Shown here one piece after another: positions 1-64,000 of a DNA stretch of 64,000 bases. Where the stretch lies: the NCBI RefSeq assembly GCF_019393635.1, contig NC_057863.1:624645291-624709290 (forward strand), written 5' to 3'. Position 1 is the first letter of the stretch, and each line of letters starts with the position of its first letter. The DNA comes from Dromiciops gliroides. Its lineage: Eukaryota > Chordata > Mammalia > Microbiotheria > Microbiotheriidae. The notes beneath the pieces were generated by a model. That model was not told the origin of the DNA. It saw only the letters and a list, made by a program, of their open reading frames with translations, and searched no databases. A program made the position numbers and the translations under genes.

Positions 1-1020
1 TGTCCCTCAGAACTGACAGCTATCCTATTGCCTTGGCGTCACCACACCCACCTGATTCAACATAGCCACACAAGTTTCCAATTGGAGAGGAGAGGGACCA
101 CATCTACATGAACCAATGATAATTGTTATTAGGTATTTTTTTCCACTACTAAATCAGTAAGCTGATTTTTGTAAAATGTGGGATGGTCTATGAATATCTC
201 ATTTCACCGCGATCCCAAGCCTGGACTACTGGAGCAACCTGAATCGGGCCTGGCCCACAACAAATCTCAACAGTCTAAAATATTGGGTTGGACCCATTAA
301 GATGATATTCAATAAGGATAAAAGTAAAGTCTTACACTTGAGTTTGAAAAACCAGTTTCACAAGTACAAGGTGGGAGAGGCACAGTTAAGACAAAGACGC
401 TATGAAAAGAATCTGGAGGTTTCAGGGCATGATGAGGTCTATGTGAGTCAACCTTGCGCTATGACAGTGAAAAAGAGGATGAAATTTCCGACTGAATTAA
501 GAAGTGCCCCAAACTAGGGAGGGGAGCAGCCTGCTGTATTCCAACCTGATCTGACCCCACTGGTAGTATTCCATGTTCAGTTCCGGGCACCGCGTTCTAG
601 AAAGAATAATGACAAACAGAAGGATGACCAGGATGGGCCTGGCCTCAAGATCAGACCATACAAGGGCTGGTTGGAGAAACTAGGGATGTTTCGCCCAGAG
701 AATAAAAGCCTTATAGGGTAATATATTAACTGTCTAAGAGTCGAGGAAAGGATAAATGTGGAAGAGGATTTCAATTTAATCTGCTTGGCCCCAGTGGAGA
801 GAACTTAAACATAGTGAGCAAGTCCAGTAGGCTTAGGATGTTAAAAAAAAAAAAAATCACTTAATTAAGAACTATCCCAGAGAAGAGTGGGCTGCTGAAG
901 GGAGGGAGTGGGTCCCCCTTCACTGGACACATTCAAGCCAGGGCTGGGTGGTCATTTACCAGGAATGATGCCTCAAGAATTCTTGCTCCTTTATGGGTTG
1001 GACTAGGTGGCCTGGATGGG
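1..1020. other. No gene; weak LINE-tail relic at 540-1020
   Basis: No exon is recognised. From about 540 to 1020 the text resembles an old vertebrate LINE (CR1/L3-like) tail, with a translated trace near 660-720 similar to EKLGMFRPENKSL. The clade call is uncertain. Confidence 0.35.
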
Positions 1021-1021
1021 C

Positions 1022-1283
1022 AGCTAGGGGGCGCCATAGTGCATAGAGAATTGAGCCTGGAGTCAGGAAGACTCATCTTCCTGGGTTCAAATCTGGCCTC
1101 AGACACTTACTTACTGGCTGTGTGACCCTGGACAGGTCACTTCATCCTGTATGCCTCAGTTTTCTCATCTGTAAAATGAGGTGGAAAAGGAAAGGACAAA
1201 CCACCCTAGCATTTCTGCCAAGAAAACCCCAAATGGGGTCACAGAGAGTTGGACACAACTGGAAAATGACTTAACAACAACAA
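1022..1283 (+). repeat. MAR1-type SINE
   Basis: It has a tRNA-like head and CORE, and a tail that reads gaaaaccccaaatggggtca, then an RTE-like end with a caacaacaa finish. A reverse copy lies 200 bases away. Confidence 0.75.
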
Positions 1284-1490
1284 AGGTGGCCCGGGACTGG
1301 GGGAGGGGGGTCTGAGCCCCAGCTAGGAATGGTTCTGTGAAACAATCACTGCTCTCAGTGAATTTAAATTCCATATTGTCTTTACTTTTTTCATCATTCA
1401 TCCAAGTACAGGGAAAGGTCTGTGATTTTATCAACATGAGGAACTCTTGGTGTGGGAACTTCCTCCACCAACATGTACTGCAACCCAGCC

Positions 1491-1740
1491 ATGACTTAAT
1501 GGATGTTCAGTTGTTTTGCTCATGTCTGACTACTCATGATTCCACTTGGGGTTTTCTTGGCAGAGATACTGGAGTGGTTTGCCATTTCCTTCTACAGCTC
1601 ATTTTACAGAGGAGGAAACTGAGGCCAAAAGGGGGAAGTGATTTGCCCAAGGTCACACAGCTAGTGTCTGAGGCTGGATTTGAACTTAGGTCTTCCTGAC
1701 TCTAGGCCTGGTGCTCTGTCCATGGCACCACCTAGCTACC
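1491..1740 (-). repeat. MAR1-type SINE, reverse
   Basis: It holds the RTE-like tail (tggggttttcttggcagaga), then a CORE and head on the minus strand. Confidence 0.75.
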
Positions 1741-1969
1741 CCAATAGATAAGTGGTAGGGAATTCATTGGTTTAGGCACACAGAGATTAAGTGACCTGCC
1801 CAGGAACACTTAGCCTCAGGGGAAGGATGGGAATCCAGGTGTCCCTGTCCCCTTTGCTACCCTGTATCTACTTTTCCCAGTGGATACATCTTATTTAATC
1901 TTCCATAAATGATTACAAATTCAATTGCATGTTGACTCATGCACACTCCATACAGATATTCATATACAC

Positions 1970-1992
1970 ATGCACACACACACACACACACA
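1970..1992. repeat. (CA)n microsatellite
   Basis: A CA dinucleotide run next to an MIR3-type relic. Confidence 0.9.
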
Positions 1993-2016
1993 GAGCAAGG
2001 CAAGGTTATAAAAAGT

Positions 2017-2180
2017 CAAGCCAACAAGCATTTATTAGGCACTTACCATGTGCCAGGCACTGTGCAAAGCCCAAAAAGCAGTCCTTCCCCTCAAGGAGCT
2101 CATAGTTTAGTGGGGGAGACAATACACAACCAGTACAAACACTCCACATACAGGATGAATTGGAGGAAATCTCAGAGGGA
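2017..2180 (-). repeat. MIR3-like marsupial SINE relic
   Basis: It carries catttattaggcacttacc and ctcaaggagctcatagttta. The same pair of motifs recurs at 10405, 13662, 33225 and 45470. Confidence 0.55.
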
Positions 2181-2197
2181 AGGAAGGAAACACGCAC

Positions 2198-2325
2198 TTA
2201 TTAAGCAGCTAAGAAGTGCCAGGTGCTGTGCTCAGCACTTTTCAAATGTTATCTCATTTGATCCACATAACAACCCAGCAAAGAATTATTCTCATTTTAC
2301 AACTGAGGAGACTGAGGCCGGCAGA
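2198..2325 (-). repeat. MIR relic
   Basis: It has the canonical reverse MIR order: growing-point tail, gtgccaggtgctgtgctcag, then cattttacaactgaggagac. Confidence 0.6.
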
Positions 2326-2329
2326 GAAT

Positions 2330-3311
2330 AAATTGTCCAGGGGCACATCTGAGAGATGCTGCAGAGGTGAAATCGACAGGCCTTGCCAACAGCTTGGATG
2401 CTGGGGATGAGGGAGAGCAGTCCAGGGTATCTCCTGTGTTGTGAGGCTGAGGGACTGAGGGGATAGAGTTGTTCTTTACTGTAACAGAGAAGTCAGGAAG
2501 GCTTGGAGGGAGAAGACCATTTCAGTTTTGTATACAGTGAATTAAAGATGCGTACAGGACATCCAGCTGGAGATGTCTGATGATCAGTTGGTGATCAACA
2601 AGGGCAGAGATCAAGGTAGGCATAGATAAACAGAGAATCATCAGCACAGAGATGAGAAGGACACTGGAGCTGATGACATCACTGAGCAAACCTGTCTAGA
2701 AGGAGAAGAGAAAAAGGCCCAGGGCCTGGGGGAACAGCTATGGATGAAGGTCCAGCAAAGGAGACCAAGAAGGAGCAGCCAGACAGGCAGACAGAGTATG
2801 AGGAGAGAGCCATGTCAGAACAACTTAGGGAGAGAAGAGGGTGATCGGCAGCATCCAAGGCTGCAGAGAGGTCAAGGACAATGAAGACTAAGAAAAGGCC
2901 GTTGGACTTGGCAAAGAAGAGATCATTGGTACCTTTGGAGAGAACAGTATCAGTTGAATGACAAAGTCAGACAGCATAGGCTAGGAAGAAAATATATCCT
3001 GTCCTAGAATTAGCTCCCTGCTACCCAGCCATGGTGAGAGGTGAGACAAATAGCAGTTAGGGACTTTGTATCCACTCCACATGAAAATACTGCCAAGCAG
3101 CATCTATAAATATATGCAGAAAATGAAATTTGAATTTAATTTACCATTAAAATTTCATTAAATTTTATTTCAATTGCATTAAAAATGAAATTTCCATAAA
3201 ACCACATTACATACCAATACTTCTACCAAATGATTTAAGGTATATCAAAGGATCCTCCCAAAGGAGAAAATCTTTTTTCTTTTCTTTTTTTTTTTTTTAA
3301 AGGAACATTTT
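2330..3311. other. No gene seen
   Basis: Purine-rich, mostly unique-looking sequence. Parts near 2640-2960 read like an old, unclassified interspersed repeat. AT-rich from 3100. Confidence 0.4.
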
Positions 3312-3452
3312 GGGGCAGCTAGGTGGTGCAGTGGATAAAGCACCGGCCCCAGATTCAGGAGGACCTGACACTTAACACTTACTAGCTGTGTGACCCTAGG
3401 CATTTAACCCTCATTGCCCTGCAAAAGAAAAAAAAGAAAAGAAAAGAAAAAG
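3312..3452 (+). repeat. WSINE1-type CORE-SINE
   Basis: It starts ggggcagctaggtggtgcag and ends in an A-rich tail after cattgccctgc (subfamily A). Ten or so CORE bases are missing. Confidence 0.9.
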
Positions 3453-3969
3453 AACAGTTTATTGACAATTTACAATTACAACCTAGTAAACCTTCTTGGT
3501 CAGTATTCACTTAATTTTAACATTTTAACTATAACAAGCTCAGTGCCTAGCACATAGTAAGCACTTAAAGAGCTATGCATACACATACAATCTCTATCAT
3601 CATCTAGCTAGCTAGCTATCATTTTTCTGTCTGGATTTGGTCTTTCCCAAATCTAAATCTGCAATCTTACGATTACATTCCTCCCCAATTAAACAGCCCG
3701 ATTTGATACAGGGGTAAACTGGGCATGTCTTGCTAAAAGGAACCCTAGACAAAGAAGTAACATCAATACTAAATATATAGGCACCAGTTGGCATACCATC
3801 CAAATTCTTAAAGGAAAAGCTAAATGAATTAAAGGAGGAAAGAGAAAATAAGATTATACTCGTGGGGACCTCAACCTTCCCCTCTCAGAGCTAGATAAAT
3901 CTAACCATAAAATAAGAAAGAAGTCAAGAAGATGAATAGAATCTTAGGGAAGGAAAGGAGCTGGGAATG

Positions 3970-4224
3970 AAGTATTTATTAAGTATCTACTATGGACTAA
4001 GTGCTTTACAAACATTATTTCATTTGATCTTCCCAACAACCCTGGCAGGTAGGTGCTATTATCATCCACATTTTACAGTTCAAGAAACTGAGGCAAGCCA
4101 AGGTTGAAGGAGTTGCTCAGGGTCACCCAGCTAGTAAATGTCAAGTGTCTGAGGCTGGATTTGAACTCAAGTCCTCCTGAATCCAGGGCTGGTGCTTTTT
4201 CCACTGCACCACCTAGCTGCCCCC
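3970..4224 (-). repeat. Long CORE-SINE (MIR-like tail, WSINE-like head)
   Basis: It combines an MIR-like segment (attatttcatttgatcttcc) with a marsupial WSINE-like head ending cacctagctgcccc. Confidence 0.75.
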
Positions 4225-4399
4225 AAGCAGATGTTATTTCAATCTTTATAGTATTCGTACCCCAGGGGTCTAATACAGAACCTGGCACATAGTAGGGTCT
4301 TCGTTAATGCCTATTGAGTGCTTTATAACAATCTGTCACAGGAATATACCACAAAGTATGTAACCCTTCCTCTAATTTTATTTTATTTTTAAAAATTTT

Positions 4400-4534
4400 C
4401 TTTTTTCGAGGGACAATGGGGGCTAAGTGATTTGCCTAGAGTCATACAGCTAGTAAGTGTCAAGTGTCTGAGGCCAGATTTGAACTCAGGTCCTCCTGAA
4501 TGCAGGGCCGGTGCTTTTTCCACCTAGCTGCCCC
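4400..4534 (-). repeat. WSINE1-type CORE-SINE, reverse
   Basis: It runs from a T run and ggacaatgggggctaagtga to cacctagctgccccc. It is diverged, lacking part of the head. Confidence 0.85.
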
Positions 4535-4839
4535 CTTCCTTCCTCTAATTTTAAATGTTTAAGTTGTTTCCAGGTTGTTGTTGTTTTTTAATTACATATC
4601 ATGCTGATATGAAAATCTTTGAACAGATCTCTTTTGTTTGCTTGTTTTGGTAACATTTGGGGGGGAGGTAATATTCCAACAATGCAATTATAGATCAGAG
4701 CATACGTCTGATTATTTTTGCATCTCTTACTGCATATTGACAGTGCTCTCTATAAGGATGGAAGAAAATCTTTCTTGAATATGAATGGAAAATGTTGCAC
4801 GTGAGAGTTTATGTGAAAAAAATAGAGACTAACGAAGAG

Positions 4840-5030
4840 AACGTATGGCAGAAAGAGCCCTGGCTCTGGAGTTCAAAGCTCTGGGTTCGAATCTCAGCTT
4901 CATTCCTGCCTATGTTCCTGTTCTGGAGCCAGCCCTCCCAGCTCTCTGGGCTTCAGCTCCCTCGTCTGTAAAAATGAAAGGGCTCAGCCCTGATCCCCAA
5001 AGCTTTACACTCTATGATCACAGGTTGGGT
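4840..5030 (+). repeat. MIR-like relic
   Basis: A weak MIR match: gccctggctctggagttcaa, then cctcgtctgtaaaaatgaaa. Confidence 0.4.
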
Positions 5031-5095
5031 GGAGCTTTCTTATGCATTAACATTGCTAGCTAACTATTTAGAGTAGGAAGAGATTACCACAAAAC

Positions 5096-5168
5096 CACCC
5101 ACCAGCATCTACTTTCTCTTCATTCATCCCTTCAAAGTTGGCTTTGCTAATGAGAACTTGTGGGATGA
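5096..5168. repeat. Local duplicate, copy A
   Basis: It matches 5969-6039 in the CENPS 3' UTR: ccaccagcatct, tttctct.cattcatccc, tttgctaa, gaacttgtgggatg. The copies are about 870 bases apart and in the same orientation. Confidence 0.6.
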
Positions 5169-5169
5169 T

Positions 5170-5818
5170 CTTGGAGACTGATTTCTCTTTCACAGCTAGG
5201 AAATGGAGGTGAAAATTTGTTGTATGAGACCCCAGGAAGAGTTAGGTGCAGAACCTGGCCAATAAGCAACTGACGCTGAATCTGGGTGGGCTGGTCTGTT
5301 TGCTCCGTGGCCATGGAGGGAAGGACTCAGCTTGGGGGGTGTCTCCCCCCCAAATAAGACAGAGCCTGCAATCATCCTGTCACCAAACCAAGAAGGAAAA
5401 GAAACAGCCCTAAGTCTTCCAGGAACCTGGGAGAGAAGAGTGAGGAAGTGAGTGTCCTGAGAAAGCACAGTCCACAAAGTGGGCCGGGGCTCAAATCTCT
5501 GGAGTTCCTAGGAGAGCAACTCATCAGGGCTGGTTTTCCTCTCCCACGGGATTTTTCACAAGGTCAGAGAACTCGGGCTGACAGAATTGGAGCCCTGTGA
5601 TAAAGCCAGTCCCTTCGGAAAGGGAGAAAGCCATTCCCAACCCACCAACTTTACACACAATGACACTGGCATGAGAAAACACAGTAATCCAGTATAAGCA
5701 AGCAAAAAGGCTTCAACCCCGGCCCACTCACTGCTATTTTCTGGTTAGCCCAGGGAACTAGAAAATGGACAAAAGAACAACACATGTTTGAGGTCTGAAA
5801 CAGTCACCTACAAAACAT
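5170..5818. other. No gene seen downstream of CENPS
   Basis: Unique-looking sequence. I looked for the cortistatin core (CxNFFWK) on the minus strand and did not find it. Confidence 0.4.
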
Positions 5819-5824
5819 TTTATT
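5819..5824 (-). terminator. Probable CENPS poly(A) signal
   Basis: This is AATAAA on the minus strand, about 310 bases after the CENPS stop codon. It is the first clear hexamer downstream and lies in sequence free of SINEs. I infer that it ends the CENPS mRNA. Confidence 0.55.
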
Positions 5825-5968
5825 AATTAAAAAAGAAATAATAATTTAAATGCACCCTGCTCCAACCCTCCTTTCTTAGCGTTCCAATAAAGGCACCAGA
5901 ATACCACACTTAAGCATTTCCAGCTTTCTCAGGTATTAGAATTATTAGTCAGCTATTTGGCCTCCAAA

Positions 5969-6039
5969 TTCCCACCAGCATCTGTTTTCTCTCCATTCAT
6001 CCCCTCATCCCTTTGCTAAAGAACAGAACTTGTGGGATG
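5969..6039. repeat. Local duplicate, copy B, in the CENPS 3' UTR
   Basis: Partner of 5096-5168. It carries an 8-base or so length difference in the middle. Faint similarity continues on the low-coordinate side. Confidence 0.6.
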
Positions 6040-6131
6040 GCGGTCACTGTTGTCGTCCACCGTCGGCCCCAGGGCCACCCAGAGCAGCTGGAGGAGAAAG
6101 TGTGCAGAGGTGGCAAGCGGTGGCCGCGGTC

Positions 6132-6269
6132 TCAATCGTCAATGTCCATCTCAGTTACCGCCTGTTTATTAGATTTTTTGCTGCCTTCTTCTGCCTTCTT
6201 TTTCTTCTTACCCTTTTGTCCCTGGTTGGCCTGAGAAATCTCTTCGCTTTTCTCTGTGATGTAATTCAG
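6132..6269 (-). CDS. CENPS: CENPS last coding exon
   Basis: This exon encodes residues 98-142 and the TGA stop at 6132-6134. It starts LNYITEKSEEI (human: LKYITDKSEEI) and continues into a Lys-rich tail (GKKKKKAEEGSKKS) that ends MDIDD. The acceptor is ttatttttag. A 3' UTR should run on to a poly(A) signal near 5,820. Confidence 0.92.
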   Translation of the reverse strand: MNYITEKSEEISQANQGQKGKKKKKAEEGSKKSNKQAVTEMDIDD

Positions 6270-9200
6270 CTAAAAATAAAGTTTAGGGATAATATTTTGA
6301 GACTGCCTGTCATCAGAACAAAAGACAAGAAGTCTATATGAGGGGCATATCATGCTTATCAACTGAATGACTGATGGGCACCATCAAAGCATTGACATGT
6401 GGGTATCCAAGACACATTGCCTTTGCTTCAATCAATAGGGTTCTAAACCAGGGAGCGTTCTTAACCTTGTTTGTGTTCTAGACCCGTCTGGCAAAAGGCT
6501 AATCAAGAGGCCACAGACCCTTTCTTAGAATAGCATTTTTTTTTTTTTTTGCGGGGCAATGAGGGTTAAGTGACTTGCCCAGGGTCACATAGCTAGTAAG
6601 TGTCAAGTGTCTGAGGCTGGATTTGAACTCACGTTCTCCTGAATCCAGGGCCTGTGCTTTATCTACTATGCCACCTAGCTGCCCCTAGAATAGCATTCTT
6701 AAATGCATAACATACATAGGGTTACAAAAGAAATCAATTCTACTAAAATACAATTAGTCAAAACCTTTTTTAAAACAAAGCTCACAAACCCCTAGGTTGA
6801 GAATGCCTAATCTGGGGGGGCAGCTAGGTGGTGCAGTAGATAAGTACTGGCCCTGGATTCAGGAGGACCTGAGTTCAAATCCAGCCTCAGACACTTGACA
6901 CTTACTAGCTGTGTGACCCTGGCAAGTCACTTAACCCTCATTGCCCCACCCCCCAAAAAAAGAACTTCTAGTCTAAAAGATTTCTTAGAAAAGGAATCAA
7001 AAGAGGCAGGACACTCTAAGAGTGGGCAGAGAGCCTCACTCAGAGTCATGGAAACTTGGGTTCAAGTCTCCCACCTCTAACACATTCTGGGTGTGTGACC
7101 TCCCTTCAGAGTCGCCCAAGATAATGGCAAAGGAAGAAACCAAGGGAATGACAAGAGCCATGACACATACAGGCTGCAAGATAGTTTGCTGATCTGTGAG
7201 GTAGGGGGAGCTTCATCACCACCAAAGAAAGAAAGGGAAGGGAAGGGGCGGGTGAGGAACAGGAAGCCCACTGGTCCTCAGGCTCAGGGAGTCCCAGCTC
7301 GTCTGTCTGGCAGGGAAAGGCCTTCCCTGGATGGCTGCGGGCCCGTCTAGGCTCATGCCATAGTAGCCTTGGTTATACAGTCTCTGGCAGCCACATGGCC
7401 CTCCTTGCCATTTCCCATCTCCATCTCCATGGGGAAGCTCTGGCCCGGGCTGCCCTTCATGTGGAGGCTACATTCTGTCCTCTCAGAATTCAGGCACTAC
7501 TTCCTGGGAAAAGGCCCTCCTCAAACCCCTGATGGCTCCCACTCCCTCCCTTCTTCCCTCCCCATATCATCCTGTGCTCACTTCTCTTTGTAAATGAGCT
7601 TTAGAGAAGTTCCTCCAAGACTGAGGCTGGTTTTCCTTTGCTCTCGGGATCCCTAGCACCTTGTACACAGTAGGTGTTTAATAAATGCTTGTTGGATTGG
7701 ATCAGGGTTGTGCCTCTAGGTCTGTGGGCAACTTCTCTGGGCCTCAGTTTCCTTAGGGCAACAAGGGGGTTGCTAGCAAAGGGCCCTCTCAATGTTCATG
7801 AGAACACAGAAAATTCGTTCTTCCTTTACATGACCCCGGATCACAATGAACAAGTTCCAGGATCCACCAAAGGTGGACTATTGTCCGTTTTCTGGTCACC
7901 ATAATGATGCCATCCCAATCCAACACCACCCCCAAACACCACAGGGGTGCCAGACAGGCCACGAAGGCCCAACATTTAGAGACAGACTGGAAACAAAAAG
8001 GCAAAGGGGGTCTGGGTGTGGGGATTACTAAGCGCAGAGGACCAGCAAATGCTGGGTGGGTGAGATCCGTCATTGTGACAAAAGGCCCATTCGTTACAGG
8101 CAAGTCTGAGAGGCTCCACCTGCTCTGGTTTTTAATGCAAGGTGCCCTGGGAATAACTGCCTGGCTTCCAGTGATTCATGGAGAATGATGTATTCCCATA
8201 GGAAAGGGGAGGAAGGAAGAAAATCCATCTCTCACCAGTGAGCTGCTCCTCCTGGCTAAGAGCTTCACATCCTCCATGTTAATTGTGCTTCTTTTGGCGT
8301 GTCTGGGGAAAGGGCAGAAACCATTCACCAAATGTTTGCCAGGATCACAAGTCTGCCAACCACACTGCACGGACTCCCAGCTAATCAGGGCTTGCAGAGT
8401 CAGCTGCCTCTGCCAACGGGTAAATGCCAAGCAGAGGACAGCAAGACATGGCTGCTGAGTGGACGTACTCCCCACTCTGCCAAGACCCAAGGCAGAGGAA
8501 GATCAGAGGATCAACAGGGACCCAGCAGCCTGAGGTCCAACACTGTGCTGATGGTTAAACACATGTGGGGCAGTTGGCTGAGTCCCTTCCAGAAGCTGGG
8601 CATAAACATCAGGAAGAGCCGGATGGGAAGAAAATACAGAGTCTGGGGGAGACAAAAGTCTGCCACAGCCTGGCCATTCGTCACGGCACCTCCTTCCGCA
8701 GCACACGGGCCACAGACCAGGCTAATCCCGGGCTGGGCCTTGAGGAGGCGGCTTAAGAAACAGACCTGGTCTCTGGCCTCCTGCCCCTTCTGGTCCAGGT
8801 GAAGAGACCAGGCCAGCTCACAACAGCTCAGGTGGGCAGAGGCCTCCCCCCGCCCCCCAAAACATCTGCAGCACAGGCTCCATCACCAAAGTCAGCGTGC
8901 CTTCCTAGCGCCCCCCACTCAACATTGGCTCAGCACATGCACTTCTGCAGACGAAGGGACTCCTGGTTCAAACACTCTGTGCCCTTTCCCACTTCGGCAC
9001 CTTTGCCTACACCTCACCCCACACAGCTCCATCTATTTTACAGAAGGCTCCTCTCAGGTCCCTGACTGCCCAAGTCTTCTGAAGCGGGGCATCCCAGAAA
9101 TCAGGGACTTCAGAAGCAGGGAAGCTTTACCAGGACTGCAGGAGCTGGACCAGGGGTCCTGGGAAACAGGCAGGAAGCAAAATTCTTTACCCAAGCAGAC

Positions 9201-12200
9201 GTTCTCATCTCAGCCCCCCCATACCATCCCAGCTTGTTTACAGTCATCTTATCTAATCCCCAAACAAAGTGACCTTTAGCTGAGCAAAAACATAATTGGT
9301 TTCACTATGATGCTGCCTGTGACATCTCCACCCTTGTTTATTTTTCTGTTTAGCCATTTACACTTCTTTCTCTCTTCCATGACCTCGTCCCACTGTAGAA
9401 GACAAATTGGTGGGGCAGCCTTGGCTGCAGGGATGGTGGCTGGGCCGGCTGCCCCCTCTCACATTCCTCATTCCTTTGAGATGTCCAATTGACCTCCTGC
9501 TGCTTCCCCTAGCTTCTCTCTCTCTATCTCTCTGGTGAGGGTATCACTGCCCCCCCCCAGCTGCTGGCCAGCCTCACCCTAAGGTGAGTCAGCTGTGACT
9601 CCTACGGCACCCCCAGTCACTCACCCTGGTTCTTGCTTCTGCTGTTCTAAGTAGATCCACTGCCTCCGGTCCCTCCCACTGCCTACCTCCTCTACCTCCT
9701 TACCCGTTCCCAGGCTACAAGAGAACAGTGATGCAGATCAAGGTCTAGGATTCATCGCATACCTGGCCTGCCATAACAATACTATTTCAATCCAGCAAAC
9801 TGGGGGCCGCTAATGGATAGAAAGATAGGCCTGGAACCAGGAACATCTGAGTTCAAATCCAGCCTCAGACACGTCCTAGCCATGTGACCCTGAGCAAGTC
9901 ATTTCACCTGTTTGCCTCAGTCTCCTCATCTGTTGTGTGGGTGAAATGAGACAGTAACTACAGTGCTTGGCACAGGGCCTGGTGCACAGTAGGCGCTACA
10001 CAAATGCTAATTCTCTGGCCTGCCCCCTTCCCCTCCCCCTGCTAACCTTCCTACTGCACTGCTCTGATCCAAGACACCAGAAGGTGCCCCAAATCCTCCA
10101 GCGGCTCCACAGCACCTCCTGCACACAGAGCCCTTGTCCTGGCGTTCAAGGCCTTCCAGCCGGTTCTGCCTCAACTCTTGGAGTTTTCTCCCACTATTCT
10201 ACAAGCGGACAACTCCCTGCCCTCCATGTCCTAACACCCTGTCCCCTATGTCTGGCCTGGCCTCCTCCCTTTTCTCCACACACCCTCCCTCTGCTGAAAC
10301 ACTATCTGCTTTCCCTGGGGCCTGGGCTTTCAGCTGAAATCTCACATACACTTTGTCCTCCATTAGAACAGGCACGCACTCTGGAGAACAGGGAGGGTCT
10401 TACTTCCTCAGTCAGTAAATAAGCATTTATTAAGCACCTACTGTGTGCAAGACACTGCAAAGCAAGGCAAAAGACAAGCCTTGTCCTCAAGGAGCTCAGT
10501 TTAATGGGAGAAACAACAGGCAGCCAGCTGTGGGCAATCCAGCTGTAGAAGGCTAAGCAGGAGATAATCCACAAAGGGAAACATCAGAATTAAGCAGGGT
10601 TGGGGAAAAGGCTTCCTGCAGAATCTCTGCTGGGGCCTGAAGGACTTTCTGTTTGTATCTTGGGTGCTTGGCACAGTGCTTTCTCTCTCATTCATTCATT
10701 CATTCATTCATTCAAGGACCCAATCAGGGGTCACCCTTCCAGGAAGCTTTTTCTAACTCTTGGTCCTGCCCTTCTCTGTCTCTCTCTCCCTCCTGACTCT
10801 ATCTCTTTCTGTCTCTCTCTCTTTGGTGTCTCTGTCTCCCCCCCCTTCTCTCTCTTTCTCTTCTCTGTCTTTCTCTCCCCCTCTCCTTATGTCCCCTGTC
10901 CACAATATTGCAAAGCCTCTTTGCTCAGCATTTACTCTCCTCATCACCATAATTGCTTGTGCTCCCCCCTTTCCTTCCCTTCCCTCTTAGAACAGAGATG
11001 CTGCCGTTTTCCTCTCTGTATTCCTGCCTATCTCTGGCACACAGTAGGTACTCAAGAAGGGTTTGCCGGATGAACTCATGGCCGAGTCTGAAGGCGATGG
11101 GCATTTCTGAGAGGATGAATGCACAGAGGAAAGGGGGCCCTGTTTGAAGTCTGCCCTCTGGGAACCCAGTGCTTTAATTCATTCAAAATATTCCTAAGTG
11201 AAACAAAGAGGTAAGAGGAGGGAGCGGGTGAGGGAGAGGTTGGCACAAAATCAGGAACGATGGCAAATGAGAGAGCATGAGCCCTTTCAGGCCTTCGTCA
11301 TCTGAATTGCTTCATAAAAGCAATTCATGGCAATTGTTTTCAATTACCTAAGGTACTAATTGAAGAGATGAGCATAAATCACCTGTAAAAGCTAACGCTC
11401 TTCTGGATGAAAGCGGGTCCCTTACTTTGTAAGGGCTGTTTTTTACTCTTAACAAATGGGGCAAATGAAAGCCTTTGACTAGCGGCAGGCATTGAGCTGT
11501 CCTTACCCCCACACCTGCAGGCAATTATACCCCCCATACACATGTGAGAGCTTTTCCATGTCCCACCTAATTTCCTTTTGTGTCTTTCTTTCTCCTTCCC
11601 CACCTACAAGGTTTCAAAATGCTTGAAACTCTCATGCCGAAAACAGCGGGAGGGAAAAGCACGAACCGAGAGTCCTTGTGCACACGGCATAGAGGCCTCT
11701 CACCCTGACGCCCATCCACTGAATCGGCAATTAAGTAACTTCTGTTCTGCGACAGACACTTGTACAACTTCATGAAAACGTCGCCAAAAGCGGGGCTGAA
11801 TCCTCTGACGGAAAGCAGACACTAATTACGGGGCTTCATGGATGGAGACACTAGGCCCTGCAAACTGAAGAGCAGAAGGCTCCCTTGAAACCCAGCCGCC
11901 AACGGCAGGCGCCAACCAGCTGCAGAATCACAAAAGGCATACAAAAAAAAAAAAGACTTCAAAAAAAGCCATCTCTTACACCTACCTGGCAAACATCTCA
12001 AGGTCTTTGGCAAAATGTTCTGAAGAAAAAAGGAGAGGTATTTTAGCCACCATTATCCTCAATCTTGTTTCAGAGAGATGAAAAGTCAGTTGTTAATGTC
12101 TGTCGTCAACGTTTCAGAGGTGAAGAAGGTGTGCTCATCTCTTCGCTCATCGCCCTTATTCATCCCGGCCCCATCTCTTCCAGCACCTTTTACCCCTGCA

Positions 12201-15200
12201 AATCTCCCATTAATTTGGTACCTTTGGTTTCTAATAATTAAACCAAATCATTCTTTCATTTCAGAACTGACCCCAAAGATGGAGCGTTGCTTCACCCCTA
12301 ATCAGACAACTGAAAAACAAACTGCCCAAAGCCTTCCTCTTAGTTGGGCAGTATTGGAATCCGGCAGAGGCTTCCAGGCAAGGTTACTGTGTCTTCTTTC
12401 AGTCAGGGATGGGGAGGAGGCCTAGTTAAATAATACTGTTATAAAAACAAAGGGCCTCAATAAGACTAATTTGAAAAGGGGGGAGGGGCAGCCTCAAAAG
12501 CTGAAAGACTTGGGTCCAAGTCCTAGCTCAGATACATACTGGCTGTGGGATCCCGGGCAAGTCTTAGAACCCTTAGAACCCACTGGCTGAAGGGTTTTCC
12601 TCGCTGGGTGTTCCCTGCACCAGTGAAATCATAGGTTCAGCAAAGAAGGGATGAAAAGAAAGGATCAGGGAAGGGTGTGGGGCAAGGAGGGCAGTGAAGA
12701 TCCAAAGGTTAGAGCAGGAAGGGAAGTCAGAGTCGTCTACTCTGTTCTGCCCCTTTACAGAGGAGAAATAGTAGGTACAATAAAGAGAAAGGAAGTAACT
12801 CCCCTCCAGGGCAGCCCCTTCTTGGCTGAGGTGGGTTGGGGGGAGAAGACTAGGGATGTAGAAGGGGAGAGATGCCCTGTCACACATGGCCCAGATGCTG
12901 GTTTTGCTTAACTGGCTTTCTTTGCTTCTAGAAAGGGTGGACAAGAGTGATGTAGACACAAAGGGCATCCATGAAATTAATTTTTCAAAAGAAACATGAA
13001 AAGGAGTACAACAATTAATTCTTTTTCTCTACTTCTTTTTTTTTTTTTTTGGTGAGGCAATTGGGATTAAGTGACTTGCCCAGGGTCACACAGCTAGCAA
13101 GTGTTAAGTGTCTGAGGCCAGCTTTGAACTCAGGTACTCCTGAATCCAGGGCCAGGGCTCTATCCACTGAGCCACCTAGCTGACCCAACAATTAATTCTT
13201 TACAGGAGGGAGGCTTCCTTGCTGGGGTAGGGTCGGAATTCAGGGAGAGAGCTGAGAGAAAAGGAGCAGAGAGGTTTTTAAAAGGAAAGCTGAAGCAAGG
13301 GGCATGAGGGAAGCGGGCCCGGGACCACCTACCACACTGCCGAAAGGTGACCTCAGAAATGGCCGCGATGGCTGGCTTGGTGAACTTGACCCCTTTGGCA
13401 TCTGCAGCTCCCTGACACATCGAGCCCACCGTGTAGTGGACGGCTGCCTTCAGTTTCTGAAACACAAGACACAATTCCAGGGGGGGAATTCAATTCAGCT
13501 GGTTCCAAAGGGTTTGTTCAGTGTCTCCCCAGTGCTTGGGGCTGTGGGAGGCACTAGGGATCTGGAGACAAAGAACAACAGTTCCTGCCCTCAGGACACT
13601 TACACTCTGCTGTGTGAAACAGGTAGATAGACAAGTAAATGCCAAATCTATGCCCACCGATCCACCAACAAGCATGGATTAAGCTCCTTCTGCGTGCCAG
13701 GCACTGAGGCAGATGCTAGGGATGTGAATGCACAAGGAGTAAAACAGTCACAACCTGCAGGTCTCCCCAGAGAGACTGCGTGAGCACCCGAGTGCAGACC
13801 GCACACAATCACAAGAGAGCTCAGTACAAGGCACTCACGGAGAAAGGGCGCTCAGTCCCTGGGGGGGGGGGGGGGGCCGTTACAGCAAAGACTTCATGCA
13901 GGAGGAGGGCTGCTCCTAGAGCTGGAAGCCACTGGGAGCGGGATGGTGGTCTGACTCTTCCTTCGGAAACAGGACTTTGTCCGACGTGCAGAGGATGGAT
14001 GGGAGAGGGAGAACAGGGGTGGGAAGAACAAGCAGGAGGCCATTCTGACAGTTGAGGCACCAGAGTGTGGTCATTCGAGCAGAGACTGTGTGCAGGTGCA
14101 GCTGAGAGCTGTGGGAGGTGAGCGCAAGCAGAGTTCTGAATGCTCTGAGGTCCCCAAACAGACTCGAGGCTGGGCTAATACCAGGAACAATATGCTTCTT
14201 TTTTTTTTTTTGCAGGGCAATTGGGGTTAAGTGACTTGCCCAGGGTCACACAGCTAGTAAGTGTCAAGCGTCTGAGGCCAAATTTGAACTCAGGTCCTCC
14301 TGACTCCAGGGCTGGTACTCTATCTACTGCACCACCTAATTGCTCCAGGAACATGCTTCTTTCAGCATTTTCTGTGGGACTCAGCAGCAGCAGGCAGTGG
14401 GGTGTGGGAAGAAGGGCCAGGAGGGACAATCCCAGCTCTCCCACTAACTGACCAGCTGGCTAGGTGTGGCGAGGGTGGGCCTCCTATGCAGGGCTGGTTT
14501 GCTTGTGAACTGAGGTGAGCAGAGACACTAACAACTGTTTCTAGCCATGAAGCAGCCAGCAGAGAAGGCAGGAAAGGGCAGGCTGGTCCCCCACACCATC
14601 AGGCATCTGGGGCAGGCTCTGCCCCCAGCCAGTCCCCAAGAATCAGATGCAGCTCACCCCACCCAGCCCAGGCGGAGGAAGCCGAGGCCAGAAGGGGCCC
14701 GGGGCCGACGTGTGACACAGACACTCGGCTAAAAACGCTTGGGGCACACGGCTCACACGGAGCAGGGCCCAGGTTTTCTGGTGCTCTTTCCTCAAGGGGA
14801 AATGGGGGGCATCAGATAGAGGGCAGGCCTGTAGTCAGGAAGACCTGAGATCAGTCCTACCTCAGCTTCCAAGATGAGATTTGGAAATGTAAATCTTACA
14901 TTTGGGTTCAGAAAATAAACTTCACAAGTCTAAGAGAGCGAAAGTATGGATAACAACAGCCTAGCGTCGCTGATGTTTTCACCATGCTTTAAGGTTTGCA
15001 AAGAAGCTCTTCACAAGTATTATCTCGTCTCATCTTCACAACAATCCTGGGGGGCAGGTGCTATCATCATCCCTATTGGACAGACCAGATTTCAACTCCG
15101 GTCTTGACTCTAAGCCCAGTGCTCTGACCACTGAGCTACTGGGCTAGACAGAAACTTTTCTGAGAAGGACGCGGGGTACTGTTGTTGTTCAGTGGGTTCA

Positions 15201-18200
15201 GTCCCGTCCAACTCTTTGTGGCGCCATTTGGGGGTTTTCTGGCAAAGATGCTGGAGTGCTTTGCCATTTCTTTCTCCAGCGCACTTTTCAAATGAGGAAA
15301 TTGAGGCAAACGGGGTTAAGTGACTTGCCCTGGGTCATACAACTAGTACGGCTGGATTTGGACCATAAGTCAACAGTATGATATGGAGGCCAGAGGAGCT
15401 AATGAAATTTTAGAGGACCTTTGAAAACCAAAGGGCCTGGCTGGCTCTGCTATTCCCAGGAAGAGGCCTTGAATGCAGAACCAGAAAAGCGACAACACAT
15501 CATGGTCTTCTGCCCTGATCACGACACATCTGTACTCCAAGGTCAGCCCTGGGAGACTCATGTTAGGGAGAAGGTCGACAGGCTGGAGAGTGCCCCATGT
15601 GCAGACCAGCGAAGGCTCTTGGGGTGTCACATGAGGATCAGCTGAAGGAAGTAGGGTCATTTGTCCTAAAGAAGGAAGACGCAGGGGACATGACTCGTGT
15701 CTGCAGAGCTGCCCCAGGGAAGCCAGTTTAGACTTTTGTGCTCGGCCCCAGAGGACGGCACGAGAAGCACAGGTGGCCTTTGAGGGCTGAGAGCCCTGGT
15801 TGTCATGGCATCATGAGAACAGCTTGGAGCCGGGGGCTGGTGAGCCCCAGAATCAGTGGGCTGAGACGCTGAGGGTGCTCCCTCTGACCCCAGCTTCTGA
15901 CACACGTGGTGGCTCCAGGGCAGTGAAGGGGGGTGGGGGTGGGGGGGCCTGCTGCTGCGGAGACTCAGTGGGCATACTGGCCCAGAGGAACCAGCTCCGG
16001 CTCTGCCGGACCCTCCCAGGCATCACTAACACTGGGCAGGAGGAGAACCCTGGCTCTGGGGGATGCCCACGTCAGCCTGGGGTAGTATTTGTGACAAAGG
16101 CAGACGTGTGTGAGGCATTAACAGAAGGGATGGTCTTATTCTGGGGCAGCCGGGTAGCACAGTGGCTAGAGACGAGACCTATAGCCCTTCACCTCTGTCT
16201 GCCTCATCCACAAAATGGGGATAGGAAGAGTTCTTACCCAAACACCTCTGGGACCAAATGAGGGTGTGGGGGTGTCTTAAAGAATGGCTTTAAGCTACAT
16301 AAAACTATTAAAACCTTTTTGTCCTATTTTATCTTTTAATTCAATTTTATTTTTATTTTAAGTTCCATATTCTCTCTCTCTGCCCCTCATTGAGAAGACA
16401 AGAAATACAAAACCCCTCATATATGTGAAATCATGCCAACATTTCTTCTTTTTTTTGGAGGGGAGAATGAGGTTTAAGTGACTTGCCCAGGGTCATACAG
16501 TTAGTAAATGTCAAGTGTCTGAGGCCAGATTTGAACTCAGATTCTCCAGAATCCAGGGCCAGTGCTTTATCCACTGCGCCACCTAGCTGCCCCTTTCATG
16601 CTGACATTTCTACATTAAACATAAAACTTATGGTTTCACTGTTATAGTTGTACTGAGGCTGTTGGGACACCAATGTAAAGTCCTCTGTTTAGTTTTTTGT
16701 TTTTTGTTTTTTTTTAAGTGAGGCAATTGGGGTTAAGTGACTTGCCCAGGGTCACACAGCTAGTAAGTGTCAAGTGTCTGAGGCCGGATTTGAACTCAGG
16801 TCCTCCTGACTCCAGGGCCGGTGCTTTATCCACTGGTTACCTAGCTGCCCCTCTGTTTAGTTTTTAAAGTCCTTCATCACCTGCCGTCTCTAACCTTTAA
16901 GATCTCCTGACATCAAGCCTCCCCTGCAGGTACTCAGTGCCTTTAGCCTCGGGCCATTCCTCTCAGGCCTGGATGCTCTCCCTCCACATCTCCACCCCTC
17001 ACCTCCCCATCTTCCTCCACATCCCAGCTAAGACTCCACCCTGTGCAGGGGCAGCTAAATGGAACCTAGACCCTGGAGTCAAAAGGACTGGAGTTCAAAT
17101 CTCACCTCAGATACTTACTAGCTGTGTGACCCTAGGCAAGTCACTTAACCCCAATTGCCTCAAACATCTGGGGCCATCTCCAGTGGTCCTGATATATGTC
17201 TTGCCACTGGACCCAGATGGCTCTGGAGGAGAGAGTGAGGCTGGTGACTTTGCACAGCCCTCCCTCACTTCAGTCCAATTCGCTGCAAGTCATGACATCC
17301 CCCCAATGTCTTGATCCTCTTTGAAAATGAAGGACAGGGGGCAGCTAGGCGGTGCAGTGGATAGAGCACCAGCCCTGGATTCAGGAAGACCTGAGTTCAA
17401 ATCCAGCCTCAGACCCTTGACACTTACTAGCTGTGTGACCCTGGGCAAGTCACTTAACCCCAATTGCCTCACCAAAAAAAAAAAAAAAGAGAGAGAGAAT
17501 GAAGAACAAACAACAAGACTCCACCATGTGCAAGAAGCCTTTCCTGATCGTCCCTCTAGGCACTGTCTCTGATTCCTCTGATCTCTGGCCTGTCTAGGTA
17601 TAGCATTCTGTATATCAGACTGTGAGCTCCCTGAGGGCAGGGACCCTCACTTAGCACAGGGCCCCCCCACACATAGTAGGTACTCAATAAATGGTTGGTA
17701 GGGGCAGCTAGGTGGCACAGTGGATAAAGCACTAGCCCTGGATTCAGGAGGACCTGAGTTCAAATCTGGCCTCAGACACTTGACACTTACTAGCTGTGTG
17801 ACCCTGGGCAAGTCACTTAACCCCCATTGCCCTGGGGAAAAAAAAAAAAATAAATGGTTGGTGTCTTGATTTATTTCCCAGGGCTGTTTTGTGGATAAAA
17901 TGAGGTACTATTTGTAAACCTTAAAGTGCTATTTAAATTGCCCTGACAGGCAGAAGCAAGAGGTGGGGGCAGGAGGGGGCTTCAATTATCCTGACATCTT
18001 CCAGGGCTCTCTCTTGGCCAAAAGCAGAAGAGTCAATAATCTCTCCACTTGCCTTGAGGATAATCTCATCTTTAATTGGTGGAGAAGCCTGTTATCAATG
18101 GATGACCACGCACAAGGAAGACTGAGAAAATGCCCAGCTCGGCAATGATCACACAACCCCATCTAGGCGAGGTCTAGAATTTGGGGATATAACAAAAGAG

Positions 18201-20677
18201 AGTCCTGAATGGAGAAACCCCAACATAGATCCCTGCCAGGTGCACGGACATAGAGAACAAACGGATGGCTGTTCTAGGTCCTGTTGAACTTTCTCTAAAG
18301 TAACAGTGATGTCGGAGCTTGGGATGGAGAAAGTGGGGCTGCCCCTTGTGGTGTGACTCAGGTGGAGAAAGAGTTCAAACTGTGGGACTCACAGGGCGGA
18401 GCAGCTGGGAGGGTCTGGGTTTGTGGATACAGCAACGTGGGGGAGCCATGGAGACCCCCAAAACTTTTAACACCCACCCACCAGGGACACTGGGAAGAGG
18501 TCACATGTCACCTCCTGCTCTGCCTTCTCTAGAAATAAGAACTCTGTGTTCTAAGTTTTGATGGGCTAGATCTGGAGATCAGGGGGCCCAACTGCTAAAG
18601 ACATGAATAAGTGTAGAAATCTCATTCTAAGGGCCCTCCCAGCTCTGACATCCTGGGTTCTGAGAGCCCTCCCAGGTCTAACATTCTGTGGTTCTAAGCC
18701 TCCCCCCCCACATTCTAAGTTCTAACCCTCCTCCCCCAAAGCTCTGACATTATGGGTTCTAAGTCTCCTCCCAGCTCAGACACTCTGTTCTATGGTCCTC
18801 TTTTGGGGGGTGAGGGGCAGCTTTTCTTTGTTCTGTGGGGGTTCTGGCCCCAGTGGCCTCTGAAGGAACAGGGGATGGTTAGCCTGGAGAACAGAAGACT
18901 TAAGGGGGCATGACCATTGTTCTCATAGCTCCCCAGGGCAAAGCTAAAAGTAATGGGTGAAGGTGCACAGAGGGGCTCAGGCCTGCCAGGAGATTTGAGC
19001 TTCCGGAGATGGAAGGTGAGGTCCAGGGAAGGCAGAAGTGGTCACTTTAAAACTTGCCATCCCTGGGCAGCTAGGTGGCACAGTGGATAAAGCACCAGCC
19101 CTGGATTCAGGAGGACCTGAGTTCAAATCTGGCCTCAGACACTTGACACTTACTAGCTGTGTGACCCTGAGCAAGTCACTTAACTCTCATTACCCTGCCA
19201 AAAACCCCCCCCAAAAACCCCTTGCCATCTTGAGCACCTAGAAACAAACACAGAAGGCTCGCTGAACCGAATTGAGTCCAGCCTCCCATGATTCCTGTGC
19301 AGGGGAAAAGCCAGGACCTTAACCCCAGAAGGAACCAGGAAAGGTGTGTCCCCAGGAAATCGGATGAAGGAAGAGGAGTATTTCCTGATTCCAAGCCTGG
19401 GGCACGTGGGGATATTTGTTCCCAGGAGAGCTGGTGTTCCAAGCATGCCAACCCACCCAGTCCTTGCCCCCAACTCAGTGGGCTCTCTGGCCCCATCAGT
19501 TCCCCGCTCCCCCATCCCCAGCTCTCTCCCCAGGGGCCAGGCCTACGCCACATCTTCTGCCGCTCTCTCTGCTTTGAAATCTCAGCTTAAGCACACTCTG
19601 CAGAACTGTCACCAAAGTGACCTCTCACCTTTCTGCACAATTCCAAACACTGCGCCCCCTTTTTCTCAGGAGTCACAGGATCTGGGTTCAACTCCATGAC
19701 TGTAGTCGATTAAGGTAACCCCTCTGTAAAATGAGGGGGCAGGACAGCATACAGTATCTGGGGCTCCTTCCAGCTTTCAATCTCAGATTCTGGGAGGTCT
19801 AGTTTGTGCCTATTACCTGTGCATGCACAAGTGGGTAGGCATCCCCTGCTTGATAAGCCCCTGAGGGTGGGTCCTAGCTTAAACTTTTCTATCAGGTGCA
19901 GGGCCTCTGCCACAGTAGGAGCCCACGATTTGGGGCTGGAAGAGTACATAGACATGTCTAAACCAACCTCTTTATGTTACAGAAAAGGAAACTGAGGCCC
20001 AGAGAGGGGAAGTGCCCCAAGATATGGAACAGGGCTTGGATTTGAACCCAGGTCCTCACTCCAAATCCACGGCTTTTTTCACCACACCTCTCAGTTCAGG
20101 AAGTGGCTTTTAATTTGTTATTAAAATGGCTCATGAATCAATCAATAGCTCCCTTTCCACGATCTTCACTGATGGGGGAAGACCAGGACATGGTTGATCC
20201 AGAAATCCCTGGATAATACAAAAATACTTTCTACAAAGATTTCAGAGGCAGCATGTGTTGTGTGTCTTGCCAATTAATGCATAATTAAATTGTTTTCCTA
20301 TAAAAGTCTAGAATGTGAGAGCAGAAGGAAAACTTGGCACATAGAAAATAGGAGGTGGGAGGGCCCTTAGAACAGAGACCGTCAGGGTTGGGAGGGGCCT
20401 TAAAGCACAGAAATGTCAGAGCTGGGAGGGGCTTTGGAGCATTGAATGTCAGGGCTAGGCGGGGCCTAGAATGCCGCGACAATGGCGTTACTGCCGTGAC
20501 AATAGCTCTAGGATAGGCCTCATTGGGCTTTAGAGGGGGATCCTAGGGTCCTACTGGCCCCTGGTCAGAAAGACGGGCGTCGGCCAGTCCCGGGGCTCCG
20601 CGCTCCTGTACCTGGTTGGACGTGAGCAGCCGCTGATCCTCCGCCTCCTCCTCTTCCTCTCGCTGCCCTGGCTCCAT
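6132..20677 (-). CDS. CENPS: CENPS (CENP-S / MHF1), whole gene of five coding exons
   Basis: The product is the histone-fold protein CENP-S, also called MHF1 or APITD1. It pairs with CENP-X at the kinetochore (CENP-T-W-S-X) and with FANCM in DNA repair. Joining 20677-20612, 13456-13333, 12019-11986, 8302-8236 and 6269-6132 gives 429 bases, or 142 residues plus a stop. Every intron begins gt and ends ag, and all phases agree. Diagnostic stretches I recognise from human CENP-S are LKAAVHYTVG (24-33), FAKDLEMFA (66-74) and EDVKLLARRS. The human protein is about 138 residues. The acidic N-terminus (EEEEEAED) and Lys-rich C-tail also fit; the last residues (MDIDD) differ from the human tail. No disabling change is visible, and the real introns argue against a processed copy. 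Confidence 0.95.
6536..6685 (-). repeat. WSINE1-type CORE-SINE, reverse (CENPS flank/intron)
   Basis: Subfamily A, flanked by the target-site duplication tagaatagcatt. Confidence 0.92.
6815..6961 (+). repeat. WSINE1-type CORE-SINE
   Basis: Subfamily A, ending cattgccccaccccccaaaa. Confidence 0.9.
6962..9800. other. CENPS intron 4 and exon 4 surroundings; no further gene
   Basis: Apart from CENPS exon 4, the sequence is GC-richer and mostly unique-looking. A short LINE-like tail (gtaggtgtttaataaatgct) lies at 7671-7690. Open frames here have no recognised domain. Confidence 0.4.
8236..8302 (-). CDS. CENPS: CENPS coding exon 4
   Basis: This exon encodes residues 75-97, with RHAKRSTINMEDVKLLARR as the main block and SSSL at the end. 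It is the third histone-fold element, which binds CENP-X and DNA. The acceptor is ctttccccag and the donor is gtgaga. It ends on a codon boundary. Confidence 0.95.
9803..10012 (+). repeat. MIR relic
   Basis: It has MIR order: head, gagttcaaatccagcctcag, cctcatctg, then cagtgcttggcacagggcct and a taggcgc tail. Confidence 0.7.
10405..10560 (-). repeat. MIR3-like marsupial SINE relic
   Basis: It has aagcatttattaagcaccta and ctcaaggagctcagttta, as at 2017. Confidence 0.55.
10689..10714. repeat. (ATTC)n microsatellite
   Basis: Tetranucleotide run, followed 50 bases on by a long pyrimidine tract (10766-10890). Confidence 0.85.
11180..12330. other. Repeat-poor CENPS intronic block, possible conserved noncoding DNA
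   Basis: Around CENPS exon 3 there is over 1 kb with no SINE or LINE. Several AT-rich stretches carry homeodomain-like TAATTA/ATTA cores (11340-11362, 12210-12245). No exon other than 11986-12019 is seen. Confidence 0.3.
11986..12019 (-). CDS. CENPS: CENPS coding exon 3 (34-base microexon)
   Basis: This very short exon encodes EHFAKDLEMFA plus two bases of Arg75. A ttttttcttcag acceptor and a gtaggt donor bound it. Its phase (2 in, 2 out) fits exons 2 and 4 exactly. It matches the human segment ENFAKDLEMFA, the long central histone-fold helix. Confidence 0.95.
13035..13186 (-). repeat. WSINE1-type CORE-SINE, reverse
   Basis: Flanked by the duplication acaattaattctt. Lies just downstream of CENPS exon 2. 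Confidence 0.92.
13333..13456 (-). CDS. CENPS: CENPS coding exon 2
   Basis: This exon holds residues 23-63 and the first base of codon 64. It encodes the first histone-fold helix and loop, from KLKAAVHYTVG to AAISEVTFRQC. The acceptor is ttgtgtttcag and the donor is gtaggt. It is clearly collinear with human CENP-S, where the same segment ends ELTFRQC. Confidence 0.95.
13662..13775 (-). repeat. MIR3-like SINE relic
   Basis: It has gtgccaggcactgaggcaga after a ccaacaagca start. Truncated. Confidence 0.5.
13860..13877. repeat. G homopolymer
   Basis: A run of about seventeen G, potentially G-quadruplex forming and prone to sequencing error. Confidence 0.9.
14199..14346 (-). repeat. WSINE1-type CORE-SINE, reverse
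   Basis: Flanked by imperfect copies of caggaacatgcttctt. Confidence 0.92.
14985..15147 (-). repeat. MIR relic
   Basis: It has attatctcgtctcatcttca and gcagtgctctgaccactgag-like head text. Confidence 0.55.
15181..15370 (-). repeat. MAR1-type SINE, reverse
   Basis: It starts tgttgttgttcagtgggttc, then RTE-like tccaactctttgtggcgcca, then CORE. Confidence 0.75.
15371..16143. other. No gene; LINE-tail-like relic
   Basis: From about 15540 to 15760 the text (gtcgacaggctggagagtgc, ttgtgctcggccccagagga) looks like the same old LINE-tail family as 540-1020. Confidence 0.35.
16144..16262 (+). repeat. Fragment of a CORE-SINE
   Basis: Only the head (ggggcagccgggtagcacag) and MIR-like end are left. 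Confidence 0.5.
16446..16593 (-). repeat. WSINE1-type CORE-SINE, reverse
   Basis: Imperfect flanking duplication catgccaacatttct / catgctgacatttct. Confidence 0.9.
16702..16851 (-). repeat. WSINE1-type CORE-SINE, reverse
   Basis: Flanked by ctctgtttagtttttt on both sides. Confidence 0.92.
17048..17164 (+). repeat. WSINE1-type CORE-SINE, short
   Basis: The head is diverged (ggggcagctaaatggaac); it ends caattgcctcaaa. Confidence 0.8.
17165..17333 (-). repeat. Unclassified repeat shared with 54752-54935
   Basis: Its reverse complement matches 54752-54935 almost throughout: gtgaggcagggctgtgcaag, and the ctggacccagatg / catctgggtccag block. It looks like the 3' part of a marsupial retroposon I cannot name. 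Confidence 0.6.
17337..17489 (+). repeat. WSINE1-type CORE-SINE
   Basis: Head ggggcagctaggcggtgcag, tail caattgcctcaccaaaa. Confidence 0.92.
17701..17850 (+). repeat. WSINE1-type CORE-SINE
   Basis: Inserted into a LINE-like tail; both sides read ataaatggttggt. Confidence 0.93.
17950..18600. other. No gene seen
   Basis: CENPS intron 1. The stretch 17970-18180 (aattatcctgacatct, ccttgaggataatctcatct) resembles an old unclassified repeat. Confidence 0.3.
18624..18795. repeat. Minisatellite of about 32-base units
   Basis: About five imperfect units of ccctcccagctctgacattc followed by tgggttctaag. The same unit appears reversed at 20351-20472. Confidence 0.8.
19064..19219 (+). repeat. WSINE1-type CORE-SINE
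   Basis: Flanked by cttgccatc on both sides. Subfamily A. Confidence 0.92.
19225..20345. other. No gene seen
   Basis: CENPS intron 1. A relic of an MIR-like element (acagaaaaggaaactgaggc) is at 19978-20090. Nothing else is supported. Confidence 0.4.
20351..20472. repeat. Minisatellite, reverse of 18624-18795
   Basis: Three to four units of gggaggggccttagaacaca followed by aatgtcagggc-type text, ending 140 bases from CENPS exon 1. Confidence 0.75.
20612..20677 (-). CDS. CENPS: CENPS coding exon 1
   Basis: This exon holds residues 1-22, MEPGQREEEEEAED followed by QRLLTSNQ. The ATG lies in a CpG-rich block with the context gccgccATGG, a strong Kozak match. The donor is CAG|gtacag and the exon ends on a codon boundary. 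An acidic, disordered N-terminus is expected ahead of the histone fold. Confidence 0.9.
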
Positions 20678-20850
20678 GGCGGCGACTGCGGCAGAAACAG
20701 CTGAGCGCTCCCCACGGGAAACTTTTTTTTTTTTTCCCGCCTTGGAAACTCTTTGGTATGAGGTGCAGAAAGGGTCAAAAAGAGTCTAAGCGAAGTGCTC
20801 CCTCTGGCGAGCCGCGCCCTCTAGCGGTGGTTCTGAGGGAGAGGCAATGG
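20678..20850 (-). promoter_or_regulatory. CENPS promoter and 5' UTR, CpG-rich, with an E2F-type site
   Basis: This GC- and CpG-rich block sits just upstream of the CENPS ATG and lacks a TATA box. It contains TTTCCCGC on the plus strand at 20733-20740, a match to the E2F consensus, within 60 bases of the start codon. That suits a cell-cycle gene. An eleven-base T run adjoins the site. The transcription start cannot be read from sequence alone. Confidence 0.6.
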
Positions 20851-21110
20851 AGGCACCAGCATAACAGAAACTGACTAATAGCCCCTAGTGCACGTGGGAC
20901 TCACTCTAGAAAAACGCTATAAACACGAATCCTGGGGATATACTGATAAATTAATAAGTAGAAAAGAAGTTATAAGGTGAGGGGCTAGGCCTTCTGTTTC
21001 ATTGATATGCTCTCCCCCATCAAAGGCGTTATTTAAATGCTTATTTCCTTCTCCTCTTCCCCTCTTCATGAGCATAGATGACAGTTGAATCCAGGAGAGA
21101 GGATGAAATC
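20851..21110. other. No gene seen upstream of CENPS
   Basis: Unique-looking, moderately AT-rich. I see no divergent first exon. Confidence 0.4.
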
Positions 21111-21124
21111 ACCAAATGAAATGG

Positions 21125-21830
21125 TTCTTGTCCTTGTCCTTTATTCTAAAGAGAACCACAATGACATCACTATGTTAGAGTCAAATTATAGCCTGTCCCA
21201 CTGTGGTTGATCAGACCAATACAAGCTCAGAAGCCTCTACCACAGGTTGGACACAAAAGACCATGTGAAATTTGGGGTGGGTTCTCTAAATTTGTGCATC
21301 TCACGTTTCTTTGGAGCTACTTCAATTCTGCTTTGCTCATAGAGCATAGAACCTTCTCTGATGAGGTCGTCCTGTGTCAGTGTCTCCCATGTCATGCAAT
21401 CGATTCCAAAGTTCTTCAGAGAGACCTTGAAAGTGTCCATAATTGCTTTTTCTGACCACCATGTGAGTGATTGCCCTGTGTGAGTTCTCCATAGAATAGT
21501 CTTTTAGGCAAGCATAAGTTTGGCATTAGAACAATGTGGTCAGCCCATTGGAGTTGCATTCTCTGCAGCAGAGTTGCATTCTCAGCTTAAGAAAGGACCT
21601 CAGTGTCTGGTACCTTATCCTGCCAGGTGATCTTCAGAATCTGCCTAAGACAATTCAAATTGAAGGACTGTCCAAGTTTCACAGGCATACAGCATGAGGT
21701 CAGCACAACAGCTCTGTAGACCTTCAATTTGGTAGTCTACTATCCCTTATCTCCCATACTTTCCTTTGGAGCCTCCCAAACACTGAGCTAGCTCTCACAA
21801 TGCATGTGTCAACCTCATCATCAATGTGTA
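21125..21830 (-). mobile_element. Non-L1 LINE 3' fragment, reverse
   Basis: It shares text with 46290-46680 (gtaccttatc, tgccaggtgatcttcagaat, tacagcatgaggtcagcaca). The reverse complement reads like the end of the same reverse-transcriptase ORF. RTE or CR1-like; the clade is not certain. Confidence 0.6.
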
Positions 21831-22617
21831 CATCCCTGGAAAGTATACTGTCTTTTCTTGTATAAAATGACAAACAAGGTAATGTTTTACATAATCATAC
21901 ATGTATAACCCATATCTGATTGCTTGCTGCCTCAGGAAAGGGGAAGGGGAAGGGGAAGGAGGAAAGTAGGGATAAAAATTAGAACCCAAAAAGTAAAAAT
22001 GTTTATTATATTTTTAAAAGTACCTCAGAGTTGTTTTAATTTGCATTTTTCTGATCAATAGTGATTTAGAGCATTTTTTCATGTGGCAATAGGTAGCTTT
22101 GATTTCTTCATCAGAAAACTGCCTGTTTATATCCTTTGACCATTTCTCAATTGGGGAATGACTTACTTACATTCTTATAAATTTGATTTAGTTCCCTATA
22201 TATTTTAGAAATGAGGCCTTTATCAGAAATACTCTCTGTAAAAATTGTTTCCCAGACTTCTGCCTCTCTTCTAATTTTGACTGCATTGCTTCTATTTGTA
22301 CAAAACCTTTTTAATTTAATATAATCAAAGTCTTTCATCTTGCATTTCATAATATTCTCTGTGTCTTATTTGGACATAAATTGTTTTCCTCTCCATAGAT
22401 CTGAGATGTAGACTATTCCTTACTCTCCAAATTTACCTATGGTATCACCCTTTATGTCTAAATCTTGAACCCATTTTGACCTTAGTTTTGTAAAAGGTGT
22501 AAGGTCTATGCCTAGTTTCTGCCATACTATCTTCCTGTTTTCCCAGCAGTTTTTGTCAAATACTGAATTCCTATCCCAGAAGCTGGAGTCTTTGGGTTTA
22601 TCAAACAGTTGATTACT

Positions 22618-22767
22618 TTTTTTGTGTGTGTGTGAGGCGATTGGGGTTAAGTGACTTGCCCAGGGTCACACAGTTAGTAAGTGTTAAGTGTCTGAGGCCG
22701 AATTTGAACTCAGGTCCTCCTGAATCCAGGGCTGGTGCTCTATCCACTGTGCCACCTAGCTACCCCC
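22618..22767 (-). repeat. WSINE1-type CORE-SINE, reverse, inside L1
   Basis: Flanked by caaacagttgattact. Younger than the host L1. Confidence 0.95.
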
Positions 22768-23655
22768 AAACAGTTGATTACTATAGTCATTTACTACTGT
22801 ATCTCCTGCGCCTAACCTATTCCATTGATCCACCACTCTATTTCTTAGCCAGTAGCAAATAATTTTGATGACTGCCACTTTATAGTATAGCTTTAAATTT
22901 GGTACGGCTAGCCTACCTTCCTGTGCATTTTTTCATTAGTTCCCTTGATAATCTTGACTTTTTGTTTTTCCAGTTGAATTTTGTTATTTTTTCTAACTCT
23001 ATAAAATAATTTTTAGGTAGTCTGATTGGTATGGCACTGAATAGGTAAATTAATTTAGGTAAAATTGTCATTTTTATTATATTAGATTGGCCTATCCATG
23101 AGCAATTGATATTTTTCCAATTATATAGATCTGATTTTATTTGTGTGAAAAGTGTTTTGTAATTGTGTTCATAATTGTCTTGGCAGGTAGACTCCCAAGT
23201 ATTTTATATTGTCTACCATTACTTTAAATGGAATTACTCTTTCTCTTCTGCTGAGCTTTGTTGGTCATGTATAGAAATACTGATGATTTATGTGGGTTTA
23301 TTTTATATCCTGCAATTTTGCTAAAGTTGTTAATTGTTTCAAGCAGTTTTTTAGTTGATTCTTTAGGATTTTCTAAGTATGCCATCATATCATCTGCAAA
23401 GAGTGAGAGTTTTGGTTCCTCCTTGCCTATTCTAATTCCTTTAACTTCTTTTTCTTCTCTTATTGCTATAGCTATTTTTAGTACAATATTAAATAATAGA
23501 GGTGATAATGGACATCCCTGTTTCACCCCTGATCTTATTGGGAAGGCTTCTAACTTATCCCCATTACATATAATGTTTGCTGATGGTTTTAGGTAGATAC
23601 TGCTTATCGTCTTAAGGAAAGCTCTATTTATTCCTATGCTCTCTATAGTGGTTTG

Positions 23656-23805
23656 TTTTTTTTTTTTTTAGTGAGGCAGTTGGGGTTAAGTGACTTGCCC
23701 AGGGTCACACAGCCAGTAAGTGTTAAGTGTCTGAGGCTGGATTTGAAGTCAGGTACTCCTGACTCCAGGGCCAGTGCTCCATTCACTTCTCCACCTAGCT
23801 GCCCC
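23656..23805 (-). repeat. WSINE1-type CORE-SINE, reverse, inside L1
   Basis: Flanked by ctatagtg. Subfamily B (ggtactcctgactccag). Confidence 0.93.
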
Positions 23806-24029
23806 TATAGTGTTTTTAATAGGAATGAGTGTTGTATTTTGTCAAAAGCTTTCTCTGCATCTATTGAGATAATCATATGATTTTGGTTAGTTTTGTTATT
23901 GTTGTGGTTGATTATGTTGGTAGTTTTTCTAATGTTGAACCAGCCCTGCATTCCTGGTATAAATCCCACCTGGTCACAGTGTATTATCCTGGTGATCACT
24001 TGCTATAATCTCCTTGCTAATTTCTCAAA

Positions 24030-25180
24030 GGAGACACAAATGACCTAGAAAATAGAACCAGGAAAGCAGAAAGCTGGGAAGCGCTTTTTACAGTGAGTAT
24101 TTCTGATAAAGGCCTCATTTCTAAAATATATAGGGAACTAAATAAAATGTATAAGAATGTAAGTCATTCCCCAATTGAGAAATGGTCAAAGGATATGAAT
24201 AGGAAGTTTCTGATGAAGAAAATCAAAGCTCTCTATTGCCATATGAAAAAATGCTCTAAATCACTATTGATTAGAGAAATGCACATTGAAACAACTCTGA
24301 GGTTTCACCTCACACCTAACAGATTGGCTCATATGACAAAAAAGGAAAATAATAAATGTTGGAGATTGGAACACTAATGCATTGTTGGTGGAGCTGTGAA
24401 CTGATCCAACCATTCTGGAGAGCAATTTGGAACTATGCCCAAAGGCCTATGGGACTGTTCATACCCTTTGACCCAGTGGTACCACTGCTAGGTCTATATC
24501 CCAAAAAGACCATAGAAAAGGGAAAAAGACCCATGTGTACAAAAATATTTATAGCAGCTCTCTTTGTGGTGGCAAAGAATTGGAAATAGAGGGAATGCCC
24601 ATCAATAGGGGATGGCTAAACAAATTGTGGTCTATGAATGTAATGGAATACTATTGTGCTGTAAGAAACCATGAGCAAGGAGTTCAGAGAAACCTGGAAG
24701 GACTTACATGAACTGATGCTGACCGAGAGGAGCAGAACCGGGAGAACATTGTATACAGTAACAGCAACATTGTGTGATGAACAATAGTGATAGACTTGGC
24801 TCTTCTCAGCAGTGCAATGATACAAAACAGTTTCAAAGAACTCATGATAGAAAATGTTCTCAACATCCAGAAAAAAAGAACTGTGGATTATGAATGCAGA
24901 TTGAACCATACTGTGTCTACTTTGGGGCTGTCTTTTTTTCCCCTTCCTTTTTGAGGTTTTTCCCTTGTGCTCTGATTCTTCTTTCACAAGATGACTAATA
25001 TAGAAATATGTTTAATGTGATTGTACATATATAACCTGTATCAGACTGTTTTCTGTCTTGGGGAGGAGGGAGGGAAGGGAGGGTAGGAGAAAAATTTGGA
25101 ACTAAAATTCCTTTGAAAACAAATGTTGAAAACTATGCTTATATGTAACTGGAAAATAATAAAATACTTTAAAAAAAGAA
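24030..25180 (+). mobile_element. L1 3' end, forward
   Basis: ORF2 C-terminus: [56 protein letters not shown] and FDPVVPLLGLYPK. Ends in a 3' UTR with a G-rich tract and taaaatacttt tail. Abuts the reverse L1 at 24010. Confidence 0.9.
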
Positions 25181-25182
25181 AG

Positions 25183-25690
25183 CATACTGCCACAGTATTC
25201 AAAACTTCTCCATTTGCTGTAACTGATGGTTTCACATATGGATGGTGTAGTTCTGGCTGTCAGAGAACCTTTGTTTTCTTGGTGTTGTCAGGCGAAAATT
25301 AGCACAAGAAGCAGAGAATCCATCTATACCTTGTTGCATCTCAGCTTCAGAGGCTGCATTGAGTGCACAGTCATCTTCGAACAAAAAAATCATGTACCAA
25401 CAATCCCTCCTCTTTAGTCTTGGTTTGGAGCCTTCACAAGTTAAATAATTTACCATCAGTGAGGTAGCTGACCTTGATACTATGTTCATCCTCATTGAAG
25501 GCACTGACAATGTGGCTGATAACACCATGCTAAAAAGCATGGGAGGAAACACACAGCCTTGTTTCGCTCTGTTGGTGACTGGGAAAGTCTGAGAGCATTG
25601 TCCATTATCCAGAACTGGGGCAAGCATGTCATTATGAAAGTGATATACAATACTGATGAACTCCAGGCAACCAAATTGTGCCAGGATTTT
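25183..25690 (-). mobile_element. Non-L1 LINE reverse-transcriptase fragment
   Basis: The minus strand reads FPVTNRAKQGCVFPPMLFSM and FLFEDDCALNAASEAEMQQ, typical RT motifs 4 and 5 (with EDD in place of ADD). RTE/CR1-like clade. Confidence 0.75.
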
Positions 25691-26690
25691 CTATAAGCCC
25701 TCATCACTAACAGTTTCAAACTGATGCATAGCAAAGTGAACAGAACCAGGAGAATGTTGTACACAGTAACAGCAACATTATTCAATGAAGAATTGTGAAG
25801 GACTTAGCTATTCTCAGCAATTCTTTGATCCCAGACAGTCCCAAAGAACCAATGAGGAAGTATGCTATTTATCTCCAGAGAAAGAACTGATATTGATTGA
25901 ATAAATACTGAAGCATACCATTTTTTACTTTTTCATTTTTGAGTGTTCTTGTGCAAAATAATAAATATGGAAATTGCATTTTTATTTTGAGTGTTGAGAG
26001 AAATGAAATAGTGTCACACCAGAAAAATTCTGGTATCTCAGAAAAATGAGACAAGGAGGAAGTCTGGGTAAGGAAGAAACATCACAGAAAGGAGGCCTTA
26101 AGGCTGAGAAAGAGTACTGCAGGTAGCTGGGGTAGATTATAGAAGGGGCCTCAAGGCCAGTAGTATAGCTAGTCAAAGTATGCCAAAGGTTAAAGCTGGC
26201 TTGTACTGTGCTTGCTTAATTAGCTTATGCATATTAACTGCCAACACCCCAAAGGCAGAGAGTGCCACCATTTTCAAACATGTGATGTATGTAACAGGAG
26301 GGGGGACATGTTAAGGGGAAATACATAGAGGCATTCTGGGAAGATTGTATACCTCTTAGTCTTCAACCAATGAAACGAAGAGAGGAGGGACTATAACATT
26401 AGATTTAGGGACAAAAAGAGTAGTTTGCTGGGTCAAAGGGCACCATTTTTTTTCTTTCTTTTTTAACCATTTTTCTTTGTAGTCTGTGCCCATTCTTGCA
26501 AGAATGTAATAAAACCTTCATATATTCACCAAAAGGGAAGTCCCGTATCTTTATTTGTGACAGTGTTCTTGTGCAAATATAGAAATTGCATATACAATAT
26601 ACAAATATAGAAATTGCATTTGTATAACATATCCAATTGCTCATTGTTGCAGGAGAGGGTTAGAATTTGTAACTCATATCTAAATTAAAA
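25691..26690 (+). mobile_element. L1 3' end, interrupted by a solo LTR
   Basis: It begins gcaaagtgaacagaaccagg, with the L1 3' UTR resuming after the LTR at 26563. Confidence 0.7.
26012..26562 (+). mobile_element. Solo LTR, endogenous retrovirus fossil
   Basis: Starts tgtcaca and ends tgtgaca, 551 bases, with a polyadenylation region (aatgtaataaaacc) near 26505. No internal viral region is attached. It is a fossil inserted in L1 sequence. Confidence 0.65.
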
Positions 26691-26746
26691 TGTTCAAAAA
26701 AATTTTTAACAAGAACTATTCTCATGGTAGAAAATATTCTCCACAT

Positions 26747-27495
26747 TGTGGCGAGTAAAACTATATGTGGTTGCCTTATTTCTGTTCCAAGTTTGGGGAA
26801 AATTAGCTGGGATTTCTAATATATTTGTTATTTATAAATTAGAAGCTTTAGCACCAGTTTTGGGCATTAAGCATTTATTAAAGTATTTTAAATATTAGTA
26901 AAGAGAGCGCACATGTCTCTGAAAGTTAAGAAAAGGCCTGGCCTTCCAGCCTAGAAGAAAAATAGAGCTCAGCTTGGCCTGCTTCTTCCTCCAAGTCCTC
27001 TGTCACCAAGAACACCTCCTAGACAGTTTGAGTGTTCCTGAGCTCACTCCCTGCTGGTTCTGGAAAAAGAGGTGGCCCTTCTACACAGCTCAAAGCTAAT
27101 TGGCTAGCATCACGCAAATCTATTGGTTTACTGGACTTGAGGGTGGTCCCATGTTGAGGTCAGAGTTCACACCCTCTGAGAACACACCCTCTTGAGGACC
27201 AGGCAGATGTGGTTTTAATTGAATTAACTTTAAGTGAGTTAATCAGCAGTCAGTCAATCCAATCAATCTTTTTTTTTTTTTTTGTGAGGCAATTGAGGTT
27301 AAGTGACTTGCCCAGGGTCACACAGCTGGTAAGTGTTAAGTGTCTGAGGCCAGATTTGAACTCAGGTACTCCTGACTCCAGAGCCGGTACTCTATCCACT
27401 GCACCATCTAGCTGCCCCAATCCAATCAATCTTAATCCAATCAATCTCCTTGAGGGGGGCCTTTGGTGTTCCCAACACCCTATTATTTTCTCACA
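26747..27495 (-). mobile_element. Solo LTR, reverse, endogenous retrovirus fossil
   Basis: Bounded by tgtggc and ctcaca in an L1. AATAAA-type signals read on the minus strand (26870 area). A SINE lies inside. It shares text with 32060-32345 (ataaattagaagctttagca). Confidence 0.55.
27269..27418 (-). repeat. WSINE1-type CORE-SINE inside the LTR
   Basis: Flanked by caatccaatcaatctt. Subfamily B. Younger than the LTR. Confidence 0.93.
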
Positions 27496-27734
27496 TTATC
27501 CAGAAAAAAAGAACTGTGGAATCTGAATTCAGACTGGACCATACTGTTTCTACTTTTTGTTTTTTATTTTTTGAGGTTTTCCCCTTGTGTTCTGATTCTT
27601 CTTTCACAATATGACTCATGCAGAAATATGTTTGATGTTATTGTACATAGATAACCTATATCAGATTGCTTTCTGTCTTGGGGAGGGGGGAGGAAAGGAA
27701 GGGAGGGAGAAAAATTTGGAACTAAAAATCTTAC

Positions 27735-27881
27735 GGGGGCAGCTAGGTGGCACAGTAGATAAAGCACCAGCCCTGGATTCAGGAGGACCTGAGTTCAAAT
27801 CCTGCCTCAGACACTTGACACTTACTAGCTGTGTGACCCTGGGCAAGTCACTTAACCATCATTGCCCTGCAAAAAAAAAAA
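27735..27881 (+). repeat. WSINE1-type CORE-SINE inside L1
   Basis: Flanked by aatctta on both sides. Subfamily A. Confidence 0.92.
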
Positions 27882-27959
27882 TCTTATGATAATAAATGTT
27901 GAAAACTATCTTTATATGTAACTGGAAAATAATAAAATACTTTTATGATAAAAAAGAAC

Positions 27960-28690
27960 TGTTCTTAAGTGTAATGAGATAATGGATCTTAAGGTCTTTG
28001 CAGTGTCATAAATGTCAGTTATTATGAGGAATTTAGACTAAATGATCTTTACATTTCCTTCCAGATTTAAATGCCATGATCCTAAACTGTGAGAGAAGGG
28101 GAGGGCAGCCTGGAAGAAGGAGTCATAGTCAGGAGACCGAACTCATTCTTCCCTGGGCCCATCTTCTCATCCAGGGCCTTCATAAGGGAGTTCACATCTT
28201 ATTTAATAACAATAACATCACAGGTCTGGAGCTTGAAGGGACCTCAGAGGTATATGAGCTGACCCCTTCACATTACAGGTGAGGAAGGGAGCCCAGGCAA
28301 GAGGAAGATGACTTGCCTGGGGTTACAGGTTGGTAAGCGTTAAGTCTTTGTGATTCCAAGACTGGATGTGTATCTTCCATGCCCACTGTGTCTTAAGTAG
28401 TAATGCATGATCATATAGTTATTTTAAAGTGTCTAGCATAGTAGCTGGCATGTAGTAGATACTATGCAAATAATAGTAGTGTGGGTACTTCACTCAGTAG
28501 TTTGGAGGGTCAAATGAAATTATAATTGTAAAGGGTCCCTGGTATATGACAAATGCTATATAAATATTATTATTATTATTAAATGGGGAAAACAATTGCA
28601 CTTTCCTCCCATGGTCATTAAGGACTAAATTAGATAACATATGTATAGCGTTTCACAAATCTTGAAGCACCACATAAATGTGAACTCTTA
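27960..28690. other. No gene seen
   Basis: Contains MIR-like relics (28230-28370, 28430-28570) and a TTA run at 28563-28580. Confidence 0.4.
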
Positions 28691-28813
28691 TTTAATAATA
28701 GCAACAAGATCTATAATCATGTGAAAAAATGCTCTAGATCACTACTGGTCAGAGAAATGCAAATTAAAACAACTCTGAGGTATCACCTCATACCTATCAA
28801 GAGTGGCAAAAAT

Positions 28814-28963
28814 GGGCAGCTAGGTGGCACAGTGGATAAAGCACTGGCCCTAGATTCAGGAGTACCTGAGTTCAAATCTGGCCTCAGACACTTGACACAT
28901 AGTAGCTGTGCGACCCTGGGCAAGTCACTTAACCCCCATTGCCCCGCCAAAAAAAAAAAAAAA
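28814..28963 (+). repeat. WSINE1-type CORE-SINE inside L1
   Basis: Flanked by agagtggcaaaaat. Subfamily A. Confidence 0.94.
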
Positions 28964-29601
28964 GAGTGGCAAAAATAACATAAATGGAAAATATTGGATA
29001 TTGGATGGGATGTGGGAAAGCTGTGACCCTAATCCACTGTTGGTGGAGTTGTGAAAAGATCCAACCATTCTGGAGAGCAATTTGGAACTATGCCCAAAGG
29101 GCTATAGAACTGTGCATACCCTTTGATCCAGCAATACCACTACTAGGTTTATATCCCAAAGACATCCCCAAAAAGAGAAAAAGACCTATTAATACAAAAC
29201 TATTTCTAGCAGCTCTTTTTGTGGTAGCTAAGAATTGGTAATCAAAGGGGGATGGCTAAACAAGCTGTGGTATACGATAGTGATGGAATATTATTGTGCT
29301 CTAAGAAATGACAAACAGGATGATTTCAGGAAGGCCTGGAAAGACTTGGATGAACTAATGTATAGTGAAATGAGCAGAACCAAGAGAACATTGTGCACAG
29401 AGACAGCAATATTGTTTGATGAAGAACTGTGAATGACTTAACTATTCAGAGCAATACAATGATCCAAGACAATCCCAAAGTCCTATTGATGAAATATACT
29501 ATCCACCTCCAAAGAAAGAACTGATATCAATGGAACAGACTGAAGCATGCTATTTTTCACTTGCTTTATTTTTTTTCTTTTATTCAAGTATAGTATTCTT
29601 T

Positions 29602-29744
29602 TGGGGGGGGCAGGGCAATGAGGGTTAAGTGACTTGCCCAGGGTCACACAGCTAGTAAGTGTCAAGTGTCTGAGATCAGATTTGAACTCAGGTCCTCCTG
29701 AATCCAGGGCTGGTGCTTTGTCCACTGCCACCTAGATGCACCCT
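29602..29744 (-). repeat. WSINE1-type CORE-SINE, reverse, inside L1
   Basis: Flanked by atagtattctttt. Subfamily A. Confidence 0.93.
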
Positions 29745-29911
29745 CCCATAGTATTCTTTTATTCAAGTACAGTAATGTTTGCTGCCTCAGGGAGGAGGTG
29801 GGGGAGGAAGGGAAGTAGGGATGAAAATTGGAACCCAAAACTATAAATAAAAATATTTATTATTTTTTTTTAAATGAGGAAATGTATTATTGTAAAAAAT
29901 TTTTTAAAGTA

Positions 29912-30059
29912 GGGGCAGCTAGGTGGCACAGTGGATAGAGCATTGGCCCTGGATTCAGTAGTACCTGAGTTCAAATTTGACCTCAGACACTTAACACTTA
30001 CTAGCTGTGTGACCCTGGGCAAGTCACTTAACCCCAACTGCCTCACCAAAAAAAAAAAA
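29912..30059 (+). repeat. WSINE1-type CORE-SINE
   Basis: First of a close pair just beyond the receptor stop codon. Confidence 0.92.
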
Positions 30060-30073
30060 GTAATAGCAACAAA

Positions 30074-30226
30074 GGACAGCTAGGTGGCTCAGTGAATAAA
30101 GCACTGGTCCTGGATTCAGGAGGATCTGAGTTCAAATCCAGCCTCAGACACTTGATACTTACTAGCTGTGTGACCCTGGGCAAATCCCTTAACCCTCATT
30201 GCCCTACCCTCCCCCCCAAAAAAAAA
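30074..30226 (+). repeat. WSINE1-type CORE-SINE
   Basis: Flanked by exact copies of gtaatagcaacaa (30060-30072 and 30227-30239). It ends 20 bases from the receptor stop. Confidence 0.95.
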
Positions 30227-30245
30227 GTAATAGCAACAAGAAATT

Positions 30246-30536
30246 CTATGATTCTGGTAGGACTAAATGGTTTCTAAGAATGTGATCATCAGGTACAATA
30301 ATCCCAGGAGACTGGAGAAATGGGCAGTGTTCAAAAGGCAAGTCGCAGCTGTTCCCTTCTTTGCTTGGCCCTGGTGTTTCGTTGTACTCCCAAGGTTCTG
30401 TACTGTCCTGAATCATGAACATTCTTTCCCTTGATGGAGCTGATTCTTCTTGTTCTCTGATCTCCTCCAAAGAGAAATAGATTGACCCATTGGCCTCAGG
30501 GCAGTCAGAGAGCTCTACAGGGTGGGGTGCTTCATC
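30246..30536 (-). CDS. TNFRSF14: TNFRSF14-like last coding exon (cytoplasmic tail)
   Basis: This exon encodes 96 residues from [12 protein letters not shown] to the end, LVLPES and a stop. The acceptor is tattttcctgtttcag. The tail has no death domain. It contains SIYFSLEE (275-282 region), in which SLEE fits the TRAF2-type (P/S/A/T)x(Q/E)E motif and SIYFSL fits an ITIM-like SxYxxL pattern. A second Tyr lies in [10 protein letters not shown] do not find clear similarity to the human HVEM tail. Two SINEs lie just beyond the stop. A minus-strand AATAAA at 29856-29861 is a possible poly(A) signal but lies in L1 sequence. Confidence 0.8.
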   Translation of the reverse strand, partial: DEAPHPVELSDCPEANGSIYFSLEEIREQEESAPSRERMFMIQDSTEPWEYNETPGPSKEGNSCDLPFEHCPFLQSPGIIVPDDHILRNHLVLPES

Positions 30537-30607
30537 CTGAAACAGGAAAATAAGATGAAGAAGCAGAAAGTATCCAGTTGGAAGCTGTTCCAAATTTGTC
30601 AAGCTTA

Positions 30608-30638
<31 letters not shown>

Positions 30639-33600
30639 ATGAGAGAGAGAGACACACACACACACACCACACAACACTTATCCCTTCTATATCATGACTT
30701 TCCTCATCATGGTGTCACTATATTGAGGGTGTCATAAGAAATTAAATGGGAATTTCTGGGGAGTTTTGCAAAAGCTACAGAAAACATGCAAAGGCCAGCA
30801 GATGAAACAAAAAAAAGTTTGAAAACTTGCATAATATATATGTCAAAATATTTTATCCTTTAATACCATAATCATTCAGATTTCTTCTGTGGCATTAAGG
30901 GAAGGCCAAAAATTTTTACATGGCTTTTCCATAGTATGGGGGGCATTGTGCCCCTAAACCCTGTGATATGGAAGGGCTAACTGCATAATCACTCAACCAG
31001 CCCTTACATATCACTGGAGAATTCTGAAACTCAGAAAAAGAAAATGATTTATCCAAGATCAGACAATGACCTTACATACATAAAACACCTCACTTCTGGG
31101 ATTTTCTGCGACTTTTCCCTATCACGGGACCATAGATTTAGAGCAGGAAGGGACCGCAGAGCTCAACTACCCCAACCCACACCTGAGCAAGAATCTTCTT
31201 TCTCAGCTCCCCAATACTCGATTCTCCCCTTCATTTGAGGACATGCAGCCAAGAAGAGCGGGCGACTGTTTCCATTTGACCACAGCTCAAATGCTGACTC
31301 TCTTTGTGACCTGAAGCTTTCATGCTGAACAGAACAAGATGAGTCTTCTAAGAAACAACCTGAAGTCCACTACCATGTGTCCCCTTTACTCCTTGCCTTC
31401 TCCAGGCTAACCATGCCCAGAGCTTTCATTCAGTTCTCATAGGGTAGGAACTTGAGGTCCTTCACCATCCCAGCCACCTTCCTCTTATCAACATCCTTCC
31501 TAAAATGTGGTGTCTGGAATCCTTGTGTTTTTAATGGAAAAGTCTCTCCTCTTTAATGGAAAGATAGGGGCAGCTAGGTGGCACAGGGCAGCTAGGTGGC
31601 GCAGTGGGTAGAGCACCGGCCCTGAAGTCAGGAGTACCTGAGTTCAAATCCAGCCTCAGACACTTAACACTTACTATCTGTGTGACCCTGGGCAAGTCAC
31701 TTAACCCCAATTGCCTCACTAAAAAAAAAAAAAAATTAATGGAAAGATAGATTCAGAAATCCCTAGTCAAGCTGATACTTTCAGGGCTTGTTAGCCTGGA
31801 TCAGAGGTGTGTGGAAGTGATATTCTCAGCTAGAAGATCAAGGTTCCCCCCAGGGCAGAAACATTAGCAGGAAGATGCCAGGTCAATCAAACCAATTGAT
31901 CAGTCCATAAGTCTGGCAAAAGCTACTCACCAGTCTTGCCTCATTGTTAGCTGAAATGCAAAGAAGAGAAGTGTCAGGAAGTAGGATAGAGACATTTTTC
32001 AGACATATAATGAATGGATAAAGAGAATTCCAGACACATCTATGCAGGGTGCAGTTGAATACTTCGCGGTCACCATCTGAATGGTTGCTGTGTGTAAATT
32101 CTAGCTAGTCTGTCTAAAATTCTAATGAGTGGTCGCCAATAAATTAGAAGCTTTAGCAAGAGTTTAGACTTTTAAGCCTTTATTAAAGAGCATTAGGATC
32201 TAATGATCAGAGAGAAAGGTAAAAATCTAACTATTTCTAAGAGACCCCATCATCCGACCTGCCATAGCGAGGTCAGGAACAAAAAAGGACCCAACGCTTC
32301 CATCTTCCTCCCAGAAGCCTCCTGCGAAACCGGGAACCTCATCAGAATGTGAACTCCTTGAGGGCAGGACTAAGGGTTCTTGTACCCCCCAGTATTCAGC
32401 ATGTTCCCTGGCATATTCTGTTGTTGTTTAGTAATTTCTCAGTCGTGCCTAATTTTTTGTGACCCCATTTGGCAGAGATATTGAAGTGGTTTGCTGTTTC
32501 CTTCTCCAGCTCATTTTACAGATGAGGAAATTGAGGCCAACAGGGTGAGTGACTTGCCCAGAGTCACACAGCTAGTAAGTGTCTGTGACTGGATTTGAAC
32601 TCTTGAAGAGTCTTCCTTACTCCAAGCCTGGCACTCTCTCCACTGCTCCACCTAGTTGCCACTTAATACTCTAGGCCTCAGGTTCCTTCTCTGTAAAATG
32701 AATAGATCTAACTGAATGACCTCTCACCCCTTTCCAGCTTAAATCTTTGAGCCTACAACCACACTGTAATCCTATGAAACTAGAAGGGGAGGTGACTTGT
32801 CTGAGGTCCCACAGCCACCAACCCTCAGGATAATGTGCTCACTTCTCAGATTTTCCATCACTTCTACCTATCTGCCCACCCTGAGTAATGCCAGGACAAG
32901 AAGACCCTCAGTTACTCACCAATCATTTGCTGAGCCCTGTTCTATAGGTCTGACCAGAGCCCCTTTGCCCCAGTCCATCCCCTCTCTCCCTACTCCTCAG
33001 TACTTGTGCCCAATTCCCAAGGACAGGGTTCCCATAGTTTTGTGCCATCCAGGCTCAGCCTCAGCAGAGGGCTTGGGTGTTACATAACTTATTTGTATAA
33101 TTGACATCTGGAAGACCCACACCAATCAGGGATATCCCTACTTCTGAACTTGAAATCACCAAAGTAATGACTTTTGAAAACTAGAAGGAATTTCTCAAGT
33201 TTCTGTGGGTTCCATGAGGGCAAAGACTGCATCAATCAATGGGGGAAAACATTTATTATTAAGCACCTACTATATACCAGGAACCATGCTAGGTACTAGA
33301 GAAACAAAGACCAAAAATGGGAGAGCCCTTACCTCTCATTCTAATGTTTTCCTTCCACCCTCCTGACTTAGTCTTTATCTTGTACCTTCAGTCTCCTTCT
33401 CTATGGCTATGCTGAATTCCAACACCCCCAGCAGCCAGTAGGCTCTTTGAAATGGGACCTGTTTTACTGTTGTACAGTGTCGTCCAGAGGAGGAACTTAA
33501 TAAATGTTTACTGAAGTAAATTGAACCTTGCATTTCCCATGGCTCCTGAGGACAATGCTCTGCATATAGTAGACAATTGTTAAATGGTTCTTGATGTAAA

Positions 33601-34277
33601 TTCAGTAGTTGAATTGACTTGCTTTGGCTATATATATGTGAGTAGCACAGTGTCTGGTGCTACTTGAGTTGACTTGACATGTGTAGTATATATAAGTGCA
33701 TAGTTTCTGGCATATAGTTAGTGCTTAGTAAAGGCTTGACCTTTTTATCACCTATCTATTCATCTGTCTATCCATCTATATTCCCATCTACCATCTATCA
33801 TCTATTTATCCATCTATCCATCCTTCTATCTATCCATCCATCCCCCTTGTTCAACTATCCATCTAGCCACCATTTTATCTATCTATCCATCCATCCTTCC
33901 ATCTATCGAGACATCTATTGATCTTTCAACCCATTCATTTATCCTTTTATCTATATATCCATCCATCCTTCCATCTGTAGAGTTCTTTTTAATTTAAACC
34001 ACTCTCCAATCATGTCAACCAATGGAATTGAATGATGCTAACCAATTAGCTTTGATCAATGTATAATGACCTGCCTCTATCAAAAGAGGATAAAACCCTT
34101 GGCCTCAACAGGGTTTCTCTCTTGGCTCTCTCTCTGTGGATTTACTCTTAAGACAGTGTAGGTTTTGTAGATTTTCTGAACTGCTTTTGAGGCCACATGC
34201 TGTCTCTCTGAGAGACAGCATAGGTCTGGGGCTTTTCTCCTGCTCCTGATAACTGTCATGTGGTCATTTCTTTACTG

Positions 34278-34336
<59 letters not shown>

Positions 34337-37300
34337 CCTATCAATCCATCTATCTACCTATCTATCTGACATGGGGCTTGAGATATATCAAGGAATTAAG
34401 GGACTATTAAAGTTTAAACTGGCCAACTAGGAGTGTATGATATGATTATGGATTTGAGTCAGATTAAACTCTGAGGATGGGGTCTGGAAGGTACCCAGCC
34501 CTGCCCCAGTATAGTTCGTTTAGACATTTATTGCTTGTCAAATTCTCACTGTCTCCTTTAAGTTTTATTGCCAATTAACAGTATTTTTACTTCTGCTCAG
34601 TCTCCCCACTTGTCAGCTACATATTAGTTTTGTCTGCAATCCATCATGTGTCAGAACCCCAGTCAGTGGGTCAGGGAGTTAGCCCACCAATTCAATACTC
34701 GGGACTCAAGAAGAAAGGACGGGGCTCGGCACAGGATGCAGCATTTGAGTTGGGACCAGATGTTAAGTGACATGTCTCTTTTTCTCAGAGCAGAATCCCC
34801 TTGGCCCTGGGGTCCCAACAATGGATTATTCTTTTCTTCCCAACATAACCGAAGATAAATTTTAACCCTGTCATCCTTCTAGAATTAACATGACTACAGA
34901 ACAATGCTGAAGCACCTGAGTGACTCTTCCTGTTATTCAGGTTGAATATCTTTAGAGACAGGGGCTGGGAGAGGGGAGTCAGTGGGAACTGTGAGATCTG
35001 AAACATCTGACTGTCACTCCCCTGTTTCCTCTTCCTTTGGTTTGACCTTGTTCCCCCTCCCCTTTTCCCCCTTGTTCCTGGAACACATATGCATGTCTCC
35101 ATACATTGATCACCAGCTAAACGCACCCTGGGTGAGACAGGATTGGATGTTAGATTGTGAGCTCGACCTAGTGTGCGTGGGGACTTCCCCTCTGACCGAC
35201 ATTCCTATATAAGGTCAAGGCATATATTAGCTGGCGCGGTTCAGGTATCGAACTTGCCCATTCCTATGGGAATGTAATAAATCTGTCTCTGCTTGACTTG
35301 GTGGTCTCCTCGAGTTATTTGGGTAAACTGAGGCAGTTTGCTCCATACAGGAGGGACACACCTAAGAGATAGGGGAAAACTGAATTCCCTAGCAGGAAAG
35401 TCGGTTGGGCGTGGCTACTGCCTGAGCTGGGAGACAGAGATAACTCCAGAGGTAGAGACTATCTTTTCCCACCCCACCCCCGAGAGGAACTTTCCATGGT
35501 CAGGTGGTCGCCCCCTTCATCCTCTATAAAAGCTTTGGCCTCCCTTTGGGGAGGAGAATATTTCTAAGCCTTCAACTTCTCTCTTGGTCACTTTCTCTAG
35601 TGCCCAAATAAAGAGCAGTTTATTCTAATTGGATTGTGTGCAAAAATTATAATTCTTGAAGAAGGGTAACTAAGGACCCCCCCCACCTAATTCCCCTGTG
35701 ACTCTATGAACTTATCTCTGCTGACAATCATTACCTCCCTTTGAAGAGAGAAATGCTTTCCAAATTTGTTTCATGAAATTGTGGTGATAAGGGATATCAC
35801 TTAGACTTAGCTTTGTGTGAATTTAACAGGTTAGTGATTAGCAGCATTAATATAACTAGGAATTTCTGGGCCTGGTGGCAAGTGCCACAAACTGAACCTG
35901 GGTCAAGCCTCAGTTAAATGGGGCAGGCAGGGGTGGGGGGAGGAGGAGGGAGGAGTGAGAAGGAAGGCTGGGGACAGGGGGAAGCCTTCCTCTGCCTTCC
36001 AGCAGCCTTTTCCCTAGTCACTGAATGAAGGCATGATTGAGGTACTAAGATCTGTTGTTTCTACAATCCCAAAGGATTCCGATTTTGGTCATTAGTGGGC
36101 TTCCACCAGTCTCGGACGACCATGGATCAGCGCCTTGAAGAGCCACAGGCCACCGTGTGGCTGTGCAGTCCGATACGGGAGCCGCAGCTCCTACCGCGAG
36201 GACATTGGAAAACTGCGCTCTCTGTTGCCCGCCGGTTTTTTTTCTTCCTCCTGAGCTTGAAAGCCCATTTTGGTCTGAGCCTTCTAAATGTAATACCCTG
36301 AGGCAAAGTTCCCACCGCCCCATCCTCATTATGTCTTTGCTTACTTCTCTCTTGGTTCTGCCTCCTGCACGGACTTAATGAAGAATGACCCGGACAACAA
36401 ATGCTGCAGATGCCGATGATGATGCCGATGATGCCGATGATGCCGATGATGCCGATGATGCCGATGATGCCGATGATGCCGATGATGCCGATGATGATGA
36501 TAGGTTTTTGTTCAGTATTAGTAGGCAGTGAACACAAAGCATCGGTGGTGTTGGTACCCGGCTTTTCTTCAGATAAACCCTGAGCAATACAACTAGGAAG
36601 ACAAATGAAGACACATGTCATTGGATATCAGCTCAGCAAACCTGAGTGATCCCAGTCCTCCCCCAGGTGCAGTCAGCCATGCAACTCAGCAGCAAAGAAG
36701 CTTAGAGCAAGAGAGACAGAGCACCCCAAACAGAGGAGGTGAAGTAGGGCCAGCAGTGCCTTTATTAACAGTCTGGACAAAGGCAGAGGTGCACACCTCC
36801 CAAGTTCTGAGATAACACAAAAAGCTGGGGGGGAGGGAACCCACATTGGATTGACTAGAAATCCAGTGTGTCCAGAGTCAGCATCCAAAAAGATTTAGAC
36901 AGATTAGAACCATGAGAGAAGGCTGTTTTGTTTTGTTTTTGAGGGGCCCAGAATTGCAGCTTCATCAGTATGGGAAATTCCGTGGTGTAGACATGCCTTC
37001 CCCTACTGCAGGAATTGTCAGGAATGGAGATCCTTGGATAGTTGGCCAGGGCACTTAGAGGGTGGGACCCACCTGTGTAACACAGCTTACTATGTCTAAG
37101 AGACAGAACTGGAGGCTTCCAGACTCCAAGGCAAGCCTTGTATCCCCCACTGCCTAACTTAACAGTAAGGTGGGAATTAATAGGACTGAAATCAACTTCT
37201 TTAAATTGGGCTAAAAAAAGGCAACTCAAAAAAGAACAGAGAGCCAGAGATAGCTAGGTGGTCCAGTGGACATGAGTGGACAGAGTGCTGGACCTAGAAT

Positions 37301-40300
37301 CTATTCATGGGAGTTCAAATCTTGCTTCAGACACGTCTTAGTTGTATGACCCTGAGCAAGTCACTTAATCCCTGTTTGCCTCAGTTTCTCCATCTGTAAA
37401 ATGCGGATAATTATAGCACCCATTTCTCTGTGTGTGTATGAGGATCAGATGAAATCATACCTAGAGAGAGCTGGTGTCGTTGTCGTTGTTGTCGTAACCC
37501 CTGTCTCAATGTCCATTGGTAAGAGACTCTCTCCTTACTGGTGGAGAGGAATCCCTGCCCTTCAGGAGCTGGCTAAGCAGAGTTGGTGGGAGAACTCCAG
37601 CCTTGATCAACCCTCTTCTGGACTCCTCAAGCTTCACCCCTTCTTGGGGGACTGTGAGGAAATGGGTAATGGACTCCTCTCAATAAGGATATAACCATCG
37701 CCATTCAAATTATACTCCTGCTGACCAGTTTGAGGACAAAGGTCTCAGCCCCCCTTCCCTCCCCTCTGGCAAACAGATCACATGGTTCAAGTAGCCCTGA
37801 GTTGGTCTCAAAGAAATCTTCTTCTGGGCTGTGCCCATGTAGGGGAAGATTGAAGAAATGTCCCTGTGTCACCTCCCCCACTGGCTGAGAACCCAAAGAA
37901 TAATTATGGAAATTAGGGTTAGGAATACTGTGTTCTGGTTAGCTAGCTTTCCCCAGGAGATTGTAACCCTTAAGTAATTGGCCAGCAATGAACAAGGGGA
38001 GGGTCTATTTTGAGTTAGGGACTGAGGATTAAAAAGGGGCCTGCTAGCCCTCGCTCTCTGAACTTGCACTTGCTGTCTATAGCACTAGTTCGCAAGTGTC
38101 CATTCTCGCCAGAATGAAAAATAAATGAGCCTTTGACACATCACCTCTAAATTCCAGAGAATTATTGAGCAGAAGTTATTTTCCTCTCAGGGACTCTTCA
38201 AACATCAAATTCCTTCTGGCTTCAGGCTTTAAAAGGGAAGATGGAAGAGGCCAACCCCAATCAGGTAGATGAAGGAAAAGACTCTGGCAAAACATGAGAG
38301 GAGCCAGCAGCTTCCACCATGTCCTCATGCCCAGCTTGCTACACTAGAGGCTTGTGGGAGTTTCCCCTTGGGTGACATCTAGACCTCTCTCTGGGTTGAG
38401 CTGGGTTATCTCACTCCCAATGGGAAAGCTCCTTCCTCTGTATTATCTAGTATAGATTCTCCTATGCATATGCTCTCTGATTTCTCTTTTGGTACAATTT
38501 AGATTAAAGCTTCTTAAACTATGGGTCGCAACCCCATATGGGTCATGTCACTGAGTGTGGGGTGGTGAAAAATTTGGCAGTAATGTTTGATTTCATACCT
38601 ATTTTATATACCAATATACCCAGGGTCACGTAAAAATTTCTTGGGTGAAAAAGGGTCGTGAGTGGGAAAAGTTTAAGAAGCCCTGACTTAGATTATCTCA
38701 CTGGCCAAGAGCAGGTGGGTAGCTCCCATGGCATCTGAACTGAGATTCTCTTGATTCCAAAGCCCTTTCCATGGTACTGGAGTGACCAGGGTTGTATGTG
38801 TGAGGAGCTATGGAAGGATGAAGTCAGAAGGTTATCCGAAGTACTGAAAGGAATGTTAAGTAGAAGAGAAGTAAAGTCATCTTGGCCCCAGAACCTGCAG
38901 TGATGGAGAAAAGTCACAGAAAGGCAGATTTTAGTCCATTTTAAGGGGAAAAAAACCTTAACAATGGGAGCTATTCAACAGAAGGAAGACCAGAAGGAAA
39001 CATAAACAAGCAACACAGTTTGAAAGCTGCAGGCTGAATTTCTTTTATGCCTAAAAGGAAATGCAAACAAGTGTATAGAATAGAGATTCACAGTTTCAGG
39101 TATATTCAGAAGTGTGCTGGCACTAGCCCGAGCTGTGAGCCAGTTGTTAAATTGTTAAACTCATGCTTCAGAAACTGGCAGATACTACAACTTAAGAATT
39201 AGAATTCTTAAAAAAAAGAATTAGAATTCTTGCACACAATCCAATTAGAACAAACTGGCCTTTATTTGTCATTTTGTTGAGTGTCTAGACTTGAGAAAAT
39301 GGCAAAGAAAATATTGATGATGCAGAATAAACTTAAGTGTATGTTTACTTCCCAGGGATCCAGTTGTTAAATACTTACATGCATCCACCCTGTGGACATT
39401 TCTTTCTTTTCTGCTCTGCTTTGTGTATGGGAACATTTTTTTTTATTTGCTGTTCATTAAGGTCAGAATTTTAGTCTAAAACACTATAAATGAACAATCA
39501 CCAAGTCCCAGAGGGTATCTTATACCTACTTGGTCCACAGCACACAGTTCTGAAGGGTTCCATTGGGAGAAAAAGTCCCTGCCGGGCACTCTTCACAGGT
39601 GTTTCTCTCTGTGTCCAAAACAGAAGGAGACATGGCAGATTTGGTGCTCAGCACAACAGTAGGATGAGAACAAAACACAGCTGCTAGAACTGGGTCCCTG
39701 GGTTGGTTGGTCCCTTCCCAGGAAGCTCTGTGTCAGAGCAAAGAGTATTGGGGACACTCTATGATATATATATACTCTCCAGGCCTGTGGTAAGGAATTT
39801 ATTTTTTAAAAATATACTTTGGTTTTGAATCACCTATATTACCCAATGTTTCTTTCCCCTTACTAGTAAATAATTAACAACCAACTCTTTGGGGAAGATA
39901 AAGGAATGTAGGGCATATTTTTAATGTTTCACCAACATTACTAAAATTTTCCCAATTACTTTCTGAAGTCTAAGCAATTAACAAAGCAATAAATTAAGCC
40001 TTGATTTATACCGTTTCCCCATTTCTGAGGTGCCAAAGTTCACACTGAAAATTTAACAATTGGGGGCAGCTAGGTGGCACAGTGGATAAAGCATCGGCCC
40101 TGGATTCAGGAGTTCAAATCTGGTCTCAGATACTTGACACTTACTAGCTGTGTGACCCTGGATAAGTCACTTAACCCTCATTGTCCCACAAAAAAAAGAA
40201 AGAAAGAAAAGAAAAAGAAAATTTAACAATCAGCTCATGGCAAAACAGTTCAGGACCAGGATCCCCCTTATGGCTTTATCTTACCCAGAGAGACATCTGT

Positions 40301-43300
40301 TATAATGTAGAATTTTTGAAAAGGAAAAAAAAAGTCTAGCAAATGAATCAACATATCAAAAAGTATAACATTATGTGGACTTTTCCATACCCATAGCCCC
40401 CCTACTTCTACAAAGAAGCTGGAGATTGAGGATGAGGTATAGCCACTAGGTGGCTCAGTGGATAGAGCGCTGGGTCTGGAGTCAGGAAGATTTTAGCTCA
40501 AACCCAGCTTCAGACACTAGCTGTATGACCTTGGACAAGTCACTTAACCTGATTGCCTGCTTCCCCTACTATAGAAATATTACCTGCCTTCCAGGTAATA
40601 TTTGTAAAGTACTTAGCCCAGTGTCAGGCACATAGTAGTGCTATGTAAATGATTCTTTACTTATTATTTTAGTTATCAGAAACCATACAAATGATTTTGC
40701 CCACTTACTGGATCATGGCTTTAGGGACCTTGGAGATCGAGTCCTATTCATTTTACAGGAGAGGAAACTGAGGCTCAGAAAGATCCAGCAACTTACTTGG
40801 ACACACATGTTACTCCTTCAATATCTGAAGAATCTTCAATTTGGGCATCTTGGGTCCCCTCTCTCCATGAGGTTGTGATCCCCCTCTATTTTAGCAGATG
40901 GCCCTTCAGAGTTGTATCTGAAACATCCATCCCCTGAGGCCTATCTGGGGCTGAGTCCCTCTATACTTAACTAGGCAGGTCCTCAGAAAACAGAACTCCA
41001 GAAACCAGACCCCTGATTCTCTTTTAGAAGCCTCTAGCTCAGCAGAATTTGAACTCTTTGGGGATCACCTTCATGAACCAATGGGGCACTTCATAAACCA
41101 ATAAGAGGAGCAGTGAAGAAATTACCAATCAGATCTGTGGGTAGGGGAAAAGTTTATGACCAAACAAGGGAGAGGGATGATCACAAAAGATAAAATTTTT
41201 AGTTTGGGTTATATAAAATTTATAAGATTTTGCACAAACAAAACCAATACAGATAAAATTAGAAGGGAAGCACATAACTGGGGAGGGGGTGGTGGGAAAT
41301 TTTTGCAGCAAGTTTCTCTGATCTGATTCAAATGTATAAGAATAAGAGCCATTCTCCAAGTGATAAATGGTCAAAGGATAGAGATAAATAGTTTCAAAGG
41401 AAGTACTCTGAGGTTCCACCTCATACCCATCAGATTGACAAGGCTCACAAAAAAAGGAAAATGGCAAATGCTGGAGGGACTTTGGGATAACAGGCATATT
41501 GATGTACTTAGTGCTGGTGGGGCTATGATTTGGTCCAGACATTCTGAAAAATAATTTGGCATTACACCCTATAAGGTATTAAACTGTGCATCCCTTTTGG
41601 CCCACTGATGCTACTGCAATTCCTGTACCCGCAAAGTGATCAAAGAAAGAGAAAAAGGACATACACACATATACATACACATACATACATATATACATAT
41701 ATTCATAACCTATCTTTTCTGAAGACAAAGAATTGGAAACTAGGGGTGTGTCCACTGAAATGAAGAGAATCATGAGAACAATTTATAGGACAACAACAAC
41801 ATTGTAAAGAGAAACAATTTAGAAAAACTTCAGAACTCAGATCAATGGAATAACCAACTACAATTCCATGTTTAAATTCTTTTTTTTTTTTTTTAGTGAG
41901 GCAATTGGGGTTAAGTGACTTGCCCGGGGTCACACAGCTAGTAAGTGTTAAGTGTCTGAGGCAGAATTTGAACTCAGGTACTCCTGACTCTGGGGCCAGT
42001 GCTCTATCCACTGCGCCACCTAGCTGCCCCTAAATTCATTTTTAAACATGCTACCCACCTCCTGACGGACAGGTGATAGACTCAGGGTGACAATGAAGAC
42101 ACATTCTCATGAATGCATGAATGACCAGTGCATGAATGTGCTTTGTTTGACTATATATAAAATTTGCTATAAAGGTTTTTCTTTTTCTCTTTCTTTTCCA
42201 TTGGGGGAGGAAAGCTGAAAAGGTGAGAAGATAGGTTTTTGTTAATTAAATAAAAATATTCGGGGGGGGGGGCAGCTAGGTGGCACAGTGGATAGAACAC
42301 TGGCCCTGGAGTCAGGAGTGCCTGAGTTCAAATCCGGCCTCAGACACTTAACACTTACTAGCTGTGTGACCCTGGGCAAGTCACTTAACCCCAATTGCCT
42401 CACTAAAAAAAAATCTATTCGGGGGTGGAGCCCAGATGGTGGAGGAAAGGCAGTAATTTGCCTGAGTTCTCCCCAAGATCCCTCCAAATACCTTCAAATA
42501 ATGCCATAAGACAATTCCTGGAGCAGCAGAACCCACAAAAGACAAGGTGAAATAATTTCCCAGCCAAAGACAACTTAGGTCAGCAGGAAAGGTATATTGT
42601 ACTGGGGTGAGAGTGAAGCACAGCCCAGCACAGGCTGCTCCAACAGAGACTTGGCTCCAGTCCCAGCAAACCAGGAGCAGACCTTGGGAACCTATGAATT
42701 AGCAGCAGCAGCAACTGCTTCTGGAACTCAGTCCACAGACTGTAAGGGGGTTGAACAATTGGCCAGAAGGAGATTACAGGGATCTCTTTGTTAGTACTGA
42801 GGTAGGACTCTGTTGTTTTGACCATACTTGGATCCAGGTCAATCTTCAATAGTGGTCCCAGGTAGGGGAGGAGCACAAGCACACAAGAGCTTGCAGCCAC
42901 AGTAGAGCAGGACTCTTTTCATTGTTCCAGGGCAGAAAAGTAGGTGTGTTGTAGCTTGCAGACCAGAGCACAGGCCAGGAGAGTAGTAAACATACCTCTC
43001 CTTAAATCATACCACCTTGGAAGAACTAAAAACTTGCAAATTCCTAGAAGTATCACTGAAAACAGTTGCACTGACCTGGAAAATAGATCCAGGAGAGATA
43101 ATTTGAAAATTATTGGACTACCTGAAAGCCATGATCAAAAAAAGAGCCTAGGGGCAGCTAGGTGGCGCAGTAGATAAAGCACTGGCCCTGGATTCAGGAG
43201 GACCTGAATTCAAATCTGGCCTCAGACACTTAACACTTACTAGCTGTGTGACCCTGGGCAAGTCACTTAACCCCCTTGCCCCACAAAAATTAAAAAAGAC

Positions 43301-46300
43301 AAAAAACAAAAAAAGAGCCTAGACATCATCTTCCAAGAAATAGTCAGGGAAAAATGCCCTAATATTCTAGAACCAGAAGATAAAATAGGAATTGAAAGAA
43401 TCCACCAATCACCTCCTGAAAGGGAACCTAAAAAGAAACTTCCCAGGAATATTATAGCCAAATTTCAGAGCTCCCAGGTCAAGGAGGAAATATTGCAAGG
43501 TGCCAGAAAGAAACAATTCAAGTATTGTGGAGCCACAGTCAAGACAACAGAAGATTTAGCAACTTCTACATTAAAGGATCAGAGGACTTGGAATATGATC
43601 CTTTTGAAGCAAGTTTTTCTGACAAAGGCCTCATTTCTCAAACACATAGAGAACTGATTCAAAGGTGTTAAAATAAGAGCCTTTCCCCAATTGATAAATG
43701 ATCAAAAGATATGAAGAGTTTTCAGATGAAATAATCAAAGCTATCTATAGCCATATGAAAAAACTGCTCTAATTCACTATTGATTAGAGATATGCAAGTC
43801 AAAACAATCCTGGATACTACCTCATACCTGTTGGATTGGATAATAGGACAGCAGAGGAAAATGACAAATGTTGTAGGGGATATGGAGAAAATGAGACATT
43901 GATGCACTGTTGGTGAAGTAGTGAACTTATTCAAACATTCTGTAGAGCAATTTGGAACTATGGCCAAAGGGTTATAAAACCATGCATATTCTTTGACCTA
44001 GTAATACCACTACTAGGTCAGTATCCAAAAAGAAATAAAACCCAAAAAGGTAAAGGACCTATATGTACAAAAAATATTTATGGCAGCCCTTTTCTGGTGC
44101 AAAGAATTGAAAGCCATGATTGAGGAGGTGCCCATCAACTGGGGAATGGCTGAACAAACCGTGGGATGAGATTATGATGTAACACTATTGTTCCATCCAG
44201 CAGGATGACCTCAGAAAAACCTGGAAAGACTTACATGAGCTGATGCAAAGTGAAATGTACTGTATACAAAGTAACAACAATATTGTAAGATGATCATCTC
44301 TGAATGAATTTGCTATTCTCAGCAATGCAATGATCCAAGACAATTCTGAAGGACTTATGAAAAATGTGATCCATCTCCACAGAAAGAACTGAATACAGAT
44401 TGAAGCATATTTTAAAAAAATTTCTTTTTCTTAATTATTTTGGTCTGTTTTCTTTCACAACCTAATGTGGAAATGTTTGCATAACTACACATGTATAACT
44501 TATATTGAATTTTTAAGAGGGGAGTGAATTTGGAACACAGAGTTTGAAAAATGGATGTTAAAATCATTTTTACATGTAATTGGGGGAACATAAAATTCTA
44601 AATAAAACTATTAAAATGAAAAAAATTCCTTTAAAAAGACAAAACAATGATTCAGAGTCATTTTTTGCCACCAAAGGACATTCATTGGAGGATGACCCCA
44701 GTGGGGAGGTCTTGGTTGATTCTTTCCAGCTCTGCCTAATTCTAGATTTGCCCCAGACTGTCTGAAGTCCACGAAGATAAGACAGAGGGCATGAAACCAG
44801 ATTTTATTAACATGAAATCATAAAATTCCAACTATAAGAAACCTCAGAGGTCAGGAAAGGGAGGACCAGAGAGCTCAAGTAACCTCAGGATCACACAGTC
44901 AGTAAGGACAAAGCTGAGTTTTGAACCTAAGTCCTCTGAAACCAAATCCAACCATCTTCCCACTATACCACAGCTGCCTCCAGTAGCCAAAACTGAGGGA
45001 GGACTGGGGATTTCTCAATTTTCCAGTGCAGCAACCTGAAGCAACAATAGTTCTAGGTCCCTGGGGGAGATAGTGATGGAGCAGGCTCACCTCCCAACTT
45101 CAAGTATTCACCAGGGTTGCAGACTAGGTTAGGCACACACTTCTGACAGTCATCATCTTTCATGGCAGCGCAGACATAGCCTGTAGCACAGTTACACACA
45201 GTGTTGGATATAGGTAAACATTCTTTTCTGGTCACGAAGCCGAGCGCTGAAAGAAAAAGCAAGAGGAAGAAGAAGACATTAGTTTAATTAGTCAATAAAT
45301 ATTTACTCAGGGCAGCTAGGTGGAGCAGTGAATAGAGCACTGGCCCTGAAGTCAGGAGTACCTGAGTTCAAATCCGGCCTCAGACACTTGACACTTACTA
45401 GCCGTGTGACCCTGGGCAAGTCACTTAACCCCAATTGCCTCAAACAACAACAACAACAACAACAAAAATATTTACTCACAACCTACTAGGTTCCATGCAC
45501 ACATTACAAAGAAAGTAAAAAGATAGTCCCTGTTTTCAAGGAGCTCATAGTCTAATGGGAGCAATAGCATGCAAACAAGTATGTACAAACAAGGTATGTG
45601 CAGGATAAATTGGAGATCATCAACAGAGGAAGGGCAATAGACTTAGCTTTTTTGTTTTGTTTTTATCTATCTATCTATCTATTTATTTATTTATTTTTGC
45701 AGGGCAATGAGGGTTAAGTGACTTGCCCAGGGGCACACAGCTATTAAGTGTCAAGTGTCTGAGGCCAGATTTGAACTCAGGTCCTCCTGAATCCAGGGCC
45801 GGTGCTTTATCCATTGCAGCGCCACCTAGCTGCCCCTAGCAGCAGCAAAATCTCAAAGGCCTTCTAGTTTGACTCATTTGTAAGCAAGAATGCCTTCTGT
45901 GTCACTCACAACCAAAGGTCACATAGTACTAGGAAAGTTCCAGTGAGGGGGCACCCTGAGGTTGCCCATCCAGCTGTGGGCTCCACTGTTGCCCCAGATC
46001 CTTTATGGCTGAGGGATCCTGGACAGGTCACTCAGGCCACTCTAAGACTATGAGTTGCATATAAGGTGCCCACATTCCTTGATAGGAGTTTTCTTTGCCT
46101 GCCAAGTAAAATCACAGGCCGGGTGTCCCCACCATCACCCCCAAAAAAGAAAAAGAAGCAAAGTACAAAGCACAGTGCTGAGGACAGCTACAAAGGTAGA
46201 ACAGCCAACACTCTACCTACACAGCCTCATACATCATTCTCCCTTAGTGAAGACAGATCTCTATGTGAGCCCCTACCTCGCCAGAGTTCCTCATAAAATA

Positions 46301-49300
46301 GTCTTTTAGGCAAAAGTATTTTTGGCCTTCTTACAACGTGGCCATCCCCTCAGAGTTGTGCTTTCTCCAGTAGAGCATGAATGCTTCGCACTTTAGCTCA
46401 AAAAAGGACCTCAATGTCTAGTACCTTATCTTGCCAGGAGATCTTCAGAATCTTCCCAAGACATTTCAAATGGAAGCCATGCAGTTTCCTGGCAGGGTGT
46501 TGGTAGACTTTCCAGGTTTCACTGACATACAATCATGAGGTCAGCACAACGGCTCTGTACACCTTCAGTTGGGTAGGCGGGCTAATATCTCTTGTCTCCC
46601 ACTCTTTCCATTGGAGGCCCCCAAACACTGAGCTAGCTCTGGCAATGAATGCATCGACTTCATCATCTATGTGAACATCCCTGGATAGTATACCACCAAC
46701 GTAAGTGAACTTATCACAGTATTCACAATTTCTCCATTTGCTGTAACCAATGGTTCCATGCATGGATGGTGTGGTGCTGGCTGGTGGAGAACCTGTGTTT
46801 TCTTGGTGTTATTTGTTAGGTCAAAATTAGCACAAGCAGCAGAGAATTGATCCACAGTTTGTTGCATCTCAGCTTCAGAGATTGTACTGTGTGCACAATC
46901 GTCTGGGAACAAAAAATGATGCACCAATACTCCTTCTATAGTAGTCTCATCTTGTAGCCTTTCCAGGTTAAATAATTTACTCTCATCTACTCTCAGTAGT
47001 AGCTGACCTTGGTGCCATGTTCATCCTCGTTGAAGGCAAACATGTTGAAAACATCATGCTAAAAATCATGGGAGAAAGCACACAGCCTTGCTTTACTCCA
47101 TTGGTGACTGGGAAAATGAGAGAGCATCCAGAACCCAGGCAAGAACCCAGGTATTGTGAAATTGATGTATGGGGCAGCTAGATGGTGCAGTGGATAGAGC
47201 ACCGGCCCTGGAGTCAGGAGTACCTGAGTTCAAATCCAGCCTCAAACACTTAACACTTACTAGCTGTGTGACCCTGGGCAAGTCACTTAACCCCAATTGC
47301 CTCACTAAAAAAAAAAAAGAAAGAAAGAAATTGATGTATGATATTGATGAACTTCTTCAAGGCAACCAAATTCGGCATAATTTTCCTTTGACAATATCAA
47401 AGGCCTTGGTCAGATGGATGAACTTTGCGTACAGATCTCTGTTCTGCTTCTACCATTTCTCCTGGGGTCATTGGGAAGCCCTTTCTGAAGCCACACTTGT
47501 TTTCAGGTAGATGACCATCTTCCAGGTACCAAGCACTGTGCTAAGAGCTTTACAAATATTATCTCATTTGATCTACACAACAACTCTGGGAGGGAAGTGC
47601 TATTGAGGTAACTGAGGCAGACCAAGGGTAAGTGATGCCCAAGGGCATACAGCTAGAAGCATCTGAGATTGGATTTGAATTCGGGTCTTCCTGACTCCAG
47701 ACCCAGCACTCTATCCACTTTATCACTTAGCTACTAGAGTCTACATCTCTCAGCCAGGTATATTGAGAATACATTTAGAGCTGGAAGGAACCCGATTTAT
47801 TATTGCATCCAAGCCTCTCATTTTAAACATAAGCAGATGGAAGCCCTAAAAGGTTAGTTACCTTCTCCTGATTTTCCTTAATGCTGGTGCCTCCCCCTGA
47901 GATGATCTCCAGTTTATCTTGCCTATATCATGTTTACACAGAGTTGTTTCATGTTCTCTCCCCCATCAGACTGTGAGCTTCTCAAGGTCCTCTCTTGGTG
48001 TCCCCAGCACTAAGCATGGTGTTGACACATAGTAGGTACTTAATGAATATTTATTGACTGGCTTGCCCAACATTATACAAACAGTAAATAGCAGAGCTAG
48101 GATTTGAACTCAGGTTCCCTGACTTCTTGTCTAGGTCTCTTGCAACTATATCACCTGGTGTCAATATTGAGGGTGAAAACCTTTTCATGGGCAGCTAGGT
48201 GGCACAGTGGATAAAACATCGGCCCTGGATTCAGGAGGACCTGAGTTCAAATCTGGCCTCAGACACTTGACACTTACTAGCTGTGTGACCCTGAGCAAGT
48301 CACTTAACCCCAATTGCCTCACCCCCCCCCAAAAAAAATTAAAAATAAATAATGGAAAAAAAGAAAACCTTTTCAAACTCTTAAAAAGGGATGTGTCTGG
48401 GGCAGTTAGGTGGCACAGTGGATAGAGCACCGGCCCTGGAGTCAGGAGTACCTGAGTTCAAATCCGGCCTCAGACACTTAATACTTACTAGCTATGTGAC
48501 CCTGGGCAAGTCACTTAACCCCGATTGCCTCACTAAAAAAAAAAAGGGATGTGTCTGAGACTGAAGGAGGGAAAGATGTGAGCAAGTGCATAACTTGCAG
48601 TCATAGGACCCAAGTTCAAGGCCAAGCTATGCTATTGGCTGCCTTGTGACCTTGGACAAGTCACAACTTCTCTGGGGTCAGTTTCTTCAGTAAAATGAGG
48701 GTCCTGGATGAGATGACTTGTATGGTCCTTCCTAACTCTGGGTCTATTTATTATCTTGCGATCCATAGGGGCTAGGGAGGGGAGAGACCCTGAGGGGAGC
48801 AGGTGGACAGTCCCTGGGGGTAGAAGGAAAGGGAAAAGGGGAGATCTGACTTGCTTAAGAAGATTTCCCAGTTATGCAAAACAGCTCCATCACCCAGCAC
48901 TCACCTGCCTTCCCTCTGCCTCATCAGCCCGCCCCCCAAAGAGGGATACATACCCCCTCCCCAGCTTGATGTAGACCCACCTGGGCTTCAGGGGGAACGT
49001 GGGGTAGGGTCATGAGCACACATGCCCTTTGTTCTTGAAAAGTATCACTATAGGTGAAAATTCACCTTTAGAAATTCATTCCTTTGGGTGAATAAGAACC
49101 TACTTTTAATTCTTTTTTTGTGAGGCAATTGGGGTTAAGTGACTTGCCCAGGGTCACACAGCTAGTAACTGTTAAGTGTCTGAAACTGGATTTGAACTCA
49201 GGTCCTCTGGACTCCAGGGCCAGTGCTCTATCCACTGTGCCACCTAGCTGCCCCTTAATTCTTAAAAATAATAACAATAATAATCAACATTTTAATTTAA

Positions 49301-52300
49301 ACTTTTGACTTCCAAATCTTATCCTTTCTTCCTTTCTCCCCTCACCCCTGCCCAAGGCTGTAAGCAATCAGATATAAATTATACATGTGCAATTATATAA
49401 AACATTGTCATATTAGTCATTTGGTATAAGAAAACTTGAATAAAAGAAACAGAAAATGAAAGAAAGTAAAAAATGACGCGCTTCATTCTGTATTCAATTA
49501 ATATCAGTTCTTTCTTTGGAGGTGGATACGTTTTATCATTAGTTCTTTGGAATTTTCTTGGATCCTTGTATTGCTGAGAATAGAGAAGTCATTCACAATT
49601 TTTCATCAAACAATATTGCTGTCTCTGTGTGCAACGTTCTCCTGGTTCTGCTCACTTCACTATACATCAGTTGATACAAGTCTTTCCAAGCTTTTTTGAA
49701 ATCATCCTGCTTGTCCTTTCTTTTTTTTTTGGGGGGGGGGGGGTTGGTTGTTTTTTTTTTGCGGGGCAATGGGGGTTAAGTGACTTGCCCAGGGTCACAC
49801 AGCTGGTAAGTGTCTAGTGTCTGAGGCCGGATTTGAACCCAGGTCCTCCTGAATCCAGGGCCGGTGCTTTATCCACTGCGCCACCTAGCTGCCCCTGCTT
49901 GTCCTTTCTTATAGCACAATAATATTCCATTACAGTCATGTAACCTCAGGTTGTTTAGTCACTCCCCAATTGATGGGCATTCCTTTGATGTTCAATTCTT
50001 AGCCACCACAAAACGAACTGCTAGAAAAATTTTTGTACAAATAGGTCTTTTTCTCTTTAGGGGGATGTCTTTGGGGTATAAACCCAGCTGTGGTATTGCT
50101 GGATCAAAGGGTATGCACACAAGAACCTCCTTTTTAAACACTCTAGGAAAGGGCACATTAGTAGGCATCCACAATATAGTGTGGATTAATTGCTTAGCAT
50201 AATTCCTCCCTGGCAGGCAACTGAGGGCAGGTGAATCATCCAAAGGAAGCAAAAAGATGGTGAGGTGATTTGAAATGCTAGAACACTGCAGGAGAAGTCA
50301 AGCCTAGCTGGCGGTTATAGGGAGAGGTTTGGGGCAGTCAGGAGGAAACACCTATGGCCAGAGATCAAGTAGGTGTAGATGGGCACATTTAAGGAGCTGG
50401 CAGGGCCCTAGGGACTACCTCAGCCTCTTTCACAGGTTCCTGAGGACCAGCTCTGCTGATGATCCTCTTCAGAATCCTAGACAATTAAAAAATTTTAATT
50501 TAATTTCATTTATTTGGGGGGGCAGGGCAATGAGGGTTAAGTGACTTGCCCAGGGTCACACAGCTAGTAAGGGTCAAGCGTCTGAGGCTGGATTTGAACT
50601 CAGGTCTTCCTGAATCCAGGGCTGGTGCTTTATCCACTGTGCCACCTAGCTGCCCCAGAATCCTAGACATTTTAAGTACTCTGTTCTAAGGTCCCTTCCA
50701 GCTTGGATAGTCTATGTTCTAAGGTTGTATGAGAGAGTATGAATAAACTATCTTGGGGTAGCTAGGTGGCACAGTGGATAGAGCACCGGGCCTGGATTCA
50801 GAAGGACATGAGTTCAAATCTGGCCTCAGACACTTGACACTTTTTTTTTTTTTTGGTGGGGCAATGAGGGGTAAGTGACTTGCCCAGGGTCACACAGCCA
50901 GTAAGTGTCAAATGTCTGAGGCCGGATTTGAACTCAAGTTCTCCTGAATCCAGGGCCGGTGTTTTATCCACTATGCCACCTAGCTGCCCTGACACTTGAC
51001 ACTTACTAGCTGTGTGACCCTGGGCAAGTCATTTAACCCCAATTGCCTCACCAAAAAAACCCAAAAAACAAAACAAAAAAAACCCCTATCTTGGGTTTCC
51101 TAGGTGGGAAATCCCATGCCCCAGAACCTTAGGAACTAACCCAAGCCCATCATGTTGTAGATAGGCAAACTGAGGTCCAAAGAATGGACATGATTTGTCC
51201 AAGGTCACAGAAGGAAAAGTCCTAGATGGAACCCAGGTTTCCCAACACCTAGCAGAGCACTCTCCTGTCTCTCTTCCTAACCTAGTCCAGCTCCTGCTCC
51301 CTGGGTTGTCGACTTCCCCTTACCCCATCTTGTCTGGGTAGGTCCAAGACTGATGACTTTCTCTGGACCCGACTCCCCCTTTTCCAGGGAAACTAGAGGA
51401 CTTGGGTCAGAGCCCAGTGGAGGGTGGACTTTGGGTTAGATCCAGGATCCTGGCTGACCCCAAGGCCCTGAAGAGCTTACCATGGTCACAGACTTTACAC
51501 TGGTGACACTTCTTCAGGACATTCTCCTGTGCTGTGTAGGTCCTGGGATCACAAGGCAAACAGGTGGTGTTTTTTGTTGCACTGCATGGTTCATACACCT
51601 TCTCACCTAATGGTATCAGAGTCAGCATCAAGAACAATGCACAAGATCCCTTCCTGCAGAAGCTCTTCCACTCCAGCCCCCTATCCCCCAGAACCACCCT
51701 GATGCCACCATACACACACCGTAGGCCAGACCCAGGAAGCTACCAAGGCCACCTATGAAACTTAGGATGGTTTACTATGGTTTAGTATAAGAATTAGGAT
51801 GGTGCACATCCACACCCCAAACCATGGAGCCATAGGACCCAGACTGTCTAAACTGCAAGGGACCTCAGAACAAGAACTTAGAACGATGGAATTAAAAGAA
51901 CTCCAGGACAGAGAGTGTCAGAGCTAGGAAGACAACTTCAGAACACAGAATGTTAGAGGTCACCTAGTCCTATCCCCTTGTTTTATAGATAAGAAAACTA
52001 AATCACTGGGCTAAGGTCACACAGGTAGTGAGTGGGAGGGCTAAGAGTCAAATTGGTCCCTAAGATCCCATCCCACAGTGACGGGCACTAAATTTAGGAC
52101 AAGAGACATTCAGCCAATTAGGCCCTATCTGGGAAGTGATGGTCACTGCCATGGGAGGAACTGGGAAAACACAAGGTGGCAGGGGCAGGGGGAGAGTGGA
52201 TTGGTGGGGAGTGAAGGGGAACCAATTCAGAGGCTCTTGTCCAGGTGAGAACTAATAAGACCTTGAACTAGGAAGGAGCTTGTATGGGATCACTTTATGA

Positions 52301-55300
52301 AAGGTGTTGTTGGAGATAACACGGACAGGACTTGGCAACTGATTGAGTAGCTATGGAGCTGGGAGAGTAAGGGAGAGGGAAGAATTGAGGGTGTCTCTAA
52401 GTGAATGGATGTCAAAGATGTCATGGATATGACATCCCCAAATGATGGGATAAGCCCTTGACAGGAATGGGGGATTACGATGAGTTGAGTGGAATGAGTG
52501 CTCTAGATAAAGACAACAGGTCTCTCCAGCAATCAGTACTTGCTGAGTAAGTGTCCTGTGCCCATCTGGCTCTGAAGCCCATGGAGAAGGCAGAGGAAAT
52601 AAGGGATATGCCCTGGGGGACTTCTCTCCTTCCCCCTCTTACCTCAATGACCACCCAGTTGTCCTCCTTCCAACCCAGATAGTCCTGCCCCTTAAAGCCT
52701 TAGATGACCTAACTCTAGAGTTTCCCTGAAAGAGGCATTCCATTAAAGCCTGCTGACTGAATAAATTCATCCTGTCCAACAAGAATAGCTGCCTTATAAG
52801 GTAGTGAGCATTCCATTCCCTAAAGTATTCAAGAAGAGATTCCTATGTTGGGAAAGTGATTGGGCCAGATGCCCCTCCATGGTCCCTATAAGCTCTGAGA
52901 TTCTATTTTTCTGGAATTCAAATGGATACAGGAAGAAAGGAAGAGAGCCTGGAACAGGCAGGCATTTACCAGAGTAAGAGTGATTTGTCCCAGCTCTTTT
53001 ACCTACCTGCAGAACAAGGGGAGCAGCACCGCCCATTCACATCATCCTTTCCGGTCTCACACTCCAGCGCCAACTTGACAGGGATGAAGAGAGTAATCAT
53101 GACACCTGGGGCAAAGAATACAGGAAGTAATGAGGGCACAGGAGAGAACAGGGTCCTGGGTGTCACGGAGGCTGGGCCCTCATCTTTATCCTGTCACTCA
53201 CTGGCTGGACGACCTGGGGACACCCATTTACCCTCTTGGGGCCTCAGTTTCCCCATCCATAAAATGAGAGGGTTGAGAGATGTAATGAATGTAATTACAA
53301 TGCAATGAAGAAAGCACAGGAATGGGAGCCAGAAGACTGCAGTTGGAATCCTGCCCCAGGCGTTTACTAACTATGCTATCCTGGACAAGTAATATAACCT
53401 TTCTTGGTCTCAGTTTCCTTATCTGTAAAATAAGGAGATTGGATTTGAAGGCCTCCAAGATCCCTTCTACCTCTAGACCTGGGGTCCTGTGGTTTAATCC
53501 CTAAAAGAGAGAATTTAACCAGTCTATAACTTCAAAAAGCAGGAACTGGGGAAGACTGGGGAGGAGGAGTAAGGATGGACAGTAGGAGGATGTAGGAGAG
53601 AGGGGCATGGATACAGATATGATAGAATCTTAATCGTGATTAATTCACACTTAATGTAGCACTTTCAAGGTTTCCAAAGAGCTTTGCACACTTATCAATG
53701 GAGTCTTTCCACAACTCTGTGAAGGAGGTTTTACAAGTAGGGAAACCAAGGCTGGAAGTTTCACCCAATAAATGTATGAGAAAGGATTCAAATTCAGGTC
53801 TTCCTGACTCCAGGGACAGGACTCCATGCACTCTGCCCTGCTCCAACTGATATTGTAGGATTGCCTGATCAGAATCAGGTCATAAAGAAGGTACAAGGTA
53901 CCTTCATTCTTTTTTTAAAAATTTTAATTAATAAAGTATTTTATTTTTTCCCATTACATGTAAAGATAGTTTTCAACTTTTGTTTATACAAGCTTTCCAA
54001 TTTCAGATTTTTCTCCCTCCCTCCCCTCCCTCCCCCCCTCCCCTAGACAGCAGGTAATCTGATATAGGTTATATATATATATATAATAACACATAATAAC
54101 ATTAAACATATTTCTGCATTAGTCATGTTATAAGAGAAAAATCAGAGCAATGACAAAAAACCTCAAAATAGAAAAACAACAGCACCAAAAACAAAAGAAA
54201 TAGTACAGTTCATTCAGCATCTATACTCCACAGTTCTTTTTTTTTTCCCTCTGGATTTGGAGATCTTCTTCTATCATGAGTTCCCTGGAACTCTTCTGTA
54301 CCATTGCATTGGTGAGAAGAATATAATCCATCACAGTAGATCAACACTCAATGTTGATGATACTGTGTACAATGTTCTTCTGGTTCTGGTCATCTCACTA
54401 ATCATCAGCCCACGCAAGACCCTCCAGGTTTCTCTGAACTCCTCCTGCTCATCGTTTCTTACAGCACAATAGTATTCCATTGTATTCATATACCACAACT
54501 TGTCCAGCCATTCCCCAATTGATGGGCATCCCCATAACTTCCAATTCCTTGCCACCATGTACAGAGCAGCTATAATTTTTTTTTTTTGGCGGGGCAATGG
54601 GGGTTAAGTGACTTGCCCAGGGTCACACAGCTAGTAAATGTTAAGTGTCTGAGGCTGGATTTTAACTCAGGTACTCCTGAATCCAGGGCCAGCGCTTTAA
54701 CCACTGTGCCATCTAGCTGCCCCCTATAAATATTTTTAAGGTACCTTCATTCTTGAAGAGGACTGTGACATCGGGAGGTGATGTCATGAGATTCACTGAA
54801 TTGGATTTAAGTGAGGCAGGGCTGTGCAAGGTCATCAGCCTCACTCTATCCTCCTGAACATCTGGGTCCAGTGGCAAGATATACATCAGGAAGACTGGAG
54901 ATGGCCCCAGATGCAATGGGAGACCTTGGCCTATTGTCCTCCTCTGTGTTTATGCTTTGATTTTCCCTGTCACCATAGTAACTGTCAATAGTCAAGCTTC
55001 TTCCCATTTTTTTTTTTGGTTTGGTTTGGTTTTGGGGTTTTTTTTGCTATTTTTGTGCCCTGATATTTTTATTTGAGTTGGGCTCTCTTCCTAAACTGTT
55101 CCAGGGTTTGTGCTGAGGCTCTGAGTCTTAATGGTGGTTTTCACTGGGCTTCAGGGCTTAGCTGCTTACTTTCTGGTGTTGCTAAGTTAACAAAGTCAGG
55201 AGCCAAGATGGCGGAGAATAGCCAGCATGTTGCTTGAGCTCTCCTTCTGTTCCCTCAAAAAGAACATTAAATCAAGCCTCTGGACGGATTCTGAAACTAC

Positions 55301-58300
55301 ATAACCTGCAAAGAGACAGAAAGACACAGTCTTCCAACCAGAGATAATTTAGAAGAAGACTTCAGGAAAGGTCGGTCTCACTTGGGGAAAAGGGAGGCGC
55401 AGCACGGAGGGGGTCGGGGCAAGTCAGCAGGAAGCTGTGGGCCACAGCCGAGCAACTGAGGACCCTTGATCCTGGCTCAACAAGTTGGTGGCACAGCAAG
55501 CCAGTGGCAAAACCCACCTGCACCAGCCGAGAAGTCAGGTTGCCAGCTGGAGGGCCACCCACAGGACAGGCACAACCAGGCCTACTGATCCCAGTGCACA
55601 GCCAGCAAGCCCAGGGCAGTGAGAAATCCACAAGCCATAGAGTCCTCAGTGTAGAAAGCCATTGACACAACCCCTATACCCCAGCACAAGAAGCTTGAAA
55701 CAGGGACCCTGGTGCCCTGCAGACCTCAACTTAAAAAAAAAATAAGCTGCAATATGAGTAAGAAACAAAAAAGGGCTCTCACCATTGAGAGCTTTTGTAT
55801 CAACAGGGAAGAGGCAAACACAAACTCAGATGAAGACAATACTCTCAAATTGCCTACATGTAAAGCCTCAAGAGGGAAGATGAATTGGTCTCAAGACAAA
55901 AAAGCCTTCTTGGAAGAGCTCAAAAAGGATTTTAAAAATCAATTGAGGGGCAGCTAGGTGGCGCAGTGGATAGAGCACCGGCCCTGGAGTCAGGAGTACC
56001 TGAGTTCAAATCTGGCCTCAGACATTTAACACTTACTAGTTGTGTGACCCTGGGCAAGTCACTTAACCCCAATTGCCTCACTTAAAAAAAAAATCAATTG
56101 AGGGGGCAGCTAGGTGGCGCAGTGGATAAAGCACCGGCCCTGGATTCAGGAGGACCTGAGTTCAAATCCGGCCTCAGACACTTGACACTTACTAGCTGTG
56201 TGACTCTGGGCAAGTCACTTAACCCTCATTGCCCTGCAAAAATAAACTTAAATTAAAATCAATTGAGAGAAATGGGGAGAGAAATGAAAGCAACACAAGA
56301 AAATTATGAAAAAAGAATCAGCAGCTTGGAAAAGGAAGCACAAAGATTGACTGAAGAAAACAATTCCTTAAAAAATTCATTTGGCCAAATGGAAAAAAAG
56401 TGCATAATCTTACTGAAGAAAACAATGCCTTAAAAATTAAAAGTGGACAGTTGGAAGATAATGACTTGATGAGACACCAGGAATCAGTCAATCAGAATCA
56501 AAAGAATGAAAAAATAGAAGAAAATGTGAAATACCTCATTGGAAAGACAACTGACCTGGAAAACAGATCCAGGAGAGACAATTTGAGAATCATTGGACTG
56601 TAGGGGCAGGTAGATGGCAGAGTAAATAAAGCACCAGTCTTGGATCCAGGAGGGCCTGAGTTCAAATCTGACCTCAGACACTTGACACTTACTACCTGTG
56701 TGACCCTGGGCAAGTCACTCAACCCTCATTGCCCTGCAAAAACAAAAAAAAAGAAGGAGAATAATTGGACTGCCTGAAAGCCATGATCAGAAAAAGAGTC
56801 TAGACACCATATTCCAGAAAATTATTAAGGACAACTGCCCTGATATTATAGAATCAGAGGATAAAATTATCATTGAAAGAATCCACTGATCACCTCCTGA
56901 AAGAGATCCCAAAAGGAAAACTTCAAGGAATATTGTAGCCAAATTCCAGAATTATCAGGTGAAGGAGAAAATACTCCAAGCAGCCAGAAAGAAGCAATTT
57001 TTTTTTTTTTTGGTGAGGCAATTGGGGTTAAGTGACTTGCCCAGGGTCACACAGCTAGTAATTATTAAGTGTCTGAGGCCAGATTTGAACTCAGGTCCTC
57101 CTGAATCCAGGACCGGTGCTCTATCCACTGCGCCACCTAGCTGCCCCCAGAAAGAAGCAATTTAAATATCATGGAGCCACAGTCAGGATTGCTCAGGACC
57201 TGGCAGCTTCAACATTAAAGGATCACAAGGCTTGGAATATGATATTCTGGAAGGCAAAGGAGCTTGGATTGCAGCCAAGAATCTATTACCCAGCAAAACT
57301 GATTGTTCTCTTTCAGGGGAAAAGATGGACACTCAATGAAATTGGGTACTTTCAAGGTTTCCTGATGAAAAGACCAGAACTGAATAGAAAATTCGATCTT
57401 AACATACAAGACTCAAGAGAAGTTTAAAAAGGTAAACGGGGGAAAAAGTTATTCAATAAGGTTAAAGTGTTTACATCCCTACACGGGAAGATAATACTTA
57501 TAATCTTGAGAACTGAAAAGTATTTGGGCAGACAGAAGGATTATACACAGAGGGTATAAATATAAACTATTTTTGATGTGATTTTTTAAAGAAAAATTTT
57601 TAAAGAAAATTAAGGGGTTAAAAGGGAGTTTATGGGGAGAAGAGGAAAGGGGAGGTGGAATGGGGTGAATTACATCATATGAGGAGGTGCAAAAAATCTA
57701 TTACAATAGAGGGAAAGAAGGGAGGGGTGAACATTGTTTCAACTCTACTCTCACTAGATTTGATTCAAAGAGGGAATAACATATATGTTCATTTGGATAA
57801 AGAAACTTATCTTATTCTTTAGGGAAGTAAAAGGGTAAGGGGAAAGGAGGGGACTGATAGAAGGGAGGGCAAAAGCAAGGGAGAAAAGGGTAAAGAAAAG
57901 GGAGGGGGTGATAAAAAGGGAGGGCAGATTGGGGGAGGAAGGGGTAAGAAGCAAAACGTTGGTGAGGAGGAATAGGGTGAAAGAAGGGGGGTAAGTACAA
58001 AGGGGATAAATAGAATGAAGGGGAATAGACAGTAATAATAACTGTGAATGCGAATGGGATGAACTCTGCTATAAAACAGAAGCGAATTGCAGAGTGGATT
58101 AAAAACCAGAATCCTACAATATGCTGTTTACAAGAAACACATTTGAAGCAGAGAGATACACACAGAGTAAAGGTAAAAGGCTGGAGCAGAATATATTATG
58201 CTTCAGCTAAAGTCAAAAGACCAGGAGTAGCAATCCTTATCTCAGACAAAGCAAAAGCAAAAATAGATCTAATTAAAATAGATAAGGAAGGAAACTACAT

Positions 58301-59750
58301 CTTGCTAAAAGGTACTATAGATAATGAAGTAATATCAATATTAAACATGTATGCGCCAAGTGGTATAGCATCCAAATTCTTAGAGAAGTTAAATGGGTTA
58401 CAATAGGAAATAGACTAATACTATACTAGTGGGGGGGTCTGAATCTTCCCCTCTCAGAATTAGATAAATCTAGCCACAAAATAAATAAGAAAGAAGTGAA
58501 AGAGGTGAATAGAATACTAGAAAAGTTAGACATGATAGATGTCTGGAGAAAATTGAATGGGGATAGAAAGGAATATACCTTTTTCTCAGCAGTACATGGC
58601 ACATTTTCAAAAATTGACCATGTATTAGGCACAAAAACATCATAGTCAAATGTAGAAAAGCAGAAATAGTAAATGCATCCTTCTCAGATCATGATGCAAT
58701 AAAAATTACATGTAATAAAGAACCATGGAAAGGTAGACTGAAAATCAATTGGAAACTAAATAATTTCATTCTAAAGAATGAGTGGGTCAAACAACAAATC
58801 ATAGAAACAATCAATAACTTTATCCAAGAGAATAACAATAATGAGACAACATACCAAAATCTATGGGATGCAGCCAAAGTAGTGCTTAGGGGAAAGTTTA
58901 TAGCTCTAACTGCTTACATGAATAAAAAAGAGAAAGAGGAGATCAATGAATTGGGCATGCAACTTAAAAAGCTAGAAAAAGAACAAATTAGAAATCCCCA
59001 ATTAAATACTAAATTAGAAATCCTGAAAATTAAAGGAGAAAGTAATAATATTGAAAGCAAGAAAACTATAGAATTAATCAATAAAACTAAGAGCTGATTT
59101 TATGAAAAAAAAAAACCCAAAAAATAGATTAAATTGGTTAATTTGATTTTAAAAAAAGAAAGAAGAAAACCAAATTACCAGTATCAAAAATGAAAGGGGT
59201 GATTTTACCACCAATGAAGTGGACATTAAAGCAATAATTAGAAACTATTTTGCCCAACTGTATGCCTATAAATTTGACAATCTAAATGAAATGGATAAAT
59301 ATTTACAAAAATACAAACTGCCCAGGTTAACTGGAGAGGAAATAAAATCCTTAAATAAACCCATATTAGAAAAAGAAATTGAACAAGTCATTAATGAACT
59401 CCCTAAGAAAAAATCCCCAGGGCCAGATGGGTTTACAGGTGAATTCTACCAAGCATTAAAAGTTAAGTCTTGGGCAGCTAGATGGCGCAGTGGATAGAGC
59501 ACCGGCCCTGGAGTCAGGAGTACCTGAGTTCAAATTCGGCCTCAGACACTTAACACTCACTAGCTGTGTGACCCTGGGCAAGTCACTTAACCCCAATTGC
59601 CTCACTTTAAAAAAAAAAAAAAGTTAAGTCTTTCTGGTGGCTGGCCCTGGAGGAGTGATCTTGTTCTTGGACTGCCCCGGGATGGTACCTTGCTGCTGAG
59701 TTTCTCTGTTAGCAGGGCCCTAGAGGAGTAATTTTCTTTCCAACATGCCT

Positions 59751-59798
<48 letters not shown>

Positions 59799-60260
59799 AG
59801 GCAGGGCTTCACTACTCGTCAGCAGTGGGGTCAAAGCCTCCCTGGTGGTCTGTGCTAGCTGTGGGGTGCCTGGTGAGGGTCCCTGCCATGCTGCCCAGAC
59901 TGCTCACCTGCCCAGGGAGCTGCTGGTTTGCAGGTGGGTGGGGCCTCAGAGCCCCACTTCACGCCCCTGCTTCTACTGCTCCTGGACCTCACCTCCCTCT
60001 CCCCCAGGTAAGACAGACTTTTTCTGCGGGCTGGTAGGTTGTTTCCCTGCTCCTGGGACGATTCAGATGTAGGTTTGGAGGAGAAATCTGGGAGAGTTTC
60101 AGTGGATTGCTTCCTCCCTCTGCCGTTTTGGCACAGGAAGTAGCAGCAAGAAGTAATCTCAGGGTGGGGGCCGGAGGACAGGCAATCCCTGTCCAGCTGC
60201 CCCCAGTTTTGGATTCTTACCAACAAGGAGATTCTGATTCCCATCTCTGTCGATCGCCAT
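30246..60260 (-). CDS. TNFRSF14: TNFRSF14 (HVEM)-like TNF receptor, whole gene of eight coding exons
   Basis: This is a type I membrane receptor of the TNFR superfamily. Joining 60260-60221, 53105-53007, 51606-51481, 45246-45091, 39608-39530, 36592-36345, 31950-31931 and 30536-30246 gives 1,059 bases, or 352 residues. All introns are gt/ag and phases agree. The order is signal peptide, CRD1-CRD4 with 6, 6, 6 and 4 cysteines (to about residue 187), transmembrane segment (198-233) and a 119-residue tail. The best family match is [19 protein letters not shown] against human [15 protein letters not shown], and [19 protein letters not shown] against TYIAHLNGLSKCLQCQMCD. HVEM binds LIGHT, BTLA and CD160. 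No death domain is present. CD40 or 4-1BB are weaker matches. The tail is about twice the human length and does not resemble it, so a paralogue is possible. The tandem-repeat transmembrane segment is the odd feature. Confidence 0.82.
30612..30668. repeat. (TG)n-(GA)n-(CA)n compound microsatellite
   Basis: TG and CA arms can pair with each other. It lies about 75 bases upstream of the exon 8 acceptor on the gene strand. Confidence 0.9.
30690..31560. other. No further exon seen (receptor intron 7)
   Basis: Mostly unique-looking text with an MIR-like trace near 31100-31190. Confidence 0.4.
31567..31735 (+). repeat. WSINE1-type CORE-SINE with a doubled head
   Basis: The first 20 or so bases (ggcagctaggtggcaca) are repeated in tandem. 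Flanked by aatggaaagata. Subfamily B. Confidence 0.92.
31931..31950 (-). CDS. TNFRSF14: TNFRSF14-like coding exon 7 (20-base microexon)
   Basis: This exon completes Thr250 and encodes NNEARL. It is bounded by ttctctttgcatttcag and gtgagt, both strong sites. Its phase (2 in, 0 out) fits its neighbours. Human HVEM also has a short exon just after its transmembrane exon, as far as I recall. Confidence 0.8.
32060..32345 (-). mobile_element. LTR fragment, reverse, endogenous retrovirus fossil
   Basis: Shares ataaattagaagctttagca and the tttattaaag region with the LTR at 26747-27495. A partial fossil. Confidence 0.5.
32418..32662 (-). repeat. MAR1-type SINE, reverse
   Basis: RTE-like tail (gtcgtgcctaattttttgtg, gaccccatttgg), then CORE and head. 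Confidence 0.75.
32665..33225. other. No exon seen (receptor intron 6)
   Basis: Unique-looking text; no supported feature. Confidence 0.4.
33225..33345 (-). repeat. MIR3-like SINE relic
   Basis: It has aagcacctactatataccag and agagcccttacctctcattc. Confidence 0.5.
33755..33975. repeat. (ATCC/ATCT)n tetranucleotide tract
   Basis: About 220 bases of imperfect tatc/catc units, likely unstable. Confidence 0.85.
33985..34275 (+). mobile_element. LTR-like fragment, endogenous retrovirus fossil
   Basis: Has a promoter-like gaggataaaacccttggcct and a pyrimidine-rich region, and lies between two tetranucleotide tracts. Family not identified. Confidence 0.4.
34279..34370. repeat. (TATC)n microsatellite
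   Basis: A near-perfect tetranucleotide array. Confidence 0.93.
34375..34980. other. No exon seen; possible LTR flank
   Basis: Receptor intron 6. The content leads into the LTRs that follow; no coding motif seen. Confidence 0.35.
34985..35335 (+). mobile_element. Solo LTR, endogenous retrovirus fossil
   Basis: It carries a TATA-like tatataaggtc region and a polyadenylation region (gaatgtaataaatctg) near 35270. A fossil with no internal region seen. Confidence 0.5.
35336..35660 (+). mobile_element. Second LTR, endogenous retrovirus fossil
   Basis: It has ctctataaaagctttggcct and caaataaagagcagtttatt. Its 3' end (attggattgtgtgcaa) recurs reversed at 39195-39265. Confidence 0.55.
36090..36240. 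other. CpG-rich unclassified segment next to exon 6
   Basis: A CpG-dense 150-base stretch (ccagtctcggacgaccatgg, gtgcagtccgatacgggagc) in receptor intron 6, 100 bases beyond the exon 6 donor. Possibly a repeat fossil; the short open frame has no known domain. Confidence 0.35.
36345..36592 (-). CDS. TNFRSF14: TNFRSF14-like coding exon 6: end of CRD4, stalk and repeat-built transmembrane segment
   Basis: This exon begins one base before [20 protein letters not shown], which completes CRD4 in the standard WTxC...GTxxxDxxC form. A short stalk ([10 protein letters not shown]) follows. The transmembrane segment then starts at residue 198 and is encoded by an ATC ATC GGC tandem repeat, giving four Ile and then Gly-Ile-Ile units, 31 residues in all. 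CSICC (229-233) follows, with cysteines that could be palmitoylated, and then [16 protein letters not shown]. The donor is AGAGAA|gtaagc. Incoming and outgoing phases (2 and 1) match exons 5 and 7. The open frame continues past the donor into the intron, but that part is not needed. Confidence 0.85.
36409..36501 (+). repeat. 9-base tandem repeat (gatgatgcc) inside receptor exon 6
   Basis: These are about ten units of gatgatgcc on the plus strand, read as ATC ATC GGC on the coding minus strand. It is 93 bases (31 codons) and almost perfect, with slight unit changes only at the two edges. Because the unit is three codons, length changes stay in frame. It forms the bulk of the transmembrane segment. 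Confidence 0.95.
36600..37240. other. No exon seen (receptor intron 5)
   Basis: Unique-looking text; open frames have no recognised motif. Confidence 0.4.
37248..37465 (+). repeat. MIR-like CORE-SINE
   Basis: It has tagctaggtggtccagtgga, then cctcagtttctccatctgta. Confidence 0.65.
37700..38175 (+). mobile_element. LTR, endogenous retrovirus fossil
   Basis: The end reads cgccagaatgaaaaataaat, then a ctaaattccagagaattatt. Start approximate. No internal region seen. Confidence 0.45.
38507..38687. mobile_element. hAT-type nonautonomous DNA transposon
   Basis: 181 bases with inverted ends (cttcttaaactatgggtcgc at the left; gggtcgtgagtg to gtttaagaag at the right). It is flanked by exact 8-base duplications ttagatta at 38499-38506 and 38688-38695. 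An 8-base duplication is the hAT hallmark. Not coding. Confidence 0.85.
38700..39190. other. No exon seen (receptor intron 5)
   Basis: Unique-looking; nothing supported. Confidence 0.4.
39192..39275 (-). mobile_element. LTR end fragment, endogenous retrovirus fossil
   Basis: The reverse complement matches the last part of the LTR at 35336-35660 (attggattgtgtgcaa). Confidence 0.5.
39530..39608 (-). CDS. TNFRSF14: TNFRSF14-like coding exon 5 (start of CRD4)
   Basis: This exon encodes [20 protein letters not shown] then NCVLWT and two bases of Asn. The run [12 protein letters not shown] is nearly identical to human HVEM and is the best single identifier of this gene. NGT is a potential N-glycosylation site. 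The acceptor follows tctccttctgttttggacacag. The donor (AA|gtaggt) is not ideal but is fixed by phase and by the Cys pattern of exon 6. Confidence 0.88.
39610..40060. other. No further exon seen (receptor intron 4)
   Basis: AT-rich and unique-looking upstream of exon 5. Confidence 0.4.
40062..40216 (+). repeat. WSINE1-type CORE-SINE
   Basis: Flanked by gaaaatttaacaat. Subfamily A, some CORE bases missing. Confidence 0.93.
40436..40666 (+). repeat. MIR-like CORE-SINE
   Basis: Head ccactaggtggctcagtgga, then gtgtcaggcacatagtagtg tail. Confidence 0.7.
40670..41325. other. No gene seen
   Basis: An MIR-like trace near 40740-40800; otherwise nothing supported. Confidence 0.35.
41330..41870 (+). 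mobile_element. Decayed L1 3' end
   Basis: Traces of gatggtcaaaggat, ctcataccc.tcagattgac and ggcaaatgctgga, in the order of the ORF2 C-terminus. Heavily diverged. An (ACAT)n run lies at 41660-41705. Confidence 0.65.
41880..42030 (-). repeat. WSINE1-type CORE-SINE, reverse
   Basis: Flanked by taaattc. Subfamily B. Confidence 0.92.
42268..42413 (+). repeat. WSINE1-type CORE-SINE
   Basis: Inserted at the start of the L1 that follows; flanked by tattcgggggg-type text. Confidence 0.92.
42415..44640 (+). mobile_element. HAL1-like L1: 5' region and ORF1 joined straight to the ORF2 C-terminal end
   Basis: 5' text like an L1 UTR (gagcccagatggtggaggaa), then ORF1 pieces ([20 protein letters not shown] near 43075-43135, and more to 43600). 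At about 43610 it passes directly to the ORF2 end (DKGLIS region). The endonuclease and reverse transcriptase are absent, as in HAL1 elements or an internally deleted L1. Confidence 0.75.
43151..43303 (+). repeat. WSINE1-type CORE-SINE inside L1 ORF1
   Basis: Flanked by aaaaaaagagccta on both sides. Confidence 0.95.
44645..45090. other. No further exon seen (receptor intron 4)
   Basis: A reverse MIR-like trace lies at 44830-44985. Confidence 0.4.
45091..45246 (-). CDS. TNFRSF14: TNFRSF14-like coding exon 4 (end of CRD2, CRD3)
   Basis: This exon starts with two bases that complete Ala and reads [18 protein letters not shown], then [16 protein letters not shown] and [18 protein letters not shown]. 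The acceptor has a long pyrimidine tract ending tttctttcag, and the donor is gtgagc. CRD3 keeps the C-x4-C...C-x2-C...C pattern of HVEM and 4-1BB. Confidence 0.92.
45310..45466 (+). repeat. WSINE1-type CORE-SINE
   Basis: Flanked by aatatttactca; the tail is (CAA)n. It lies 60 bases upstream of receptor exon 4 on the gene strand. Confidence 0.93.
45470..45625 (-). repeat. MIR3-like SINE relic
   Basis: It has ttcaaggagctcatagtcta and gtatgtgcaggataaattgg. Confidence 0.55.
45694..45836 (-). repeat. WSINE1-type CORE-SINE, reverse
   Basis: Preceded by a (TATC/TTTA)n run at 45664-45693. Subfamily A. Confidence 0.92.
45840..46285. other. No gene seen
   Basis: Receptor intron 3; nothing supported. 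Confidence 0.4.
46290..47540 (-). mobile_element. Non-L1 LINE reverse-transcriptase fragment, reverse
   Basis: The minus strand reads [20 protein letters not shown], then [20 protein letters not shown], typical of the RT C-terminal half in an RTE/CR1-like LINE. It is the same family as 21125-21830 and 25183-25690. A SINE is inserted. Confidence 0.8.
47171..47320 (+). repeat. WSINE1-type CORE-SINE inside the LINE
   Basis: Flanked by gaaattgatgtatg. Subfamily B. Confidence 0.95.
47525..47737 (-). repeat. MIR-like CORE-SINE, reverse
   Basis: It has gtaccaagcactgtgctaag, then attatctcatttgatctaca. Confidence 0.7.
47740..48180. other. No exon seen (receptor intron 3)
   Basis: A LINE-like tail (gtaggtacttaatgaatatt) lies at 48032-48052, followed by an MIR trace. 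Confidence 0.4.
48188..48340 (+). repeat. WSINE1-type CORE-SINE
   Basis: Flanked by gaaaaccttttca. Its head is subfamily A and its tail (caattgcctcacc) is B-like. Confidence 0.94.
48399..48545 (+). repeat. WSINE1-type CORE-SINE
   Basis: Flanked by aaaagggatgtgtctg. Subfamily B. Sixty bases from the previous copy. Confidence 0.94.
48550..49110. other. No exon seen (receptor intron 3)
   Basis: An MIR-like trace at 48590-48745; a GC-rich patch at 48760-48990. Confidence 0.4.
49113..49254 (-). repeat. WSINE1-type CORE-SINE, reverse
   Basis: Flanked by cttttaattctt/ccttaattctt. Confidence 0.92.
49262..50170 (-). mobile_element. L1 3' end, reverse
   Basis: The minus strand reads [20 protein letters not shown] and the L1 3' UTR. 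A SINE is inserted. Confidence 0.88.
49721..49895 (-). repeat. WSINE1-type CORE-SINE, reverse, inside L1
   Basis: Flanked by ctgcttgtcctttctt. The tail includes an unusual G/T-rich run. Confidence 0.94.
50516..50656 (-). repeat. WSINE1-type CORE-SINE, reverse
   Basis: Flanked by cagaatcctagaca-type copies. Confidence 0.92.
50754..51085 (+). repeat. WSINE1-type CORE-SINE split by another copy
   Basis: The outer, forward copy. The reverse copy at 50841-50989 is inserted in its CORE. Confidence 0.94.
50841..50989 (-). repeat. WSINE1-type CORE-SINE nested in reverse
   Basis: Flanked by the duplication tgacact/tgacacttgacac within the outer copy. Gives a long inverted repeat inside receptor intron 3. 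Confidence 0.95.
51090..51480. other. No further exon seen (receptor intron 3)
   Basis: An MIR-like trace at 51110-51260; otherwise unique-looking. Confidence 0.4.
51481..51606 (-). CDS. TNFRSF14: TNFRSF14-like coding exon 3 (CRD1 to CRD2)
   Basis: This exon encodes the end of CRD1 ([15 protein letters not shown]) and most of CRD2 ([18 protein letters not shown], then HQCKVCDH). NTT is a potential N-glycosylation site. The acceptor is gataccattag and the donor gtaag. The A1 and B1/B2-type cysteine spacing matches HVEM and CD40, with HVEM closer in the TYxAxxNxLxKCxQCxxCD stretch. Confidence 0.92.
51610..53006. other. No further exon seen (receptor intron 2)
   Basis: A repeat-poor block of about 1.4 kb with weak MIR traces near 51940-52040. 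Confidence 0.4.
53007..53105 (-). CDS. TNFRSF14: TNFRSF14-like coding exon 2 (signal core, first half of CRD1)
   Basis: This exon runs from [15 protein letters not shown] to CCSPCSAG. It corresponds to human HVEM from LVLYLTFL to CCPKCSPG, with the paired cysteines at the same spacing. The acceptor is ttctttgccccag and the donor gtaggt. It ends after one base of a Gly codon. Confidence 0.88.
53300..53475 (+). repeat. MIR-like relic
   Basis: It has gaatgggagccagaagactg, then cagtttccttatctgtaaaa. Confidence 0.6.
53640..53835 (-). repeat. MIR-like relic, reverse
   Basis: It has gtagggaaaccaaggctgga and caggtcttcctgactccagg. Confidence 0.55.
53908..54735 (-). mobile_element. L1 3' end, reverse
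   Basis: The minus strand reads [20 protein letters not shown] and [19 protein letters not shown]. The 3' UTR lies at 53930-54240, with an (AT)n run at 54069-54084. Confidence 0.88.
54576..54723 (-). repeat. WSINE1-type CORE-SINE, reverse, inside L1
   Basis: Flanked by ctataa on both sides. Confidence 0.92.
54752..54935 (+). repeat. Unclassified repeat shared with 17165-17333
   Basis: It reads gaggactgtgacatcgggag to gactggagatggccccagat. See 17165-17333. Confidence 0.6.
55947..56090 (+). repeat. WSINE1-type CORE-SINE inside L1 ORF1
   Basis: Flanked by aaatcaattgag. Subfamily B. Confidence 0.95.
56103..56256 (+). repeat. WSINE1-type CORE-SINE inside L1 ORF1
   Basis: Back-to-back with the previous copy at the same target (aaatcaattgag on three sides). 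Subfamily A. Confidence 0.95.
56603..56752 (+). repeat. WSINE1-type CORE-SINE inside L1 ORF1
   Basis: Flanked by gagaatcattggactg/gagaataattggactg. Confidence 0.94.
57000..57147 (-). repeat. WSINE1-type CORE-SINE, reverse, inside L1 ORF1
   Basis: Flanked by cagaaagaagcaattt. Confidence 0.95.
59472..59620 (+). repeat. WSINE1-type CORE-SINE inside L1 ORF2
   Basis: Flanked by aaaagttaagtctt, close to where the L1 breaks off. Subfamily B. Confidence 0.95.
59640..60220. other. Unique GC-rich intron 1 start
   Basis: No other exon is supported. An open frame of 177 codons on the minus strand (60388-59855) crosses exon 1 but has no recognised domain. Confidence 0.4.
59756..59797. repeat. (GT)n microsatellite
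   Basis: About 21 GT units in receptor intron 1. Confidence 0.95.
60221..60260 (-). CDS. TNFRSF14: TNFRSF14-like coding exon 1 (signal peptide start)
   Basis: The ATG at 60258-60260 opens [13 protein letters not shown] plus one base, followed by the strong donor gtaaga. The phase fits exon 2, and together they give the hydrophobic core [13 protein letters not shown] just ahead of CRD1. Of the start codons nearby, only this one reads into the CRDs in frame. Its context has G at -3 and G at +4. The n-region carries no net positive charge, which is unusual for a signal peptide, so transcript evidence matters here. Confidence 0.6.
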
Positions 60261-60321
60261 ATCCCCAGCACCGGAGAAGGTGACGCCTGGAGCAGCACGC
60301 CCGCAGCAACAGCAGCAGCAT
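60222..60321 (-). promoter_or_regulatory. Upstream ATG and overlapping uORF in receptor exon 1
   Basis: An ATG at 60319-60321 (A at -3) opens MLLLLLRACCSRRHLL in a frame different from the receptor start 61 bases downstream. After the exon 1-2 splice it would run to a TGA in exon 2, 49 residues in all. It overlaps the main start and could reduce receptor translation, if the transcript starts upstream of it. Confidence 0.45.
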
Positions 60322-60420
60322 AGTCGCTGGGCGGCGCCTGCGATGACGCATTCTGTCCTGTTCTTTGAGCAAGATTTTCAGACAGCAAGAAAATAAAACT
60401 TTTCTTTAATCACAATATGT
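60261..60420 (-). promoter_or_regulatory. TNFRSF14-like promoter and 5' UTR, CpG-rich
   Basis: This is a GC- and CpG-rich block upstream of the receptor ATG with no TATA box in the expected place. It contains tgacgca at 60344-60350, a CRE/ATF-like half site, and CAG/CTG triplet runs at 60304-60320. L1 sequence begins about 370 bases further upstream. The transcription start is not visible. Confidence 0.5.
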
Positions 60421-60794
60421 CGACAGACAAAATGAAGCCCGCTCAAAAATGAATGATGGTTACCAGCCCAAGCCATGTTCACAATGTGCAAATCATAATG
60501 AATTTGTAAGACTTCAGTTGCCGAGAGGAAGTGAGGAAAGACCCCTCTTATCCAACGGAATTTACCAGCATCACAGGAACGGTCAATCTCACTGAGGTAG
60601 AAGGGGATTGCGGCCAGTGCACAATACTCTATCCATCAACCAGATCCCTTCCCCATCAATCACAAAGACTTATAACCTAAGTACCCATTCCTATCAAAAA
60701 ACACTAGAGAACATAGGAATAGATGGAGCCGTGAAAATGATTATTAATAATGAATATCTTAGGGAGATTCAGAGACTCTCCCCTTTTTCTAAAT
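60421..60794. other. Receptor 5' flank, no gene seen
   Basis: Unique-looking. The plus-strand frame reading LENIGIDGAVKMIINNEYLR at 60700-60760 is not assigned. Confidence 0.35.
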
Positions 60795-61550
60795 TCCTCA
60801 TTTTAATATAAATATTACTTCATTGTCTATGGTACCTTTTAGCAAGATGGAGTTTCCTTCCTTATCTCTTTTTTTCCCCTTATCTCTTTTAATTAGAACT
60901 ATTTTTGCTTTTGCTTTGTTTGAGATCAGTATTGCTACCCCTGCTTTTTTTTTTTTTTTTACTTCAGGTGAAGCATAATATATGCTGCTCCAAACCTTTA
61001 CCTTTATTCTTTGTGTATCTCTCTGCTTCAAATTTGTTTCTTGTAAAGAACATAACCCACTCTACTAGTCACTTCTGCTTTATGGGAGAGATAATCCCAT
61101 TCACAGTTATATTACTTGTGTATATCCCTCCATCCTTTTTTCCCTCTTGTTTATATTTTTCTTTTTCCTTTTATCCTGTTCCTCCTCACCAGTGTTTTGC
61201 TTCTGACCACTGCCTCCTTCAATCTGCACCCCCTTTCATCGTCCCCCTCCCTTTTCTTTCCCCTTTCCTCTCCTACTTCTCTGCTTCTTTCTATCAATGC
61301 GCTCCCTTTTCCCCTTCCCCTTCTCTATATGGTAAGGTAAATTTATTTATCCAGATGAGTGTATATGTTATTCCTTTTTTGAGCCAAATCTGATGAGAGT
61401 AAGGTAGAAATAATGCTTACCCTTCCCTTCTTTCCCTCTATTGTAATAGGTCTTTTGTGCCTCTTCATGTGATGTAATCTACACCATTCCACCTCCCCAT
61501 TTCTCTTCTCCCCATATACTCCTTTTTTCATCCCTTAATTTTTTTTCTGC
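60795..61550 (-). mobile_element. L1 fragment, reverse: inter-ORF region and start of ORF2
   Basis: The minus strand reads MKQRDTQRIKVKVWSSIYYA and GVAILISNKAKAKI (endonuclease). It ends inside that domain, and the purine-rich inter-ORF spacer is at 61100-61550. It aligns with 57640-58340 of the forward L1. Confidence 0.88.
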
Positions 61551-61890
61551 ATTAGTCATGTTATAAGAGAAGAATCAGCAAAAAAGGAAAAACCTCAAAA
61601 AAGAAAAAACAACAACACCAAAACCAAAAGAAATAGTATGGTTCAATCCACATCCATATTCCACAGTTCTTTTTTTTTTCTTTTCTGGATTTGGAGAGCA
61701 TTTTCCACCATGAGTCCTTTGGAATTTTCTTGTACGGTTGTATTGGTGAGAAGAATCAAGTCTATCACAGTTGATCAACAAATAATGTTGATGATACCAT
61801 GTACAATGTTTTTCTGGTTCTGCTCATCTCACTCATCAGTTCATACAAGTCCTTCCAGGTTTCTCTGAACTCCTCCTGCTCATTGTTTCT

Positions 61891-62038
61891 TTTTTTTTTC
61901 TTAGTGAGGCAATTGGGGTTAAGTGACTTGCCCAGGGTCACACAGCTAGTAAGTGTTAAGTGTCTGAGGCCAGATTTGAACTCAGGTACTTCTGAATCCA
62001 GGGCCAGTGCTCTATCCACTGCACCATCTATCTGTCCC
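61891..62038 (-). repeat. WSINE1-type CORE-SINE, reverse, inside L1
   Basis: Flanked by ctgctcattgtttctt. Subfamily B. Confidence 0.95.
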
Positions 62039-62680
62039 TGCTCATTGTTTCTTACAGCACAATAGAATTCCATTACATTCATATACCACAACTTGTTCAG
62101 CCATTCCCCAATTGATGGTCAGCCCCTCAATTTCCAATTCCTTGTCACCACAAAAAAGAACAGCTATAAATATTTTTGTACATGTGGGTCCTTTTCCTTT
62201 TTTTATTATCTCTTTGGGAAAAAGACCCAAAAGTGGTATTGCTGGGTCAAAGGGTATGCACAGCTTTAAAGCCCTTTGGGCATAATTCCAAATTGCTCTC
62301 AAGAATGGTTAGACCAGTTCTCAGCTCCACCAACAATGCATCAGTGTTCCAATTTTTCCATAGCTTCTCCAACATTTATTATTTTCCTTTTTTGTCATAT
62401 TAGCCAATCTGATAGGTGTCAGGTGGTACCTCAGAGTTGTTTTAATTTGCATTTCTCTAATCAATAGTGATTTAGAGTATTTTTTCATATGGCAATAGAT
62501 AGCTTTGATTTCTTCATCAGAAAACTGCCTCTTCATATCCTTTGACCATTTCTCAATTGGGGAATGACTTGGATTCTTATAAATTTGATGTAGTTCCCTA
62601 TATATTTTAGAAATGAGGCCTTTATCTGAAGTACTGGCCATAAAAATTTTTTCCCAACTTTCTGCCTCCCTTATAATTTT

Positions 62681-62821
62681 TTTTGGGGGGGGCAAATGAG
62701 GGTTAAGTGACTTGCCCAAGGTCACACAGCTAGTGAGTGTCAAGTGTCTGAGGCCAGATTTGAACTCAGATCCTCCTGAATCCAGGGCCGGTGCTTTATC
62801 CACTGAGCCACCTAGCTGCCC
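62681..62821 (-). repeat. WSINE1-type CORE-SINE, reverse, inside L1
   Basis: Flanked by ctcccttataatttt/ctcccttctaatttt. Subfamily A. Confidence 0.93.
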
Positions 62822-63404
62822 TCCCTTCTAATTTTGGATGCATTGCTTCTGTTTGTACAAAACTTTTTTTAATTTAATGTAATCAAAATCATCCATTTTG
62901 CATTTCTTAATATTCTCTATCTCTTGTTTGGTCATGAACTGTTCTCCTTTCCAAAGATCTGAAAGGTAAACTATTCCTTCCTCTCCTAATTCACCCCTTA
63001 ATTTTTTATATCATCATAACAAAGTCAATTCATACCTTTACCCTCTATGTATAGTCCTTCTATTTGCCCAAATAGAAATACAGTTCTCAAGAGTTATAAG
63101 TATCAAAATTAAAAAAAAAAAGTTTCAAGTATCTTTCCATGTAGGGATGTAAAGAGGTTAACCTTATTGAATAATATGGGTTTTTTCTTTTCTGTTTACC
63201 TTTTTATACTTCTCTTGAATCTTGTATTTGAAGACTGAATTTTCTGTTCAATTCTGGTCTTTTCATCAGGAAAGCTTGAAAGTCCCCTATTTAATTGAAT
63301 GTCCATCTTTTCCCCTGAAAGATAATGATCAATTTTGCTAGGTACTTGATTCTTGGTTGCAATCCAAGCTCCTTTCCCTTCTGGAACTCCAAGCCCTCCA
63401 ATCT

Positions 63405-63556
63405 ATTTTTTTTTTTTTTAGTGAGGCAATTGGGGTTAAGTGACTTGCCCAGGGTCACACAGCTAGTAAGTGTTAAGTGTCTGAGGCTGGATTTGAACTC
63501 AGGTACTCCTGACTCCAGGGCCAGTGCTCTATCCACTGCGCCACCTAGCCGCCCCC
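63405..63556 (-). repeat. WSINE1-type CORE-SINE, reverse, inside L1
   Basis: Flanked by cctccaatct. Subfamily B. Confidence 0.94.
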
Positions 63557-64000
63557 CCTCCAATCTTTTAATGTTGAAGCTGCCAGGTTCTGTGTAATCC
63601 TGACTGTGGCTCCAAAATATTTAAATTCTTTATTTCTTGCTGCTTTGCAGTATTTTCTCCCTCACCTGATAATTGCAAGCTTTGGCTACAATTTTCCTTG
63701 GAGTTTTCATTTGGGGATCTCTTTTAGGATGTGATTGGTAGATTCTTTCAATGACTATTGTATCCTCTGGTTCTAGGATATCAGGGCAGTTCTCCATGGT
63801 CATTTGTGGCATATAATGTCTAGATTCTTGTTTTTATCATGGCTTTCAGGTAGTCCAATAATTCTTAAATTATCTCTCCTGGATTTATTTTCCAGGTCAG
63901 TTGTCTTTTCGATGATGCATTTCACATTTTCTTCTATTTTTTCATTCTTTTGATTCTGTTTGACTGATTCCTGGTGTCTCAGAGTCATTAGCTTCTACCT

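Follow-up and report, generated by a model that had tools for sequence, protein, structure and literature searches.

Does a nine-base tandem repeat encode the membrane span of a receptor of the TNF receptor family, and does that span differ in length between individuals? The question is raised by a locus of the monito del monte, Dromiciops gliroides, a small South American marsupial. The stretch of DNA analysed here (the window, 64,000 nucleotides of contig NC_057863.1, hereafter C3) carries on its minus strand a TNFRSF14-like gene whose reading frame is open across eight exons. In several TNF receptors it is the membrane helix that determines how trimers and larger assemblies pack, and a helix that changes by a fixed three-residue unit would provide a natural length series for the effects of span length and glycine placement on signalling. 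Our main point of comparison is P0001, the NCBI D. gliroides TNFRSF14-like isoform X2 (366 amino acids), which matches the window's exons apart from five repeat units and which we take to share the same chromosome record and assembly.

The array lies at positions 36501-36409 on the minus strand and comprises 31 codons of ATC and GGC repeats, 22 ATC (Ile) and nine GGC (Gly). A previous reading of the window, made from the letters alone and called here the sequence-only reading, had given the same codon and residue counts, and the letters confirm them. The perfect core consists of 79 bases of GATGATGCC on the plus strand (36418-36496), ATC ATC GGC on the coding strand, and is described by TRF as period 9, 8.8 copies, 100% match and score 158. 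Each 9-base unit encodes Ile-Ile-Gly, in agreement with the earlier claim of in-frame three-residue units, and the locus thus holds, as MICA does, an in-frame tandem repeat inside a membrane-span exon. No other perfect period-9 run in the window reaches 27 bases, leaving aside runs whose unit is itself a repeated triplet or single base. Of 100 sequences of 64 kb simulated with a first-order Markov model, none had a period-9 run longer than 22 bases (mean 17.1), whereas that of the window extends over 79. An exact search of the 3,303,199,800-base assembly with the three-unit 27-mer returned six overlapping placements, all in the array, and no match elsewhere (reversed pattern as control, 0 matches), which rules out a satellite occurring at other sites in the genome.

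All exons lie on the minus strand. Exon 1 (60225..60351; MRHRRRR...SP) is as in P0001, with 43/43 residues identical in a tblastn match over 60351-60223, its 3' edge, judged from codon phase, being probably at 60225. No clear signal peptide is present in the annotated first exon of P0001, itself atypical, and a convincing first exon of the paralogue type was looked for in the window gene and not found; it is doubtful that exon 1 encodes a signal peptide. Exon 2 (53007..53105; AG/GTAGGT edges) encodes the end of the leader and the first cysteine-rich domain and matches P0001, exon 3 (51481..51606; AG/GTAAGC) covers cysteine-rich domains 1-2 with 42/42 residues equal to P0001, and exon 4 (45091..45246; AG/GTGAGC) covers domains 2-3 and also matches. 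Most of cysteine-rich domain 4 is encoded by exon 5 (39530..39608; AG/GTAGGT), which ends in phase 2 and has 26/26 residues in common with P0001. Elsewhere in the window, at 55934-56233, TRF finds a 156-base SINE-like unit doubled in tandem (92% match).

Exon 6 (36345..36592, 248 nt; AG/GTAAGC) encodes the last conserved cysteines, the juxtamembrane segment, the repeat-encoded membrane span and the start of the tail, and differs from P0001 only by a 45-nt gap. It is preceded by tcttcctag and followed by gtaagc, with entry phase 2 and exit phase 1, so that the splice sites and phases fit as previously proposed; the order of cysteines followed by membrane span is likewise borne out by the exon structure and the match to P0001. 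Exon 7 (31931..31950, 20 nt; TNNEARL) reads CTAACAATGAGGCAAGACTG between ttgcatttcag and gtgagt, and its residues are present in P0001. Exon 8 (30246..30536), with 96/96 residues equal to P0001, encodes the cytoplasmic tail, including SLEEI, and the stop codon. Splice edges were checked at both AG and GT for exons 2-7 and at the acceptor for exon 8; exons 2-6 combine consistent phases with AG acceptors and GT donors. The intron phases agree with those of the human TNFRSF14 gene.

The assignment to an HVEM-like type I receptor, also made in the sequence-only reading, is supported on three sides. The cysteine-rich domains, which retain the framework cysteines, score 54.7 bits against PF00020 (cut-off 29.4); all 42 PDB sequence matches at E<=0.001 are TNF receptors by name and include ELR1 and HVEM; and Foldseek matches the predicted fold of P0001 to CD40 and HVEM. 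The AlphaFold2 model behind that search has a mean pLDDT of 65.3 and a pTM of 0.41, with 10-residue blocks over residues 61-190 at 79-97. A scan of NCBIfam for the window receptor gave nothing of use. The SLEEI of the tail aligns with PVQET in the tails of P0006, P0008, P0010 and P0015. SLEE fits the TRAF-binding consensus, (P/S/A/T)x(Q/E)E, and PVQET has the letters of the CD40 TRAF motif; the SLEE in the tail of the window gene looks TRAF-motif-like. We consider it fairly likely that the product is a marsupial receptor, TNFRSF14-like but divergent, and that its membrane helix derives from an in-frame 9-base tandem array.

In both forms, the apolar run and a predicted helix indicate a single membrane span after the cysteine-rich domains. 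By hydropathy, the apolar run has 36 residues in the genome form of the window and 21 in P0001. AlphaFold2 predicts one helix at residues 224-246 of P0001 and, for the window's exon 6, modelled as a lone sequence with no alignment, a single helix running without a break over residues 29-65 of 82 (mean pLDDT 70.5). Measured against the usual 20-26 residues cited in the sequence-only reading, the genome's 36-residue span is longer than usual, whereas the 21 residues of the annotated form are ordinary. In an ideal helix, glycines spaced i, i+3 turn by -60 degrees per step. By this calculation, the glycines of the long form spiral round all faces of the helix, whereas the four glycines of the short form lie on one face, within 120 degrees. 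Only one canonical GxxxG (GIIIG) occurs in each form. The idea of pairing through 'GxxG at every turn' thus keeps some ground in the short form, where the four glycines share a face, and loses it in the 36-residue form, which spreads them round; with spiralling glycines and a single true GxxxG, a glycine zipper at every turn is rejected.

A first protein search returned 15 proteins, and a profile search 62, including those 15, of which 51 were read. In a 38-row tree with midpoint root, the 33 marsupial rows fall into a single clade that excludes the five eutherian TNFRSF14 sequences, both forks being supported at 100/100, and the window gene sits among the Dromiciops copies, which makes it, as far as the tree can indicate, at best a TNFRSF14-like co-orthologue. 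Inside a Dromiciops group (91/97) it joins P0002, P0018 and P0021 (88/87, a fork not starred as firm by the tree program); the window row branches long there, with the longest end branch of the tree (0.84). A tree of flanking DNA (intron and juxtamembrane flanks) from five copies, without P0018 and L063, paired the window with P0002 in only 8% of 500 resamplings. Among these five copies the flanking intron is 82-87% identical (13-17% divergence), and the span aligns poorly (41-78%, with many gaps).

A genome search for exon 6 gave 12 matches, ten of them TNFRSF14-like exon-6 copies on C3, counting that of the window, and two of them simple repeats; with L063, added from the degenerate-pattern search described below, there are at least 11 copies. 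Many TNFRSF14-like copies are clustered at C3:636453615-637137392, about 12 Mb from the window gene. Within this cluster, three copies of exons 3 and 4, spaced by about 15.3 kb, have identical match scores and look like recent tandem duplicates. One exon-6 copy, L047/L040 (C3:637067071-637067226), carries stop codons and a SINE-like insertion just past the membrane span. A locus on another contig, L018 on C4, was considered as a retrocopy of the window gene and rejected, as its sequence looks like that of TNFRSF21. In the Antechinus flavipes protein P0031, an N-terminus that looks like a PRXL2B-type redox protein is fused to TNFRSF14-like domains; the model is probably a read-through of neighbouring genes, a hint that gene order is conserved.

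Related nine-base units were found in exon 6 of three other Dromiciops copies, as one decayed array (P0002) and two cases with two units. DNA periodicity was scored in six of the 11 exon-6 copies, as a joint lag 9/18/27 score against 10,000 codon shuffles. None of the 10,000 shuffles reached the scores of the window and P0002 exons; values were weaker for P0006 (p = 0.011), P0003 (0.055), P0018 (0.088; lag 9 alone 0.018) and L047 (0.19). The P0006, P0003 and L047 exons have a signal at lag 3 too (p = 0.001-0.007), so a period of nine is not singled out in them. In the P0002 exon, TRF reports period 36 (score 93) and period 9 (score 31). Two exact ATCATTGCC units are present in each of L042, the exon of P0018, and its sister copy L063. 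Genome-wide, a two-unit degenerate pattern has 16 matches, seven in the window array, two in other TNFRSF14-like exons and seven elsewhere, and the reversed control also gives seven; this is near chance, and therefore only the presence of the pattern in the two exons is used as evidence. In L063 (C3:636515439), the frame is broken at the repeat stretch of the membrane span, and one frame shares HIKYKSTYPSFPSSSLPSLPSF with P0021, from which we take L063 to be the exon of P0021. NCBI marks P0021 as LOW QUALITY.

Outside Dromiciops, P0040 of the dunnart Sminthopsis crassicaudata has at the position of the span a terminal stretch of 82 residues, mostly Ile, Gly, Cys and Ser. In the 38-row tree P0040 pairs with P0034, away from Dromiciops, and its array seems independent of the Dromiciops arrays. 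At the protein level, periodicity (shuffles, p < 0.01) was found in two of 25 spans of the marsupial set (the window and P0040) and in one of nine eutherian spans; the P0002 span had none (p = 0.82) and P0001 reached only 0.03. With so few periodic spans, arrays are not general in the family, and the spans of most relatives are without them.

Span composition was compared between 32 marsupial proteins plus the window form and nine eutherian proteins, from which the window form and five marsupial proteins with a best 21-residue hydropathy <=1.6 were dropped. The mean Ile fraction of the span was 0.40 in the remaining 27 marsupial proteins, P0001 among them, and 0.17 in the nine eutherian ones (P = 0.001), and span entropy was slightly lower in the marsupial set (P = 0.044); what is counted here is proteins rather than independent genes or species, and the set includes P0029 and P0042, with an identical span, and P0031, with a stretch that looks frame-shifted. 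The array is thus not an isolated oddity: relatives' spans are on average rich in Ile and some have related or seemingly independent arrays, but most lack them.

The evidence on length variation comes from P0001, which is without exactly 45 nt, or five units, of the array (KPIIIIG(IIG)2, against KPIIIIG(IIG)7 in the genome). When every multiple-of-three gap up to 117 nt was tried, 35 placements of the 45-nt gap fitted within 36418..36496 on the minus strand, and none had GT-AG, GC-AG or AT-AC ends; two further matches at a gap of 117 nt are trivial prefix matches. Splicing is thereby rejected as the origin of the shorter form, and the gap therefore probably reflects RNA from a shorter allele with five fewer units, which would presumably be why the annotation pipeline made it. 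A search for isoform X1 returned P0001 alone. The proposal that array length varies between individuals thus gains a first sign, a model five units shorter, although this sets one genome against one annotated model; on that comparison, the helix may vary in length in D. gliroides.

The same gap could be an artefact over a real array of fixed length: reverse transcriptase may have switched template, or PCR slipped, from one direct repeat to another, and the product been taken for a short intron. Jumps of this kind are favoured by direct repeats, and the 35 placements devoid of splice signals would be expected on this account as well. It is unlikely in our view, considering that a single product exactly five units shorter was kept as the model and that it yields a standard 21-residue span. 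It is even less probable that the array is over-counted in the assembly and really comprises 3.8 units, for a span of 21 residues. The one annotated protein seen is of the shorter form, with a span of ordinary length, but long sequencing reads far exceed 79 bases, the size of the array. The array units are, moreover, identical, and the exon would remain a repeat-encoded span. Short introns predicted in repetitive DNA have been met before: in PMC5435141, they amount to 27.8% of its predicted short introns and are set aside as likely genomic deletions rather than as laboratory artefacts.

A further alternative concerns the gene rather than the gap, namely that it is decaying, that the array is neutral filler in a receptor past selection and that the long form may not insert properly. 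Against the Dromiciops paralogues, dN/dS is 0.74-1.26 for exon 3 (five comparisons) and 0.46-0.89 for exon 4 (seven comparisons), values from short exons with large error; taken with the longest end branch, they suggest that the gene is evolving fast and that constraint on it is weak. Ratios near 1 in exon 3, that branch and the weak leader all fit decay, as do the stops or broken frames in or near the span of P0003, L047, L044 and L063. However, the frame of the window gene has stayed open over eight exons with checked AG/GT edges despite 13-17% divergence in the flanking intron, and the framework cysteines and the TRAF-motif-like SLEE are retained. We regard decay as rather unlikely, though the strongest of these three alternatives, and prefer a receptor with a repeat-encoded span and a shorter allele behind P0001.

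On that preferred reading, exon 6 would already have been rich in Ile codons (ATC/ATT) before the array, and an ATC-ATY-GSC unit would have arisen in the ancestor of the Dromiciops subgroup. Replication slippage would then have expanded the unit in the window gene, while it decayed or stayed short in the sister copies. Changes by whole Ile-Ile-Gly units would preserve both frame and greasiness and would be tolerated. The allele presumed to lie behind P0001 would have a 21-residue span, glycines on one face and one GxxxG, and the genome allele a 36-residue span with glycines on every face; given these differences, helix length, tilt and glycine-mediated packing may differ between alleles. The locus may record how a membrane span arose out of a tandem repeat, and the genome also contains decayed and short sister copies for comparison. 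More tentatively, and with the chances somewhat against it, the Ile-codon-rich span exon of marsupial TNFRSF14-like genes could be a repeat nursery, where short in-frame arrays, such as the nine-base units of the Dromiciops subgroup and the Ile/Gly/Cys/Ser repeats of the dunnart, recurrently arise, expand, become length-polymorphic and decay into ordinary-looking spans, which would make helix length and glycine packing fast-evolving and possibly allelic controls on receptor output.

Several known systems resemble parts of this picture. The gene shares with TNFRSF14/HVEM the layout of the cysteine-rich domains as well as sequence and fold matches, but the marsupial copies form their own clade, have Ile-rich spans and carry SLEE or PVQET in their tails, and the span of the window gene has 36 or 21 residues. 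In the account given in PMC7591462, DR5 dimerises via GXXXG, TNFR2 and OX40 also contain GXXXG, and TNFR1 trimers need a mid-helix Gly. These helices are alike in that small residues permit close packing, and one GxxxG occurs in Dromiciops; by analogy, Gly/GxxxG packing may have a function in the Dromiciops receptor. They differ in that the Dromiciops glycines recur at every third residue and stem from a tandem array. CLEC4M likewise combines a coding tandem repeat, length polymorphism and an immune receptor, but its VNTR is described as lying in the extracellular neck, not the membrane span (PMC3261175). Among the open-literature papers listed for marsupial TNFRSF14 and for repeat-encoded spans we found no like report, many subscription papers lying outside that scope, and the available part of PMC7859260 does not mention HVEM.

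The closest precedent is MICA, where the GCT (Ala) repeat of exon 5, in the membrane span, varies between 4 and 10 Ala (Mizuki 1997, summarised in PMC5326783) and, in A5.1, the frame is lost through insertion of one base into the repeat. In both cases an immune surface protein has an in-frame coding tandem repeat in the exon for its membrane span. In MICA the unit has three bases and encodes Ala, and variation in its number has been seen in populations, whereas in Dromiciops a 9-base Ile-Ile-Gly unit fills the span and variation is seen between one genome and one annotated model. The sequence-only reading knew of no described case in this family; coding repeats in membrane spans as such are not new. 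With the MICA precedent, the kind of phenomenon is already known; what is new is a 9-base unit making the whole span, the receptor family and the sister copies at different stages. If the polymorphism is real, what is known from MICA would be carried over to a family of signalling receptors and to a repeat unit filling the entire span.
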